Source of the DNA: Candidatus Melainabacteria bacterium
GTDB taxonomy: Bacteria; Cyanobacteriota; Vampirovibrionia; LMEP-6097
Direction: 5' to 3'
Assembly (NCBI GenBank): GCA_005110385.1
Contig: DUDT01000014.1
Coordinates: forward strand, 287,328 to 351,327
DNA length: 64,000 bases
Both the position numbers and the translations under genes were made by a program. This document shows positions 1 through 64,000 of this stretch, one piece after another. The notes beneath the pieces were generated by a model. That model was given only the letters and a program-made list of their open reading frames with translations. It was not told the DNA's origin and did no database searches. Within the stretch, counting starts at the first letter, position 1. The number at the start of each line of letters is the position of its first letter.

Positions 1-1
1 T

Positions 2-496
2 AAAACTGCTTCTTTATTTGAAGCTTGTACCTTTGCTTTAACAGAACTATTTCCTTTAACTGATACAGAGAAAAGAGCTATCGCTAATTATGGAAAGTTT
101 ATAGGTATGGCTTTTCAGATTATTGATGATATTTTAGATTTCACTTCAGATGAAGAAGCATTAGGGAAGCCTGCTGGTGCCGATATTCGTGAAGGACAGA
201 TTAATCTGCCTTTACTTTTTGCTTTTGAAAACCTTAAACAAAGTAATCCAGATAAATGTGCTTATGTAAAGGAACGCATTCAGCAAATACCAAATGAAAA
301 GGATAATCTGAAAATTCAGAAGACTATAAATGACTCTATTTGCATTATAGAGGAAACTGCTGGTATTGAGAGAAGCTATGAAAAAGCTATCGAGTATGTT
401 AAAGAAGCCGTTAAAGGTTTAAGCTTTTTACCAGAGTCTAAGTATAAAAATTCTTTAGTTGAACTTGCAGATTTTGTAATTAAGCGAAGTAATTAA
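2..496 (+). CDS. Polyprenyl (geranylgeranyl/farnesyl-type) diphosphate synthase, C-terminal part, 5' truncated by window
   Basis: In-frame upstream extension of ORF 107-496; AFQIIDDILDFTSDEEALGKPAGADIREGQINLPLLFA matches the second Asp-rich region of polyprenyl synthetases. Confidence 0.88.
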   Translation, partial: KTASLFEACTFALTELFPLTDTEKRAIANYGKFIGMAFQIIDDILDFTSDEEALGKPAGADIREGQINLPLLFAFENLKQSNPDKCAYVKERIQQIPNEKDNLKIQKTINDSICIIEETAGIERSYEKAIEYVKEAVKGLSFLPESKYKNSLVELADFVIKRSN

Positions 497-613
497 GAAA
501 GTGATAAAAAAAGAAGTTTTTTATAACGGATTGTCAGATGTTTTAAAAGTTTCAAAATTTTAGTAATTCTCTAAAGAATTACTTCAAGGTTAAGAAATTA
601 GTGTTTATTTCTC

Positions 614-2635
614 ATGGTATTAAGTGTTATACATATTATTATGTTGACTCAGAAATCTGTCTTAAAGAGTTTGTTCCAAGTATTAGCTATTTTTTGTTTT
701 TGTTCGGTATTTTTACTGAATCTACAGCCTTGTTCAGCAGATTTTATAAAAACATCTTGTATTAGTGGTAACTGTAATCTGTCTTTATCTGTAGAAGACA
801 AGGATACTATTAAAGATTATTCACGTGAAAACGAGACGATCAACTTGCAACTTGATGCAAGAGATGTGGACGTGGATGCTAATTTTTCTAAAACTTTTAA
901 ACTTATAGCGTATGAGCAGGTAAATGGTCTAAACAATGTTCTTTCTGTTACGAACGTACTATTCCCCAAGCAGAGATTTAAAGAAAAAACTTTAAAGACG
1001 GGCATTAAAGTTAGACCTTTTCAAGGCAATAAACAGGTTTATGTTGGTTTGCATAGCAGTGCTGGTCAGCTTTTGGCTACTTTTAGATTGAATATTACAG
1101 GCTCTGGATTTTTTATCGCTAAAAATAATTTAAATAAAAATGCTTCTATTAATTTTTCGTGTCCTGATGCGACTATTACTGACTGCAATATTCAGCGATT
1201 ATTCTTTAATAAAGTTTTCTTTGAAACGAACAGAGATCAAAAAGCTAAGGATACTTATGTCGTAAAAAACACGGATAATACTTATACAGTAGAGGTTCCT
1301 TTAGTTAGTTCTCTGGGGCGTAGGCAAATTAAGAATGTCGTAAAAAATGGTGCTTTAAATACAGGAGGTTCACCAGTTCCAAATTCTACTTTGAATAATT
1401 TTGTTGAAGTTCTAAATGTCGAAGTCGTTAACCTTTTAGAAAGTGGTGAAAGAGCCATTCTTGACATGGATGAAGCTAATAGTCAATTAGAGATCGGCTT
1501 TGATAGTAATTTCCCTGTTATAAGCTTAGATAATACTGGAAATATAGGTATTATAAATGACGACCCGCAAGCAAGATTAGATATAAAAACCACTACTGGA
1601 CTGGCTCCTTTAAATTTAGCTTCTCAAGCCTTAGCGAGTCCACTAGTAAACGGTTCTTTTGAATTTGATGGAACAGAATTATATTTCACCCTAAATGAAA
1701 TTAGATATTTCGTGGTTAGAGACCCTCTTACAGCTACTATTACTCCAGCTCTTCCTCCAGCTCCTCCAGCTTTCGTAGCGACTATTCCAGATACTGATAA
1801 ACTTGCTGGGCAGCCAGCATCTTTTTATACTAATGCGACTAACCTAAATAGCGGCCTTTTAGATGCAGCTCGATTACCTACTAACTTAGGTGCTTTCAGG
1901 CTCAGAAATGTCATTCCAAATCAATCATTATTTCTTCAGGGTGCTGATAATGTAATATTTAGATCTCAAGCTGATTCTAATATTACTTTGCCAAATAAAA
2001 ATGGTACTCTCCTTACTCTTGCTGAGATTAATTTAGGAGTTGGCACTGTGACTACGGCTAAAGTCGTTAATGGAACTATACTTCCAGAGGATATTACTAA
2101 TAATAGTATTACTGGCTTAGATGTTTTAGGGGTAGATGCTAGTAAATTTACTACAGGATTATTCTCGAATGCAGTATTACCTAATTATGAAATTTCTGAA
2201 GTTAATAATTTACTTACAGAACTGAATAATCGCATTTCTAAAACTGCTGATATAGTTAATAATTTGACTTCGACTAATACTGATAAGGCTTTAAGCGCTA
2301 ATCAGGGACGAGTAATGAAAGAGTTGATTAATAATTATGCTCTTAATTATAGCTCTGTAAATCAATCTTTAGGTTCTAATGATTTAAGTTTTGATGCTTT
2401 TCACAGCGTATTTTTCAAGACACTTACCTCTAACGCTAACTTTACTGCAAGTAATTTAAAACAGGGTCACAGAGTGATTTTGCTCATGAATGGTAACTTT
2501 ATCCCTAGCTTCCCTGCTACTTTTAAATTCATTCAAGGTGCTTATGATCCTTCTAAAAGTAATATTTTAGAATTCGAAGTGGCTTCTAATACGCCGGGCT
2601 CTGAGAGGGTTTTCGTAAAAGTCCTCTCAATCTAA
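614..2635 (+). CDS. Secreted/surface protein with tail-fibre-like C-terminal segments
   Basis: N-terminal hydrophobic signal; 'NTGNIGIINDDPQARLDIKTTTG..' and 'GTILPEDITNNSITGLDVLGVDASKFTTG' resemble phage-tail/adhesin modules. Confidence 0.6.
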   Translation: MVLSVIHIIMLTQKSVLKSLFQVLAIFCFCSVFLLNLQPCSADFIKTSCISGNCNLSLSVEDKDTIKDYSRENETINLQLDARDVDVDANFSKTFKLIAYEQVNGLNNVLSVTNVLFPKQRFKEKTLKTGIKVRPFQGNKQVYVGLHSSAGQLLATFRLNITGSGFFIAKNNLNKNASINFSCPDATITDCNIQRLFFNKVFFETNRDQKAKDTYVVKNTDNTYTVEVPLVSSLGRRQIKNVVKNGALNTGGSPVPNSTLNNFVEVLNVEVVNLLESGERAILDMDEANSQLEIGFDSNFPVISLDNTGNIGIINDDPQARLDIKTTTGLAPLNLASQALASPLVNGSFEFDGTELYFTLNEIRYFVVRDPLTATITPALPPAPPAFVATIPDTDKLAGQPASFYTNATNLNSGLLDAARLPTNLGAFRLRNVIPNQSLFLQGADNVIFRSQADSNITLPNKNGTLLTLAEINLGVGTVTTAKVVNGTILPEDITNNSITGLDVLGVDASKFTTGLFSNAVLPNYEISEVNNLLTELNNRISKTADIVNNLTSTNTDKALSANQGRVMKELINNYALNYSSVNQSLGSNDLSFDAFHSVFFKTLTSNANFTASNLKQGHRVILLMNGNFIPSFPATFKFIQGAYDPSKSNILEFEVASNTPGSERVFVKVLSI

Positions 2636-2636
2636 A

Positions 2637-2681
2637 GAGACCGCTGCCGAGCTCCATTTTCTGCATTTTCGTCCGCCTCTC
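2637..2681 (-). repeat. NAEI element, partial, degenerate; abuts pgl-like stop
   Basis: GAGACCGCTGCCGAGCTCCATTTTCTGCATTTTCGTCCGCC. Confidence 0.7.
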
Positions 2682-3445
2682 TAAAGCATGATGCCAAGCT
2701 TCTTCAAGCCTTGAGCAAAGAGATGATCACAAAATATATGCAAATTTTCTAAATGATTACTTAGTAGATAGCCTAATCCAGTATCGGGATTCTCCATCGC
2801 AGCTTTAAAAGCTTCAGTTTTTTCTTCACCGATGATGGTTATTACTATTTTGATCAGACTAGGGGTCTTAAATACGTCAGTGCCAATAGTGACAGCTTGT
2901 TTAACTCCTAGCTTGCTTGAGCTTAATTCAGCGAGTTCTACTGTGCTAATTTCTCTATTAATATAGTCTTCTCCGATAAAGGCGATATGTGCAGTGCTGG
3001 GATCTGCTCCTAGCCCAAGATATATCACTCGGGCTCCACCGCGTTGATGAATAAATCTTTCGAAATCTTCTGGATGATCAGTGTTTATCGAATAAAATCT
3101 CTCGCCTAATTTATCTATTAGATTCGGCAAGCTGTTTTTCAAGATCTCTGAAAATAGTGTGGTTTTTTTTATAAGACTAGGATTTTTTTCTTCTTCCTCT
3201 AACTCTGAAGTTTCTAAGATTATTTCATCTAAGTGTGAAACAAAGAGCTTAGGGTGAATTAAATCATCTTTAGCATAGAGTTCTTCGTTAAGCTTACTGT
3301 AAATAACTTCTTCATAAGTCGCTCCTACTGGCAGAAGCAGAAGCCCGGGTTGAGCGATATCTGCAAGTAGCTCAGTTACCAGATGATCTTCTAACTCTTT
3401 ACGAGTTGAAAAATTAGTAATTCTTTTTAAAATTTCCTCAGACAA
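2681..3445 (-). CDS. 6-phosphogluconolactonase / glucosamine-6-phosphate isomerase family protein
   Basis: 'GGARVIYLGLGADPSTAHIAFIGED' typical of the pgl/NagB superfamily. Confidence 0.7.
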   Translation of the reverse strand: MSEEILKRITNFSTRKELEDHLVTELLADIAQPGLLLLPVGATYEEVIYSKLNEELYAKDDLIHPKLFVSHLDEIILETSELEEEEKNPSLIKKTTLFSEILKNSLPNLIDKLGERFYSINTDHPEDFERFIHQRGGARVIYLGLGADPSTAHIAFIGEDYINREISTVELAELSSSKLGVKQAVTIGTDVFKTPSLIKIVITIIGEEKTEAFKAAMENPDTGLGYLLSNHLENLHIFCDHLFAQGLKKLGIML

Positions 3446-3450
3446 AAGTC

Positions 3451-5040
3451 CTAGATTCCTTTTAAACGAACATATTTAGCTGTATTAATGCCTTGTATCT
3501 CACTGACTGCTTTTAGGATATCGTTAGAGATCTCAGAATCTACATTTATAACCATAACCGCAGATGCCGTGTCATCTTTACGACCAAGATTTAAAGAGCT
3601 GATGTTAATATTCGCATCCCAGAGTATTTTTGATATTTGAGCGACTTTTCCTGGTTCATCTTTATGAAAGGTAACTATAGAGTGGGAGTCTGGTTTAATA
3701 TTTACAGGAAATGAATCTATCTCAATAATAGTGGGTATATTTCCTTGAAGAACTGTTCCAGCTATGGCTTTCAAGCCAGTCTCGGTATGTAAACTAATGC
3801 GAAGTTTATCGATGTAAGCCCCAGAGTCATCTGATTTCATCTCTGAAACCTTTATACCACGCTCTTTTGCGACCATAGGTGCATTAACGAAGCTTACCCC
3901 GTCAACATTCTGCGAAAGAATACCTTTTAAAATCGCAAGCTTAAGCCCTTCGATATTTTTATCAGCAAGCTGCCCTAATGCTTCTATGTCTATCTGTTTA
4001 ATACAGCCAGAAGATAATTGAGCTATAACTGCTCCCATATGCTCAGCTAAAGGTAAATAGTGCTTAATCGCTTTTAAAAGCTCAGGCTTGAGACCAGGTA
4101 AATTCACCGCAGATCTAGCTACGCCACCAGAAAGTACGTCTCTGATTTGCTCTGCCACATCTAAGGCTACATTTATCTGTGCTTCTTTAGTACTAGCACC
4201 AAGATGCGGAGTAAGTACTACTTTATCACCACAGTCCTGTAGCGGAGATTCTTTTAAGGGTTCTTCGACGAATACATCAATCGCAGCACCACCGACTTTA
4301 CCAGAGTGAATAGCTGCTGCTAAATCAGCTTCATTAATTAAGCCACCGCGCGCGCAGTTAACAATAAAGACACCATCTTTCATGGTTTCTATAGTTTGGC
4401 TATTAATCATATTCTGTGTTTCAGGAGTTTTAGGAACATGAAGGGTTATTACATCTGCATGTTTATAAATATCGTTTAGTTCCATTTTAGTGAAACCTAG
4501 ATCCTCAGCTTTTTCTTTAGAAACAAAGGGGTCATAGCCTAGGACCTTCATCCCAAGTGCTAAAGCGACTTTTCCAACGCGCTGCCCGATTTTACCGAGT
4601 CCGATAATCCCAAGAGTACGAGAGTTAAGTTCATTCCCGACGAATTTAGATCTCTCCCATTTTTTCTGTTTAACAGAAGCATCAGCTGGAGCGATTTTGC
4701 GCATTAGTGCCATTAATAAAGCGATGGTATGTTCTGCTGCTGATACGGTATTACCTTCAGGGGAATTAACTACAATAACGCCTTTTTCAGTCGCAGAAGG
4801 AATATCTATATTATCTACTCCGACACCAGCTCTGCCGATTATTTTTAAATTCACAGCATGCTCTAAAATTTCTTTAGTAACTCTAGTCTCGGACCTGATT
4901 AGCAGAGCATCGTAATTTTTGATGCAGGATTTTAATTCTTCGTGAGTAGTACCAGGTTTGTAATCTAGCTCACAGCTGGATTTTAAAATATCTAAACCTG
5001 AGCTATCAAGTTTATCTGTAACTAAAACTTTAAGAGTCAT
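3451..5040 (-). CDS. serA: D-3-phosphoglycerate dehydrogenase
   Basis: NAD-binding GIIGLGKIGQRVGKVALALGMKVLGYDPF; C-terminal ACT-like domain; 529 aa. Confidence 0.96.
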   Translation of the reverse strand: MTLKVLVTDKLDSSGLDILKSSCELDYKPGTTHEELKSCIKNYDALLIRSETRVTKEILEHAVNLKIIGRAGVGVDNIDIPSATEKGVIVVNSPEGNTVSAAEHTIALLMALMRKIAPADASVKQKKWERSKFVGNELNSRTLGIIGLGKIGQRVGKVALALGMKVLGYDPFVSKEKAEDLGFTKMELNDIYKHADVITLHVPKTPETQNMINSQTIETMKDGVFIVNCARGGLINEADLAAAIHSGKVGGAAIDVFVEEPLKESPLQDCGDKVVLTPHLGASTKEAQINVALDVAEQIRDVLSGGVARSAVNLPGLKPELLKAIKHYLPLAEHMGAVIAQLSSGCIKQIDIEALGQLADKNIEGLKLAILKGILSQNVDGVSFVNAPMVAKERGIKVSEMKSDDSGAYIDKLRISLHTETGLKAIAGTVLQGNIPTIIEIDSFPVNIKPDSHSIVTFHKDEPGKVAQISKILWDANINISSLNLGRKDDTASAVMVINVDSEISNDILKAVSEIQGINTAKYVRLKGI

Positions 5041-5060
5041 TTCTAGGCTAAAATTTTAGC

Positions 5061-6077
5061 ATGCCCCAGCTTATTAAAATTGGCTCTAGGGATAGCCAGC
5101 TTGCACTATTGCAGAGCCAAATGGTTAAAACTAGGCTAGAGGAAATCTATCCAAACCTTCACTGTGAGATTATAAAAATTAAAACTCAAGGAGATAAGAT
5201 TCTTGATGTAGCTCTCTCTAAGATTGGTGATAAAGGACTTTTCGTTAAAGAATTAGAACATGAATTACTTGAAGCGACTGTGGACATAGCTGTTCACAGC
5301 ATGAAGGATATGCCAACTAAGCTCCCAGACGGACTTAAAATTAGTTCAATTTTAGAGAGAGAGGATGTACGAGATGTTATATGTTTAAGTCAAAATTATC
5401 CCGAATATACGTCCGCAAATGCAGAAATTGAAGATTACGAGCAGTCCCAAGAAAGTTTAAATAATGATAATGATTTAACTTCACAGCTTATTGCGAAATT
5501 GAATGTCGTTGCGACTTCAAGTCTAAGGCGTATTGCCCTGCTTAAAAGTTATTATCCTAAATTGAATTTTATTGATATCCGTGGAAATTTGAATACGCGG
5601 TTTCGTAAATTAGACGACTCGAGTAATGCTATGGATGCGATAGTCTTAGCAGCAGCTGGTATTAAGCGCCTTATGACAGTAGATGAAAGCTTTTCGGGTC
5701 GAATATCAGCATTCTTAAACCCAAAAGAGATTATGCCCGCAGTAGCTCAAGGAGCTTTAGCCATAGAATTTCTTGAATCCCGCACGGATATAGAAAAGCT
5801 GATAGAACCTTTGGTATATCATAAACAGGAAATGATTTTACAGATAGAGAGAAATTTTTTAAACGAATTAGAGGGAGGCTGTCAGGTACCCATAGGAATA
5901 TATTCAGAGCTAGAAAATAAAAAAACCTGCTTTCATTTTTCAGTTTCATCATTAGACGGAACTAAAACCATAAAAGACAGGCTTTCTATATTCGATTCTG
6001 AACTGACCCCTCAGTTAGGCAGATTGTTTGCTCAAAGACTCATTAAATCAGGTGCTGCAGCATTACTCAGAGGCTAA
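5061..6077 (+). CDS. hemC: Hydroxymethylbilane synthase (porphobilinogen deaminase) with an internal repeat-encoded insertion
   Basis: IGSRDSQLALLQSQMV, DIAVHSMKDMPT, TSSLRR, FLNELEGGCQVPIG. Confidence 0.96.
   Translation: MPQLIKIGSRDSQLALLQSQMVKTRLEEIYPNLHCEIIKIKTQGDKILDVALSKIGDKGLFVKELEHELLEATVDIAVHSMKDMPTKLPDGLKISSILEREDVRDVICLSQNYPEYTSANAEIEDYEQSQESLNNDNDLTSQLIAKLNVVATSSLRRIALLKSYYPKLNFIDIRGNLNTRFRKLDDSSNAMDAIVLAAAGIKRLMTVDESFSGRISAFLNPKEIMPAVAQGALAIEFLESRTDIEKLIEPLVYHKQEMILQIERNFLNELEGGCQVPIGIYSELENKKTCFHFSVSSLDGTKTIKDRLSIFDSELTPQLGRLFAQRLIKSGAAALLRG
5414..5448 (+). repeat. NAEI element, right half, in-frame in hemC
   Basis: AATGCAGAAATTGAAGATTACGAGCAGTCCC = NAEIEDYEQS. Confidence 0.85.
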
Positions 6078-6109
6078 CTAAATCCCCTTGTTTTACTGAA
6101 AACATCTAA

Positions 6110-6751
6110 TTAGACTTTACCGAGCAATCTATCATTTTGCATTTGCTTCAAATCTTCGGTAATAAAACCGAGTCTATTGATTCCCTTAAGTGCCATGAAT
6201 GGATTACTTGCGTTAGTTAAATCATCTATCACTAGAGAATTTACTCCAGTCAAGTCATCACCCTTCGCATGGCTTACTCCGACAGCTCTTTCATCTTCGC
6301 CAAAATCAAAGCTCTTATCAATAGTATTATCAAAGAAACCTTCAGCTGCGGCAAAGCCACTTAAATCACCAAAAGATGCTTCAAATGAATCAGCGACATC
6401 TAAATCATCATCAATATCTAGATCATCTGCTATTTCATGTGCATTATTTAGCATTTGTTGCTGAATGCTATGCTTTCTTAAAATTACACTTGGGCTTTCA
6501 GCTTTAATTGAAGCAGTATCTTCAACTAACTCACCTTTAGCCTCTGTAAATAATTTTACAGAATACTCATGCTTAACCTTGTTTTGCTTAATTTGATCAG
6601 CTACAGGAATTTCCTTAAACAGCTCAACTACGCCAGTTTCAGTTTTTAACACTGAGTTAGATGCGATGAAGCTAGCTATAACAGAATCTATCCCATCATC
6701 TACCTTAACGCCTAAGCCAACAGCGCCATATAGCTTGTTGTCTATATCCAT
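6110..6751 (-). CDS. Hypothetical acidic protein
   Basis: 213 aa ORF. Confidence 0.6.
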   Translation of the reverse strand: MDIDNKLYGAVGLGVKVDDGIDSVIASFIASNSVLKTETGVVELFKEIPVADQIKQNKVKHEYSVKLFTEAKGELVEDTASIKAESPSVILRKHSIQQQMLNNAHEIADDLDIDDDLDVADSFEASFGDLSGFAAAEGFFDNTIDKSFDFGEDERAVGVSHAKGDDLTGVNSLVIDDLTNASNPFMALKGINRLGFITEDLKQMQNDRLLGKV

Positions 6752-6862
6752 AAATCAATCTCCTTAACACGCCCAGTCATAAGAACTCAAAATATTAACG
6801 ACTTATGTCGTAGTATTTAAAAGCTATTACAACTGTTAGCAAAGTATCAGAATTAGTTTAAG

Positions 6863-7351
6863 ATGAGGTTAAGCATGGTGATAGAGATCAGTCATTTAAG
6901 TGAGTTTAAAGTAAGGGATTATGAATGTGATCTTCAGGGGATAGTAAATAATGCTAATTATTTTCATTATTTAGAACAATCTCGTCATGAATTTTTACAG
7001 AGTCATGGCATTGACTTTAAATTAGCCCATGATATGGGCTTAGATCTAGTGGTCGCAAGGGCTGAAGTAGATTTCATTAAGCCACTTTTACCTAGTGATA
7101 AATTTACCATTCACTTAGAGTTCTCTAGGGAAGGGCGTTTAAGATACATTTTTGCCCAGAAGATATTTAGGTTTAAGGACTTAGAGATTCTTGAAAAGTT
7201 AAAAATGAGAGATTTTTCTCAAGCAGAATTAATACTTTCTGCGAAAATAACCTGTGCTTGCATAGATAGAAATAGGTCTAAGCCTTGTAAATTTGAGTGG
7301 CTTGAAAAAATTCTTGATGGCATTGTTGCAAATGAGTATACAGGGAACTAA
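6863..7351 (+). CDS. Acyl-CoA thioesterase, YbgC/4HBT hot-dog family
   Basis: 'VRDYECDLQGIVNNANYFHYLEQSRHEFL' hot-dog signature. Confidence 0.85.
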   Translation: MRLSMVIEISHLSEFKVRDYECDLQGIVNNANYFHYLEQSRHEFLQSHGIDFKLAHDMGLDLVVARAEVDFIKPLLPSDKFTIHLEFSREGRLRYIFAQKIFRFKDLEILEKLKMRDFSQAELILSAKITCACIDRNRSKPCKFEWLEKILDGIVANEYTGN

Positions 7352-8253
7352 CTTGGGTTATTAGGAATTTCAGTATCGTTAATCTGTTGTAAACGACGAT
7401 TTATTTTAGAAGAATATCTGTGCCCAACCGGTCCGACACTGTTATAAGCAGATTCACCTACCATCTGCACGTAACGTGCAGCAGCCATGGCTTGATATGG
7501 ATAGGTCGCATCGCCACCTTTAATTAACTCCCAGTTAAAGCCCATTGATTTAGCAGTAGATTCTTTAAATTGACCTATGCCCCTTTCCCCAGCTTGCCCA
7601 ATCGTCTTAGGATCAAAGCGAGACTCAGTATAAAGCTGCACTAAAAAGCGTTTCGGATTTATATTATACTGTATAGCTGTCGCCCAAAGAGCTTCAAGTG
7701 TTTCATAGGTAGTGTACCCAGGTGCACTACCCACTCTAATTCCATTTTCTTTCGCATTTATGAAATAATACTGTGCTTTATCTAGCCAGATTTTATCCTG
7801 CAAGGATAAATTAGGCTTGCGAATATTCTGCTCCATGAAATCAACTTCAGTACCAACTATATTTACGACATAAGCATTTTTTTCTTGAGCGATTTCATCC
7901 TTTTCTTGTTCTTTTTGGGCTTTTTCTAAGGCTTTCTGCTCTTTGAGTAAGCGTTCCTTCTCTTTCTTTTCCTCTCGAAGTTCTCTCCAAGATTTAGGAG
8001 CCTCTTCTTTTTTGCCGTATTTCGATAGAGTGCTCTCGGGCTTTAATGGATCAGAATCTATTATTAAAACAGGGGTTTCAGTTTTAGAATTTTTATTTTT
8101 TTCTACACTAAAGCGAACTTTTTTATTCGTTTTGTTTTGTGCTTCAGTTTCATCAGGGTTGTAATAGTGTATGCCACCTATACTTTTTTCTGAATTGTAA
8201 ATAATTCCATGAGACTTTGCAGTATTACTATCAGCTGGCGCGTTATAAACCAT
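7348..8253 (-). CDS. Lytic transglycosylase SLT-domain protein with long N-terminal extension
   Basis: 'RFLVQLYTESRFDPKTIGQAGERGIGQFKESTAKSMG' SLT catalytic region; no obvious Sec signal. Confidence 0.75.
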   Translation of the reverse strand: MVYNAPADSNTAKSHGIIYNSEKSIGGIHYYNPDETEAQNKTNKKVRFSVEKNKNSKTETPVLIIDSDPLKPESTLSKYGKKEEAPKSWRELREEKKEKERLLKEQKALEKAQKEQEKDEIAQEKNAYVVNIVGTEVDFMEQNIRKPNLSLQDKIWLDKAQYYFINAKENGIRVGSAPGYTTYETLEALWATAIQYNINPKRFLVQLYTESRFDPKTIGQAGERGIGQFKESTAKSMGFNWELIKGGDATYPYQAMAAARYVQMVGESAYNSVGPVGHRYSSKINRRLQQINDTEIPNNPS

Positions 8254-9397
8254 ATTCTTTGAGTAGTTCCTTTGCTATAACGATGCGCTGTATCTCTGAA
8301 GTTCCTTCATAGATTTCAGTGATTTTAGCATCACGCATGTAGCGTTCAACATTATATTCTGTAGTATAACCGTAACCACCATGAATTTGAACAGCCTCGA
8401 CTGTATGCTTCATTGCCGTCTCTGAAGCAAAAAGTTTTGCACTTGCTGATTCACGAGTGAATTTCTCACCTCTATCATGCTTGGAAATCGCTTGATAAGT
8501 GAGCAGGCGAGCTGCTTCTATATCTACCATCATGTCTGCGAGCTTAAATTGTATAGCCTGAAATTCGGAAATTTTCTGCCCGAAAGCTTCACGCTGCTGA
8601 GCATATTTAATAGAATCTTCGAAAGCTGCTTTAGCTATACCGATAGCCTGTGAAGCCATGCCGATTCTGCCTACATCTAAAGTCATCATCGCTATTTTAA
8701 AACCATCACCGATTTTCCCTAAAATCTGTGACTTCGGAACCTTACAGTTATCAAAGTGAATCTGCGTCGTAGAGCTAGCCCTAATACCTAATTTATCTTC
8801 AGGCTTACCAAAGCTCATACCTTCAGCACCTTTCTCGACAATAAAGGCTGTTACACCCTTATGCTTTAATTCATAATTAGTCTGAGCTAAAACAAGGTAA
8901 GTATCAGCTACAGCACCATTAGTTATCCAAGCTTTAGAGCCGTTTAGAACATAAAAATCGCCTTCTTCTATAGCATGAGTATGCATACCTGCGGCATCAG
9001 AGCCATTCCCCGGCTCAGACAGAGCAAAAGCCCCTAATTTTACACCAGTTGCTAAAGGTCTTAAAAATTTCTCTTTTTGTTCATTATTGCCGAAATGCTC
9101 TATAGGAACAGTACAGAGTGATAAATGTGCAGAGAAGATAGTTCCAGTGCTAGCACAGATCTTAGATATCTCCTCAACGGCTATAGAATAACAGGTATAG
9201 TCCATGCCAGCCCCGCCCCATTCTTCAGGTATAGTGAGCCCCATAACACCGCAGTCTCTAAGGATTTCGACGTTTTCATGAGGGAAACGATGAGTTTTAT
9301 CTATTTCTTTTGCACGTTCTGAAAATTCTTTTCTCGCAATGTCGCTAATCATTTTGCGAAACATTTCTTGGTCGTCTGTGAGCTTTATTTCTACCAT
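8243..9397 (-). CDS. Acyl-CoA dehydrogenase
   Basis: [63 protein letters not shown]. Confidence 0.95.
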
Positions 9398-9485
9398 GAT
9401 GGCATTATACCCGAACTATCTGCTATTATTTTTTAAGCTTAAAAGGCAGAGATACACTTTTTAAAGTGATTTTTTGACTTTTTTT

Positions 9486-9581
<96 letters not shown>

Positions 9582-9701
9582 TATTTTCTGAAATATAATA
9601 TAGCGGGATTCGAACCCGAGGGTTAATTCTTTTTATTTGAATCTCTGGCGAGATTCAATATCTCCCTCTCTTTTGCAGGGTGGTGAAGGGAGAATCCATT
9701 G

Positions 9702-9735
9702 GTAAAAAAACGATACTCTGAAATCGTTTTTTTAC
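9702..9735. terminator. Perfect 13-bp inverted repeat (GTAAAAAAACGAT...ATCGTTTTTTTAC)
   Basis: Direct reading of complementary arms downstream of the tRNA. Confidence 0.5.
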
Positions 9736-10143
9736 GTTCCTCCGGGGTGGGTGCGTGTGCTTATGGTGCTTTTAGTGAGAGCTTCCCCTAAGCCCTCCCT
9801 CTTTCTTTTTTTGGTTTTGCTTAGAAGCACTGAGCAAGTAAGTCTTGTTTGGTGTAGTGCGGGTTGTTAGTCATGATTTAGAATGAGTGAGATTGTAGTC
9901 ATTGTTCATTGAAACTATTTCTAGATTTGCTTAGATGACTCACGGAGTATTTGGTATAGTTGGGTAAGCTCTAAAGCCCTCTTTCTTACTTTATCCAAAG
10001 GTACTAATTCTCTCTGAAATCAACTTTGGTAACAAACTATCTCGAAGACTCCTTAATATCTTAAAAGTGGACTGAAAAATTAAACCAATAATTGGGAAAA
10101 TAGAAGGAAATTTTTTAACTACCATTAATATTTTTATCACAGG

Positions 10144-10195
10144 TTAAACAGCACATAGTATTTTTTCGTAGGAAAAAATACTATGTGCTGTTTAA
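10144..10195. repeat. Perfect 24-bp-arm hairpin with 4-nt loop
   Basis: TTAAACAGCACATAGTATTTTTTC-GTAG-GAAAAAATACTATGTGCTGTTTAA. Confidence 0.95.
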
Positions 10196-10553
10196 TGCTC
10201 CAAGCATAGACTACTAGAGGCATTTCGCAACCAAGGCTTGAGTGAAGCCATGTCAATATATTTAGCAATGCCTTCTTTTGGCAATAATCTAAATATACAA
10301 TCTATCAATTGTTACATAATTCTGACAAATACCATAAGCCGATGGAGATAGTAAAAAATCAGCAGGCAAAAAGACAATCTATCACTGGCTAAACGCTCAA
10401 AAAGTATTTGTCTCTAGAAAATTTGGATAATTTATTCAAAAAATGCGGGATTACTGGAGGCTAATTAGTACTTACTTATGTATGTTAAAATTGCCCTTGT
10501 GAAAAGAGTTTTTGTTAGCTTTGCCACCTGAAAATCTGAAAGAAGGTGAATCT

Positions 10554-11591
10554 ATGAATAAAAAAATAGACAAATTTGATTCAGAAAATAATCCATCTGA
10601 GATTTTGATTTATACCTCAAAAGATGGAAAAACAAAAATTGAAGTTAAATTTATAAATGAAACTGTCTGGCTAACTCAAAAATTAATGGTTGAGCTTTTT
10701 CAAACAACAAAACAAAATATAAGCTTACATATAAAAAATATCTTTGAAGAAGGTGAACTAGAGGAAAATTCAGTTGTAAAGGAATACTTGACAACTGCCG
10801 ATGATGGTAAAAACTACAGGACAAATTTCTATAACCTAGATGTTATTATCTCTGTCGGTTATCGAGTAAAATCTCTCAGGGGTACACAGTTTAGACAATG
10901 GGCAACACAAAGACTTAAAGAGTATTTAGTAAAGGGATTTGTGCTTAATGATGAGCGATTGAAAGAACCTAATGGAGTAGATTATTTCGATGAACTGCTA
11001 GAACGTATTAGAGATATTAGAACCTCAGAAAAGCGTTTCTACCAGAAGATTAAAGACATTTACGCTACCAGTATAGATTATGATACACAAGCAGAAATAA
11101 CTTTTGAGTTTTATCAGACAGTACAAAATAAATTACATTGGGCTATTCACGGAAAAACAGCAGCAGAGCTGATTAGAGAAAGGGTAGATTCCAATAAACC
11201 TAATATGGGGTTAACTAGCTGGAAGGGTGAAAAAGTTAGAAAAGGTGATGTAATTATCGCTAAGAATTATTTAAACGAACAGGAGCTAAGCGATTTAAAT
11301 CTAATTGTTGACCAGTATTTATCGTTTGCAGAACTTCAGGCAAGGCAAAGAAAACCAATGTACATGACTGATTGGGCTAATAAACTTGATGATTTTTTAA
11401 AACTGAACGATCGTGAAATTTTAAAAGGAGCTGGAAAGGTAAGCCGTAAATTAGCAGATGAAATTGCAGAGCTGGAGTATCAGAAGTTTGAAATTAGGCG
11501 AAGACAAATTGAAGATGCTGAGTCAGAGAGAGAGTTAGAAGAAGAAATTAAAAAACTTGAAACTAAAGTTAAGAAAAGAGACCTAGAGTAA
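10554..11591 (+). CDS. RhuM family protein
   Basis: 'ETVWLTQKLMVELFQTTKQNISLHIKNIFEEGELEENSVVKEYLTTADDGKNYRTNFYNLDVIISVGYRVKS'; ATG at 10554 preferred over TTG at 10512. Confidence 0.88.
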   Translation: MNKKIDKFDSENNPSEILIYTSKDGKTKIEVKFINETVWLTQKLMVELFQTTKQNISLHIKNIFEEGELEENSVVKEYLTTADDGKNYRTNFYNLDVIISVGYRVKSLRGTQFRQWATQRLKEYLVKGFVLNDERLKEPNGVDYFDELLERIRDIRTSEKRFYQKIKDIYATSIDYDTQAEITFEFYQTVQNKLHWAIHGKTAAELIRERVDSNKPNMGLTSWKGEKVRKGDVIIAKNYLNEQELSDLNLIVDQYLSFAELQARQRKPMYMTDWANKLDDFLKLNDREILKGAGKVSRKLADEIAELEYQKFEIRRRQIEDAESERELEEEIKKLETKVKKRDLE

Positions 11592-11627
11592 ATCAATGTC
11601 ATTACAAGCACATCAGCAAGAGGCATT

Positions 11628-11888
11628 ATGACAGAGGAGAATCGCAGAATGGGAGAAATAATCATCTATACTGCTCCCGATGGCACTGCACAGGCGGAAG
11701 TGCGAATGGAAGCGAATACACTTTGGCTGACAGAGAAGCAGATTGCTACAGTTTTTGAGCGTGACAGAACGGTCATTGGACGACACATTAAGAACATCAT
11801 TAAAACAGGAGAGCTAATAGAAGAAGGCTATGTGTATTTTTTGCACATTGCAAATTCTGATAAACTAGTCTCATATTTTAGTTTATAA
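11628..11888 (+). pseudogene. Truncated second RhuM-like gene
   Basis: 'IIIYTAPDGTAQAEVRMEANTLWLTEKQIATVFERDRTVIGRHIKNIIKTGEL' then homology is lost. Confidence 0.75.
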
Positions 11889-11977
11889 ACGAGTCTCTGA
11901 AAAGCATAGGAAATCACTTGATAAGCTTGGGAAATGAGTTTTTATTTTCTTAGCTTCAGAATTACGAGAAGTGCTCC

Positions 11978-13444
11978 CTAACTCCCTTCCAAAAAATCAA
12001 CAATATCGACAATGCGGTAAAAGTAATGGCTCGTTGCAACAGAATCTGAAACACCGCTTAAATGGAACAACACAGCTACTTTTGCAAAGCCTTTTGGCGT
12101 CTTTAATCTTGATATCTTCTCTTGCATTTCAGTAATGATTTCGCTGTTAATTTCACGCCTTTTAAATTTAAATTCGCAGACAAATAAACTGTTTGTTTTC
12201 GTCTGTATGAGGTAATCGATTTGACAGCCTTGCTGAGTTGTCGTTGTCGTTTGCCTATAGGGACCGCTACGCACAATGTCTACAGGTGAAATGCCTAATT
12301 TTTCAAGCAATAGCGATCTGTTCTGTAACAGCAATGCCTCAAGCTGCAATCCCATATGCGTATCAAAACCGGGCATGGTCGAGAGTGGTACTTGATCAAA
12401 TCCCTCTTCTGCAATGGCACTTGCATTTGGTTCAATAAGCTTCAGGTAAAACCTCATATACGGATCTGAAATCCTGTACAGGCTTTGTTTTAAGGGCTTG
12501 GTTGTTTTGAATGACCACAGGGATTGTTTAATAATAAAACCAGCCACAATCAAATGCTCCATCATTTGGCTTAAAGTGCCGCTGTGAGCAAATTCTATGC
12601 TCTCCCTGATTTCGGATAAAGTTCTTGCCCCGTCTTTGAGGCTATCCAAGATTTTCTTATATGTTGTGCCTTTGCCGTTAAAGAGATCATGGAAAATACG
12701 ATCGAATTCTGTTAGGAGTAATCCATTTTTCTCAAAAGCAAGCTGCTTGATATTATCATCAGCTGTTACTCTAGGATTGAATTGCTCTAAATACCAGGGT
12801 ACACCGCCAACAACACTAAGAATTTTATACATATCATAATCAGAGAGCTGCATACCGAGCGCTCGCAAAAACTCAGCACTTTCTGGAATAGACAACGGCT
12901 CTAAACTAATTGTGAGATTGATTCGTCCAAAAAATGCTGTACTATTTAGAATGTTTTCCTCAATCCAAGTTGAAACTGATCCACAAAACACAAGCAACAT
13001 ATGCGTACTTTGCTTATCCCACCAAGCTTTGAGCTTAGGAATGAAACTCGGATCTTTTGACCCCATCCATGAAATTTCATCGAACAGAATAATATCTCCT
13101 GGCTTTATATGAAGACTCAAATGTTCAAAGGCATCACTCCAATTCTGGAAAGTCATAGGTGGGATTTTTAACATTAATGCTAATTGGCGTGCAAAATGGT
13201 CTCTTTGCTCTTGTGCCGAGATGCCATTCTCTGGAGCAAGCCCTGCGAAACTCCAAAATCTTTGCTTGCCGATCGCTTTAGCAAATTCCCGAATAAGCCT
13301 GCTTTTTCCAATTCTTCTTCGTCCTTTAACAACGACAAGGCTTGGCTTCTTCTTTTTATATAAAGCTTCTAGGCGTTTTAGCTCTGGCTTGCGGCCAATA
13401 AATATAGAATTAGGCATGATATCCTTTTTATGCTCAAGATCCAT
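11978..13444 (-). CDS. Predicted AAA ATPase with C-terminal DUF234-like/nuclease-like domain (COG1672-type)
   Basis: FIGRKPELKRLEALYKKKKPSLVVVKGRRRIGKSRLIREFA; C-terminal QIDYLIQTKTNSLFVCEFKFKRREI; likely ATG at 13417 (MPNSIFIGR). Confidence 0.85.
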   Translation of the reverse strand: MDLEHKKDIMPNSIFIGRKPELKRLEALYKKKKPSLVVVKGRRRIGKSRLIREFAKAIGKQRFWSFAGLAPENGISAQEQRDHFARQLALMLKIPPMTFQNWSDAFEHLSLHIKPGDIILFDEISWMGSKDPSFIPKLKAWWDKQSTHMLLVFCGSVSTWIEENILNSTAFFGRINLTISLEPLSIPESAEFLRALGMQLSDYDMYKILSVVGGVPWYLEQFNPRVTADDNIKQLAFEKNGLLLTEFDRIFHDLFNGKGTTYKKILDSLKDGARTLSEIRESIEFAHSGTLSQMMEHLIVAGFIIKQSLWSFKTTKPLKQSLYRISDPYMRFYLKLIEPNASAIAEEGFDQVPLSTMPGFDTHMGLQLEALLLQNRSLLLEKLGISPVDIVRSGPYRQTTTTTQQGCQIDYLIQTKTNSLFVCEFKFKRREINSEIITEMQEKISRLKTPKGFAKVAVLFHLSGVSDSVATSHYFYRIVDIVDFLEGS

Positions 13445-13524
13445 TATATAATATCTTGAGCATTTTTATAAATCGTTAAAAAATGCTCAAAATAATGTTT
13501 TTAACATCTTGAGCATTTTTATAT
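13425..13524. promoter_or_regulatory. Four iterated (A)TCTTGAGCATTTTT motifs, direct and inverted
   Basis: Copies at about 13425-13440(-), 13453-13467(+), 13478-13491(-), 13505-13520(+). Confidence 0.65.
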
Positions 13525-13688
13525 TCCTTGGGGTGGGGGCGATAGCGGGATGTAATGAGGAAAAAATTTAGACTAAACTCTGAACTTGTTGATAACATAC
13601 ATACTTAATTACCTAGCTGGATAATCAATCCGCCACTCGGTGGGTAATTAAACCGCCGTTACGCAAGCAAGGCTGGTTAAATGAAAAA

Positions 13689-14114
13689 ATGAGCAGTATA
13701 GACTATACAAAATTCAAAGATTCACTAAAACGGCTAGAAGAAAGATATAAAGATTATCAAGTATCTTTAACTCGTAATGAGCTTCTGGATTCAGATCGAG
13801 AGTCGATCAAAGAGTCTTGTATACAACGTTTTGAAGTTTGCTTTGATACAACATGGAAACATTTAAGAAAATATCTAATGGAAGATATAGGCTTAATAGA
13901 CTTAGCAGCAGGACCAAATCCAATATTTAAAAATGCCTTTGCCTCAAAAGTTATAGACAGTGCTGAAGTATGGATTCAATTCAACATAAAAAGAGGAAAT
14001 ACTAGCCACGATTATTCTGGGGACAAGGCAAGTGACACTTTTGAGATAATTCCCAGTTTTATTGCAGAAGCAATAAATTTATATGAAACTATAAGTAAAG
14101 AGAAATGGCAATGA
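13689..14114 (+). CDS. HEPN-domain (HI0074-type) putative toxin
   Basis: 'FDTTWKHLRKYL', 'KRGNTSHDY' RX4H motif; overlaps downstream MNT gene. Confidence 0.82.
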   Translation: MSSIDYTKFKDSLKRLEERYKDYQVSLTRNELLDSDRESIKESCIQRFEVCFDTTWKHLRKYLMEDIGLIDLAAGPNPIFKNAFASKVIDSAEVWIQFNIKRGNTSHDYSGDKASDTFEIIPSFIAEAINLYETISKEKWQ

Positions 14115-14419
14115 GTGAAACTGTTTCTAATAATATTGATGTTAAGCCTAATTATCTAGAAATAATGCGTAATGCTTTTGCAGAGTATCTTCCGCATAAA
14201 AAAGTTTGGGCATATGGTTCACGTGTTAAAGGTACTTCTAATCAGAGATCTGATCTTGATTGTGTTGTATTCAATGCGACAGATAGGGAAATTTATGAAG
14301 CGAAGGAGTTTTTTGATAATAGTGAAATCCCCTTCATTATTCAATTACTGAACTGGGACAAGATACCTGAAGATTTTAAGGATAATATAAAGCAAAAATA
14401 CTTTATTCTTCAAGAATAA
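14105..14419 (+). CDS. Minimal nucleotidyltransferase (MNT) putative antitoxin
   Basis: 'VWAYGSRVKGTSNQRSDLDCVVF' GSRxxG...SDLD motif. Confidence 0.88.
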   Translation: MAMSETVSNNIDVKPNYLEIMRNAFAEYLPHKKVWAYGSRVKGTSNQRSDLDCVVFNATDREIYEAKEFFDNSEIPFIIQLLNWDKIPEDFKDNIKQKYFILQE

Positions 14420-14431
14420 ATAATCGGATAT

Positions 14432-15103
14432 ATGAACAAACCATGGACAATCATTACATCAGTTACTTTAACACTTCTGCTTGGATATGCAGCACTAGGA
14501 CCAGCTATGAGTAATGTCGAGCAGCCTAAGTATCGGGTTATTTCTGAACAAGGAAATATTCAAATCAGAGAATACAGCCCAAGTATTGTAGCTGAGGTTC
14601 AGGTTCAAGGTGAACGTGAAGAAGCCATCAGCCAAGGCTTCAGGCTTTTAGCTGATTATATTTTCGGTAATAATAAAGTAGAGCAAGATATCGCAATGAC
14701 AGCCCCAGTAACACAGCAAAGCGGTCAGAAGATAGCGATGACTGCCCCTGTGACACAGCAAAGCAGCCAGAAGATAGCGATGACAGCTCCAGTCAAACAG
14801 CAAGGCTTGGATAATGCATGGAAAGTAAACTTTACTATGCCTTCGAAATATTCGATGAATACACTACCTAAGCCTAATAATGAAAAAGTTACACTGCATC
14901 AAGTTCCTAGTAAAAAATATGCCATCATTAAATTTTCTGGTATGGGTTCCAATAAAAATCTTGCCTTGCATGAAAAGGAATTACAGGAATACATATCGGA
15001 AAATAAAATTCAAGCCATATCGGAGCCAATATACGCATTCTATAATCCACCATGGACATTAGCATTCTTGCGCCATAATGAAATCATGATTGAGATTGAG
15101 TAA
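14432..15103 (+). CDS. SOUL heme-binding family protein with triplicated IAMTAPV motif
   Basis: 'PKYRVISEQGNIQIREYSPSIVAEVQVQGEREEAISQGFRLLADYIFGNN' SOUL fold signature. Confidence 0.9.
   Translation: MNKPWTIITSVTLTLLLGYAALGPAMSNVEQPKYRVISEQGNIQIREYSPSIVAEVQVQGEREEAISQGFRLLADYIFGNNKVEQDIAMTAPVTQQSGQKIAMTAPVTQQSSQKIAMTAPVKQQGLDNAWKVNFTMPSKYSMNTLPKPNNEKVTLHQVPSKKYAIIKFSGMGSNKNLALHEKELQEYISENKIQAISEPIYAFYNPPWTLAFLRHNEIMIEIE
14690..14809 (+). repeat. In-frame 42-bp tandem repeat (about 2.8 copies) in the SOUL gene
   Basis: IAMTAPVTQQSGQK / IAMTAPVTQQSSQK / IAMTAPVKQQ. Confidence 0.95.
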
Positions 15104-15186
15104 TTAGTGAAGCCACCTTTATTTTTTCTTTATGTGTATAATTTTAAATACTGGGTTCTAATAAGCTCTGTAAAAAGGATTGAATA

Positions 15187-15432
15187 ATGAAAAAACAAAT
15201 CAATATTTCTAAAAAATTACTAGGTTCTGCATTAGCTTTAGGTATGGCAGCTTCTATGACTGCACAAGTTTCTGCACAAGCTAATAATGGTATTAATCAA
15301 GTTTTTGTGGATACTGTAGCTCACACTGAAGAGCATAAATGTGGAGCTGGTAAATGCGGTTCTGGTAAGTGTGGTAAAGATGCTAAAAAGCCAACAACTC
15401 CAGCTCCTACTACTCCAGCACCTAAGCATTAA
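15187..15432 (+). CDS. Candidate bufferin-like RiPP precursor (signal peptide + Cys-Gly-Lys motif core)
   Basis: MKKQINISKKLLGSALALGMAASMTAQVSAQ... EEHKCGAGKCGSGKCGKDAKK; next to DUF692 gene. Confidence 0.75.
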   Translation: MKKQINISKKLLGSALALGMAASMTAQVSAQANNGINQVFVDTVAHTEEHKCGAGKCGSGKCGKDAKKPTTPAPTTPAPKH

Positions 15433-15445
15433 GCTTTAGGATCTT

Positions 15446-15487
15446 GAGGACGATGAAAACGCGGAAAATGTAGTTAGCATTGGTCTC
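15446..15487 (+). repeat. NAEI element, degenerate right half
   Basis: GAGGACGATGAAAACGCGGAAAATGTAGTTAGCATTGGTCTC. Confidence 0.6.
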
Positions 15488-15502
15488 TATGATTTAATTG
15501 TT

Positions 15503-15531
15503 AAAAAGCCTAGCTCTTTGCTAGGCTTTTT
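15503..15531 (+). terminator. Intrinsic terminator between precursor and DUF692 gene
   Basis: AAAAAGCCTAGC-TCTTT-GCTAGGCTTTTT. Confidence 0.85.
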
Positions 15532-15542
15532 ATTTATAGGCT

Positions 15543-15579
15543 GACGCAAACGCAGAAATTGGAGTTCGGCAATAGTGCT
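15543..15579 (+). repeat. NAEI element, right half, immediately 5' of DUF692 gene
   Basis: ACGCAAACGCAGAAATTGGAGTTCGGCAATAGTGCT. Confidence 0.9.
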
Positions 15580-16488
15580 ATGTTTGAGAAAAATAAATTA
15601 AAAAATTATGGCTTAGGCTTAGGCTTAAGAACAGCAATTCAAAAGGAAACTCTGAATTATATTAAAGCCGAAACGGCGGAAAGCTGTATCCAATGGCTAG
15701 AAATAGTAGCAGAGAATTATATCTATAAACCTAAAGCACAATTAGAGATACTGAAAGAGTTTATGGACAGAGGGAAGCCAATCATCCCTCATTCAGTTAA
15801 CCTTAGTATAGGAACGGCTTATAAATCTTCTCCTAGAGAGAGTTATGATAGAAGACTCTTAGATGGTCTTAAAGATTTATTTAAACTTATTCAGCCACCT
15901 TGGTTTTCGGATCATGTTTCCTGCACTCGTATTAATGGATTTTATTTACAGGAGTTAATCCCTGTACCCTTTATAAAAGAATCTGTGGACACGGTTGTTG
16001 ATAATATTAAATTTTTAGAGGATGAGTTCCAGCTTCCTTTTCTCATTGAGAATCCTAGTTATTATTCGACTTTAATTAAGCCTGAAATGACAGAATCAGA
16101 ATTTTTAAATGAAATTTTAGAGAAAGCTGACTGTGGGCTGCTTTTAGATGTTAATAATGTTTACGTGAATGCTCTTAATCACAGTTATAATGCGATGGAA
16201 TTTTTAAATTCCCTAGATCTCTCCCGCACAGTGCAAGTACATATAGCTGGTCATTTAGAGGACTATCAAGCACATCTTAGTAAAAGACATCTTAAGATTC
16301 TTGATACTCATGGAGAAGTTATTAAAGAAGAGGTTTTCGCTCTGTTTAAATACCTTTTAGAAAAGACAGAGGTGAAAGCGGTGCTGCTAGAGCGTGATTC
16401 TAATTTCCCAGAGTTTAGTAATATTATCTCAGAACTAGCTCATGTTAAGCAGCTGATGAAAGAGTCATCGCTTATTGTTAATAATTAG
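15580..16488 (+). CDS. DUF692 / MNIO-family peptide-modifying oxidase (BufB-like)
   Basis: GLGLRTAI, WLEIVAENYI, IPHSVNLSIGTAY, SDHVS, LIENPSYY, LLLDVNNVYVNALNH, QVHIAGH; ATG at 15580 preferred over TTG 15559, which lies inside a repeat. Confidence 0.9.
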   Translation: MFEKNKLKNYGLGLGLRTAIQKETLNYIKAETAESCIQWLEIVAENYIYKPKAQLEILKEFMDRGKPIIPHSVNLSIGTAYKSSPRESYDRRLLDGLKDLFKLIQPPWFSDHVSCTRINGFYLQELIPVPFIKESVDTVVDNIKFLEDEFQLPFLIENPSYYSTLIKPEMTESEFLNEILEKADCGLLLDVNNVYVNALNHSYNAMEFLNSLDLSRTVQVHIAGHLEDYQAHLSKRHLKILDTHGEVIKEEVFALFKYLLEKTEVKAVLLERDSNFPEFSNIISELAHVKQLMKESSLIVNN

Positions 16489-16496
16489 AAAGGTGT

Positions 16497-17036
16497 TTGG
16501 TGGCAGGTGTGCAGAATTTAAGATTACAAAATATTCAAAATGAGATACTAAAATACTTTCAAGGAAAGAAGTTTAGCCCAGAGTTTTTAGAGGCAGCGGC
16601 TTTAGATGATCTAGCTATTTATAAAAGTCTGACTATTAGTGCTTTTGAGGAATATGTAGAAAATATTTTCCCATATACTTATTTATTAATCCAAGATAGA
16701 GTCTCTGAAATCATTCAAGACTATCTTGAAAGGCATCTTAGTGTTTCTGCGGTTTATTATGAATCAGCGAGGGCTTTTCCTGAATTTATTAAAGGTGATT
16801 TTTTTCAAGATAAATATGATCCACCTAATTTCCTGTACGAATTAGCTTTAGTGGAGTGGATAGAGATAGAGTTAAGAAATTCATCTGAAAAGAAGCTTCA
16901 GCAGCTAAAGTTAAACTATCCTATAACTAAAATAAGATTATTAATGAAGGAATGTCCTGAAGAGATAGATGAATTAAAGACGGCTGATGTGGATAAAGAG
17001 CCTGAAATTCTGGAAATTAGCCAAAAGAGTGCTTAA
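16497..17036 (+). CDS. DUF2063-like partner protein (BufC-like)
   Basis: 'LRLQNIQNEILKYF..IYKSLTISAFEEYVENIFPYTYLLI..FPEFIKGDFF..ELALVEWIEIELRN'; follows DUF692 gene. Confidence 0.78.
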   Translation: MVAGVQNLRLQNIQNEILKYFQGKKFSPEFLEAAALDDLAIYKSLTISAFEEYVENIFPYTYLLIQDRVSEIIQDYLERHLSVSAVYYESARAFPEFIKGDFFQDKYDPPNFLYELALVEWIEIELRNSSEKKLQQLKLNYPITKIRLLMKECPEEIDELKTADVDKEPEILEISQKSA

Positions 17037-19317
17037 GCATAGCTTCTGGTCTGAGATGTAACGCTATAGGTTTTAAAGATTTAAATAAACTATCTTTACC
17101 ACCAAGATGAACTCCTTTTTTTACATTATTAAGGTCTTTAAAGCTTGATAATCTTTCTATAACTTGTTTCGGCAGATCTTCTGTAAATAAATAAATTTTA
17201 TTATTATCATAAAAAGCCACTCCTACAGGTAGTATGCAAATATCATCATCTGGATCGTCACAAATATTTCTATTGCTTAAATGATCTTGAGTGCACTGTA
17301 GAACAGGGTCTGCCGGGCTGAAGCACATTATTTCATAGGGTTTGATTTCGCCAGTTTGCTTGTTCCGAAAAATAAATATATTTTCATTAATATCAGGGTT
17401 GTTTGTCGTAATATGCGGGTATCTAGCTAGAGAGGGTGAATAATATTCTATTAAGTCAAAATTGGATAGAGGGTTATTTTTTGTAAGCTGTGTTATTAGC
17501 AGCTCTCTCATAATAACTTGCCTCTCTTTTCTTAAATCACTTCTAGCAGCGAAGGTTTTGGCGAATCCACCATCAGCGTAACTTTTAAAACTGTTTACCT
17601 TGCGGAGTTTTTGCTCTATTTGTCGTAATTTTTTGAAATTATTAAAATATACACCGCGCTCTAACTCTGTCACATCAGGACCTAAAGTGCGTAGATCTAT
17701 TCCTTTTCCTTGAGATTGAGCGATCCTATTCTTCACTTCATGGGGATTTATAGATAATTCAAGCTGGCTTATAGTTGCTGGAGACTTTAATTCACCGGAC
17801 TGATACTTACCTTGAAGTTCATTGAAAGTAAATAGATATATTTTAGAATAAGGTGAATGTCTATCTTTTGATTTTTCTAAATCTGGCTTTAAGACAGCGA
17901 AGCCATCTTCATTTTCAATAAATTTAGGCGGATAATCTTTAAAAATTTCTTCTACCTTGATGAAAGGGCGCTCACTATTATCATTTAATATTACTTTCGC
18001 GACAATCGCTGTTTGACCTTTATGTAAATTCTGAAAACGTGTGGCTTGATTGATTGTTAAGCTCCTAATGCTAGGATAATCAGTTTTTGAGGCCTTAATT
18101 TCGACAAAGATCTCAGGAGAGCTATTTCGTAAAAGTTGTAAGGGAGAAGAATTAGTTGTTGCTTTGTTTGTCTCGAGTTTTAAATCATAACGATGGCCAG
18201 GATTAGAACTCATCAGCTTAGTCTTCATGCCAAGATATTTAAATAAGGCTTCTACTATTCTTTCTCCTTGGTCACCTGTTTTTTCTGGCAGAAAACTTTC
18301 AAACTGTGTTTTTAATTCCTTGAAATAAGCATTATCACTGATTGCTGTAATATCTTGAGCTTTACCCTTTAGCTCTAAGCTATATAAATTATTACTCACA
18401 CTTGCCAACATTGATATTTTGGGATCTGTCTTTGAGATTGATTCTAGATAATCTTCTATTTGAAAATTTTCACCTAAATCTCTCTGTGCATGAGTAGAGA
18501 TTTTTAGAATAGGTGCATCTTTATAACGATGTTTAAGATCGGCGATACGTCGTTCTTTGATCATGGATTTAGTTTGTTTATGTCTAAGAGGATTGGATCT
18601 GTCTTGGAAATCAATAATCAATTTCAGTTTTTCTTTACCCAGGTTATAAACAAATAAATCAAAATCTGGATGGCTAATTTGTTCTAGTTTTTTAAATTTT
18701 TTAAAAAACTTACTGAGAATAAGTTCTATATGATTTGAGTAGTTTTTTTTATGTTCAGGGTAAAGAGTTTGGCTAGTCCCTATCTCTAATTTACTCTGAA
18801 GCATCGCTGCTCTATTATCTCTCTCTGTCACTGTCTTAGATTTTTCATTTAGAATTTTCAAGACATCGGTTAACGAATCTACTTTAATAGGAATAGTTAT
18901 AATTTTTTCTAGATCAGGGTAATGCTCAAAAATCCTATTAAGCATAGGATTTATGTCTGCTGTAATTTTATCGGCTTCTAAAGGTTGTTTATCCTTATCA
19001 TTAATTAAAAAAATAACCCCATCATGGGATTTGTCACGCTTCACGAAATAAACGTGATCAAGTAACTGACTATCTATTTTTAAAAATTCATCACTAGAAG
19101 CACTTTCCCCTGAAACATACTCAAATAGAAGATGTAAAGATGGTAATTTTAGTGAGTCTGGAATGCTTAAGTCTTGTTGGAAACGTCTAGGTTTTGTAGC
19201 TGATTGACTTTCAGGTAATCCAGTCGAATCGGGTCTAGATAACCTTATTATTCTCCGGGAAGGGTGCTGAGGAGGTGTAGAGAGGGGATTTATTCCAGAA
19301 GGCATAACTCTAAGCAA
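17017..19317 (-). CDS. Large hypothetical protein with possible PD-(D/E)XK nuclease-like core
   Basis: 766 aa; 'GDQGERIVEALFKYLGMK..HRYDLKLE..EIFVEIKASKT'. Confidence 0.6.
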   Translation of the reverse strand: MLRVMPSGINPLSTPPQHPSRRIIRLSRPDSTGLPESQSATKPRRFQQDLSIPDSLKLPSLHLLFEYVSGESASSDEFLKIDSQLLDHVYFVKRDKSHDGVIFLINDKDKQPLEADKITADINPMLNRIFEHYPDLEKIITIPIKVDSLTDVLKILNEKSKTVTERDNRAAMLQSKLEIGTSQTLYPEHKKNYSNHIELILSKFFKKFKKLEQISHPDFDLFVYNLGKEKLKLIIDFQDRSNPLRHKQTKSMIKERRIADLKHRYKDAPILKISTHAQRDLGENFQIEDYLESISKTDPKISMLASVSNNLYSLELKGKAQDITAISDNAYFKELKTQFESFLPEKTGDQGERIVEALFKYLGMKTKLMSSNPGHRYDLKLETNKATTNSSPLQLLRNSSPEIFVEIKASKTDYPSIRSLTINQATRFQNLHKGQTAIVAKVILNDNSERPFIKVEEIFKDYPPKFIENEDGFAVLKPDLEKSKDRHSPYSKIYLFTFNELQGKYQSGELKSPATISQLELSINPHEVKNRIAQSQGKGIDLRTLGPDVTELERGVYFNNFKKLRQIEQKLRKVNSFKSYADGGFAKTFAARSDLRKERQVIMRELLITQLTKNNPLSNFDLIEYYSPSLARYPHITTNNPDINENIFIFRNKQTGEIKPYEIMCFSPADPVLQCTQDHLSNRNICDDPDDDICILPVGVAFYDNNKIYLFTEDLPKQVIERLSSFKDLNNVKKGVHLGGKDSLFKSLKPIALHLRPEAMLKHSFG

Positions 19318-19405
19318 TCCATGCCTACAATTCTATACAAGATATGGAAATTCAATCTAAAACTTCCATCATCTTTTTGAAAAGATAAATGAAGTAAAAC
19401 TCATC

Positions 19406-20788
19406 TCACTTACCAAGCATATGTCTTAGAGCTGATTCCAAGCTTGCAAAGCTAAATTTATAGTTAGTATCTGTTAAAACCCTAGGCTCCACTTTAGTAC
19501 TAGAAAGTAAAAGTGCATCAGCCATTTCTCCTAAAGCTAATCTTAAAGCTAGGGCTGGGGCTGGAAAGATCGCAGGTCTATTTAATACTTTCGCAAGAAT
19601 TTTAGTGAAATCAGCATTAGTAACTGGTTCTGGGCTAACTACATTAACTGCTCCTGAAATATTATCATTCATTAGGCTGTGGTGAATAGCACCGATAACA
19701 TCATCTAAGGCAACCCAACTCATCCACTGTTTTCCGCTGCCAAGGATGCCACCGCCACCTAAAGAGAATAAAGGCAGCATTTTTCCTAAGGCTCCAGCTT
19801 TAGGATCTAAAACTATACCAAACCTAGCGTTTACGACTCTAATACCCTTCTCTTCTGCTCTTTTAGACTCTTTTTCCCAAGCAATGCAGGTATCTGAAAG
19901 AAAACCCGAACCAACTGGTGAATCTTCATTAAAACTTTCTACTTCGCTATGACCATAAAATCCAATTGCAGAAGCTGAAATTAAAACTTTTGGTGGATTG
20001 TTTAATTTTAATAACTGATCAACAAGAAATTTAGTTCCAGAAACTCTAGAGTCATAAATTTTCTGTTTTTGTTCTTTAGTCCAGCGTCCCTTTGCGATAT
20101 TTTCTCCAGCTAGATGAACTACTGCATCAAAGCCTTCTAAGGCTTCCCTATTTATGAATCCAGCATCAGAAGATGATTCCGATGGGTGCCAATATATTTG
20201 ATTGTTTTCAGTAATATCATCTCTGGTTAATTTAAAAACTTGGTGACCACCAGAGCTTAAGAATTTAACTAAAGCGTCCCCCACTAAGCCACTAGCACCT
20301 GTTACAAGTATTTTCATCGTTGCTTTATCCTTATATTTATAATGTTTCTGAATATCGTTACTAATAACCTGTAACCGAAAATTAAAAAGTTTCTTTAATT
20401 TCTTCATTGTATATGACTTGGAGAAGAAAGGATCACTCAAAATTAACTCAAAAGAAATATTCTCCACTAAAAGAGCATGGCTATCATTAATCGCCTGCAT
20501 TTGATGAAGGTGTGTCCAAGACTTAAAAGGGCCGCTAAGCTGTGAGTCTTTAAACTGTTTACCCGGAATAACTTCGTGTATTTTCAGATTCCAGGGGAGA
20601 GTTAAAGGTCCTAGCTTGAGATCAAGTTCAACAAGGGCACCATCAAAGAGAAATTCAGGATGAGTCTTAATATTAACCTTTTCCCAGTGTGGTAATAATC
20701 TTTCTAAAGCTCTAGGCATATTATGCCAGTTATATAAATAATTACAGTCACATGGGATTATGCTTGAGAACTCCACAGTATAAGCCAT
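19406..20788 (-). CDS. TIGR01777-family SDR epimerase with N-terminal SRPBCC-like domain
   Basis: MKILVTGASGLVGDALVKFLSSGGHQVFKLTR; HLAGENIAKGRWT; ISASAIGFYG. Confidence 0.93.
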   Translation of the reverse strand: MAYTVEFSSIIPCDCNYLYNWHNMPRALERLLPHWEKVNIKTHPEFLFDGALVELDLKLGPLTLPWNLKIHEVIPGKQFKDSQLSGPFKSWTHLHQMQAINDSHALLVENISFELILSDPFFSKSYTMKKLKKLFNFRLQVISNDIQKHYKYKDKATMKILVTGASGLVGDALVKFLSSGGHQVFKLTRDDITENNQIYWHPSESSSDAGFINREALEGFDAVVHLAGENIAKGRWTKEQKQKIYDSRVSGTKFLVDQLLKLNNPPKVLISASAIGFYGHSEVESFNEDSPVGSGFLSDTCIAWEKESKRAEEKGIRVVNARFGIVLDPKAGALGKMLPLFSLGGGGILGSGKQWMSWVALDDVIGAIHHSLMNDNISGAVNVVSPEPVTNADFTKILAKVLNRPAIFPAPALALRLALGEMADALLLSSTKVEPRVLTDTNYKFSFASLESALRHMLGK

Positions 20789-20819
20789 GATAAACCTTTG
20801 TACAGAACTTTTTACTAAG

Positions 20820-20868
20820 CAAAAAAAGAGGCTAAAGCTAATCTGAAGAGATTAGATCAGCTTTAGCC
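20820..20868 (-). terminator. Intrinsic terminator downstream of LOV-LytTR gene
   Basis: GGCTAAAGCT...AGCTTTAGCC stem followed on the minus strand by a T tract. Confidence 0.8.
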
Positions 20869-20995
20869 AAGCTGGTTTTGTGTATAGTAAAATTTTAAGC
20901 CTTAAAAGCTAATGAAAAGTTAACTCTTGTAAGATAAGCAGAAAGAGATGTATGAAATGCATTTGCGGAGTTTTTAGATTAGATAAAAGTTAGAG

Positions 20996-21763
20996 TTATT
21001 CAATCTGAAGGTCTTTAAGTATCGCTTTCGAGCCACTACGAGATGCTGTAATCTCTGCTTCTTTTTTATTTTTAAAAATCAAATCATAAGTCCCATCACC
21101 ATTGGGAATCATATGCTCAATGTAATTAATATTAATCAAAGCACCTTTATTAGCTTTATAAAACTCAAATTCAGCTAGGCGTTTTTCTAATTTTTCTATA
21201 GTGAAATAAGTAGGGAAGCTTTTTTCTTCAGTGTGGATAACGACTTGGCGTTGATCACGCTCAACATAAACAATCTGGCTTGGCATTAAAAACCGAATAC
21301 TGCCTTCTTGGTAATCTTTAACAGCTATTTTACTAGTTTTATTTTTAGCAAGCTCTCGCTGAGCTATTTCTCTGCTTGTTACATCATTCTGAACCCCAAC
21401 AAAATGCGTGACTACCCCTTCCGTATTTTTAATCGGGGAAATGTTTAGTTCGTTATAAAACATAGTCCCATCTTTTCTGTAATTTTTAAGAATTACTTGG
21501 CAGTCAGTACCAGATCTAATAGCATGCTTTAAAATCTCTAACTGAGGCTGCTCAGTGTCTTCACCTTGTAAAAACCTACAGTTCAGTCCGATAATCTCTT
21601 CTCGGCTATAACCTGTAACTAGCTCAAAACCTTTATTAACATAGATAAGGGGGTTATCATTCTGTTGGTTATCACTAATCACCACACCACAGCTCGTCGA
21701 CTCTAAAGCAAAATGCTTAAGCTCCTCTGCGAGTTGATCATTAGCAGTGTTTTTAGCACCCAT
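20996..21763 (-). CDS. LOV/PAS-LytTR regulator (candidate blue-light-responsive transcription factor)
   Basis: Canonical LOV motif GLNCRFLQGEDT with photoactive Cys; C-terminal LytTR-like domain (YVERDQRQVVIHTEEKSFPTYFTIEKLEKRL). Confidence 0.9.
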   Translation of the reverse strand: MGAKNTANDQLAEELKHFALESTSCGVVISDNQQNDNPLIYVNKGFELVTGYSREEIIGLNCRFLQGEDTEQPQLEILKHAIRSGTDCQVILKNYRKDGTMFYNELNISPIKNTEGVVTHFVGVQNDVTSREIAQRELAKNKTSKIAVKDYQEGSIRFLMPSQIVYVERDQRQVVIHTEEKSFPTYFTIEKLEKRLAEFEFYKANKGALININYIEHMIPNGDGTYDLIFKNKKEAEITASRSGSKAILKDLQIE

Positions 21764-21834
21764 CTGAGTGTTGATTTTAGCAGAAATAGAGGTGATGTAT
21801 TGGTCTCTTATTTTAGAATGATAAAATAAACCTT

Positions 21835-22371
21835 ATGTTCATTAGACTTCTCTGCCTAGTCTTCATTTTGAGTTCTTGCTCTTTTGTAAACCCGAAGAGT
21901 CCTTCGCGGAAAATGCATTTTAAATTACCGAAAGATTATAAACAGATAAACTCTAGCTCTAAAAAAGATGGTTCTTTCGTTAAAGAATTTATCCCGAAAT
22001 CAGAAGATCCACAAAACTGGAATAATATGATCCGTTACGTTTATCAGCCTACGAAAACAGAGATCTATGAGCAGTTTAAAGAAATGGCTGATGTAATAGG
22101 GAAGGTCTGTGAAGAGCCTTTTGTGCCTAAACCATTTACTGGTAAATTTAGTGGGGCAGAGGCTTTAAATGCTCTTACCGCTTGCGGTAAGCATCCTAAT
22201 ACTCAGCGTGGTGAAATCAGTCAGTATCTTATGGTTCAAGATACTGATGGCATACATAGTGTGCAGAAAACAGTTCGCATTGAGCCTTTCAAGGAAAAAG
22301 AAGCTAATGCTGTAATTACAGAAAATCTGAAAACCTGGAATGATTTTTTTCAGACTTTAAAATTTAAATAA
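21835..22371 (+). CDS. Putative lipoprotein
   Basis: MFIRLLCLVFILSSCSF lipobox-like N-terminus. Confidence 0.7.
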   Translation: MFIRLLCLVFILSSCSFVNPKSPSRKMHFKLPKDYKQINSSSKKDGSFVKEFIPKSEDPQNWNNMIRYVYQPTKTEIYEQFKEMADVIGKVCEEPFVPKPFTGKFSGAEALNALTACGKHPNTQRGEISQYLMVQDTDGIHSVQKTVRIEPFKEKEANAVITENLKTWNDFFQTLKFK

Positions 22372-22375
22372 TGGC

Positions 22376-23062
22376 TTATAAAAAATAGAAAAACATAATT
22401 AAAATTACTAAATAGCTGAAAGCTACACTAAATGAGCTTCTTGGGCTCTTAGCTAAGCTTAGGATTAAGCTAGAGAAAAAACCAATTAATAGCCATGCTA
22501 CATAATTATTCATCGGAATAACATTATTAAACCAGTGCCAGTAATCAAGCTCGGCAGCATGAGGCTCAATTAGATAATCGATTAGAAGCATAAGAGCAGC
22601 GACTAGAAATGCTTTAAGCGCAGCCTTAGGGAACTGCTCGCGAATTCCATTTTTTGCGTTTTCGTCATCCCTGAAAGCCTTTAAAGGAAGGTTTTCTAGG
22701 AATTTAGTGATAATTTCTTGGCTTGCGTGTAATAGTAGAAGCCAGTTCAGACCAATAATAAGAGGAATCTGAAAAACTTTAATACCTAATGTCTCGGCGT
22801 AGAAATAAGTACCGAAAGGCCACCCAGAGTATACTCCTAACCACTCTACTCCATAAAAGCTTAGATATAAAGCTAAATAAAGCCCATAGGGTATTTTTTC
22901 ATTGAAGAATATTATGAACGCTGAGATTAGAAGATTTATAGATGATAGGCTTAGGAAAAAAAGGCGATAGCCTGAATTAATACCTAAAAAACCAATTAGG
23001 TGAATCAATACTAAGAGAATTATTTTGCTAGAGTTTAAATTTAATTTCTTGACACTAATCAT
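22376..23062 (-). CDS. Carotenoid biosynthesis membrane protein (CruF/DUF422-like)
   Basis: 'GWPFGTYFYAETLGIKVFQIPLIIGLNWLLLL', 'LIDYLIEPHAAELDYWHW', 'NNYVAWLLIGFF'. Confidence 0.85.
   Translation of the reverse strand: MISVKKLNLNSSKIILLVLIHLIGFLGINSGYRLFFLSLSSINLLISAFIIFFNEKIPYGLYLALYLSFYGVEWLGVYSGWPFGTYFYAETLGIKVFQIPLIIGLNWLLLLHASQEIITKFLENLPLKAFRDDENAKNGIREQFPKAALKAFLVAALMLLIDYLIEPHAAELDYWHWFNNVIPMNNYVAWLLIGFFSSLILSLAKSPRSSFSVAFSYLVILIMFFYFL
22629..22673 (-). repeat. NAEI element, right half, in-frame in CruF-like gene
   Basis: Minus strand GATGACGAAAACGCAAAAAATGGAATTCGCGAGCAGTTCCC. Confidence 0.85.
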
Positions 23063-24261
23063 TAAAGTTCATCTCTAATTAAAGTTACGTACTTGGCTTG
23101 AATATCTTGAAAAATGCTAGGAGACAGCTGTTCTAAAGTTTGGTCAGAGTTACGTTCAATCTTTTTTAACTGTAAAATATGGTAGCCGTAATCTGAACTG
23201 ATGATATTACTGATCTGTAAAGGCTTTCTTAGTTTCATGACACCATCGCTAATATTTTTAGCATAGAAGTTATCTAAATTATTTACTGGAATAACCATGT
23301 CAAAGACTACTAGGTCTTTAAATAAATCCTTAACTACTCTGTAATTAGGTTCTCGTATTAAAATTTTCTTTAAGTAAGAAATCTTTTCTATAGCAGATTC
23401 TGCTTCCTTATCTATGTAGAACTGTCTAAAATAGTAATTCTCATGTGCTGCTAAATTATTTTTCTTGATATTTAAATACTCTTCTTGAACTTTAGCTTGG
23501 ATTTTCTTTTTAAACACTGGATCTGCGTTGAAGCGCTTTAAAAAAATTTTCTCGGCAAGGCTATCTTTAACTAATTCAGATTTAGTATAAAAGACTAAAT
23601 CCTCTAAATCTAAATCATAGCTCAGAAGCCGGTCTTTAAAAGCCTGTTTACCTCCAAGTTTGGTTTCGTAGAGATAAAGTTTCTCTAAAATCATGGTGTC
23701 ATCAGGAATAACAGCTAATTTATTTGCCTTATTTAAGATTTTAAGGCGTTTATTATAATCGTTTACTATTCTAGGTTTTACTTCTAAATCGAAGTATTTT
23801 ATGAAAACTAAGCGTTCATAAAAATCCTTCTGTAGCTCTTCTAATCGTATATCCTTGGTTCTTAAATATTCATCTAGCTGAGCCTGGCTATGAAAATTAT
23901 TTACTAAATACTCCTTCCAAGCTGCCCTTAAGACTTCTGGGCTTACTGAAATATTCTTTAGTCGACAGTAGTTAAATATTTCATTTTTAATTTCCTTTGC
24001 CTGAGGGGATTGCTCACCATCTTTAGCAGCTCCTGGTGAATTTGGAAAAAGTTTTTTCATGCAGAAATTCTGGTAGGCTATGACTATTCTGTTAAGCTTT
24101 ACTTGATTTAAAGTTAGAGACTGTTTTGTTAATGCTGCGTTTTGCAGTAAATTGCGGTCATTTGCGCTTACTTCAGCGATAGTTACTAAAACTGATACTG
24201 ATAACGAAAAAAAAACTATATAGAAATTTTTTTTTAGAACAGCTCTTATAATTCTTGTCAT
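23062..24261 (-). CDS. SurA-like/PpiC-type peptidyl-prolyl isomerase
   Basis: N-terminal signal; C-terminal 'DYGYHILQLKKIERN' parvulin motif. Confidence 0.75.
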   Translation of the reverse strand: MTRIIRAVLKKNFYIVFFSLSVSVLVTIAEVSANDRNLLQNAALTKQSLTLNQVKLNRIVIAYQNFCMKKLFPNSPGAAKDGEQSPQAKEIKNEIFNYCRLKNISVSPEVLRAAWKEYLVNNFHSQAQLDEYLRTKDIRLEELQKDFYERLVFIKYFDLEVKPRIVNDYNKRLKILNKANKLAVIPDDTMILEKLYLYETKLGGKQAFKDRLLSYDLDLEDLVFYTKSELVKDSLAEKIFLKRFNADPVFKKKIQAKVQEEYLNIKKNNLAAHENYYFRQFYIDKEAESAIEKISYLKKILIREPNYRVVKDLFKDLVVFDMVIPVNNLDNFYAKNISDGVMKLRKPLQISNIISSDYGYHILQLKKIERNSDQTLEQLSPSIFQDIQAKYVTLIRDEL

Positions 24262-24339
24262 TGGGCTTTACGAAAACTCTATTCAGCTACTGCTCCCAAT
24301 TATACTTTAAAATAGAACTTATTCATCTGAGCAGAGTTT

Positions 24340-25101
24340 ATGAATACCAGCATATTAGAAATAAAAGATTTAGAGATTTTCTTTCCGCAGAATAAATTCA
24401 CGGCAGTGAAAGGCATTAGCTTTGAGATGAAAGAGGGTGAGATAGTCGCTTTAGTGGGTGAAAGCGGCAGCGGTAAATCTTTAACCGCTTCTGCCATCAT
24501 AGGATTAGCTCCTCATACGGCAGACCTTAAAGGTCAGATTATTTATAAAGGTCACAGCCTTTATCCAGACTACCCAAGAGAACTTCGAGGTAAAGAGATT
24601 TCTTTAATCCCTCAAGACACGCTTAGCTCTCTAAATCCAGTATTTAAAGTGGGGGAGCAGGTCTATGAAGCTTTAGATATATGGAATAAAGATCTTTCTA
24701 AGGTTGAAAAAAAAACTAAGGTGCTAGAAACCTTCTCCATGACAGGTATTTCTGATCCTGAAAGATGCTACCGTGCTTACCCTCATGAGATCTCTGGAGG
24801 TATGAGGCAGCGGGCGATGATCGCTATGGCTATTATTAATGAACCGGAGATTCTTATTGCAGATGAAGCTACTACCGCACTAGATGTAACCGTTCAGGCA
24901 CTTATCATTAAACTTCTAAGAGATTTAAAAAAGACTATTCTCTTTATTACCCATGACTTGGGTGTAGTCGCCGAAATCGCTGACAGAGTGATAGTCATGA
25001 GGCGCGGCGAAATAGTTGAAAACAGGGATGTATTTTCATTATTTAATAAACCAGAGTCGGAATACACTCAGAAACTGCTAGCAGAAATGCCTAAACTTTA
25101 A
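24340..25101 (+). CDS. ABC transporter ATP-binding protein (Dpp/OppD type)
   Basis: Walker A GESGSGKS; LIPQDTLSSLNPVFKVGEQ; SGGMRQRAMIAMAI; ADEATTALDVT. Confidence 0.93.
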   Translation: MNTSILEIKDLEIFFPQNKFTAVKGISFEMKEGEIVALVGESGSGKSLTASAIIGLAPHTADLKGQIIYKGHSLYPDYPRELRGKEISLIPQDTLSSLNPVFKVGEQVYEALDIWNKDLSKVEKKTKVLETFSMTGISDPERCYRAYPHEISGGMRQRAMIAMAIINEPEILIADEATTALDVTVQALIIKLLRDLKKTILFITHDLGVVAEIADRVIVMRRGEIVENRDVFSLFNKPESEYTQKLLAEMPKL

Positions 25102-25219
25102 AGGGCGTGTAGCGGAATTTCTATTAAATATCATCGAAGATCTTAACCCTATATTAATTTTATTTGCTTAAGTAGATAAATAGGTCTATCTGTATACTCA
25201 GAAGTACTGGTGTTAAATT

Positions 25220-26626
25220 ATGAATGTTAACGTTTTCGGTATCCCAAATTTTGATAAAGCTCATGTTCTTGCAAGAAAATCTGACGGAACTTTACCTGGT
25301 AGCGTAAGGGATAACCTTTCTGATGAAGAAGAAAAAAGATTACTAGAAATTATAGAAGAATTCGAAAAATCTCCTACGGACTTAAAGGTTAAAAAGGAAA
25401 AATATGCCGAATTAATGAAGCTCTTTTATAAAGGGATCGGTTTAGATGAGAAGGGTAAAGGCACTATTTCTGAAAAAGATCAAAGAGCAGCTTTAGAACT
25501 CTCTGGTTTAATTAATGATGCGATTTTACAAGATCAGCAGAACATAGATGGTAGTTATAATGCTTCTCAGCTTAAGGATGCACTTGAGTTACAGAATAAG
25601 TTTCGTAAAGATTTAGAAAAAACTGATTTTAAAAACTTATTAAAAGCAGATAAAGGTAAGGATACTGAGATAAGTGCAGGGCAAAAAGAATACCAGACTG
25701 AGCAAATAACTTCTTATTTAGCTGAAAATAAAGAAGATTTTACTAAGATATTTCAGGAACTGTCTAAGGAGAAGCCTGATTTAACGAAATTCACTGAAAC
25801 GCAAAAAGAAAAACTTAAAAACTTAAAAACTTTAGCTGGCGAAAAAGGTCAGAATATTTTAAATACGATTTTAAGTACATTTAAAGATTTTAAAGAATAT
25901 AGTTTTACAAATGCTGATCTGACTAAGATGAAACAGACTACTGATGCTAAATTGCTGGAGCAAGCAACAAAGCCATCTATTCCCGATAATTGGGAAAGGG
26001 TGAAGCCTAAGCCTGATGGTAAGCCTAGATCTAAGGACACTGATAATGATACGTCGACAAGCAGATCAGGTAGGGGGTCTTGTGATACTAGTGGAATTCT
26101 TGAAAAAATTTTAGCGAGGCTTGAAAAGCTTGAAAATGGAGATACGGATAAAGATACTAAAAAGAGGCAATCTTCTGCACCAGGTTGGTTAACTGTTATT
26201 TCAGGCCTAGCTGATGCAGCTGCTAAAGTTATTCCAAGTCTTATTAATAACAATCAAGATTACTGCTGTTACTCACCAGCACCATGTTATGGAGGCGGGG
26301 GATATCAACAACATCCCATCTGTAGGCGACCTTATTATGTCGGCGGCGATACATGGCCGTGGGGTAGGGCGAATGGCATTAATAGTGAATATAGTGCCTT
26401 TAATAATTACATGCCTTCTTCGGGGTCTTACTCTGCCATTTCAAATCCATCTTCAACGAGTTCTAGTAATCCTTACAGTAGCTCGTCAGCTTATAATCCG
26501 ATAAGTATATCGGTTAATCCAGTATTTAATAATAGCCCTACTCAGAGCAGCAGCTCGAATAGCTATTCTGGATCACGTTCGAGTAACGTGGCGGCAATCA
26601 GAAGAAGCTTTGGTATTAATACCTAG
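25220..26626 (+). CDS. Hypothetical protein, charged helical N-terminus, Ser/Asn/Gly-rich C-terminus
   Basis: 468 aa ORF. Confidence 0.7.
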   Translation: MNVNVFGIPNFDKAHVLARKSDGTLPGSVRDNLSDEEEKRLLEIIEEFEKSPTDLKVKKEKYAELMKLFYKGIGLDEKGKGTISEKDQRAALELSGLINDAILQDQQNIDGSYNASQLKDALELQNKFRKDLEKTDFKNLLKADKGKDTEISAGQKEYQTEQITSYLAENKEDFTKIFQELSKEKPDLTKFTETQKEKLKNLKTLAGEKGQNILNTILSTFKDFKEYSFTNADLTKMKQTTDAKLLEQATKPSIPDNWERVKPKPDGKPRSKDTDNDTSTSRSGRGSCDTSGILEKILARLEKLENGDTDKDTKKRQSSAPGWLTVISGLADAAAKVIPSLINNNQDYCCYSPAPCYGGGGYQQHPICRRPYYVGGDTWPWGRANGINSEYSAFNNYMPSSGSYSAISNPSSTSSSNPYSSSSAYNPISISVNPVFNNSPTQSSSSNSYSGSRSSNVAAIRRSFGINT

Positions 26627-26744
26627 TATTCGCAGAACTTAGGGTATTTTTTAGAACTCTAATGAGAGATCGTACCTGTAAATTAACTGATTCTTAACTT
26701 TAATTGTTAACAGTATAAGTATATAGACACTATATGAAAATGCC

Positions 26745-28316
26745 ATGTTAGATTTAAGCGTTTTGAGTACATTCGATCCTGTTAGTCTCAGCTCTACTAA
26801 GAATAGTAGTGGCGATGGTATTAGTTTTGAATCACAGTTAGATCCCTCACTAGATGCTGATAAACTTGCAAAAATTATCGAAAAAGAAGCAGCAAAGTCA
26901 AAAGATGAAGCTAAAAAGCTTGAGCTTATAGAAAGATCACTTGCATACGTCCGAGCAAAAGGTGGCAGTGACTTATCTTCAGATGTATATGAACAATTGA
27001 AAGGTAAGGATAGTAGTGATCTATTTGGGCCAGCAGATGAAGTGCCATCTAGTGTGAAGAGTAATACTGCTGCTAAAACTGCTTGGGAAAAGATCATGAC
27101 AGGTAGAGCTTATGATCATATTGAAGAAAATAAAAATTCTATTCAGGAGGATTTAGACTCTGCTCGTGATGAGGCGGATGATAAAAAGATTTTAAAAGTA
27201 GCTGATAATCCAGCCTTAGTTAATTTAAAAGAAGAATTAACGGAAAATGGTATGTCAAGCGCTGAGGCAGATAGAGATATATCTAGAATGCTGCGAGAAA
27301 CTAATTTACTAAAGTCAGGTGAAAGCGTTAAGATCGAAATGGATAGTCCTTCAAGTGCTTTATCTGCTGGCAGAACTAAGAAATTAGAAGAGTTCAGAGA
27401 TAAATTAACTGCAAGAATTGATAAAGCAACAAGCCCAGAAGCAGCTAAAAAAATCTTAGAGGATTCTGTAGATGATTTTGAAAAATTAAGACCAAGTGGC
27501 ATAAAGGCTGAAACGTTCTACACTGAGCAGATGCAAGCCGTATTAGACGAGTCAAAAAAATACAAAGATTATCATGTAGCTGCTACTCCTTCTTTAGAGA
27601 AGATTACGGTTGATGGAAAAGAGTTAATTAAAACTACTAATGATAACGTCTATGTCTCTGATGGAAAATTCGTTAATTCGAAGGGCAAGGAATATGAGGT
27701 TAAAGATGACAAAATTACAGTGGATGGTACGAAAATAGGCATAAAAGACATAAAACCATCACAGCCAGAAATTAGTGTTTTTATGCACAAAGATCAGGAT
27801 AAAGTCGAGGATCATAGCTTAGAAGCTGGCAAAGAATACATAGAAGACCAAAGATTAGTATATAAAGCGAGTGGAGATGAAGAAGCCTTAAGAGAGTTAA
27901 AGAAAGCTGAAAAGGTTTTAGATAAAACCGAAGATGCTGTAGAAGCAAGACGTAAAAGAGAAGAAAAAGAAGGTAAGAGCGACAACAATGACACACTTAA
28001 GCTAATAGTGGGGATTATCGGTGCCGTAGCTACGGTAGTTGCAGCTCTGAGCCAAGGTCGTGGAAAAACCACTACTATAACGGGTGGCGGTGGTTATAAT
28101 GGCCAAGCTGGCTATGGATATGGTTCCTATTACGCTTCAGATAAATATGGTTATAACAGAGGCTACCAAGCGACAGTCGATGCAGCCTATCAACGTTCAA
28201 ATCAATATTTAAGCACGCTTTATAATAATCCAGTTAGGACTAGGGCTTCAATTATGAGGCAGAATGGCATGTATGCAATTCAGAATGGGGCTGGTATACA
28301 TAGGTATACTGGGTAA
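26745..28316 (+). CDS. Hypothetical protein, charged N-terminus, Gly/Tyr-rich C-terminus
   Basis: 523 aa ORF; GGGGYNGQAGYGYGSYYASDKYGYNRGYQ. Confidence 0.7.
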   Translation: MLDLSVLSTFDPVSLSSTKNSSGDGISFESQLDPSLDADKLAKIIEKEAAKSKDEAKKLELIERSLAYVRAKGGSDLSSDVYEQLKGKDSSDLFGPADEVPSSVKSNTAAKTAWEKIMTGRAYDHIEENKNSIQEDLDSARDEADDKKILKVADNPALVNLKEELTENGMSSAEADRDISRMLRETNLLKSGESVKIEMDSPSSALSAGRTKKLEEFRDKLTARIDKATSPEAAKKILEDSVDDFEKLRPSGIKAETFYTEQMQAVLDESKKYKDYHVAATPSLEKITVDGKELIKTTNDNVYVSDGKFVNSKGKEYEVKDDKITVDGTKIGIKDIKPSQPEISVFMHKDQDKVEDHSLEAGKEYIEDQRLVYKASGDEEALRELKKAEKVLDKTEDAVEARRKREEKEGKSDNNDTLKLIVGIIGAVATVVAALSQGRGKTTTITGGGGYNGQAGYGYGSYYASDKYGYNRGYQATVDAAYQRSNQYLSTLYNNPVRTRASIMRQNGMYAIQNGAGIHRYTG

Positions 28317-28535
28317 TTTGGAGGGCTTGGCTAGGTTTACTTAGAATTATTAATTAGGTTTAAAAATAATTCTAAATAAAATAAAATTTATAGAATTTTA
28401 AAACTACCTAAAACCCTCTCTTAATAAGTATTACATATAAATTTCTAAATAAACTCTCCTTTATATAAGCACAAGAACGAAATAAAAGTTCTAAAAAGCA
28501 TTAGGGATAAGGCTTTTAAATAAGGAGATTTAATT

Positions 28536-29015
28536 ATGAATTGGTTTTTTAGTAATTATAGTAATTTCGGTGGCAGTTTTAATGGTGGTGTAAGCACTCG
28601 CGGCTGGGGCGGGAATTATGGCTGGGGCGGAAATTCTGGTGCCGTTCAAGGTGCTAATGGCAGCTGGGGTGGTTACAGCGGAAATACTCAGACTCTTCCA
28701 AATACTCAACCAATGGATTATCGTTACGGTGCGAGCTTTGCGAGTAATAATAACTCTGGCGGCTTTGGTTTTAATAATGGAAACATAGGCTGGGAGAATA
28801 GACCAGATGAATCTGGCAGATATTATAATTATGCAAAAGAACGCCAACCTTATGATGATTTTTTAAGACGTGGCTTTAATCCTGGTTATGAGCAAAATAA
28901 TCTTGTTGCAACAAGAGACAGAAGAAGAAATGTTGAACAAACTATTGATAGTATTGGGCAGGTTGGTTTCTGGGGGCGTGGTTCTGGTTATCCACTAAGT
29001 CTATATGTGGGCTAA
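28536..29015 (+). CDS. Hypothetical Gly/Asn/Trp-rich protein
   Basis: GGSFNGGVSTRGWGGNYGWGGNSGAVQGANGSWGGYSG; gene-like upstream AAGGAG. Confidence 0.7.
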   Translation: MNWFFSNYSNFGGSFNGGVSTRGWGGNYGWGGNSGAVQGANGSWGGYSGNTQTLPNTQPMDYRYGASFASNNNSGGFGFNNGNIGWENRPDESGRYYNYAKERQPYDDFLRRGFNPGYEQNNLVATRDRRRNVEQTIDSIGQVGFWGRGSGYPLSLYVG

Positions 29016-29047
29016 GTCAGAATCGCTAAAGGCTTAACTGAAAAAAA

Positions 29048-29082
29048 ACGACGCAGAAATTGGAGTTTGTAAGCAGTGCCTT
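29048..29082 (+). repeat. NAEI element, right half, at stop of gene 29081-29854
   Basis: ACGACGCAGAAATTGGAGTTTGTAAGCAGTGCCTT. Confidence 0.85.
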
Positions 29083-29854
29083 AATTCAAAAACAAATTAT
29101 GCAAATCCTTCTTATAAAGATTCATCAGCATAATATTATTCTCAAAAAGTGTTTTCCCATTTTTACCTAAGGTCTTAGCATGGGAAAGTGCTTTAGCGCC
29201 AGCGAGGTTACCATCTAGAAGCAAGTATTGATCAGTGCCTTCGCTCATCATTACTGAGCCGAAAGGTGTATTCACTAGATCTAAATACTCCTGCTTAAGA
29301 GCGTGAGTCCATTTATATGAGCCACTTTGTTCTTGTATAATCGCAAGTCCCTCATTTCCATAATTCACATGAAAGAACATCATTCCAGCTTTAATTTCAG
29401 CTAAAAACAAAATCGGGCTATTAGCATCCTGCCAGCTTAAAAGACCTTTATGTGAAGGATCACTTAAGCTCTCTATTTTAATAAAACCACTCAAAAAATC
29501 TTTAGAAGGCTCATCTTTTAGAATATACTGATAGTGAAAATTATCAGTCGTTTTATCTAGGGTAATTTCATCACCCATCTCTTCTAACCATCGTTTAGCT
29601 TCTTCGAGTTCTAATCTTAGAGATTCATCTAGCTGTAAAGTGCTATTAGAATCATGATTTTTAAGAGCAGAGATTAACTGATCTTTATGGCTTATAATCA
29701 GCCTAAATTTATGCTCAGAGAAAGAACGATCTAGGTAAGCTTGGTCTATTTTCTGTAAACCTGTAGCCTGAATCGAAGACAGCGCGAAGCGCACCTTATT
29801 TAGCCCCTGCCAAATAGAAATTAAATCATGCCAAGTTCTTTCAGTTATCATCAA
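29081..29854 (-). CDS. Hypothetical protein, overlaps GH31 gene by 4 nt
   Basis: 257 aa ORF; ATGA-type overlap. Confidence 0.65.
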   Translation of the reverse strand: MMITERTWHDLISIWQGLNKVRFALSSIQATGLQKIDQAYLDRSFSEHKFRLIISHKDQLISALKNHDSNSTLQLDESLRLELEEAKRWLEEMGDEITLDKTTDNFHYQYILKDEPSKDFLSGFIKIESLSDPSHKGLLSWQDANSPILFLAEIKAGMMFFHVNYGNEGLAIIQEQSGSYKWTHALKQEYLDLVNTPFGSVMMSEGTDQYLLLDGNLAGAKALSHAKTLGKNGKTLFENNIMLMNLYKKDLHNLFLN

Positions 29855-32463
29855 GATAAGCCTATCCAGTCAATGTTATATAAGTTTTCATTATATATAC
29901 AATCGATATTTATAATATACCTTGATTTTAATAATCCTTGATGTGACAGAACTCTAACTTTTACCCGAGGCACATCCCCTAAAAGCTCTATATAAAATTT
30001 AAAATACCTTAAAAGATACTGCCCATGCTTATAAGCGTTAGTATTACCATCATCTTCATAGAAATGATAATCAATAGTAATGTTTTTCTTAAGACTTAAT
30101 TCTTGAGAGTTAAGAAAAATTCTAAATTTTAAAGGTATTTCGTGAAGAGCGTCTTGAGGATAATTAAAAACAAGATTATCAGGCTTAGAATCCGTTTTTT
30201 CTACTAAGGCTACTACCGAATTAGCTTTTACGAAAACTGGAATAGTATTAATATCTAATTCATAGTTACACTCTTGACCTGCGGGATATTCTTTAAAATT
30301 AAAAAAATCTATCCAAGAGCCAGAATTTTCTAAGGGAGCTCTTATCGAAGAGGATTTAGTTTCACAGTAATTCTCTAAAGCTGGTAAATAGAATCTTTGA
30401 GACTGCAGCATAGCTCTAGGTTCTGCGTTTTCTTCCTCATCATCGTAAATGGTCTTGGTAACAGGTACTACCAGTAATGACTCCCCAAGCATATATTGGA
30501 AGCTTATTTCACGGACTTTAATATCTTCTTGAAAATCATAGATTAACGGGCGTTGAATCGGTATGCCTTGAGTGTGGGCTAAATAATTAGCTTGATATAA
30601 ATATGGTCTTAAATTATCTCTAAGCTGCATAAATTTTTTAGCGATGCTGAAAAAACTTATCCCGTCAGGGCTTGAATCTGTTAATAAATCTAAAACCTCA
30701 GTAGGCTGTTCTTTATAAGAGTGAATAGTAAACCTTGGTGAAAAAACACCTAACTGAATCCACCTTAAAAATAGTTCTGGGCTAGGTTTATCACCCCAGA
30801 AACCACCGATATCACAGCCACAGTGAATCATTCCAGAAATACCCATAGATGAAATTAGCTGTGTATCATATTTTAAAGCCGTAAAACTACTACAGTTATC
30901 ACCAGTCCAAGTTTCAGCATATTTTTGAATGCCAGCATAACCACTGCGACTTAATATCCACGGTCTAAGCTCAGAATTATTTTCAAGTGAAGCTTCATAA
31001 GATAGCTTACTCATTAAGTTTGGCATAAGTATAGTTCTGTGAACTTGACTATGAGCAGTAAATATTTCATATTCATTATTATCATTCCAGACCCCCCTTA
31101 AACCCTTTCCTAGAAGCTGTTCTTTAATTTTAGTTTTCCACCATGCTTGGGTTTTAGGCTTGGTGAAGTCTAGATAGGAACCTTCCCCACCCCAGTAATC
31201 CACCACTAGGGACTGCCCGCAAACTTCAATTTCCGCGTTTTCGCCTACCTCATTTATAAAGAGATCTAATCGCTCCGCTTCTGCATAAAGCGGATGAGAT
31301 TTTAAAAGTACGGGTTTTAGATTTACACATAATTCGCCCCCTAGTCCTCTAAGTTCTTTAATGAAAAGCTCTGGCTGAGAAAATTTCTGGGGATTCCAAG
31401 TGAACTGTAAGCGTTCATTTTTTTCATTTAATGTGTAACCTGAAGAAAGGTGAAAAGCGGTAGGGAAAATGTTTGCTGCTTGGTGGCGTTTCATGAAGTT
31501 TAAAAGTTCTTCAGCCGAATTATCTTTCTCTGTATAAGCCATACCGCTACCCATATAGCCAAAGATAAACTCTGGTTCTAGATTAGGTCTTCCAGTAAGC
31601 TCAATAAATCTTTGACTTACTTTACTGAGTTCTGGTCCGTGAATATAGTAATAATTTAAATCTCCAGCTACCGCCCCGAAATAATAATAGGGACTTGGTT
31701 TTCGCTCTTTTCCGAAATCGAAAAATTTTTCAGAAAAATTATCAAAAAATATTCCATGAGCTTTATTTAAAACTCTGTCTAGGGCTATAAAAAATGGGAT
31801 GTCTTTATAAAGAGGGTCACTGTTACTAGAATCATAGCCAAGAGCATCTACTGGTTTATTTATAAAACGCCGACCCCAGCGATTAAGTTCACCAGTTTTA
31901 TCTCCTAACCCATAAATTAGTGGAGGATTCTGTGAATCTGTATAAGCTCTATAGGAGCGGACCTGCGGTCCGCCATCTAAAAAAATATCACTGTAAAAGC
32001 CAGCCTGAGAGAGATCTGATGAAACTAGGTCGCCATCTGCATCATAGATATCTATTTTTAAAGCATCTTTATTAATTATGATTTTTAAAACATCAGTGTG
32101 GAAAATTAGCTCAGTGACAGTATCTTCTAAGTTAATAGTATTTTGATTTTGAATAAAAACATCATGAGACTGCTCGCAAACTCCAATTTCTGCACTTAAG
32201 CCATAGCTACTGAAATCCAGCAAGGGATTAATATTCAGATCAAAGCTATCACTAAAGGCATAATGAAAACGCACTATGTAAGGTGATAAAAAGAGAATGA
32301 AAAGGTTTAATGCAGCTGACTCACTGCTTTCTAGCTTTTCTTTAATGCTAGATTTATCTGAACTTAAAGATAATTTAAAAACCCTAGTGGCTAAAGCCTG
32401 ATAAGACTTTATTTTTAAATAATTTCGAACGCCGTAGTGAGTATTAGCGATAAAAGCCTCCAA
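29851..32463 (-). CDS. Glycoside hydrolase family 31 (alpha-glucosidase-like) with three repeat-encoded insertions
   Basis: GVWNDNNEYEIF, SRSGYAGIQKYAETWTGDNCSSF, GCDIGGFWGDKPSPELFLRWIQLGVFSPRFTIHS. Confidence 0.93.
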   Translation of the reverse strand: MEAFIANTHYGVRNYLKIKSYQALATRVFKLSLSSDKSSIKEKLESSESAALNLFILFLSPYIVRFHYAFSDSFDLNINPLLDFSSYGLSAEIGVCEQSHDVFIQNQNTINLEDTVTELIFHTDVLKIIINKDALKIDIYDADGDLVSSDLSQAGFYSDIFLDGGPQVRSYRAYTDSQNPPLIYGLGDKTGELNRWGRRFINKPVDALGYDSSNSDPLYKDIPFFIALDRVLNKAHGIFFDNFSEKFFDFGKERKPSPYYYFGAVAGDLNYYYIHGPELSKVSQRFIELTGRPNLEPEFIFGYMGSGMAYTEKDNSAEELLNFMKRHQAANIFPTAFHLSSGYTLNEKNERLQFTWNPQKFSQPELFIKELRGLGGELCVNLKPVLLKSHPLYAEAERLDLFINEVGENAEIEVCGQSLVVDYWGGEGSYLDFTKPKTQAWWKTKIKEQLLGKGLRGVWNDNNEYEIFTAHSQVHRTILMPNLMSKLSYEASLENNSELRPWILSRSGYAGIQKYAETWTGDNCSSFTALKYDTQLISSMGISGMIHCGCDIGGFWGDKPSPELFLRWIQLGVFSPRFTIHSYKEQPTEVLDLLTDSSPDGISFFSIAKKFMQLRDNLRPYLYQANYLAHTQGIPIQRPLIYDFQEDIKVREISFQYMLGESLLVVPVTKTIYDDEEENAEPRAMLQSQRFYLPALENYCETKSSSIRAPLENSGSWIDFFNFKEYPAGQECNYELDINTIPVFVKANSVVALVEKTDSKPDNLVFNYPQDALHEIPLKFRIFLNSQELSLKKNITIDYHFYEDDGNTNAYKHGQYLLRYFKFYIELLGDVPRVKVRVLSHQGLLKSRYIINIDCIYNENLYNIDWIGLS
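30421..30445 (-). repeat. NAEI element fragment in GH31
   Basis: Encodes DDEEENAE. Confidence 0.45.
31208..31251 (-). repeat. NAEI element, right half, in-frame in GH31
   Basis: Encodes GENAEIEVCGQS. Confidence 0.9.
32166..32200 (-). repeat. NAEI element, right half, in-frame in GH31
   Basis: Encodes LSAEIGVCEQS. Confidence 0.85.
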
Positions 32464-32491
32464 AGTGTCTTAAGTAAAGACCTCTAGGTTA

Positions 32492-33235
32492 TTAGATATG
32501 ATATTTATCTTTATATTCCGCTTCTAGCTTAATATCGTTATATTTTCTAATTAAACCAGCATTAATATACTCTTTATTCTTGTCTTTATGGATGACGATA
32601 GTCGAGCCTGGGTGAATATACAGAGGATCACCCTTTAAAACGAAGAATGGTATAGGTAGTAAAGCACCTTTCACGAAACCTTTAGCACCTTCTTTAAATT
32701 TACTTTCACCAGCTCTAGATTCATATATCTGGTCTGCCATTCCCCAAATCGCCGTACCGCCTCTAGCTACTGGCAAGCCTATACTAACGAAATCCAGTGT
32801 AAGACCTAAGACCTGACCTGTAGTCGATAATAAAGCATTACCAACCCAATACGTTATCTCAGTCTTTTTCACAGCACGTATCTTAATTACTTCATCAATA
32901 GCTTCTGTTTTACCACTAGGTAAAACCGCTCTCTCTAGGTGGAATTTTCTAATCTCATCACGAGAGATTCTTCTACGTTCTCTATGCTCGATTAAGTTAC
33001 CGTAAAACTTAGTACCGAGAGGAAAAGAATCAGGGTAATCTTCTACATTAAGAACTTCTATGACCTCAAGCTCTATAGCATCATGAGCGAAGATTATAGC
33101 TTTCGTCTTGTAGCCTCCACAAAAATTATGGCTTTCTGGCTGGCTTTCTCGAATTTTATCTGCACTATAAACAGCTTCAGAATTAGTAAATAAGCTTGTG
33201 ATCAGGAAAAGTAAAATGAAGAATAATCTTTTCAT
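32492..33235 (-). CDS. Hypothetical secreted protein
   Basis: Signal peptide MKRLFFILLFLITSLFTNSEAVYSA. Confidence 0.65.
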   Translation of the reverse strand: MKRLFFILLFLITSLFTNSEAVYSADKIRESQPESHNFCGGYKTKAIIFAHDAIELEVIEVLNVEDYPDSFPLGTKFYGNLIEHRERRRISRDEIRKFHLERAVLPSGKTEAIDEVIKIRAVKKTEITYWVGNALLSTTGQVLGLTLDFVSIGLPVARGGTAIWGMADQIYESRAGESKFKEGAKGFVKGALLPIPFFVLKGDPLYIHPGSTIVIHKDKNKEYINAGLIRKYNDIKLEAEYKDKYHI

Positions 33236-33264
33236 AAAATATCTCTATAATATACTATGCCACG

Positions 33265-34554
33265 ATGCCGTCTTTGTCCTCTTTAATTTATATGATTACT
33301 GGCAGTTTCTCTGCTCTATTTATATTTCTCGGCACTACTATTCTGCTTGCTAAGTGGATGAGCCCTGAGGATTTAGGTATTCTTATGGCAGCTGAAGCCT
33401 TTACGACTCTTTTTTCTTTTTTCTTTGACTTCGGTTTTAAAAACTCTATTCTGAAATGTTCTAGTGAAAATCGCTTAGAAAGTGCTATCGGGAATGCGAT
33501 TCTGATAAAGCTTGCGATAGTCATACCAGTCATCGCTCTAACTTATTTAACCGCTTGGTTATCACATTTTGAGCCACGTATGATAGAAGTCATACACTAT
33601 TACACGCTTGCGATGATTTTAGATAGTTTTGCCAAGATTTTTGGCATAGTGAGGCGAGCTTTAGGACAGTTTAAGATGACTGCGGCGATGAATGTCACGA
33701 ACAGGGTTTTAAGGCTAGTAGTAATTTTTATTGTCTTAGTTCTATGTAAAGGTTCTATGCTGTTTCTTGTCCAGATGTTCGCTGTGAGCTCATTAATTAA
33801 GTTAATTTTAGCTACAGTTACTACTCTGAGGCTGACGGGAATTAGTGTAGATCTAAGTTCTATAAAAGAAATGTTTAAAGATTCTTTTGCTTACAGTATT
33901 TATGACGTTCTAGAAGAAGCTCAAGGGAATATAGATAGGCTAATGCTTACTTATCTTATGGGCACTACCTCCGTAGCGTTCTATTCAGTACCCGCACGCT
34001 TAAATCGTTTCTCACAGCTAATTATACAGACCGTGAATCGTGTTTATTTACCGTCTCTGCACGATCTTTATGTAAAAGTAGAGAAAGCTCCAATTACTGC
34101 AACTAATAGCGAAGTTGACCAAGCTCTAAAAGATTTTCTTGATAAGGTTAGCTTCTATTCTTCATTAACGGGTGTCCTGATTTTCTTAGGAATTTATTTT
34201 ACGGCAGAGCCAGTTCTGTATTGGGTATTCGGCGAGACTTACGCTGAGTCTATTCCACTTGTTAAATGGTTTGGTTTACTTACATTAATCTGGTTTCTTA
34301 GTATATGTCCTAGTATGCTGATGGCCTGTGAGTCTTTTCATAAAAGGCGTATAGCTATAGTTTTATGCTCCACTCTTTTAAATATAGGGCTTGGCTGGTA
34401 TTTAATTCCTAAGATGGGCTTAATAGCAGCTATTCATGCCACGAATATAGCTAATTTCGTGGCACTTATAGCGATGCTTTATTTTACTCGGCACAGAATA
34501 GATGTGAGAATGATTTTATTATTCTGTGCGGTTGGGGGATTGGTTTTTGTTTAA
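33265..34554 (+). CDS. Polysaccharide flippase/Wzx-like membrane protein
   Basis: Multiple TM segments; GTTILLAKWMSPEDLGILMAAEAFTTLFSFFFDFGFKNSI. Confidence 0.85.
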   Translation: MPSLSSLIYMITGSFSALFIFLGTTILLAKWMSPEDLGILMAAEAFTTLFSFFFDFGFKNSILKCSSENRLESAIGNAILIKLAIVIPVIALTYLTAWLSHFEPRMIEVIHYYTLAMILDSFAKIFGIVRRALGQFKMTAAMNVTNRVLRLVVIFIVLVLCKGSMLFLVQMFAVSSLIKLILATVTTLRLTGISVDLSSIKEMFKDSFAYSIYDVLEEAQGNIDRLMLTYLMGTTSVAFYSVPARLNRFSQLIIQTVNRVYLPSLHDLYVKVEKAPITATNSEVDQALKDFLDKVSFYSSLTGVLIFLGIYFTAEPVLYWVFGETYAESIPLVKWFGLLTLIWFLSICPSMLMACESFHKRRIAIVLCSTLLNIGLGWYLIPKMGLIAAIHATNIANFVALIAMLYFTRHRIDVRMILLFCAVGGLVFV

Positions 34555-34575
34555 AGGTACTACTATCAAGAATGT

Positions 34576-35403
34576 TTAATTACCGTTTAATGTTTGCGTT
34601 AATTGTTCTTCAGTCATAGTATATTGTGGAACTGTACCGTTTAAATTTTCTTGATTACCGAATGCCAAGGAAAGTATTTTGTGCATATCTTTTGGGTTTG
34701 GTATTGAAAACGTTACTTGATCTAACTTACCTTGTTTATAAGCAGTATCCTGAACAGATTCTAAGCTATGTGGGAAACCCTTCACATCATTCACCGCACC
34801 ACTTTGAACCAATACATGCTGCTCTACATACTGCCTATGGGCTCCTGGTAAGGCTTTGTAACTAGGGTACTGCTCTTGAAGCATTCCTGAAACATTTTCC
34901 TGAAGATCAGTTAAAGTTTCTTTTTTTGCAGTACCTTGAACTTCAGCTGATGGAGGATTCGGGATGAAATCTATCTGAGGGATAAATGCTACAGGGGCTG
35001 CGGCATTAGTGACTAAAAATGTCGCCAGTCCACTCAAGATTGTGTTTCTGATTCCATTAGATTTTGCTTCTTGATTAGCTAAAGTTAAATCAGTGTTTTG
35101 TTCTTGTTGCTGACCCAAGAGATCCTTTTGTATAGAATTAGCTGCAGCTAAAAGAAGTCCTAATTTAGCTAGCCCAGTGTTCGCCCTGGATTGAGTTTCT
35201 AGTTCTTGTTGTTGCTGATTGAGTTGCTTCTGCTGATCAGAAATCACTTGCTTAGTTTGTTCTTTTTCTTTTAAATGCTGCTCGACTGTATGAGCAAGCC
35301 TTTCTTGTAGTACTTCTGCCGTGACATCCTGTCCACGACTAGCTATTATTCTCATTTTCCTTCTTCCTTTTTTTATTAACTGAGCTTCCAACCTAGTTAC
35401 CAA
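34576..35403 (-). CDS. Hypothetical Gln-rich coiled-coil protein
   Basis: 275 aa ORF. Confidence 0.6.
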   Translation of the reverse strand: MVTRLEAQLIKKGRRKMRIIASRGQDVTAEVLQERLAHTVEQHLKEKEQTKQVISDQQKQLNQQQQELETQSRANTGLAKLGLLLAAANSIQKDLLGQQQEQNTDLTLANQEAKSNGIRNTILSGLATFLVTNAAAPVAFIPQIDFIPNPPSAEVQGTAKKETLTDLQENVSGMLQEQYPSYKALPGAHRQYVEQHVLVQSGAVNDVKGFPHSLESVQDTAYKQGKLDQVTFSIPNPKDMHKILSLAFGNQENLNGTVPQYTMTEEQLTQTLNGN

Positions 35404-35440
35404 ATTAAAAGAAGATTAAGGAATTATTTTGATAAAAATT

Positions 35441-36952
35441 TTAGTTTGATAGTAATAGCCTATAAAGACCTCTGACCCCAAATCCAGTAGCGCCTTTATA
35501 TGCAAATAAGCCATCATGCTCAATAAAGCCGACACCCGCGATATCTAAATGCACCCATTTAGAATCTTTAGGAATAAAGTTACTGAGAAATTGAGCTGCA
35601 ATTAAGGCATCTGGTCTAGAGCTACAGTGTGCTAAATCAGCGATTTCTGAATCTGTTTTCTTTTTATATTCCTCTAGCATCGGCATATGCCACAGCTTTT
35701 CACCCTCTTCAGCGAAAGCAGCCTCTACTTTACTAAGAAACTCTTCATCGTTAGTCATCGCTCCAGCAGCGGCTTCACCTAGTGTCGCCACTATGGAACC
35801 TGTTAAGGTAGCTAAATCTACGACATGTGTTGGCTTGTTTTTTAACTTAGATAAATAGCTTAAAGCATCGGCTAAAACTAAACGCCCCTCAGCATCAGTA
35901 TCTACGACCTGCACCGTCTTGCCATTTAAAGCTCGCAGCACATCACCTGGCTTATAACTAGCTCCCCCAAAGGCATTTTCCGCAAGAGCCATTACTCCTG
36001 TGATTTTACGCTTAATTTTCTTTCTCTCCGCCACGCTTAATTTAGAAATTAAGTGAAATACGGAAAGCACTGTAGCAGCACCAGCCATATCAGATTTCAT
36101 GTCTAGCATATACTGATTAGGTTTTAAACAGAGACCGCCAGTATCAAAAGTAATTCCCTTGCCCACTAAAGCTAAATGGGACTGCCCGCAAACTTCAACT
36201 TCTGCGTTTTCGTCGTCCTCATGATCCTCATGTACCTGCAGTACACTGCGGTCATTCGTCCTCCTCAGCCTTGAACTTGTACGTTTGCGAGCAGTCCCCA
36301 AGTAGGACTGCCCGCAAACTTCAATTTCTGCGTTTCCCATCTCTGGGTCAAATTCTAAAACTAAAAGCCTTGGGTGAAACTCTTTTCCAGAGTTAATTAG
36401 ACTTTCTTTACCTACCGCAAGTAAGCACTCCATGCCAAGCTTTTTAGCTTCAGCTGCAGACACGGTTTTTAATTTTATCTGCGGGCACTTAGCTGCGATT
36501 TCTGTGGCTAGTATCTCTAAACTACCCGGATTAATTTCACTAGCATTAGCCGAGACTATATCCCTACAGAAAAGAACTGAATCTATAAGCTTGTCTCTTA
36601 GGTTGAAATTCAGCTTTTGGGCTTTAGAGCCGTGTATAGTTTTAAGTTTAATTTTTTTATTTTTAGTTTTATATTTATCAAAAAAATACGATTTTAAAAA
36701 AATCATTTCATAGACTATTTCTTGTTGAACATTACTTAAGTTACTAATATCTAAATCTAATTCGCTGTATTCTAAATCTTTCCAAGGCAGTTCAGAAATA
36801 GCTTTACGCAACTCAGAATTAGTAATAGTTTTTAAATTCGGCAGATAAATTTCTAAAAGAGCTTTATCGGGATAAATTAAAAAAGGTTTATCCTTAAATA
36901 TTTCCTTTACAGGCTTCTCTTTAGCGGCGATCTTGACTAAAAGTTTTTTCAT
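35441..36952 (-). CDS. pepA: Leucyl aminopeptidase (M17) with large repeat-encoded insertion
   Basis: LVGKGITFDTGGLCLKPNQYMLDMKSDMAGAATV; NTDAEGRL-like VDTDAEGRLVLADAL. Confidence 0.95.
   Translation of the reverse strand: MKKLLVKIAAKEKPVKEIFKDKPFLIYPDKALLEIYLPNLKTITNSELRKAISELPWKDLEYSELDLDISNLSNVQQEIVYEMIFLKSYFFDKYKTKNKKIKLKTIHGSKAQKLNFNLRDKLIDSVLFCRDIVSANASEINPGSLEILATEIAAKCPQIKLKTVSAAEAKKLGMECLLAVGKESLINSGKEFHPRLLVLEFDPEMGNAEIEVCGQSYLGTARKRTSSRLRRTNDRSVLQVHEDHEDDENAEVEVCGQSHLALVGKGITFDTGGLCLKPNQYMLDMKSDMAGAATVLSVFHLISKLSVAERKKIKRKITGVMALAENAFGGASYKPGDVLRALNGKTVQVVDTDAEGRLVLADALSYLSKLKNKPTHVVDLATLTGSIVATLGEAAAGAMTNDEEFLSKVEAAFAEEGEKLWHMPMLEEYKKKTDSEIADLAHCSSRPDALIAAQFLSNFIPKDSKWVHLDIAGVGFIEHDGLFAYKGATGFGVRGLYRLLLSN
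36178..36298 (-). repeat. NAEI element, full 121-bp copy, in-frame in pepA
   Basis: GGGACTGCCCGCAAAC...GTTTGCGAGCAGTCCC inverted ends. Confidence 0.95.
36305..36338 (-). repeat. NAEI element, extra right-half in tandem, in-frame in pepA
   Basis: Encodes NAEIEVCGQS. Confidence 0.9.
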
Positions 36953-37016
36953 TTATATTAAATATTATTACATCATTATCAAACCATAATCTTTTTTCCT
37001 TATATCTATAGAAAAT

Positions 37017-37352
37017 ATGAAACCAAATAATTCAAATCACAAAGACCCAATAATTGAATATTTATTTAAAGATAAATCTGACGATGAGTGCTTCAGTTCC
37101 TTTGCCACTGATGAACACGGTAACCGAATAGGTTATTTAGATTTTGAGAATGGCACTAAAGTTGCTTGCTACCAAGCTGCAAATAAGTCTCCGGTTATCG
37201 AGTTAGACGTAAATGGCTATCAAGTCTTGTACATTAAAAACTACAAGAGTGATTTAGCTTGCAGAAAGGTCATGCTTGAAAATGATAAGATGCTGATTTA
37301 CTTGTATAACAATCAATTTGAAATTATTGAAATGTACGAAGAAGAGACCTAA
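37017..37352 (+). CDS. Hypothetical protein
   Basis: 111 aa ORF. Confidence 0.5.
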   Translation: MKPNNSNHKDPIIEYLFKDKSDDECFSSFATDEHGNRIGYLDFENGTKVACYQAANKSPVIELDVNGYQVLYIKNYKSDLACRKVMLENDKMLIYLYNNQFEIIEMYEEET

Positions 37353-39424
37353 AGTCCCATTCTCTTTAATAATGCATTTTCATCTGGTTCTCTGCCCATA
37401 AAAGCCTTAAACAAGGATAAAGGAGCTTCACTGTCGCCTTTCTCCAGTATATTTTTCCTATATTCAGCACCTACAGTAGGGTTGAGTACGCCTTCATTTT
37501 GAAAACGACTGAAAGCATCAGCTTCAAGCACTTCTGCCCATTTATAACTATAATAACCAGAAGAGTAGCCACCTGCGAAGATATGCGAGAAAGAATTTGG
37601 AAAGCATACTAGATCTGATGGGTCGATTAGATTATATTTTCTTGCGATTCTTAGATAAGTTACATTAGGAGGTTCTGGTAGAGACTCTTGCTCACTCATG
37701 TATATATGTAAATCAAATAAAGCGAACTCTATCTGCCTTAAGCAGGATAAACCTTCATTAAAATTACGCGCGGCAAGCATCTTATCCAAAAGATCCGCTG
37801 GGATTGGTTCTGCTGTTTCATAATGCTTCGCAAAAGTTGATAAAGATTCTTTCTGCCAAACAAAATTTTCATTTAATTGGCTTGGTAATTCTACGAAATC
37901 CCACTCGACGTTAGTTCCAGCCATGGGTGAAAGTTCTACATTACTTAAAAGATGATGCAGAGCATGACCAAATTCATGAAACAGTGTCAAAACTTCAAGA
38001 TGGGTTAATAGAGAAGGACTGTAAGCCGGTTCCAGCTGTGGTTTTGTTAAATTACAGACAAGTGTGCACTGTGGTTTAATTTTCTTACCAGATGGATTAA
38101 CCGCAGCATCTACAAGAGGCATTACCCAAGCACCGCTGCGCTTCACTTCTCTAGGGTATAGATCCATATAGAATGTGCCGATAATAGAACCATCTTTTTC
38201 TAATACTTGATAAACGCTGACATCTTCATGCCATACTTCTATATTTTCTACTTTCTGGAAGTCTATAGAGTAAAGGGTTTTAGCAATGTTAAACATGCCT
38301 TCGATAGTTGCATTTAGTTCGAAATATGGCTTAGTTAAATTAGTGTCGAAATCATATTTTTCTTTCCTGAGTTTTTCCGATAGGTATGCTGTATCCCACG
38401 GCAAGATTTTATCGGGATTATTTTCGGTATTTTGATAGTTAATAGATTTTTGAAATGCAACTAATTCAGCATATTCCTTTTCAGCTAAAGCTCTTGCTTT
38501 TTCTGCAAGCCTTATAAGAAATTCTGTAACTTGCTTAGGACTCTCAGCCATCTTCATTTGTAATGATAAATCTGCATAACTAGGAAATCCGAGTAGCTTT
38601 GCCTTACGGGCTTTTACTGAAAAAATATCAAGGATAAGCGGTTCATTATCTAGTGACTCATTTTTCTTACTCTTTTTCCCAGCAGAGGCTCTAGTTAAAT
38701 ATTCTATATAGAGTGTTTTTCTTAAAGCTGCATTATCAGAGAATTTCATAAACGGTCCGTAAGATGGATAATCTAAATTAAATACCCAAGCGGATTCTAT
38801 GCCATTCTCTTTAGCCTTAAGAGCTGCCGCTTGAATAAGATCCTCTGGCAGACCTGATAAATCTTCTGCATTCTTGATAATTAAATCAAACTTGCTATCT
38901 ACGACGTTATTCGAGAACTTTTGTGAAAGCTGAGATAGTTTTAAATTTAATTCTTTAAACTCCTCTCTTGCCTCGCCTTCAAGTTCTGCTCCTGATAATT
39001 TAAAATCCTTTAAAGTATTTTCTAAATATCTTTTTCTTTCACCAGTAAGATTTTTTGCATTTTCTGATTCTGCATACCTCTTAACAAACTCATAGACACG
39101 TGGATCTAAAGAATAATTATTATAAAATTCCACCATTACTGGTCTTGCTTTCTCGGCTTCATCTCTAAAATCATCATCAGCATTTAGTGAAAGCAGGTTC
39201 TCCACTGGAGTCCAAGTTTTATCTACTAAATCCTCTATCTCTATTAAAGGATACATCGCATTTTCAAAAGTTAGCTCACCTTTAGTCGCTAAAATCTCTT
39301 CTAGCTTAGCTTGAGCTTGTTTAGTGATTTCTACGGTAGCAGGATAAATATGTTCAGCCTTAATGCTCTGATATGGTATGAACTCAGATGTACTAAGGAG
39401 TGGATTGGCTAATTTGGCTGTCAT
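37349..39424 (-). CDS. M3 family oligopeptidase
   Basis: LFHEFGHALHHLLS zinc motif; FAGGYSSGYYSYKWAEVLEADAFSRF. Confidence 0.95.
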   Translation of the reverse strand: MTAKLANPLLSTSEFIPYQSIKAEHIYPATVEITKQAQAKLEEILATKGELTFENAMYPLIEIEDLVDKTWTPVENLLSLNADDDFRDEAEKARPVMVEFYNNYSLDPRVYEFVKRYAESENAKNLTGERKRYLENTLKDFKLSGAELEGEAREEFKELNLKLSQLSQKFSNNVVDSKFDLIIKNAEDLSGLPEDLIQAAALKAKENGIESAWVFNLDYPSYGPFMKFSDNAALRKTLYIEYLTRASAGKKSKKNESLDNEPLILDIFSVKARKAKLLGFPSYADLSLQMKMAESPKQVTEFLIRLAEKARALAEKEYAELVAFQKSINYQNTENNPDKILPWDTAYLSEKLRKEKYDFDTNLTKPYFELNATIEGMFNIAKTLYSIDFQKVENIEVWHEDVSVYQVLEKDGSIIGTFYMDLYPREVKRSGAWVMPLVDAAVNPSGKKIKPQCTLVCNLTKPQLEPAYSPSLLTHLEVLTLFHEFGHALHHLLSNVELSPMAGTNVEWDFVELPSQLNENFVWQKESLSTFAKHYETAEPIPADLLDKMLAARNFNEGLSCLRQIEFALFDLHIYMSEQESLPEPPNVTYLRIARKYNLIDPSDLVCFPNSFSHIFAGGYSSGYYSYKWAEVLEADAFSRFQNEGVLNPTVGAEYRKNILEKGDSEAPLSLFKAFMGREPDENALLKRMGL

Positions 39425-39462
39425 ATAATTAATGCTAAAATCATATACCCTGAGCCTGAAAC

Positions 39463-40509
39463 ATGCAAACCATTAACCTCGATGAACTAAAACTAAAGCT
39501 AGATCAGATAGAGATCAGAGCTAGCGAAGATTGTAAAACTAATCTTAATTTAAAAAATGCTCATCAGATAAAAGCAAAATATTTGGGTAATAAAAGTGAA
39601 ATTAGTGAATTTAAGGTCTACATGAAGGATCTTAAGCCTGAAGATAAACCAGCATTAGGTAAACTTATCAATGAAGCTCAGAGTCGAATAGAAACTATAT
39701 TTAATTCACGTAATGATGAACTTAAGCAAGAAGAAATTGCCGCTAAATTAGAAGCAGAGAAAATAGATATTAGTTTACCTAATGGTAGAAGGACTCTAGG
39801 GAAGATTCATCCGCTTAACGATGTCACTAAAGATGTCGTAGGGATCTTTCAGAGATTAGGTTTCAAATTGGTAGACGGTCCAGAGCTCGAAAATACTTAT
39901 TACAATTTCACCGCATTAAATACAGGTGAAGATCATCCAGCGAGAGATGAGCAGGATACTTTCTACACCAGCCTTTCCCCTGAAATATTATTAAGAAGCC
40001 ATACTTCGTCTATTCAAATCAGAGCTATGGAAAAATTAAAACCTCCTTTTAGAATTATTGGTCATGGTCGCGTCTATCGTAATGAGGAAGTTAACGCCCG
40101 TAAAATGCCCTTCTTTCACCAATTAGAAATCATGTTAATAGATGAAAATATTAACTTTGGTCACATGAAATGGTTTCTAAATGAGTTTCTTAAAGAATTT
40201 TTTGGTAAAAGCGTAAACACTCGCTTAAGACCAGATTATTTTCCATTTACCGAGCCGAGTGCAGAATTAGACGCTGAGTGTGTCTTCTGTGAGGGTAAAG
40301 GCTGTAACACTTGCGGTGGACGAGGTTGGCTAGAATTAATGGGCTGTGGTATGGTAGACCCAAATGTACTTGAAATGGCTAAAATAGATTCTAAAAAATA
40401 CTCAGGATTTGCTGCTGGATTAGGTTTAGAAAGATTTACTATGCTGAAGCATAAAATCAGCGATATTAGAACTTTATTTAATGGCGATCAGCGACTTTAT
40501 AAAAGTTAA
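39463..40509 (+). CDS. pheS: Phenylalanyl-tRNA synthetase alpha subunit
   Basis: HPLNDVTKDVVGIFQRLGFKLVDGPELE; LRSHTSSIQIRAM; GFAAGLGLERFTMLK. Confidence 0.97.
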   Translation: MQTINLDELKLKLDQIEIRASEDCKTNLNLKNAHQIKAKYLGNKSEISEFKVYMKDLKPEDKPALGKLINEAQSRIETIFNSRNDELKQEEIAAKLEAEKIDISLPNGRRTLGKIHPLNDVTKDVVGIFQRLGFKLVDGPELENTYYNFTALNTGEDHPARDEQDTFYTSLSPEILLRSHTSSIQIRAMEKLKPPFRIIGHGRVYRNEEVNARKMPFFHQLEIMLIDENINFGHMKWFLNEFLKEFFGKSVNTRLRPDYFPFTEPSAELDAECVFCEGKGCNTCGGRGWLELMGCGMVDPNVLEMAKIDSKKYSGFAAGLGLERFTMLKHKISDIRTLFNGDQRLYKS

Positions 40510-40511
40510 GT

Positions 40512-40549
40512 AACGAAAACGCAGAAATTGAAGTTTACGAGCAGTCTTA
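40512..40549 (+). repeat. NAEI element, extra right-half in tandem
   Basis: AACGAAAACGCAGAAATTGAAGTTTACGAGCAGTC. Confidence 0.9.
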
Positions 40550-40555
40550 ATTGCG

Positions 40556-40676
40556 GGGACTGCTCGCAAACGTACAAGTTCAAGGCTGAGGAGGACGAAT
40601 GACCGCAGTGTACTGGGAGTACATGAGGATCACGAGGACGACGAAAACGCAGAAATTGAAGTTTGCGAGCAGTCCC
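40556..40676 (+). repeat. NAEI element, full 121-bp copy, between pheS and lexA
   Basis: GGGACTGCTCGCAAAC...GTTTGCGAGCAGTCCC. Confidence 0.97.
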
Positions 40677-40711
40677 ACCCTACACTTACGGGCGTGTGGT
40701 ATTATATTCGT

Positions 40712-41461
40712 ATGAGTATCGAGACTTTATCACCAAAGCAAAAAGAAACTGCAGAAATTATATTCAAGCTTACTCAGCAAGAGCATTTTCCGCCCACTTT
40801 GGATGAAATAGCGGCCCAAATGGGCATTACGAAAGGTACGCTTCAATACCATATCTCTGCTTTAAAGAAAAAAAATATTATCACTTGGAATCAAGGCTCT
40901 GCTAGATCTATTCGTATCATTGACGATGATTCTTATAATTATTGCAGGGATAAATTCTCCACTGAGACTGATTCTCAGACTATTCATAAATTTGACCATA
41001 TTCATAATGCAGTGACTAATAACAGTTTTTCACGAGCATCGAATGGGAAAATGTACAGAGATAATGAATTCGAAGTTCAGAGGGAAGCCATTCCTATTCT
41101 TGGCCAAATCACCGCTGGCTTACCTTTAGAAATCACTAATCAAGCAGAAGAGTATCTAGAGCTAGATTCTTTCTTTCCTCTTGGTTGCTATGCCTTGAAG
41201 GTTAAAGGTGAAAGTATGATAGATGCTCTCATTAATGATGGTGATGTTGTTTTAATTGAACCTCGCAAAGTCGCAAATAATGGTGAGATAGTAGTAGCCT
41301 TAATTAATAGAGAGTCCAGTACTTTAAAAAGATTTTATAAACAGAAAGATGGCAGAATTATGTTAAAACCAGAGAATCCTTATATGGAGCCTATCTATTT
41401 AGACCCTACGGATACTCTTGACATACAAGGAGTTGTAAAAGGTGTTTTACGTAGACTTTAG
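40712..41461 (+). CDS. lexA: LexA-type repressor
   Basis: HTH LSPKQKETAEIIFKLTQQEHFPPTLDEIAAQMGITKGTLQYHISAL; AG cleavage site ITAGLP; VKGESMIDALINDGD; ATG at 40712. Confidence 0.9.
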   Translation: MSIETLSPKQKETAEIIFKLTQQEHFPPTLDEIAAQMGITKGTLQYHISALKKKNIITWNQGSARSIRIIDDDSYNYCRDKFSTETDSQTIHKFDHIHNAVTNNSFSRASNGKMYRDNEFEVQREAIPILGQITAGLPLEITNQAEEYLELDSFFPLGCYALKVKGESMIDALINDGDVVLIEPRKVANNGEIVVALINRESSTLKRFYKQKDGRIMLKPENPYMEPIYLDPTDTLDIQGVVKGVLRRL

Positions 41462-41473
41462 TGACACTACTGC

Positions 41474-41505
41474 CAAAAACGCAGAAATTGGAGTTCAGCA
41501 GCAGT
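41474..41505 (+). repeat. NAEI element, extra right-half in tandem
   Basis: AAAAACGCAGAAATTGGAGTTCAGCAGCAGTG. Confidence 0.9.
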
Positions 41506-41513
41506 GCTTTCTT

Positions 41514-41634
41514 GACACTATTGCTGAACGTGCAAGTTCAAGGCTGAGGAGGACGAATGACCGCAGTGTACCAAGCGTACATGAGGATCATGAGGACGAC
41601 GAAAACGCAGAAATTGGAGTTCAGCAATAGTGTC
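41514..41634 (+). repeat. NAEI element, full 121-bp copy, between lexA and atpZ-like gene
   Basis: GACACTATTGCTGAAC...GTTCAGCAATAGTGTC perfect 16-bp inverted ends. Confidence 0.97.
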
Positions 41635-43281
<1,647 letters not shown>

Positions 43282-43283
<2 letters not shown>

Positions 43284-43388
43284 GACTGCTTGCAAACTAC
43301 AATTTCTGCGTTTTCGTCGTCCTTATGATCCTCATGTACCCCGAGTACACTGCGGTCATGCGTCGTCCTTATAATCTGCGTTTTACCC
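43282..43388 (-). repeat. NAEI element missing left arm, between convergent atpD and CBS genes
   Basis: GGACTGCTTGCAAACTACAATTTCTGCGTTTTCGTCGTCC... Confidence 0.9.
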
Positions 43389-43940
43389 GCCATACTCACT
43401 CGATGATTCTTGTCTGAATCTCGGTGGCAGATTAAATACTTTATCTCTATAAGCTAAGGAAATCTGATCAACTACATCTCTAACCGAGAGCATATACCTT
43501 GCAGCTCCATTCTTTTTTATCGGTATGTGCCTGTAAGAACCATCTGACATATGATTTAAAGCGAAAGCTATAGGATCTCCTTCAGAAAGCATCTGCGGAT
43601 TACGTGTCATGTAGTCTTTAATCACAGCTTTAGCAATATCTACTTTTTTAGATATCACTCTTCTGAGTACATCTCGCTCAGTAAAAATGCCGACGACTTG
43701 TCCTTCGCTATCAGTAACACCGACACAACCTTTATTATTGTCCGCCATATAAGCGATAGCCGTCTCTAGTAAAGATGTTTCAGGAACAGTGTGAATATAA
43801 TCTAAATTTAAAACTTTTATCGGGTCATTAATATCAATAGCAGCAGAGATATTCGATGAAATAAGCTGCTTAGAGTTTTCATCTAACATCATTAATTCTT
43901 CTTCTATATAATCTGAGACCATTACATATATTCTACCCAA
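43383..43940 (-). CDS. CBS-domain pair protein
   Basis: 'MADNNKGCVGVTDSEGQVVGIFTERDVLRRV..YMTRNPQMLSEGDPIAFALNHMSDGSYRHIPI'. Confidence 0.9.
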   Translation of the reverse strand: MGRIYVMVSDYIEEELMMLDENSKQLISSNISAAIDINDPIKVLNLDYIHTVPETSLLETAIAYMADNNKGCVGVTDSEGQVVGIFTERDVLRRVISKKVDIAKAVIKDYMTRNPQMLSEGDPIAFALNHMSDGSYRHIPIKKNGAARYMLSVRDVVDQISLAYRDKVFNLPPRFRQESSSEYGG

Positions 43941-44007
43941 TTCTTCGAACTTTATTAAGAAATTGCTAAGAAATTAAGGTCTTGCCAAAATAGCTTAAAA
44001 GAAATTA

Positions 44008-45192
44008 ATGTGGAATAATGCTTTTATGACAAGTGAAGCGTATATCGTAGATCTAGTAAGAACACCGATGGGCAGAGGGAAAGCTGGCTCTTCATTATCA
44101 AGTGTACATCCAGTTGATTTAGGTGCTGCACCAGTGAAAGCTTTAATAGAGCATAATAAACTAGACCCTAAATCTATAGATGATCTTATTTATGGCTGTG
44201 TAACTCCTATAGCTGAGCAAAGCATGAACATAGCTAGACTTATAGCTTTACTGGCTTTAACAGAGAATGTTCCAGGTATTCAAATAAATAGAATGTGCAG
44301 CTCGGGCTTACAGGCAGTAGACTTCGCTGTGCAGGGAATCAAAGCTAATGATTATGAGCTAGTTATAGCTGGTGGCGTGGAACACATGGGCAGAGTGCCT
44401 ATGGGGATGGATTCACTGCCACTACCGAGTTCGGCGAATCAAGGTTCTAGTTTATCTGATTCTTACTTAGCGAAATACCCTGTAAAAAGCATGGGGCAGT
44501 CAGCGGAACTTATCGCTGAAAAATGGGGATTCAGTCGTATAGAGTTAGATACCTTCAGCGCAGAGTCTCATAAAAAAGCTTTTAATGCTGCTTCTAGTGG
44601 CTATTTCGATAATGAAATCATCGGAGTCGAGACTAAAGATTTTGGAGTGGTTTTAAAAGACGAGGGCATTCGCCCTGAGATAGATTTAGCTAAAATGGCG
44701 ACTTTGCCAACTCCTTTCAAAGATGGTGGTGTAATTAGTCCGGCTAACGCAAGTCAGATCACAGATGGCGCATCAGCAGTGCTTTTAGCTAGTGAATCTG
44801 CTTTAAAAAAATATAATTTAAAGCCTCGTGCTCGTATTTTAAAAAGCTATGTCTGTGGAAGTGACCCCGTGATGCAGCTTACAGGCCCGATTCCAGCTGT
44901 AAGAGAGCTTTTTAAGAGAACAGGTTTGAGTATGGCTGATATAGATTTAGTGGAAGTTAATGAGGCATTCGCTTCTGTGGTTTTAGCCTGCGTTAAAGAA
45001 TTAGAAATACCTTTAGATAAGCTGAATGTAAATGGTGGTGCGATAGCTTTAGGTCATCCTCTGGGCTGCTCTGGTGCAAGAATACTGAGCACTTTAGTAA
45101 ATGAGCTGGAAAGAAGAAAATTAAAAAGAGGTCTAATCACTATGTGTGTGGGCTTTGGGCAAGGGATAGCGACTATAGTGGAATTAGTTTAG
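44008..45192 (+). CDS. Acetyl-CoA acyltransferase (thiolase)
   Basis: NRMCSSGLQAVDFA; NVNGGAIALGHPLGCSGARI; CVGFGQGIA. Confidence 0.96.
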   Translation: MWNNAFMTSEAYIVDLVRTPMGRGKAGSSLSSVHPVDLGAAPVKALIEHNKLDPKSIDDLIYGCVTPIAEQSMNIARLIALLALTENVPGIQINRMCSSGLQAVDFAVQGIKANDYELVIAGGVEHMGRVPMGMDSLPLPSSANQGSSLSDSYLAKYPVKSMGQSAELIAEKWGFSRIELDTFSAESHKKAFNAASSGYFDNEIIGVETKDFGVVLKDEGIRPEIDLAKMATLPTPFKDGGVISPANASQITDGASAVLLASESALKKYNLKPRARILKSYVCGSDPVMQLTGPIPAVRELFKRTGLSMADIDLVEVNEAFASVVLACVKELEIPLDKLNVNGGAIALGHPLGCSGARILSTLVNELERRKLKRGLITMCVGFGQGIATIVELV

Positions 45193-45234
45193 GGCACTGT
45201 TGCCAAACTCCTATTTCGGCGTTTTCGTCGTCTC
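45191..45234 (-). repeat. NAEI element, right half, abutting thiolase stop
   Basis: AGGGCACTGTTGCCAAACTCCTATTTCGGCGTTTTCGTCGTCTC. Confidence 0.85.
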
Positions 45235-45261
45235 ATTTTATCTATACGCTCAAGAGTTTTT

Positions 45262-45298
45262 CTATACCATATTTAAGTTGTAGTTAAATATGGTATAG
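45262..45298. promoter_or_regulatory. Perfect 15-bp palindrome with 7-nt spacer upstream of ATPase pseudogene
   Basis: CTATACCATATTTAA-GTTGTAG-TTAAATATGGTATAG. Confidence 0.7.
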
Positions 45299-45304
45299 TA
45301 TTTG

Positions 45305-46082
45305 GGCGTATATAAAAAGGCTTTTAACTCCTTTCATTAAGCAATTGCTGAAGCGGTTCCCAGCTGTTTTGCTATCTGGAGCTAGGCAGAGTGGCAAGTC
45401 TACACTCTAAAAAAAACTTTCCTAATTACACCTATGTAACTTTAGATGACTTGCAAGCTAGGGATATAGCTACAAAAGACCCGAAAGCATTTTTAAATTT
45501 CTATAAACCGCCTCTCATTATTGATGAGATACAGAATGCTCCTGATCTACTTTAGAAGAACTTCGCAAGAAAAAAATCTCAACATGGATAGATTATTCTT
45601 TACGTGGATTATATCCAGAATTAGTCGCTGATGCAAAATTAGAATCGAAGCTTTGGTATTCAGCATATATTGAATCCCTTCTCAATAAAGATATACGCGA
45701 TAATCTAAAAAAAGAGCACCTCGGCACTTATGATCGTTTTATTAAATTACTTGCAGCTAGATGCTCTCAAGAATTGAAATATCAAGAATTCGCAAAAGAG
45801 CTTGGGGTCAGTAACCTCACCATTCAGTCTTGGATTAGTTTACTTGAGCGTAGTCAAATTATTTTTTTATTACAGCCTTATTACAAAAATTTAGGAAAAA
45901 GAATCGTTAAAAGTCCTAAGTTATATTTTTTAGATACAGGTTTGGTGAGCTATTTATCTGGAAATACGACAAAGGAAATCATTGAAAATGGTCCTATGGC
46001 TGGAGCTTTGTTTGAAAATTTTGTAATAGGGGCAGTTTTAAATTCCTTTAAGCAAAAAAACTGTGGCAATGCACTGGCTTGA
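45305..46082 (+). pseudogene. Degraded AAA ATPase/DUF4143 gene
   Basis: Broken frames encode IAEAVPSCFAIWS..KKTFPNYTYVTLDDLQARDIATKDPKAFLNFYKPPLIIDEIQNAPDLL*.. then QELKYQEFAKELGVSNLTIQSWISLLERSQIIFLLQPY. Confidence 0.85.
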
Positions 46083-46118
46083 TATTTTTGAAATATTGGG
46101 GGACAAGCCCTTCCCATC

Positions 46119-46730
46119 CTAACTCACCAACTTAAAATACATCTTAGAAATAGTAGACAGTAGTCTATCAAAATCCATCTCAATTCGATGTGGGTTATTT
46201 AAATTCAACCACTCTTCAGCAGTGCATTCTATCATTCCGGCAATGGCTACAGCTGCTATCTTCGAATCTACATGCTTCTGTAAAGGACTCCTGTCTATAA
46301 TCCTTTCGGTGCGTTCGATTAAGCGCAGACGAATATGATAATATTTTTCTGCGAACTGTGGATCTAAGGAAGCAAGCTCTTTACTTAAGCGAATAATGTT
46401 GTAATTACGCTTAAAACTTTCAAAAATCGCAGCAATATCTTTTCTTAAAGCACGATAGGTACTCAGACCTTCTTTATATTCAGCATCTATATCTACGCCG
46501 CCCTGAAAGGCAGTATAGAGATCATCTTCTACCTGTTCTAGTAGCTTATAAAAAACGTCTTTCTTGTCGGAGAAATATAAATAGAAAGTGCCATGCCCTA
46601 AACCAGCGTGAGCAGCGATGTCTTTAACACTAACTTGATTAAAACCTTTTTCAATAAAAACACTTTTCGCAGAATCTAAAATATTCTTACAAGTTTTACG
46701 AGCTTTTTCAGTTTTTAATTCAGAATCCAT
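46119..46730 (-). CDS. TetR-family regulator
   Basis: ILDSAKSVFIEKGFNQVSVKDIAAHAGLGHGTFYLYFSDKKDVFYKL. Confidence 0.95.
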   Translation of the reverse strand: MDSELKTEKARKTCKNILDSAKSVFIEKGFNQVSVKDIAAHAGLGHGTFYLYFSDKKDVFYKLLEQVEDDLYTAFQGGVDIDAEYKEGLSTYRALRKDIAAIFESFKRNYNIIRLSKELASLDPQFAEKYYHIRLRLIERTERIIDRSPLQKHVDSKIAAVAIAGMIECTAEEWLNLNNPHRIEMDFDRLLSTISKMYFKLVS

Positions 46731-46781
46731 AAATTCAGCCTATGAAATAATGCTCTTCACTGCTGTATAATATCAAAAAGC

Positions 46782-47468
46782 GTGATTAAATTCAAAAATG
46801 TCAGTAAATTTTATGGACCTATTAAGGCATTAGATAATATTAACTTTGAAATTGAAGCGGGAGAAATGGTTTTCATCGTAGGTCCCAGTGGAGCTGGTAA
46901 ATCTACTTTAATGAAATTACTTTATCGTGAAGAGCGAAATACCCATGGTCAGATTTTAATAAATAATATAGATGTTAGCTCGCTATCTGAAGATAAAATC
47001 CCTTACTTAAGGCGCCGTATGGGTATAATCTTTCAAGATTTTAAATTATTACCGAATAAAAGTATTTTTGATAACATCGCTTATGGATTAAGAGGTCTAG
47101 GCGTTTCTGAATTTGAAATTCAAAAAAGAGTGGCTGGAGCTTTAAATTTAGTAGGTTTATTAGAAAGAGCAGATGCTTTTCCGAATGAGCTTTCAGGTGG
47201 TGAGCAACAGCGTGTTGGTATCGCTAGAGCGATAGTGCAAGGACCGCCATTAGTTATAGCAGATGAACCTACGGGGAATTTAGATCCTAAAACATCTATA
47301 GAGATTTTTAATTTATTGAAAAGTGTCTCCCTGAGAGGAACTACCGTCATAGTTAGTACTCACAATCATAAAATAGTTAAAGAGTTTAAAGAAAGAGTTC
47401 TAGTCCTTGAAGATGGTAAACTTGTTAATGACACTCTTTTAAGCTCAGTGTCTAACCCTTATGCGTAG
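46782..47468 (+). CDS. ftsE: Cell division ATP-binding protein FtsE (GTG start)
   Basis: VGPSGAGKSTLMKLLYREE; LSGGEQQRVGIARAIVQGPPLVIADEPTGNLDP; followed by ftsX. Confidence 0.93.
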   Translation: MIKFKNVSKFYGPIKALDNINFEIEAGEMVFIVGPSGAGKSTLMKLLYREERNTHGQILINNIDVSSLSEDKIPYLRRRMGIIFQDFKLLPNKSIFDNIAYGLRGLGVSEFEIQKRVAGALNLVGLLERADAFPNELSGGEQQRVGIARAIVQGPPLVIADEPTGNLDPKTSIEIFNLLKSVSLRGTTVIVSTHNHKIVKEFKERVLVLEDGKLVNDTLLSSVSNPYA

Positions 47469-48336
47469 TATTAGAATCATTTGGCGTATCCTGAAAGAAA
47501 CCTACCAGAGCATCAAATTCTCTGGAATGTCTAATTTCATGGTTATCAGTATCTTAACTGTAACTCTAGCTTTGTTTGGTGGTGTACTTCAGTTCAATTC
47601 ATCTATTAAGCAGATTTATCAAAACTTAGATAATCAGCTAGAATTCTCTATTTATCTTATTGAAGGAGCTGAGACTAAAGCTATAGCTCAAAAAATTAGC
47701 CAGATTGAGGCAGTAAAGAAAGTTGATATCATCCCTAAAGATATAGCTTGGAGAACTTTTAGGGATAAATTTGGATTCAGCGAAGATTCCAGCAATCCGC
47801 TTCCAGACACGCTTCATGTAAATGTAAAACGTGCTCAAGATCTTAAACCTGTCATAGAGCAGATTAAAAACTATTCAGGTATAGAACAAATCAGCTATGC
47901 TCCTCAGCTATTCCAAGGTCTAAGAAGAGTCAGATCAATTTTATTTTCATTTGGTCTTTTTATCACTTTAATCCTTGCGATAAGCACTATAACCATCATT
48001 TCTAATACGATTCAGCTTATAGTAAAATCTCGTTCACTCGAAATTAAAATACTTCGCTTAGTTGGTGTAGATGACTGGTATATTAGAGGACCTTTTATTA
48101 CTCACGGTATCTTTTATGGTTTAGTATCCTCACTAATAGCGATAATTCCATTAGTTATATTTCAAAACTTTGTCTGGAACTCATTTCAGGCTTCATTTAA
48201 AACTATCATGCCACTTACATTTAGTTTTGATTCTGGTAATGAACTTGGCTTAATCTTTGTAATTATGTTTTTAACTGGAATTATAGTCTGCGGTACTAGT
48301 AGTTATATGGTTACAAACAGATACATTAAAGTCTAA
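47461..48336 (+). CDS. ftsX: Cell division protein FtsX
   Basis: Overlaps ftsE; FtsX-like TM topology; TIISNTIQLIVKSRSLEIKILRLVGVDDWYIRGPF. Confidence 0.92.
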   Translation: MRSIRIIWRILKETYQSIKFSGMSNFMVISILTVTLALFGGVLQFNSSIKQIYQNLDNQLEFSIYLIEGAETKAIAQKISQIEAVKKVDIIPKDIAWRTFRDKFGFSEDSSNPLPDTLHVNVKRAQDLKPVIEQIKNYSGIEQISYAPQLFQGLRRVRSILFSFGLFITLILAISTITIISNTIQLIVKSRSLEIKILRLVGVDDWYIRGPFITHGIFYGLVSSLIAIIPLVIFQNFVWNSFQASFKTIMPLTFSFDSGNELGLIFVIMFLTGIIVCGTSSYMVTNRYIKV

Positions 48337-48360
48337 GCTGCGTTTAGTATAATCAATAAG

Positions 48361-49359
48361 ATGAATCTTAATACAGATAAAGCGAATATTTATAAATACA
48401 AAGCTTCTCTTATAATTCCTGTTTATAACGAGGAAGAAAACTTAGAATTATTGCAAGCAGAAATAGAAAAATCTTTAAATGGAAAAATTAGCTATGAAGT
48501 CGTTTATGTCGATGATGGCAGTAAAGACGCTAGTTACGAGATATTAGAAAAAATAGCTCATAATAAGGATTACGTAAAAGTTATTAAACTGAGACGCAAT
48601 TATGGTCAAACTGCTGCTATGCAAGCTGGTATAGAAAACTCCTCTGGTGAAATTTTAATTCCTTTAGATTCAGATTTACAGAATGATCCTAGTGATATTC
48701 CAGAACTGATTAATAAAATAGAGGAGGGCTATGATGTAGTCAGTGGCTGGAGAAAAAACAGACAAGATACTTTTATTAATCGTAAGTTACCATCAATAAT
48801 AGCTAATAGTATTATTTCTTGGATTTCTGGAGTTAAATTACATGACTATGGCTGTAGCTTAAAAGCCTATAAAGCTGATGTACTGCAGTACGTAAAGCTT
48901 TATGGTGAGCTGCATCGCTTCATTCCCGTCTGTGCAAGCTGGTATGGAGCTAAAGTTACAGAAATGCCAGTTAAGCACCACGCAAGACGCTTCGGTAAGT
49001 CTAAATATGGAATAAATCGTACTATTAAAGTTATTTTGGATTTAATCGTAATTAAATTTTTGACGAATTACGCTACTAGACCTATTTATGTTTTCGGTGG
49101 AATTTCAGTAGCGAGCATGTTATTTTTTATAGGAGCTAGCATCTGGGCTTTAATTTTAAAATTCAGTGAAGGTATAGACTTGGATTCTACACCTTTGCCA
49201 GTGATCGCTGCTATGTTTTTTACTGTCTCTGTGCAGATCGCGATGATGGGATTACTTGCTGATATGTTAATGCGTACCTATTATGAATCCCAAGATAAAA
49301 AGATATATACTGTAGAAAAGCGATTGAATTTCAATCAAGCACAGTATGCGAGTCTTTAA
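48361..49359 (+). CDS. Glycosyltransferase family 2 (DPM1/ArnC-like)
   Basis: SLIIPVYNEEENLELL; VDDGSKDASYE; DSDLQNDPSDIPELI; two C-terminal TM helices. Confidence 0.93.
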   Translation: MNLNTDKANIYKYKASLIIPVYNEEENLELLQAEIEKSLNGKISYEVVYVDDGSKDASYEILEKIAHNKDYVKVIKLRRNYGQTAAMQAGIENSSGEILIPLDSDLQNDPSDIPELINKIEEGYDVVSGWRKNRQDTFINRKLPSIIANSIISWISGVKLHDYGCSLKAYKADVLQYVKLYGELHRFIPVCASWYGAKVTEMPVKHHARRFGKSKYGINRTIKVILDLIVIKFLTNYATRPIYVFGGISVASMLFFIGASIWALILKFSEGIDLDSTPLPVIAAMFFTVSVQIAMMGLLADMLMRTYYESQDKKIYTVEKRLNFNQAQYASL

Positions 49360-50530
49360 ACTCAAAACTAAATTAATCTCAGCCTTATTAATGCTACTCG
49401 TAATTAATCCACTGTCTGCTGTAGATCGGTCTCTAAAAGCTCACATAGAATATAAACTAGAGTATGACGAAGAAATTCCCTTACGAGTAACTCAAATCCC
49501 AACTGATTTTGGCATGATTGATAAGGATATAGAGGGAAAGCTGATACCTTTAAACACTAACGCTGAAGTAGTTTTAGAAAATATTTATGATATTCAATTA
49601 TCCGAAAACTCAAATGCCAAAGGTCGGTTAAGCACTAACAATATGAAAGAAGAATTATCTAGTGATTCTCTGAAAATTCTATTACCCAAAGGAAGTAAAT
49701 TTTACGCAAAGGTTAAAAACAGCGAACTCGCTAAATCCTTTAATAGAGACGGGTTTATAGAGTTAGAGTTTTATAAGATAGAAGTCGGCACTTCAAGTAA
49801 GCCTCAATCTATATCAATCCCCAAAGGGGTTTTAAACGCAGATAACAGGGGACTTCGTGAAAGCTTTTCTAATAAAGCAAGCAAAGTGGGAAAAGCGATA
49901 GGCTATACGCTGGGAGGAGCTTTAATCGCTCCTTTAGTTAGTTATCAAATAGCAGGGGTTTTAGTTTTTAGTAATCCCTATATTGCAGGTGGTACTGCTG
50001 CTACTGGAGCTGCAATTGGACTTGCTTACGGCATAGCTAGCAAAGGTAAAAATTTCAATCTAGAGCCAGGTTCTGAGATTAAGTTAAAACCAAATAATGA
50101 CTGGCTTTTAAGTAAACTTGATTCCCAAAACTTGATCAGTAGTGAAGCTCAGCAAGATACAGAAAATTTAACAAAATCCTCAACAGCAGAGTCCAAGAAT
50201 CAGTTGGCAAAAAAAGCCTTACTTAAAATTAATAAGATCAAAAAATCTGGCTCTAATTTTAATCAAAAATGTTTGAAAATCAATCTTGATTATGAAAACA
50301 AAAGTACAGAAGCTATTCGCTTTCTATCTTTTAGACTAGTCGACAGTATGAATAAGGAATACTTCCCTGATGGCGATAGCTTTAAAAGCGGGCAGCTCGC
50401 AGAGCTGCCACAGACAGGGAATCTTAATCTACTTTACTGTGTAGATTTTTCTAAAGCTATTTATAATCTTGAGCTTAGAGGCATGAATACTTATGAGTTA
50501 TTAGCAAGTGAAAAAATTATGCTATACTAA
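49346..50530 (+). CDS. Hypothetical secreted protein
   Basis: 394 aa with signal-like N-terminus. Confidence 0.65.
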   Translation: MRVFKLKTKLISALLMLLVINPLSAVDRSLKAHIEYKLEYDEEIPLRVTQIPTDFGMIDKDIEGKLIPLNTNAEVVLENIYDIQLSENSNAKGRLSTNNMKEELSSDSLKILLPKGSKFYAKVKNSELAKSFNRDGFIELEFYKIEVGTSSKPQSISIPKGVLNADNRGLRESFSNKASKVGKAIGYTLGGALIAPLVSYQIAGVLVFSNPYIAGGTAATGAAIGLAYGIASKGKNFNLEPGSEIKLKPNNDWLLSKLDSQNLISSEAQQDTENLTKSSTAESKNQLAKKALLKINKIKKSGSNFNQKCLKINLDYENKSTEAIRFLSFRLVDSMNKEYFPDGDSFKSGQLAELPQTGNLNLLYCVDFSKAIYNLELRGMNTYELLASEKIMLY

Positions 50531-51273
50531 GCCAAAACTTGCTCTAAGGCAGGGAATTGAGCGGATTTAACCTCAGAGACATAAGCCTTGAAAGCATTTA
50601 ACATATCTTCATACTGATAAGAATATCTTTTAACAAATTTAGGCTTAAATAAATTAAATCTACCTAAAAGATCGTCTGTGACTAAGACTTGACCTGTAGT
50701 ATGAGAACCCGCACCGATACCTATAGTAAAAACTCTTATGCTATCAGTAATTAATTTAGCGATAGCCTCTGGGACCATCTCTAATACTAATCCTATAACC
50801 CCACTCTTTTCTAAAGCTTTAGCCTCACTCAGTAAAAGCTCCGCATCTGTTATGAGTTTATTCTGTATCGAAAACTTTTCTACGCTCTGTGGAGTATAAC
50901 CTATATGACCTAGAACCTTGTAACCAGCATTAACTAACTTAGAAATAAGCTCTAAGCTCTCAGCTTCAGCGTTTTCTATTTTTAAAGCATAAATACCCGC
51001 TTCAAAAAATTTTAAAGAATCTTCATAAGCCCCAGTAAGTCCCTTAGATACTGAAACATAAGGTAAGTCTCCTATTATCTTAGTATTCGGCGCACCCCGC
51101 TTCACCGCACGTGTACACATCAACATTTCATCTAAACTAACTTCTTGCGTGGTTTTATAACCAAGAAAGACATTAGCTAAGCTATCTCCAACAAGGATAT
51201 AATCGAGACCAGACTGCTCAAGTGCCCTTGCTGTGTTAAAGTCATAAGCCGTAAGCATTGTAAGCTTGGACAT
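50527..51273 (-). CDS. panB: 3-methyl-2-oxobutanoate hydroxymethyltransferase
   Basis: MLTAYDFNTARALEQSGLDYILVGDSLANVFLGY; IGIGAGSHTTGQVLVTDDLLG. Confidence 0.95.
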   Translation of the reverse strand: MSKLTMLTAYDFNTARALEQSGLDYILVGDSLANVFLGYKTTQEVSLDEMLMCTRAVKRGAPNTKIIGDLPYVSVSKGLTGAYEDSLKFFEAGIYALKIENAEAESLELISKLVNAGYKVLGHIGYTPQSVEKFSIQNKLITDAELLLSEAKALEKSGVIGLVLEMVPEAIAKLITDSIRVFTIGIGAGSHTTGQVLVTDDLLGRFNLFKPKFVKRYSYQYEDMLNAFKAYVSEVKSAQFPALEQVLA

Positions 51274-51293
51274 AAAAATAATTATACTAAATT

Positions 51294-51409
51294 AAACTGC
51301 CCCCATTAATTTCTCCTTAGGAGGTACTTTACCCACGCTTAGGAACAGTATTTCGTTAGCGGTCATTTTTCCCTTAATTTACCTTAAGTGAAGTTAATTG
51401 GGGCAGTTT
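51294..51409. mobile_element. MITE-like element, copy 1 (116 bp)
   Basis: Ends AAACTGCCCCCATTAATTTC ... GTTAATTGGGGCAGTTT; shares right end with 60959-61141. Confidence 0.75.
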
Positions 51410-51464
51410 TATATTAACTAGAGGATATAGATGTTAGAATAAACTTTTTAGTGAATATTTTATT

Positions 51465-52346
51465 TTGCATAAAGAAGTGCTGCCCTCCAATCAATTACAA
51501 GATATATATAACTGGCTTTTAATATCTTTAAAGAACCAAGAAGCTAAGCGGGAAGCCCTAATAATATTAAAAGTAATAGCAGATATTGATCCTCATCAGC
51601 TTTTCACTAAAAAAGACTATCTCTTATCATCTGCACAGATAAAGAAAATTCAAGAAATAGTTAAACTGCGTAATGAAAAACATATTCCGCTAGCTTATCT
51701 TTTGGAAGAAGCTTATTTTCTAGATCTAGAAATCTTCGTAAATAATGCAGTACTAATACCCCGTCCAGAGACAGAATTATTGGTCACCGAAACTCTGAAA
51801 AAAATTAAAGAAGATAAATTAAGGCAGATTAGTATATTGGATCTCTGTACTGGATCTGGGTGCATAGCCCTTGCCTTGAAAAGAGCTTTACCTAGTGCGA
51901 ATGTCTATGCTAGTGATATCTCTAAAGATGCTTTAAATGTGGCTTTAATTAATGCAGAGAAATACAAACAAGATATTAATTTTATTCTTGGTGACTATTT
52001 AGATCCCTTTTTAAGTCAGCAGCGTTCTCCAGTGGCATTGCCCATAATTCGTTCCTCCCCACCATATTTTGACGTCGTAATCTCCAATCCACCTTATATC
52101 GCTGAATCTGATTATACTAGTCTTGCAGCCGAATTAATGCATGAACCCAAACATGCCTTGGTAGGCTTCCCCTACGCACATATTCGGGAACAATTAAAAG
52201 GTTTAATTAAACCTAATGGTTTTTTCGCCTTTGAGTTTGGCTATGAGCAAACTCAAAGGATACTGGAAATTTTCCCTAAAGCAGTTATACATAAGGATTT
52301 AGCTGGTATAGATCGCTTTGCTTTCGTACAGGAAGAAGATTTATAA
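51465..52346 (+). CDS. prmC: Release factor glutamine methyltransferase (TTG start)
   Basis: PRPETELLV; ILDLCTGSGCIALALKRALP; VISNPPYIAESDY. Confidence 0.94.
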   Translation: MHKEVLPSNQLQDIYNWLLISLKNQEAKREALIILKVIADIDPHQLFTKKDYLLSSAQIKKIQEIVKLRNEKHIPLAYLLEEAYFLDLEIFVNNAVLIPRPETELLVTETLKKIKEDKLRQISILDLCTGSGCIALALKRALPSANVYASDISKDALNVALINAEKYKQDINFILGDYLDPFLSQQRSPVALPIIRSSPPYFDVVISNPPYIAESDYTSLAAELMHEPKHALVGFPYAHIREQLKGLIKPNGFFAFEFGYEQTQRILEIFPKAVIHKDLAGIDRFAFVQEEDL

Positions 52347-52386
52347 TGTTTTACTAAAACCATTCTGGGAATTTTTCTAGGTTAAA

Positions 52387-52881
52387 ATGGTATTTTGTAT
52401 GCCGATTTTAACTTGCAGTGATGATAATAACTCGAATGACAGTAAAGTCTTCTTTGAGTTAAATTTAAAAAATACTTTTACGATAAAAGATACTTGCCAT
52501 AAGGAAGAAGAGCAAAGCTGGCAATCCTATGAGCTTAAACTTCACGCTGGAACTAAAAGCATTGAATTTAACTCTGCTGATAAAGAACCCAATGAAGTAA
52601 AAGGGTTATTTTGCTTTAATATAAAACCCATAAATGAATTAAAAAACTTAAGTGAAAACTTAAAAAGTTTTTTAGAAAACGAAGAAGAACATTTTGTTTT
52701 TGAACCACTAGAACCCAGTATAGAATTACGCATCAGTAAGAGTCACGCTAATTCTTTTAAAATAGAGCTGTGGGTAGATGCAGGAAACACTTCGACGATT
52801 ATCTACACGTGGGATGCACTTGGCATACGCTTTATGACGACTAAAGAAAAACTTATTCAGTTCTGCGCAGAGCTAGTCTAA
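52387..52881 (+). CDS. Hypothetical protein
   Basis: 164 aa ORF. Confidence 0.55.
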   Translation: MVFCMPILTCSDDNNSNDSKVFFELNLKNTFTIKDTCHKEEEQSWQSYELKLHAGTKSIEFNSADKEPNEVKGLFCFNIKPINELKNLSENLKSFLENEEEHFVFEPLEPSIELRISKSHANSFKIELWVDAGNTSTIIYTWDALGIRFMTTKEKLIQFCAELV

Positions 52882-55649
52882 GGTCCGACTACAACTACGT
52901 TAAACTTATCTGGATGAATATATTTTCTTGCAGCCTCATTCACTTTCTCTAAGCTGATGCTGTTAATAATCTCAGCATAATTTTGTGGATAATCTAAATC
53001 TAAATCATAGAGAAGCATCTGACTTGCAACATCGGTAACATCTTCATTTGAAGATAAATTTCTTACCGCAAAGGAACCAGTTAAAAATGATTTAGTCGCT
53101 TTCAATTCCGTTTCACTAATACCAGTTCGTAAAAACTCCCGAACCGCTTCCCTTGTAAGTTCTATAGCTTTATCTACATTATTAGGATTACTACCTAACG
53201 TTATATAGAAAGGGCCCGGAACCAAACCTGCTTGGAAAGTAGATCCCACATTATAAACTAAGCCATGTTCATCTCTAACTTTAGAACCCAGCCTAGAAGA
53301 TAATGGGCTACCACCTAAAGCATAATTAGCTATAAATAGTGGATAAAAATCAGGGTCTTTTCTGGTTACAAAACCAACATGCCCCATATAAACCTCAGAT
53401 TGTTTTTTATGAACTTTCTTAATATGTTTAGTTTTAGGTGCTTGTAGCTTGGAACTCGGAGAACTAGATATTACAGCTTTATTCTTTTTCTGCCATGGAC
53501 TAAAATTAGACTCTATTAGAGATTTTACTTCTGTTGCGTCGATATCGCCTACTAGAGCGATTTTCATCTGATCTAATCCATAATATTTCTGATAAAAGTT
53601 TTTAATATCGGCTAGGCTGATCGCCTGAATGGATTTAATTTTCTCTTCGCTACTATGAGCATAAAATATATGACCTTTAGGGTAAATTAAACGATACATT
53701 TCGCTCCTAGCCACACTACTAGGAAATTCATCTTGCTGTTTAATAGTCTCTATAAGCTCTTTTTTTAATTTCTCTAATTCGACTTTTGAGAAAAGTGGTT
53801 CTGTGATTATCTCTTTGAAAATAGCCATAACCTTAGGTAAATTCTTTTTTAAACTAGAAATCTCTACAGCACTGGTTTCTTTACCTGGTTCAAATTCTAT
53901 ATCCGCACCATAAGTATCTAAAGCTTTAGCTATAGTAAATTTATCTCTGTGCTTAGAGCCTCTTTCCAGCATATTTGCTGTAAGATAAGCTAAGCAAGGC
54001 TTCTCAAAATCCAGTGCAGAACCTGCAAAGGTAGAAGCTTTAATATAAACAAGTGGAATATTATGATCTTCTTTTAAGACTACTTTCAGGCTCGGATATT
54101 TATCTATATGAACAGGCTTCAGTGCAAAATTAAAAATACTTTTTATCTTATCCTTAGAATATTTAGGTGCCGTAATCTTTAAGAGTCTCTCTAATTTAGA
54201 ACTGTCTAAAGGCTCAACAACAGCAGAACCGTAAAATTCTTTATCATCTGTTTTAAATTTCTTTACTTTAGGAGCAGTTGCCACCAGTGAATTCCCAGGG
54301 TCTTTAGGTAATTTATAAACTACTGTTTTATTCCGCGGTACGAAATATTTTTGAGCGACTTTTTTTACGTCTGTAACACTTACTTTTTTAAGTGATTCAT
54401 ACCAGTGATAGTAATTTTCCCAGTCTCCAGCGATCGCCTCAAAATAAGCAATCTGCAAAGCTTCATCATAAACGCCATCACGCTGATATATCGCTGAAGA
54501 CTCAACTCTAGCCTTCGCTAGTTCCATCTCTTCTTTAGTGACATTAACCTTGATATCTTCCAATTCAGCGTTAATAAGGTCTTCTATCTTCTCTATATTC
54601 GCTTCAGGATTTAGATTCGCTACTATTTTATAAAGGGCGGGATCTTTATTCGATTCAGCATAACCGTGAACATCTATGGCAAGCCCAGTATCTACAAGCT
54701 TCTTAGTTAATCTAGAAGAAGTACCATTAAAAAGTATCTCATCTATGATATTTAAAGCTGGTAAATCTGGGTGAATAAATTCTGGTATATGGAAAGCCAT
54801 GCCAAGCAAAGCTACTTGACCTTCATAATAGATATAGGATTTTCTTAATTCTTTCTGTTCTGGCTCTATTGCGACTTCATGATGTATATTTTCTGCCTTT
54901 TTATACGAAGCAAAATATCTGTGAATAAGATCTAAAGCTAAGTCCTTATCAAAATTACCAGCCAGCATTATAAAAGCATTGTTTGGAGCATAGTATTTAT
55001 TATAAAAAGCTCGCATATTCGCTTCTTTGATATTATCAAGATCTGAACGCCAGCCTATAATTGGATTATGATAAGAATGTTTCTGAAAAGCTGTGGCTCT
55101 GAGCTGTTTTCCAAGTATAGTACTCGGGTAATTTTCTCCACCTTCCAGTTCAGACACTATAACACTTCTCTCTAAATCGATCTCTTCCTGATCTAGCCTA
55201 GAGTTACGCATGCGATCAGATTCTATCTTAATAGCTAGTTCTAAATTCTCTGGTGCGAAATTCTCATAATAACCAGTATAATCATAGCTAGTAAAAGCAT
55301 TAAAGACACCACCTTTAAGCTGAATCGCCTGAGCTATCTCACCTTTTCTAAATTCTTTAGTACCTTTAAACATCATATGTTCTAGGTAATGAGCCATTCC
55401 AGTTTCATTACCGATTTCATCACGGCTACCCACTCGATACCAGACTTGAAATGAAATTAGTGGAGCATTAAGATCCTGCTTTAATAAGACTTTCAAGCCA
55501 TTATCTAACTTGTACTCATCTACACCATTGGATTTTTTAATAAAATTTATATTTTTTGGCTTATTCTTGCTTGTTGCCATGCTATCACCCATAATACTAT
55601 ACAGTAGGATAAGAATTAAGAGAGTGATTTGGTGATTTTTTTTAGACAT
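52878..55649 (-). CDS. M16 family zinc protease (two fused domains)
   Basis: GMAHYLEHMMFKGTKE HxxEH motif; 923 aa. Confidence 0.95.
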   Translation of the reverse strand: MSKKNHQITLLILILLYSIMGDSMATSKNKPKNINFIKKSNGVDEYKLDNGLKVLLKQDLNAPLISFQVWYRVGSRDEIGNETGMAHYLEHMMFKGTKEFRKGEIAQAIQLKGGVFNAFTSYDYTGYYENFAPENLELAIKIESDRMRNSRLDQEEIDLERSVIVSELEGGENYPSTILGKQLRATAFQKHSYHNPIIGWRSDLDNIKEANMRAFYNKYYAPNNAFIMLAGNFDKDLALDLIHRYFASYKKAENIHHEVAIEPEQKELRKSYIYYEGQVALLGMAFHIPEFIHPDLPALNIIDEILFNGTSSRLTKKLVDTGLAIDVHGYAESNKDPALYKIVANLNPEANIEKIEDLINAELEDIKVNVTKEEMELAKARVESSAIYQRDGVYDEALQIAYFEAIAGDWENYYHWYESLKKVSVTDVKKVAQKYFVPRNKTVVYKLPKDPGNSLVATAPKVKKFKTDDKEFYGSAVVEPLDSSKLERLLKITAPKYSKDKIKSIFNFALKPVHIDKYPSLKVVLKEDHNIPLVYIKASTFAGSALDFEKPCLAYLTANMLERGSKHRDKFTIAKALDTYGADIEFEPGKETSAVEISSLKKNLPKVMAIFKEIITEPLFSKVELEKLKKELIETIKQQDEFPSSVARSEMYRLIYPKGHIFYAHSSEEKIKSIQAISLADIKNFYQKYYGLDQMKIALVGDIDATEVKSLIESNFSPWQKKNKAVISSSPSSKLQAPKTKHIKKVHKKQSEVYMGHVGFVTRKDPDFYPLFIANYALGGSPLSSRLGSKVRDEHGLVYNVGSTFQAGLVPGPFYITLGSNPNNVDKAIELTREAVREFLRTGISETELKATKSFLTGSFAVRNLSSNEDVTDVASQMLLYDLDLDYPQNYAEIINSISLEKVNEAARKYIHPDKFNVVVVGP

Positions 55650-55691
55650 GGAGCTACTTTCATCTATAACATGCTATCCTAGATTTTTGTT

Positions 55692-55997
55692 GTGTTAAAG
55701 CTAGATAATAAATTTTTAAATTTAGAACTTATCACTCCAGAAGGTATTTTGCTTGCTGATCAGGTTAAGAAAGTTAAGCTTTTTACCTCTCTTGGTGGTT
55801 TGACTATTTTACCTAACCACGCTGAACTAAAATCAGATATAGTCTCTGGCACTTTAAAGATTAGTTTCTACGAAGAAACGAAGGGTGATATTAAATATGA
55901 TGTCGGTGATGGGGTTATAGAAGTTACCCCTAGCACAGTTACCATAATAGCTAGTTCCGCTAAGGAAAGGATCATAGAAGATCCGTATAAGCTATAA
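55692..55997 (+). CDS. atpC: ATP synthase epsilon subunit
   Basis: LELITPEGILLADQVKKVKLFTSLGGLTILPNHAELKSDIVSGTLKI. Confidence 0.88.
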   Translation: MLKLDNKFLNLELITPEGILLADQVKKVKLFTSLGGLTILPNHAELKSDIVSGTLKISFYEETKGDIKYDVGDGVIEVTPSTVTIIASSAKERIIEDPYKL

Positions 55998-56005
55998 TCA
56001 GTTTT

Positions 56006-56089
56006 GCTGCGAAGACGGTGAAAGCGAATGAATGAGTCAGGTGAGAAATCAAGCAGCTATAAATTCTTACTTTCAGGTGTCTTCGTAGC
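56006..56089. other. Long imperfect inverted repeat between atpC and speE
   Basis: GCTGCGAAGAC-GGTGAAAG ... CTTTCAGGTGTCTTCGTAGC. Confidence 0.65.
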
Positions 56090-56135
56090 TTAGTTTTAAT
56101 AAACATAGAATCCTTAAAATATTAAAATAAAGATT

Positions 56136-56915
56136 ATGCCAAATAATATCTGGTTTTCAGAAATATTTAAAGATAATCAGGGATTAACTCTTAAAGTCTC
56201 CGAGGTTTTACTAAAAAAACAGAGTGTATATCAAGAAATTTTAATTTTTAAAAACCCACACCTTGGTACTGTTATGGCGCTAGATGGAGCCCTGATGTTA
56301 AGCGACTTAGATGAGCATATGTACCACCACGCTCTTACTAGTTATGGCATGCAGAATGTTTTGGGTAATGGCACTGCTTCTAATTTAAATATTTTAGTAG
56401 TCGGCGGCGGTGATGGCGGCATAGTTAGAGACCTTTTTAAAAAGTATGAAAAGTATATTAATAAGGTAACTATGGTCGAGATAGATGAAGAGGTTATCAA
56501 CGCTTCTCTTAAATTCTTTCCTAAAATAGCTTCTGCTTTAAATCACCCTAAACTAGATTTAAGATGTGAGGATGCTCTTAAATTTATAGAAACCAGTCCA
56601 GAAGGATACTTTGATTTAATACTCTGTGATTCCACAGACCCCGTGGGCTTCGCTGCAGGACTTATAGAAGAAGATTTTTATAAAAAAGTAAAACGTACGA
56701 TGAAAGCTCATGGGATATTCTGCGCTCAGTCTGGTTCACCTTTCTTCCAAAAAGATGAATTAGAAAAGGCTCAGAAGAATCTCGCTAAGGTATTTTCAGA
56801 AGTGCATACTTTTTATGCGCCGATGCTGGTTTACCCTGGGGTGATTTGGTCTTATACTGCTGCGGGTGAGGCTATTATAAATAAAAAGAATTTAGATTTA
56901 GCGGAGTTTATCTAA
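56136..56915 (+). CDS. speE: Spermidine synthase
   Basis: VMALDGALMLSDLDEHMYHHAL; VVGGGDGGIVRDLFKK; CDSTDPVGFAAGL. Confidence 0.96.
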   Translation: MPNNIWFSEIFKDNQGLTLKVSEVLLKKQSVYQEILIFKNPHLGTVMALDGALMLSDLDEHMYHHALTSYGMQNVLGNGTASNLNILVVGGGDGGIVRDLFKKYEKYINKVTMVEIDEEVINASLKFFPKIASALNHPKLDLRCEDALKFIETSPEGYFDLILCDSTDPVGFAAGLIEEDFYKKVKRTMKAHGIFCAQSGSPFFQKDELEKAQKNLAKVFSEVHTFYAPMLVYPGVIWSYTAAGEAIINKKNLDLAEFI

Positions 56916-57068
56916 ATTGGATCAATATAAAAAAAATTTTGTAAAAAAGAACGAGACGGATCGAGTTCTCCTCGAATCTTTTTAGCTTTATAGTTTAACC
57001 AAAAAAGAAATAATATGCCATAAAGGAATCCACCTAACATAATCAGGCAGACGATTATAGATTTAAGC

Positions 57069-57470
57069 TCAGGATTTAGCATTATTAACAACCTCCAATC
57101 TTTGGTCTAAATGCATCAGTATAGAATGAGAATATGCAAAAACAAATATCCCAATAAAAAAAATTAGAACACAAAATAAAAGCTTCAGCAAATTAAAATT
57201 AGTAAAACTAAGATTAGGGTTAGTCAAAAAAATAAACAGTATACTCAAAAATGGCGTACATAATACAAGCCCTGCTGTTTTAAATAGATCAGCCCTAAAT
57301 TTCTCTGACTCAAGCCATACGCACATGTCTTTAATTCTGCTTTTTAAGCTCAGAAATTTTAAGAGGTCATTTTTCCCCAAAAAAGTTAATTTTGAATCAG
57401 GGCTATAATTAGCGTTGAGTGAGCGATGAAATACAAAATATAATGCCAAAATTTTTAGTATCTGCACCAA
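57069..57470 (-). CDS. Hypothetical membrane protein
   Basis: 133 aa, two hydrophobic stretches. Confidence 0.45.
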   Translation of the reverse strand: MVQILKILALYFVFHRSLNANYSPDSKLTFLGKNDLLKFLSLKSRIKDMCVWLESEKFRADLFKTAGLVLCTPFLSILFIFLTNPNLSFTNFNLLKLLFCVLIFFIGIFVFAYSHSILMHLDQRLEVVNNAKS

Positions 57471-57714
57471 AATTCTTAATGACTCTCACAATAAGCTTCT
57501 GCGTGTTTTTCTTACAATTTTTATTAGAAATTTTAAAAGCTAAATACCCAGATATTTACGATAAATTATATTTCTCAGATCCGAATTGGAAAATTTCAGC
57601 AGATAACCTCAGCATCTCAAATATAAAAACGCTTGATCCTGCTAAAGAATTAATTAATATCGTCAAGCTGCCACCCGAATAAGACATCTTTTCCCCAATG
57701 TTGTTCGAGACAAA

Positions 57715-57996
57715 TTGAGTGAGGATTTAAAAACACAAAATGGAATAGAAGACTTGAATACAGTAAAGGTAAAAATAAATAATGGATCGTCAATGACGTT
57801 CCAGAATGATCCCAAAAGTACCCAGCATAAGGTGATATTGGATGATGATCCAACAAAGGTCGAAACCATAAGTCATGAGAATAACTATGGAGTAGTCGCC
57901 TACATTTACCGCTTTGAACAATTTGCAAAAGACAAAGGATTTTTATGTCACCAAGATCATCATGCTAGATACTTCAAACCCTCTGATGCTAAATAA
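57715..57996 (+). CDS. Hypothetical small protein
   Basis: 93 aa ORF; competing overlapping ORFs. Confidence 0.35.
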   Translation: MSEDLKTQNGIEDLNTVKVKINNGSSMTFQNDPKSTQHKVILDDDPTKVETISHENNYGVVAYIYRFEQFAKDKGFLCHQDHHARYFKPSDAK

Positions 57997-58119
57997 ATCA
58001 ATCCGCACTGAGCGTTTTCTCTATTCTTTTTATTTTCTAAATAATCTAAAAACGGCTCAAAGAGACAAACCCTCAAAAGTACAACTATAAGCTAAGATAT
58101 TTAGATCACTGCACCCTCA

Positions 58120-59124
58120 ATGCACACACCCCCCCTAATCTCTATAGTAATCCCTAGCTACAACCAAGCTAAATATATAGCCTATAACCTAGATAGCATA
58201 TTGGCTCAGACTTACAGTAACTTCGAAGTGATATTTATAGATGATGGCAGCAAGGATAATACCGCTGAAATTCTTAAAAGCTATACAGAGAAAGACTCTC
58301 GCATTAAATACTTTTACCAAAACAACTCAGAAAGAGCTGTAGCTAGAAGCCATGGCATTTCTAAAGCTAACGGCAAATATATATGCCTAGTAGATTCTGA
58401 TGATACTTGGCTGCCGCATAAATTAGAAACACAGTTAGCTGTAATGGAGAATGACCCAGAGATAATTCTCTGCTACGCTCCAGTAAACAGAATAGATCCA
58501 GAAAATAAACCCCTAAAGAACGCTGCTAGGCAGCAAAAAGGTTACTCGGGTTTAATCTATAAAAATCTTTTAATGAGAAATTTTATTCCCTCTGTAACGC
58601 CGATGATCAGAGCTTCTGTAGTGAAAAATATCGGGGAGCAAGTCACAGACTTTATTCCTTATGAAGACTGGGATTTTTGGTTAAGATTATCTCGCTGTGG
58701 TAAATTCCATCATATTAAAGAAGCTCTCGGTAATTATCGCCTACATCCTCAGCAGTCAGTGAAAAACGTAAAAGCCTCTCGCATAGAGGAGGTTACTATA
58801 AAAGTCTTAGATGCTAATACTCAAGAGTTTCTTTTAGAACTTGATAGGACAGTTACAAAACGTGCAAGTTCAAGCCTGAGGAGGACGAATGGCCGCAGCG
58901 TAAAGGCTACTATAAAAGAAGCTTACAGCTTAGCTTATTTACGTATCGCTTACTGGTACTTAATAGCGGGGGATTCTAAAATGGCTCAAGAAAAATTAAA
59001 GATTTCGCTTAGTAAAAATACTTTAAGATTCATAGACCCTCGTTTTACGGTTCTGTGGTTCTGTTCTTACTTAAGCTCTTTTAATAAAGAGCTGGTAACG
59101 AAATTCCTTGGAGGCTTTCATTGA
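58120..59124 (+). CDS. Glycosyltransferase family 2 with repeat-encoded insertion
   Basis: PLISIVIPSYNQAKYIAYNLDSILAQTYSNFEVIFIDDGSKDNTAEIL; insertion TVTKRASSSLRRTNGRSVKA. Confidence 0.93.
   Translation: MHTPPLISIVIPSYNQAKYIAYNLDSILAQTYSNFEVIFIDDGSKDNTAEILKSYTEKDSRIKYFYQNNSERAVARSHGISKANGKYICLVDSDDTWLPHKLETQLAVMENDPEIILCYAPVNRIDPENKPLKNAARQQKGYSGLIYKNLLMRNFIPSVTPMIRASVVKNIGEQVTDFIPYEDWDFWLRLSRCGKFHHIKEALGNYRLHPQQSVKNVKASRIEEVTIKVLDANTQEFLLELDRTVTKRASSSLRRTNGRSVKATIKEAYSLAYLRIAYWYLIAGDSKMAQEKLKISLSKNTLRFIDPRFTVLWFCSYLSSFNKELVTKFLGGFH
58846..58902 (+). repeat. NAEI element, left half only, in-frame in GT2 gene
   Basis: AGGACAGTTACAAAACGTGCAAGTTCAAGCCTGAGGAGGACGAATGGCCGCAGCGTA. Confidence 0.9.
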
Positions 59125-59606
59125 TCAAAACTGTTAAAGATTTTCATCAGCGTATTTTAAATAATAGAGATTACTGGATAAGAAAAGTTATCAGATTATT
59201 CACTCTTACGGGAAATGTATTCCCGCAGTTCCTTTTAATCAGTGCTTTAATAGCTTTTGCAGATGTTTATATAGGGCTAAAACTAGCTTTAGTTTGGGCT
59301 ATGGGTTATGGACTAAATCTAATCTTAAAAAATACCATAAAGAAACTACGGCCACCTAAAGAGCATGCAAAAGTTCACGTCAAAGGCTATAGCTTGCCTT
59401 CTGGCCATGCCTTTATGTCTACGGTGACATATTTGGGGATTTGTCTTTTTTTCGACTTTAATATAGCAGCTAAAATAGCCTTAGCCACTATTCCATTTTT
59501 ACTTGGACTATCAAGACTTTACTTAAAAGTCCATGATATATATGACATTTGTGCAGGTTGGGGCTTCGGCATTCTGTACTTATATATTTTTTTGCAAGTT
59601 GTTTGA
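59121..59606 (+). CDS. PAP2-family phosphatase
   Basis: KKLRPPKEH..YSLPSGHAFMS..SRLYLKVHDIYDICAGWGFG. Confidence 0.92.
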   Translation: MIKTVKDFHQRILNNRDYWIRKVIRLFTLTGNVFPQFLLISALIAFADVYIGLKLALVWAMGYGLNLILKNTIKKLRPPKEHAKVHVKGYSLPSGHAFMSTVTYLGICLFFDFNIAAKIALATIPFLLGLSRLYLKVHDIYDICAGWGFGILYLYIFLQVV

Positions 59607-59676
59607 AATTTAGCTATACTAAATTATAAATAAATTAATAATTTAGAAATTATCAACAATTTGAGGATAAGTTCGA

Positions 59677-60960
59677 TTGCAAACGGCGATGATAAACGAC
59701 GTCGACATCTCGCGATGTAAGACGCCAGAAAAAGAAAAACTAAAATTAAGTACTCCTGCGGCCGTGGGATGGAATCAACACAATTCAGGAACCTATAATT
59801 CTCAAATATCACAGGACTTAAATTCCTCAAATCCTACAATAACAGAAGATCTACACAAAACTGCCGGTAGGGGAGATGAATTAGCCGAACAACCTCAAGC
59901 AGAAATACCTAAAACACAAAATGATGCACAGGAAAATACTATATTTGATAAATTTCTTGAGGCTTTTAAATTTGCACCATTATTGCAAAAAGGGATAATC
60001 GACTACGCTGCTGAAGATTCCCTTATTAAAAAAATAGCCACAACGGCAATGAGCCAAATGGCTTTATTTGGAAGTCTAGCAGGCTTAGTACGTCCGGGTG
60101 GAGGATTAAGCAAACTCGGCAAAATAGGTTATCGAGGTTCTATTGCATTAGGATCAGTTTCTAATTTTCTTGGTGCTATGAAAATGAATAATCTGTCTTT
60201 TGCGATATTAAACGTATTTAAAGCTGCTCTTAGTGGGAATCTACCAAAGCTTTTAGGAATGAATATTCCTTATTTATCTGTCTATTCTTACACTGGCTTG
60301 ATCAATGGTATTAATAATCACTTAACTTCTGGTATGAAAGCCTTTATGCCTGATGGTGGCTATAAAAATGTTGGTGATAGTTTTAAAGTTATAGGGCAAC
60401 AATTTTCTCGTGTAGCAGATGCGATTAAAGAACATGGTCTAGCTGGAGCATTTAAACTTGAAAATACTTCAAGCGGTATTTACGGAACGGTGGGTGGTCT
60501 TGGTTTTCAAGTAGGTGGATTTATTATGAAGAAAATTGGTCAGATCACGCATAATCCTACTCTAGAGACAGTTGGTGGATTTTTAAGGGGTGTAGTGGGT
60601 AATATCGCTGTAGAGGTAAACAGGGTTGATAAAAAGACCCTAGCAGTTGGTCGTAAAAATGAAGTCAGCTCTGGCGTTTGGTATACACTTGAAGGTCTAT
60701 CAGAGGTCCTAGCGAGCATTACGGAGCATTTGCCACTTCCTGAAGAGCAGAGAAATTCTTTGAAACAACGCTTTGAAGCTGCTCTTGGAGCTGCAGGGAC
60801 GATTGCGACTCTTTGTTACACAGTAGCAAACAATACAGAAAATAACGCTGGATATAGAGATAAATCCATCCAACCAACTCTGGCTGATATTACAAAAGTC
60901 TCCTTAGAAACTGGTTTAGCTAAAATCCTCCCACAAAGTATTGTCAATAAAATTATTTAA
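59677..60960 (+). CDS. Hypothetical protein
   Basis: 427 aa ORF; stop codon overlaps the MITE-like element end. Confidence 0.65.
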   Translation: MQTAMINDVDISRCKTPEKEKLKLSTPAAVGWNQHNSGTYNSQISQDLNSSNPTITEDLHKTAGRGDELAEQPQAEIPKTQNDAQENTIFDKFLEAFKFAPLLQKGIIDYAAEDSLIKKIATTAMSQMALFGSLAGLVRPGGGLSKLGKIGYRGSIALGSVSNFLGAMKMNNLSFAILNVFKAALSGNLPKLLGMNIPYLSVYSYTGLINGINNHLTSGMKAFMPDGGYKNVGDSFKVIGQQFSRVADAIKEHGLAGAFKLENTSSGIYGTVGGLGFQVGGFIMKKIGQITHNPTLETVGGFLRGVVGNIAVEVNRVDKKTLAVGRKNEVSSGVWYTLEGLSEVLASITEHLPLPEEQRNSLKQRFEAALGAAGTIATLCYTVANNTENNAGYRDKSIQPTLADITKVSLETGLAKILPQSIVNKII

Positions 60961-61141
60961 ACTGCCCCCCTTAATTTCTCCTACAAGACAAGCCTAAATG
61001 ACTGAGGGAGAAGCGTTTCTTTGTTTCTTTGTTTTTTTCTGATTTTCTAATTCCATATTTTTTATAGCGATTGCTGTTAATTTCTTTTTAGTAATCGTTT
61101 TTCCCTTAATTCAGCTTAAGTCAAATTAATTGGGGCAGTTT
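60959..61141. mobile_element. MITE-like element, copy 2 (183 bp)
   Basis: AAACTGCCCCCCTTAATTTC ... ATTAATTGGGGCAGTTT. Confidence 0.75.
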
Positions 61142-61241
61142 TCAAATTCTTAACTAGTAGTTAACGTATATTACATACATATTAATATCCAATACCACTT
61201 TGGAATCTTCTCTTTTAAATTAATATACAAGGAATAATCTT

Positions 61242-62315
61242 TTGAATATACCTCTAGCCGTATCAAACTTAAAAGCTAAATCATTAGGGAATAGCCCTAA
61301 TGAGCGCAGCTATAATGGCACAGCCAAATTCAAATTAGATGATTACAGTAAAGACTTTCTCCTTAATACTAGTGATGCTGGCTTCATTAATAATAGAGAA
61401 AATGATTTTATTACTAAAGCTTTTAATAGCCATAAATCTGCCAAAAATCCTAGTGAGCTAATGGCTAGTTTAGATTCTATGAATATGGATCTAATCAGCC
61501 TCAGCATCGGCGATATGGAGCCGCAAGTAGATAATCTGGGTTTCTCTATAATGGATTTAAATAAGTTTACGTTCATGGACGGGAATTTAGCAGCAGGTGA
61601 AGCTGATTTACTTGGAATAATACGCCAGCAGCTATTTCAAGCACAGAATATCTTGGAATCAAGTATTAGAAAAGCTCTTGCAGATCCGAATATAAATTCT
61701 GTAGATAAGCAGAAGCTTGAAAGCTATTTAAATAATATTAAATCTGCACGTGAATGGCAGCCACAAGTGATGACAAGCAAAGCCCAAATAGATTTCAATG
61801 CTTGGGCAAATGATAAAAATTCTTTAAATACTACAGGGAGCAAAACCCTTAGCGAGCAAGGCATTCAAGCTCTTAAAAGAGCAGAAGGGTTCTCTGCACG
61901 ATCTTACTCAGATTATAGTCAGCACACTAATGGCTATGGCACTAAAGCAAAATATGCAGGAGAGACCATAGACCCACAAACTGCTGAATTAAGATTAAAA
62001 GATGATCTTAAACATCGTGAGGCTTTTATAAACCGAGTTGCAGAGGCAAGATTAGAAAAAACGGGTAAAGGTTTAAGCCAAGCTCAATTCGATTCTTTAA
62101 CTATGATGGTTTTCAATCTAGGACTAGGACAGGCACACGAAGTACATCAAGCCGTTATAGATGGCAAGGATGAATTAGTACCTAAATTAATGAATAAATA
62201 TGTACACGCTGGCGGGAAGGTACTTCCCGGCTTAATTTCACGCAGACAGCAAGAAGCGGGTCTTTATAGTTATGGTGCTGAGCAACTCAGCGAAGCTGAA
62301 ATGGCAACAAGCTAA
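61242..62315 (+). CDS. GH24 phage-type lysozyme domain protein with about 190-aa N-terminal extension
   Basis: 'QGIQALKRAEGFSARSYSDYSQHTNGYGTKAKYAGETIDPQTAELRLKDDL', 'LSQAQFDSLTMMVFNLG'. Confidence 0.85.
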   Translation: MNIPLAVSNLKAKSLGNSPNERSYNGTAKFKLDDYSKDFLLNTSDAGFINNRENDFITKAFNSHKSAKNPSELMASLDSMNMDLISLSIGDMEPQVDNLGFSIMDLNKFTFMDGNLAAGEADLLGIIRQQLFQAQNILESSIRKALADPNINSVDKQKLESYLNNIKSAREWQPQVMTSKAQIDFNAWANDKNSLNTTGSKTLSEQGIQALKRAEGFSARSYSDYSQHTNGYGTKAKYAGETIDPQTAELRLKDDLKHREAFINRVAEARLEKTGKGLSQAQFDSLTMMVFNLGLGQAHEVHQAVIDGKDELVPKLMNKYVHAGGKVLPGLISRRQQEAGLYSYGAEQLSEAEMATS

Positions 62316-62393
62316 AGGCACTGTTACCGAACTTCAATTTCTGCGTTTTCGTCGTCCTCGGCTTTCAACTTGCACGTTCGGTAACAGGTGCCT
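62316..62393 (-). repeat. NAEI element, 78-bp internally deleted copy with both arms
   Basis: AGGCACTGTTACCGAAC...GTTCGGTAACAGGTGCCT. Confidence 0.95.
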
Positions 62394-63486
62394 ACAGAAA
62401 CTTCGCTCTGACTCCGCCCGCAGAGACAGCTTGGATTCCAGCTATGGTCTTCGCAGTCTGAGGATTAGTAAACTTAGCGATAGTACCTGCTTTCTTAAAG
62501 AGTTCTAAACTGTTAGCCACTACCGCTGTAGTTCCATCAGTATAAACTATCTCGAAAGATGTATCTGGTGGGAACTTCACCCCAGCTTTCTTAAGTTTAA
62601 CGGTTACTATATTATTAACATTAACAGAAACATTACCTAATGCAGAGACCCCCTTACCTGTAGCGGCTATAGTAACCACATCTAAAGTAGTACTGAAAGA
62701 TCTTTCTTCTGAGACGACTGTCAAAGTAAAAGTACTTGCAGTACTAGGAACGATAGCAGCATACTTGCCTGTTGCGAGCTTCCTTACTGGCACATTATTT
62801 ACTTTAGCAGTAACTTCTACATCTTCAAAATCAAATCCATCAGTAGCAGGCGTATTAAACAGAGCAATTACAGTACCTTTATTAGTGATAGTAGAAGTGA
62901 GTAAAGTAGGAACTAAGGTATCAAAAAAACCGTCTTCTTTCGCTGGTGCTGTTATTTCCTGGACCTGAGCTACTAAAGGCGTTCTCGTACTAGCAGGTAG
63001 CTGGGTAAGTGTAAGCTTAGTTCTAGGAGTCGCTCTTAGACTCGCAGTGAAGCTACCATTATCTAACACTGGCACTGTAACACTTTCAGCTCCGCCACCC
63101 TGTGGATTAACTTGAGCTACGACCTGAATTAATGTACCAGGCTGTAATAGCCCAGCTGCTCCAGACACCGTAGTTCTAAGATCACCCGTCGCATCAGCGA
63201 CACCATTAATAGTAGGTAGATCCGTAGACTCCGTCGTGATTAAAGTAGTAGCCGTTAATAATTTTAAAGCAGCATTATCAGTTACTGAGCTAATCGCATT
63301 ATCTAATTTATCATCGGCGTCAATAACGGTATATTTCGCTAGATCATTAGTAGCGACACTGGCTGGATTATTCCAATTTAAAAGCGTTATCGGATCGGCA
63401 AGGGCAGTACCTGCATAAAGATCTGCGATAGCATCACCTAAAGTACTAGTACCCGAATCACCGATAGGGATAAAAATATTCTCCAC
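62392..63486 (-). CDS. Hypothetical protein, Thr/Val-rich beta-type, possibly 5'-truncated
   Basis: 364 aa ORF, no ATG or signal peptide at N-terminus (GTG start). Confidence 0.55.
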   Translation of the reverse strand: MENIFIPIGDSGTSTLGDAIADLYAGTALADPITLLNWNNPASVATNDLAKYTVIDADDKLDNAISSVTDNAALKLLTATTLITTESTDLPTINGVADATGDLRTTVSGAAGLLQPGTLIQVVAQVNPQGGGAESVTVPVLDNGSFTASLRATPRTKLTLTQLPASTRTPLVAQVQEITAPAKEDGFFDTLVPTLLTSTITNKGTVIALFNTPATDGFDFEDVEVTAKVNNVPVRKLATGKYAAIVPSTASTFTLTVVSEERSFSTTLDVVTIAATGKGVSALGNVSVNVNNIVTVKLKKAGVKFPPDTSFEIVYTDGTTAVVANSLELFKKAGTIAKFTNPQTAKTIAGIQAVSAGGVRAKFL

Positions 63487-63719
63487 TGGGGAGGAAGCTG
63501 TAACTTTAGAAACAGCATTCGCGACATTAGAACCTATGTTTTAAACAATTCTATATGACGCAAACGCCATTAAATAATGCCTTAATATTTGCATCTAATA
63601 ATTAGTAATCCCGTTTTAAGGCTTAATATAATGTTTTAGATATTAATATAAGCTAAACAATTTAGAGTAAAACAGGAATAATAGACTAGCTAGTGGTAGT
63701 TTTTTAAGCTCTGAATTCA

Positions 63720-64000
63720 TTAAACCCTCTCCACTAAATACTCAGTAATATTTCTCTCTTCTAAAGACAGATTTAGCCCGATGATATGCACGGCTTTATC
63801 CCGATCATGGCACTGTAGCGGAACTCCAATTTCTGCGTTTTCTGCACTAGAACCCGCCTTCACTACTGGTATATGTAAATATTTTTCATAATATTTCTTC
63901 TCTTTAATCTGCTCTAAAGCCGCAGTAGCAGAGGAATTAACCTTAAGCTCAAAAAGATATACATCCGTATCGCTTTCTAAAACTAAATCTATACGCCCTA
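63720..64000 (-). CDS. C-terminal part of AAA-ATPase-like/PD-(D/E)XK nuclease (DUF1703-like) protein with repeat-encoded insertion; truncated by window
   Basis: RIDLVLESDTDVYLFELKVNSSATAALEQIKEKKYYEKYLHIPVVKAGSSAENAEIGVPLQCHDRDKAVHIIGLNLSLEERNITEYLVERV. Confidence 0.75.
   Translation of the reverse strand, partial: GRIDLVLESDTDVYLFELKVNSSATAALEQIKEKKYYEKYLHIPVVKAGSSAENAEIGVPLQCHDRDKAVHIIGLNLSLEERNITEYLVERV
63808..63848 (-). repeat. NAEI element, right half, in-frame in PD-(D/E)XK-like gene
   Basis: Encodes ENAEIGVPLQCH. Confidence 0.85.

Follow-up and report, generated by a model that had tools for sequence, protein, structure and literature searches.

The locus analysed here, part of a 64,000-nucleotide stretch of contig DUDT01000014.1 from a Candidatus Melainabacteria bacterium (hereafter the window), raises the question of whether a blue-light sensor has been joined to a DNA-binding domain in a single regulator and, if so, which genes this regulator would control. 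The ORF call together with Pfam, NCBIfam, PDB and Foldseek matches delineated a protein of 255 residues (LOV-LytTR; 20996..21763, minus strand) comprising an N-cap helix (residues ~6-21), a LOV domain (~25-129), a linker/J-alpha helix (~130-141) and a LytTR domain (~146-252). A previous sequence-only reading had proposed a PAS domain with the full adduct motif GLNCRFLQGED, followed by a LytTR-like DNA-binding domain, and both are borne out: the motif occupies residues 59-69, and a Pfam scan places PAS_9 at residues 25-129 (5.7e-24, above cut-off) and LytTR (PF04397) at residues 156-250 (3e-19, 69.5 bits versus a cut-off of 22.6). LOV models and structures match the PAS domain best, as the LOV-specific NCBIfam matches (YtvA_fam, 5e-48 over residues 18-143; blue-light histidine kinase, 1.5e-38), the first-listed PDB matches (LOV proteins, with PpSB2-LOV 7a6p at 7.7e-35) and the Foldseek ranking (LOV structures first) indicate. 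In the AlphaFold model, the N-cap helix precedes a PAS fold, which is followed by a helix at 130-141 and a beta domain resembling LytTR; pLDDT values are mostly 83-92 for the LytTR domain and lower for the LOV part, probably because only four sequences served as input. As sensor and DNA-binding domain reside in one chain, both above cut-off, and neither a kinase nor a receiver domain appeared in the Pfam and NCBIfam scans, there is good support for the predicted architecture of a one-component blue-light switch.

Alignment of four orthologues (the window protein and three others that are 95, 71 and 62% identical to it) revealed that N61, C62, Q66, N94, N104 and Q125 are invariant; by comparison with LOV structures, N61, Q66, N94, N104 and Q125 would be flavin-contact residues. 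The arginine of the motif (R63) is a lysine in the orthologue of genome G006. We consider it likely that the protein acts as a light switch: the LOV domain would bind a flavin, blue light would induce a Cys62-flavin adduct, and the change would pass via the helix after the LOV domain to the LytTR domain, altering its pairing or its binding to DNA. Redox responses are known from LOV domains, and the module might instead sense the flavin redox state or oxygen, or work independently of light, making the protein a redox or stress regulator, as might suit a host that is presumably not photosynthetic. That the adduct cysteine and the flavin-contact residues are invariant in four diverged orthologues, and that photolyase genes occur in the same genomes, argues against this possibility, which we deem improbable.

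In the host genome (G000; 1.9 Mb in 25 contigs, 88.5% complete), which belongs to a presumably non-photosynthetic Melainabacteria-type relative of cyanobacteria, LOV and LytTR have a single match each, both in LOV-LytTR. Placement in the order Caenarcaniphilales was considered and found no confirmation. Related proteins include that of Cyanobacteria bacterium REEB446, at 95% identity, and that of Candidatus Melainabacteria bacterium SI037S4_bin4, at 62%. In a whole-protein search of 382 genomes of the class, matches covering both domains were confined to four (G000, G001, G006 and G007), which belong to three genera of one family, G000 and G001 being in the same genus. When the search was extended to 386 genomes of the phylum, the matches listed (the weakest being omitted) all end within or shortly after the LOV domain, apart from that of the window itself and a separate LytTR match in G004. 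LytTR is present in 8 of 240 genomes of the class. Outside the cyanobacterial phylum coverage was thin, consisting of a scan of genome contigs, plasmids and phages, and the fusion may occur elsewhere in bacteria. Three long plasmid matches that were read in detail, from Shinella, Rhizobium and Neorhizobium, proved to be LOV/PAS-HWE kinases that lack LytTR, and matches in phages and viral contigs covered the LOV part and never LytTR. No paper combining "LOV domain" and "LytTR" was found in the open-access literature searched.

Which genes, then, would such a switch control? The interval 20996-23062 had been described as LOV-LytTR next to carotenoid and SDR genes. Both kinds of gene do lie nearby, and the interval does hold the LOV gene and a CruF-like gene, but it also includes an opposite-strand lipoprotein-like gene and omits the SDR gene, which is the most conserved neighbour. 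This SDR gene (19406..20788, minus strand) encodes a 460-residue protein that NCBIfam and Foldseek matches identify as an SRPBCC (Bet v 1/START-like) domain joined to an SDR of the TIGR01777 family with a DUF1731 C-terminus. It scores 328.8 bits against TIGR01777 (cut-off 207.35) and 278 bits against the ThyD model NF050030, under the equivalog cut-off of 400, and differs from ThyD by the additional SRPBCC domain; ThyD is a cyanobacterial SDR-family protein with a role in high-light acclimation (PMC12288457). The first 150 residues gave no Pfam match, the predicted structure of this N-domain has the SRPBCC layout, and Foldseek returned the two-domain Corynebacterium protein 3oh8 first (465 columns), followed by many Bet v 1/PR-10 folds.

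In each of the four fusion genomes, the next sizeable same-strand gene encodes a TIGR01777-type SDR of 451-465 residues, a small DUF378 gene intervening in G007, and this adjacency has been kept between orthologues at 62% protein identity while other neighbours differ. Moreover, the two-domain SDR is encoded in all five genomes that have LOV/LytTR genes (G000, G001, G004, G006 and G007), though on a different contig from them in G004, and as a single gene in none of the four without them, of which G002 is only 54% complete and G005 has the parts on separate contigs; the genomes are related, so these are not nine independent observations. A full-length SRPBCC-SDR homologue in Tsukamurella adjoins sigK and genes for a lipocalin, DUF1365, a CMAS-type methyltransferase and an FAD oxidoreductase. 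DUF1365 (UfaO) and UfaM are furan-fatty-acid enzymes (PMC7380195), and the Tsukamurella neighbours appear to resemble that gene set, an association that is suggestive only, since a second plasmid homologue, from Arthrobacter, lacks such company.

Photolyase genes provide a further link to light. In G007, LOV-LytTR is followed on one strand by DUF378 (4644-4865), SDR (3288-4643) and photolyase (2014-3291) genes, the latter two overlapping by 4 bases. Conversely, G003, a genome of the same genus, has none of LOV-LytTR, a PF00875 photolyase or the two-domain SDR. The LOV-LytTR/DUF378/SDR/photolyase/peroxiredoxin block of G007 is missing at the syntenic place in G003 (locus L047 1-6620 versus L155), which we read as gain or loss of the block as a unit. 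The two genomes cease to be syntenic some 0.9 kb past the LOV gene. The absence of the block from G003 suggests horizontal transfer into G007, as judged from the single flank that is visible. Within 10 kb of LOV-LytTR in G006 there are a photolyase-related gene of the DPRP type and another SDR gene, with other genes between. The window's genome has three different photolyase/cryptochrome genes (L078 6794-8134, L079 6105-8048 and L080 7063-8559), none adjacent to the LOV gene; the L078 gene is a CRY-DASH above cut-off and the L079 gene is divergent from a CrtD/CrtISO-like gene.

On the basis of the SDR adjacency in four of four genomes, the photolyase run of G007 and the joint absence from G003, we regard it as fairly probable that LOV-LytTR is a blue-light one-component regulator mainly of adjoining photoprotection and photorepair genes. 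The presumptive targets, in whichever direction control would run, are the adjoining SRPBCC-SDR (TIGR01777) gene and, in G007, the DUF378-SDR-photolyase run directly behind LOV-LytTR. The constant neighbours, comprising a putative enzyme of light-stress type and, in G007, a photolyase, point to protection from light damage rather than to the CruF-like gene.

This CruF-like gene had nonetheless suggested light-controlled pigment genes to the sequence-only reading. It encodes a Caroten_synth membrane protein (22376..23062, minus strand; PF04240, 85 bits versus a cut-off of 25) and lies 613 bp from the start of the LOV gene, in agreement with the ~0.6 kb and the CruF/DUF422-like assignment originally given. 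Because it scores under the CruF equivalog cut-offs (TIGR03460/NF045693, 54.7 versus 154.7 and 24 versus 400), "CruF-like" is the right wording. The gene lies near LOV-LytTR in both genomes of the window's genus, the window's genome also encodes a phytoene synthase and a CrtI-type desaturase (above cut-off, paired ~66 kb from the LOV gene), and light is known to induce carotenoids in bacteria that are not phototrophic (PMC6739363), so LOV-LytTR could mainly control carotenoid synthesis, starting with this gene. Several observations speak against such a role. First, the divergent lipoprotein-like gene, which belongs to no family, lies between the two on the opposite strand (21835..22371, plus strand; a 39% identical homologue is found ~4 kb from LOV-LytTR in G006), and the CruF-like gene abuts a gene for a PpiC/SurA-like peptidyl-prolyl isomerase (23062..24261, minus strand; weak Rotamase_2 match, below cut-off), with which it likely forms an operon. 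Second, adjacency to LOV-LytTR is confined to the window's genus, and in G006 the homologue, at 42% identity, sits on a different contig from LOV-LytTR, where it overlaps a desaturase gene. Third, neither PF04240 nor a phytoene synthase was detected in G007, which has LOV-LytTR, and G005 (80% complete) has both with no LOV or LytTR match. Fourth, the paired LytTR repeats that had been anticipated upstream of carotenoid genes did not emerge above shuffled sequence in a consensus scan. A carotenoid link is thus possible in the window's genus, where these genes may be extra targets, yet we judge it unlikely that they are what LOV-LytTR mainly controls, and the proposal of light-controlled pigment genes does not hold up as a general role.

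We then considered the DNA between the LOV and SDR genes. Folding and comparison with G006 revealed a 15-bp hairpin with the 9-nt loop AAUCUCUUC followed by a U-tract (20820..20868, minus strand), ~32 nt before the SDR start, and directly before it a conserved box, TATACACAAAACCAGCTT (20869..20886, minus strand), that is identical in G001 and near-identical in G006 and possibly comprises a -10 element and transcript start. Box, hairpin of 14-15 bp, invariant UCUCUUC loop and U-tract recur on the minus strand in the window (20820-20886), L042 (6508-6575) and L044 (9308-9377). The stem letters of G006 differ and pairing is kept, with 6 of 15 pairs changed on both sides; overall, 97.8% of cells pair compared to 24-50% when the partner is slid, in three sequences chosen because they fold. 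The covarying stem supports the view that the hairpin is real, within the limits of three fold-selected sequences. It would be either an intrinsic terminator of the LOV gene or an attenuator in the SDR leader. Hairpin and box are conserved in two genera, and since a strong hairpin with a U-tract lies between LOV and SDR in three of the four fusion genomes, the two genes are not simply one transcript. The hairpin was not detected in the G007 gap, and none is obvious upstream of the G004 SDR. An Rfam scan of window positions 19000-25000 returned nothing credible.

Upstream of 24 LOV, SDR, photolyase and carotenoid genes, LytTR-type direct repeats did not exceed shuffled sequence in a scan with a LytTR consensus, which a divergent motif would escape. 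This result, the terminator-like hairpin before the SDR gene and the fact that four genomes of one family amount to few independent observations are compatible with a regulator that acts only on itself or on unlinked genes, its neighbours reflecting old synteny devoid of a functional link. We find this distinctly unlikely, as the SDR adjacency outlasts divergence to 62% identity while other neighbours vary, and the block is missing as a whole in G003. A possible regulator site upstream of the hairpin is the direct repeat TTAAC-N6-TTAGC (20908..20923, minus strand), which has an 11-bp period and is also present upstream of the G006 SDR. This period is presumably unlike that of LytTR sites and recalls OmpR/PhoB-type boxes, to which class the TTARC-N6-TTARC repeat possibly belongs. 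Repeats of this form occur at 20908-20923, 26683-26698 and 61150-61165 in the window and at 9410-9425 in L044; they fall outside genes in the loci examined, save for one inside a probably spurious antisense ORF.

Elsewhere in the window, positions 15187-17036 (plus strand) encode a short Cys/Lys-rich secreted peptide (GKCGSGKCG), an MbnB/TglH/ChrH enzyme (PF05114, 1.5e-76) and a weak DUF2063 match, and look like a candidate bufferin-type RiPP metallophore locus. A SOUL heme-binding protein (6.7e-49) with an internal repeat around IAMTAPV is encoded at 14432-15103 (plus strand), and a row of genes with low-complexity Gly/Ser/Asn/Tyr-rich stretches, which G001 has too, extends over 25220-29015 (plus strand).

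The origin of the fusion may be illuminated by G004, a genome of another genus of the same family, in which a LOV-HisKA-HATPase gene (L048 310-1437) overlaps a REC-LytTR gene (1437-2216). Its LytTR is about 47-58% identical to those of the fused proteins, whereas a LytTR from a different family within the class reaches 27%, and it shares the VKDY start of the module. Its LOV domain is about 49-57% identical, and the LOV parts of the fused proteins cluster with that of G004 in a five-row clade with an SH-aLRT of no more than 82. The G004 pair thus carries LOV and LytTR modules of the same sequence kind, but divides them between two proteins, which also contain HisKA, HATPase and receiver domains, and has no SDR gene adjacent on the contig examined. 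Because the same modules form an overlapping gene pair in G004, a single in-frame deletion of everything between the LOV and LytTR modules could have yielded the fused protein. In a GyrB tree, G007 (fused) groups with G004 (split) and with genomes that have neither form, at a distance from G000, G001 and G006, and this placement forces neither a split-to-fused nor a fused-to-split direction. A fuller scenario, in which a LOV-kinase/receiver-LytTR system collapsed by one deletion and then moved between genera with photolyase and SRPBCC-SDR genes, the SDR leader hairpin adding a second, RNA-level control, strikes us as rather doubtful. If the fused protein is indeed a light switch, it and its G004 counterpart would offer a natural two-component/one-component pair for studying such conversion.

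If the light-switch reading is true, LytTR joins the known outputs of natural LOV transcription factors, a compact 255-residue switch with a non-HTH DNA-binding fold could serve optogenetics, and blue-light sensing accompanies several photolyase genes in cyanobacterial relatives that presumably do not photosynthesise. Three features set the system apart: its output domain is LytTR, the fusions found in the genomes surveyed all come from a single family, and a sister genus has a two-component counterpart. In one-component light regulators of the EL222/LOV-HTH type, LOV is fused directly to a LuxR-type HTH; the window protein is likewise a single soluble chain in which a LOV sensor is coupled directly to a DNA-binding domain, but its output is LytTR. 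Similarly, its LOV domain matches the YtvA (LOV-STAS) model at 5e-48, but the protein lacks STAS and reaches 163.8 bits against the YtvA family NF052652, whose equivalog cut-off is 250. In Pseudomonas mendocina, a short LOV protein and a class II LitR (PmSB-LOV/PmlR2) control a region with photolyase, SDR, FAD oxidoreductase and ufaM genes (PMC9758184). The LOV domain of the window protein belongs to the same sequence group, its best PDB matches being PpSB-LOV proteins, and the light-induced photolyase region of P. mendocina also has an SDR gene, which, unlike that of the window, is not known to belong to TIGR01777. Whereas the LOV protein is separate in that system and binds a MerR-type repressor, the window protein carries its own DNA-binding domain.
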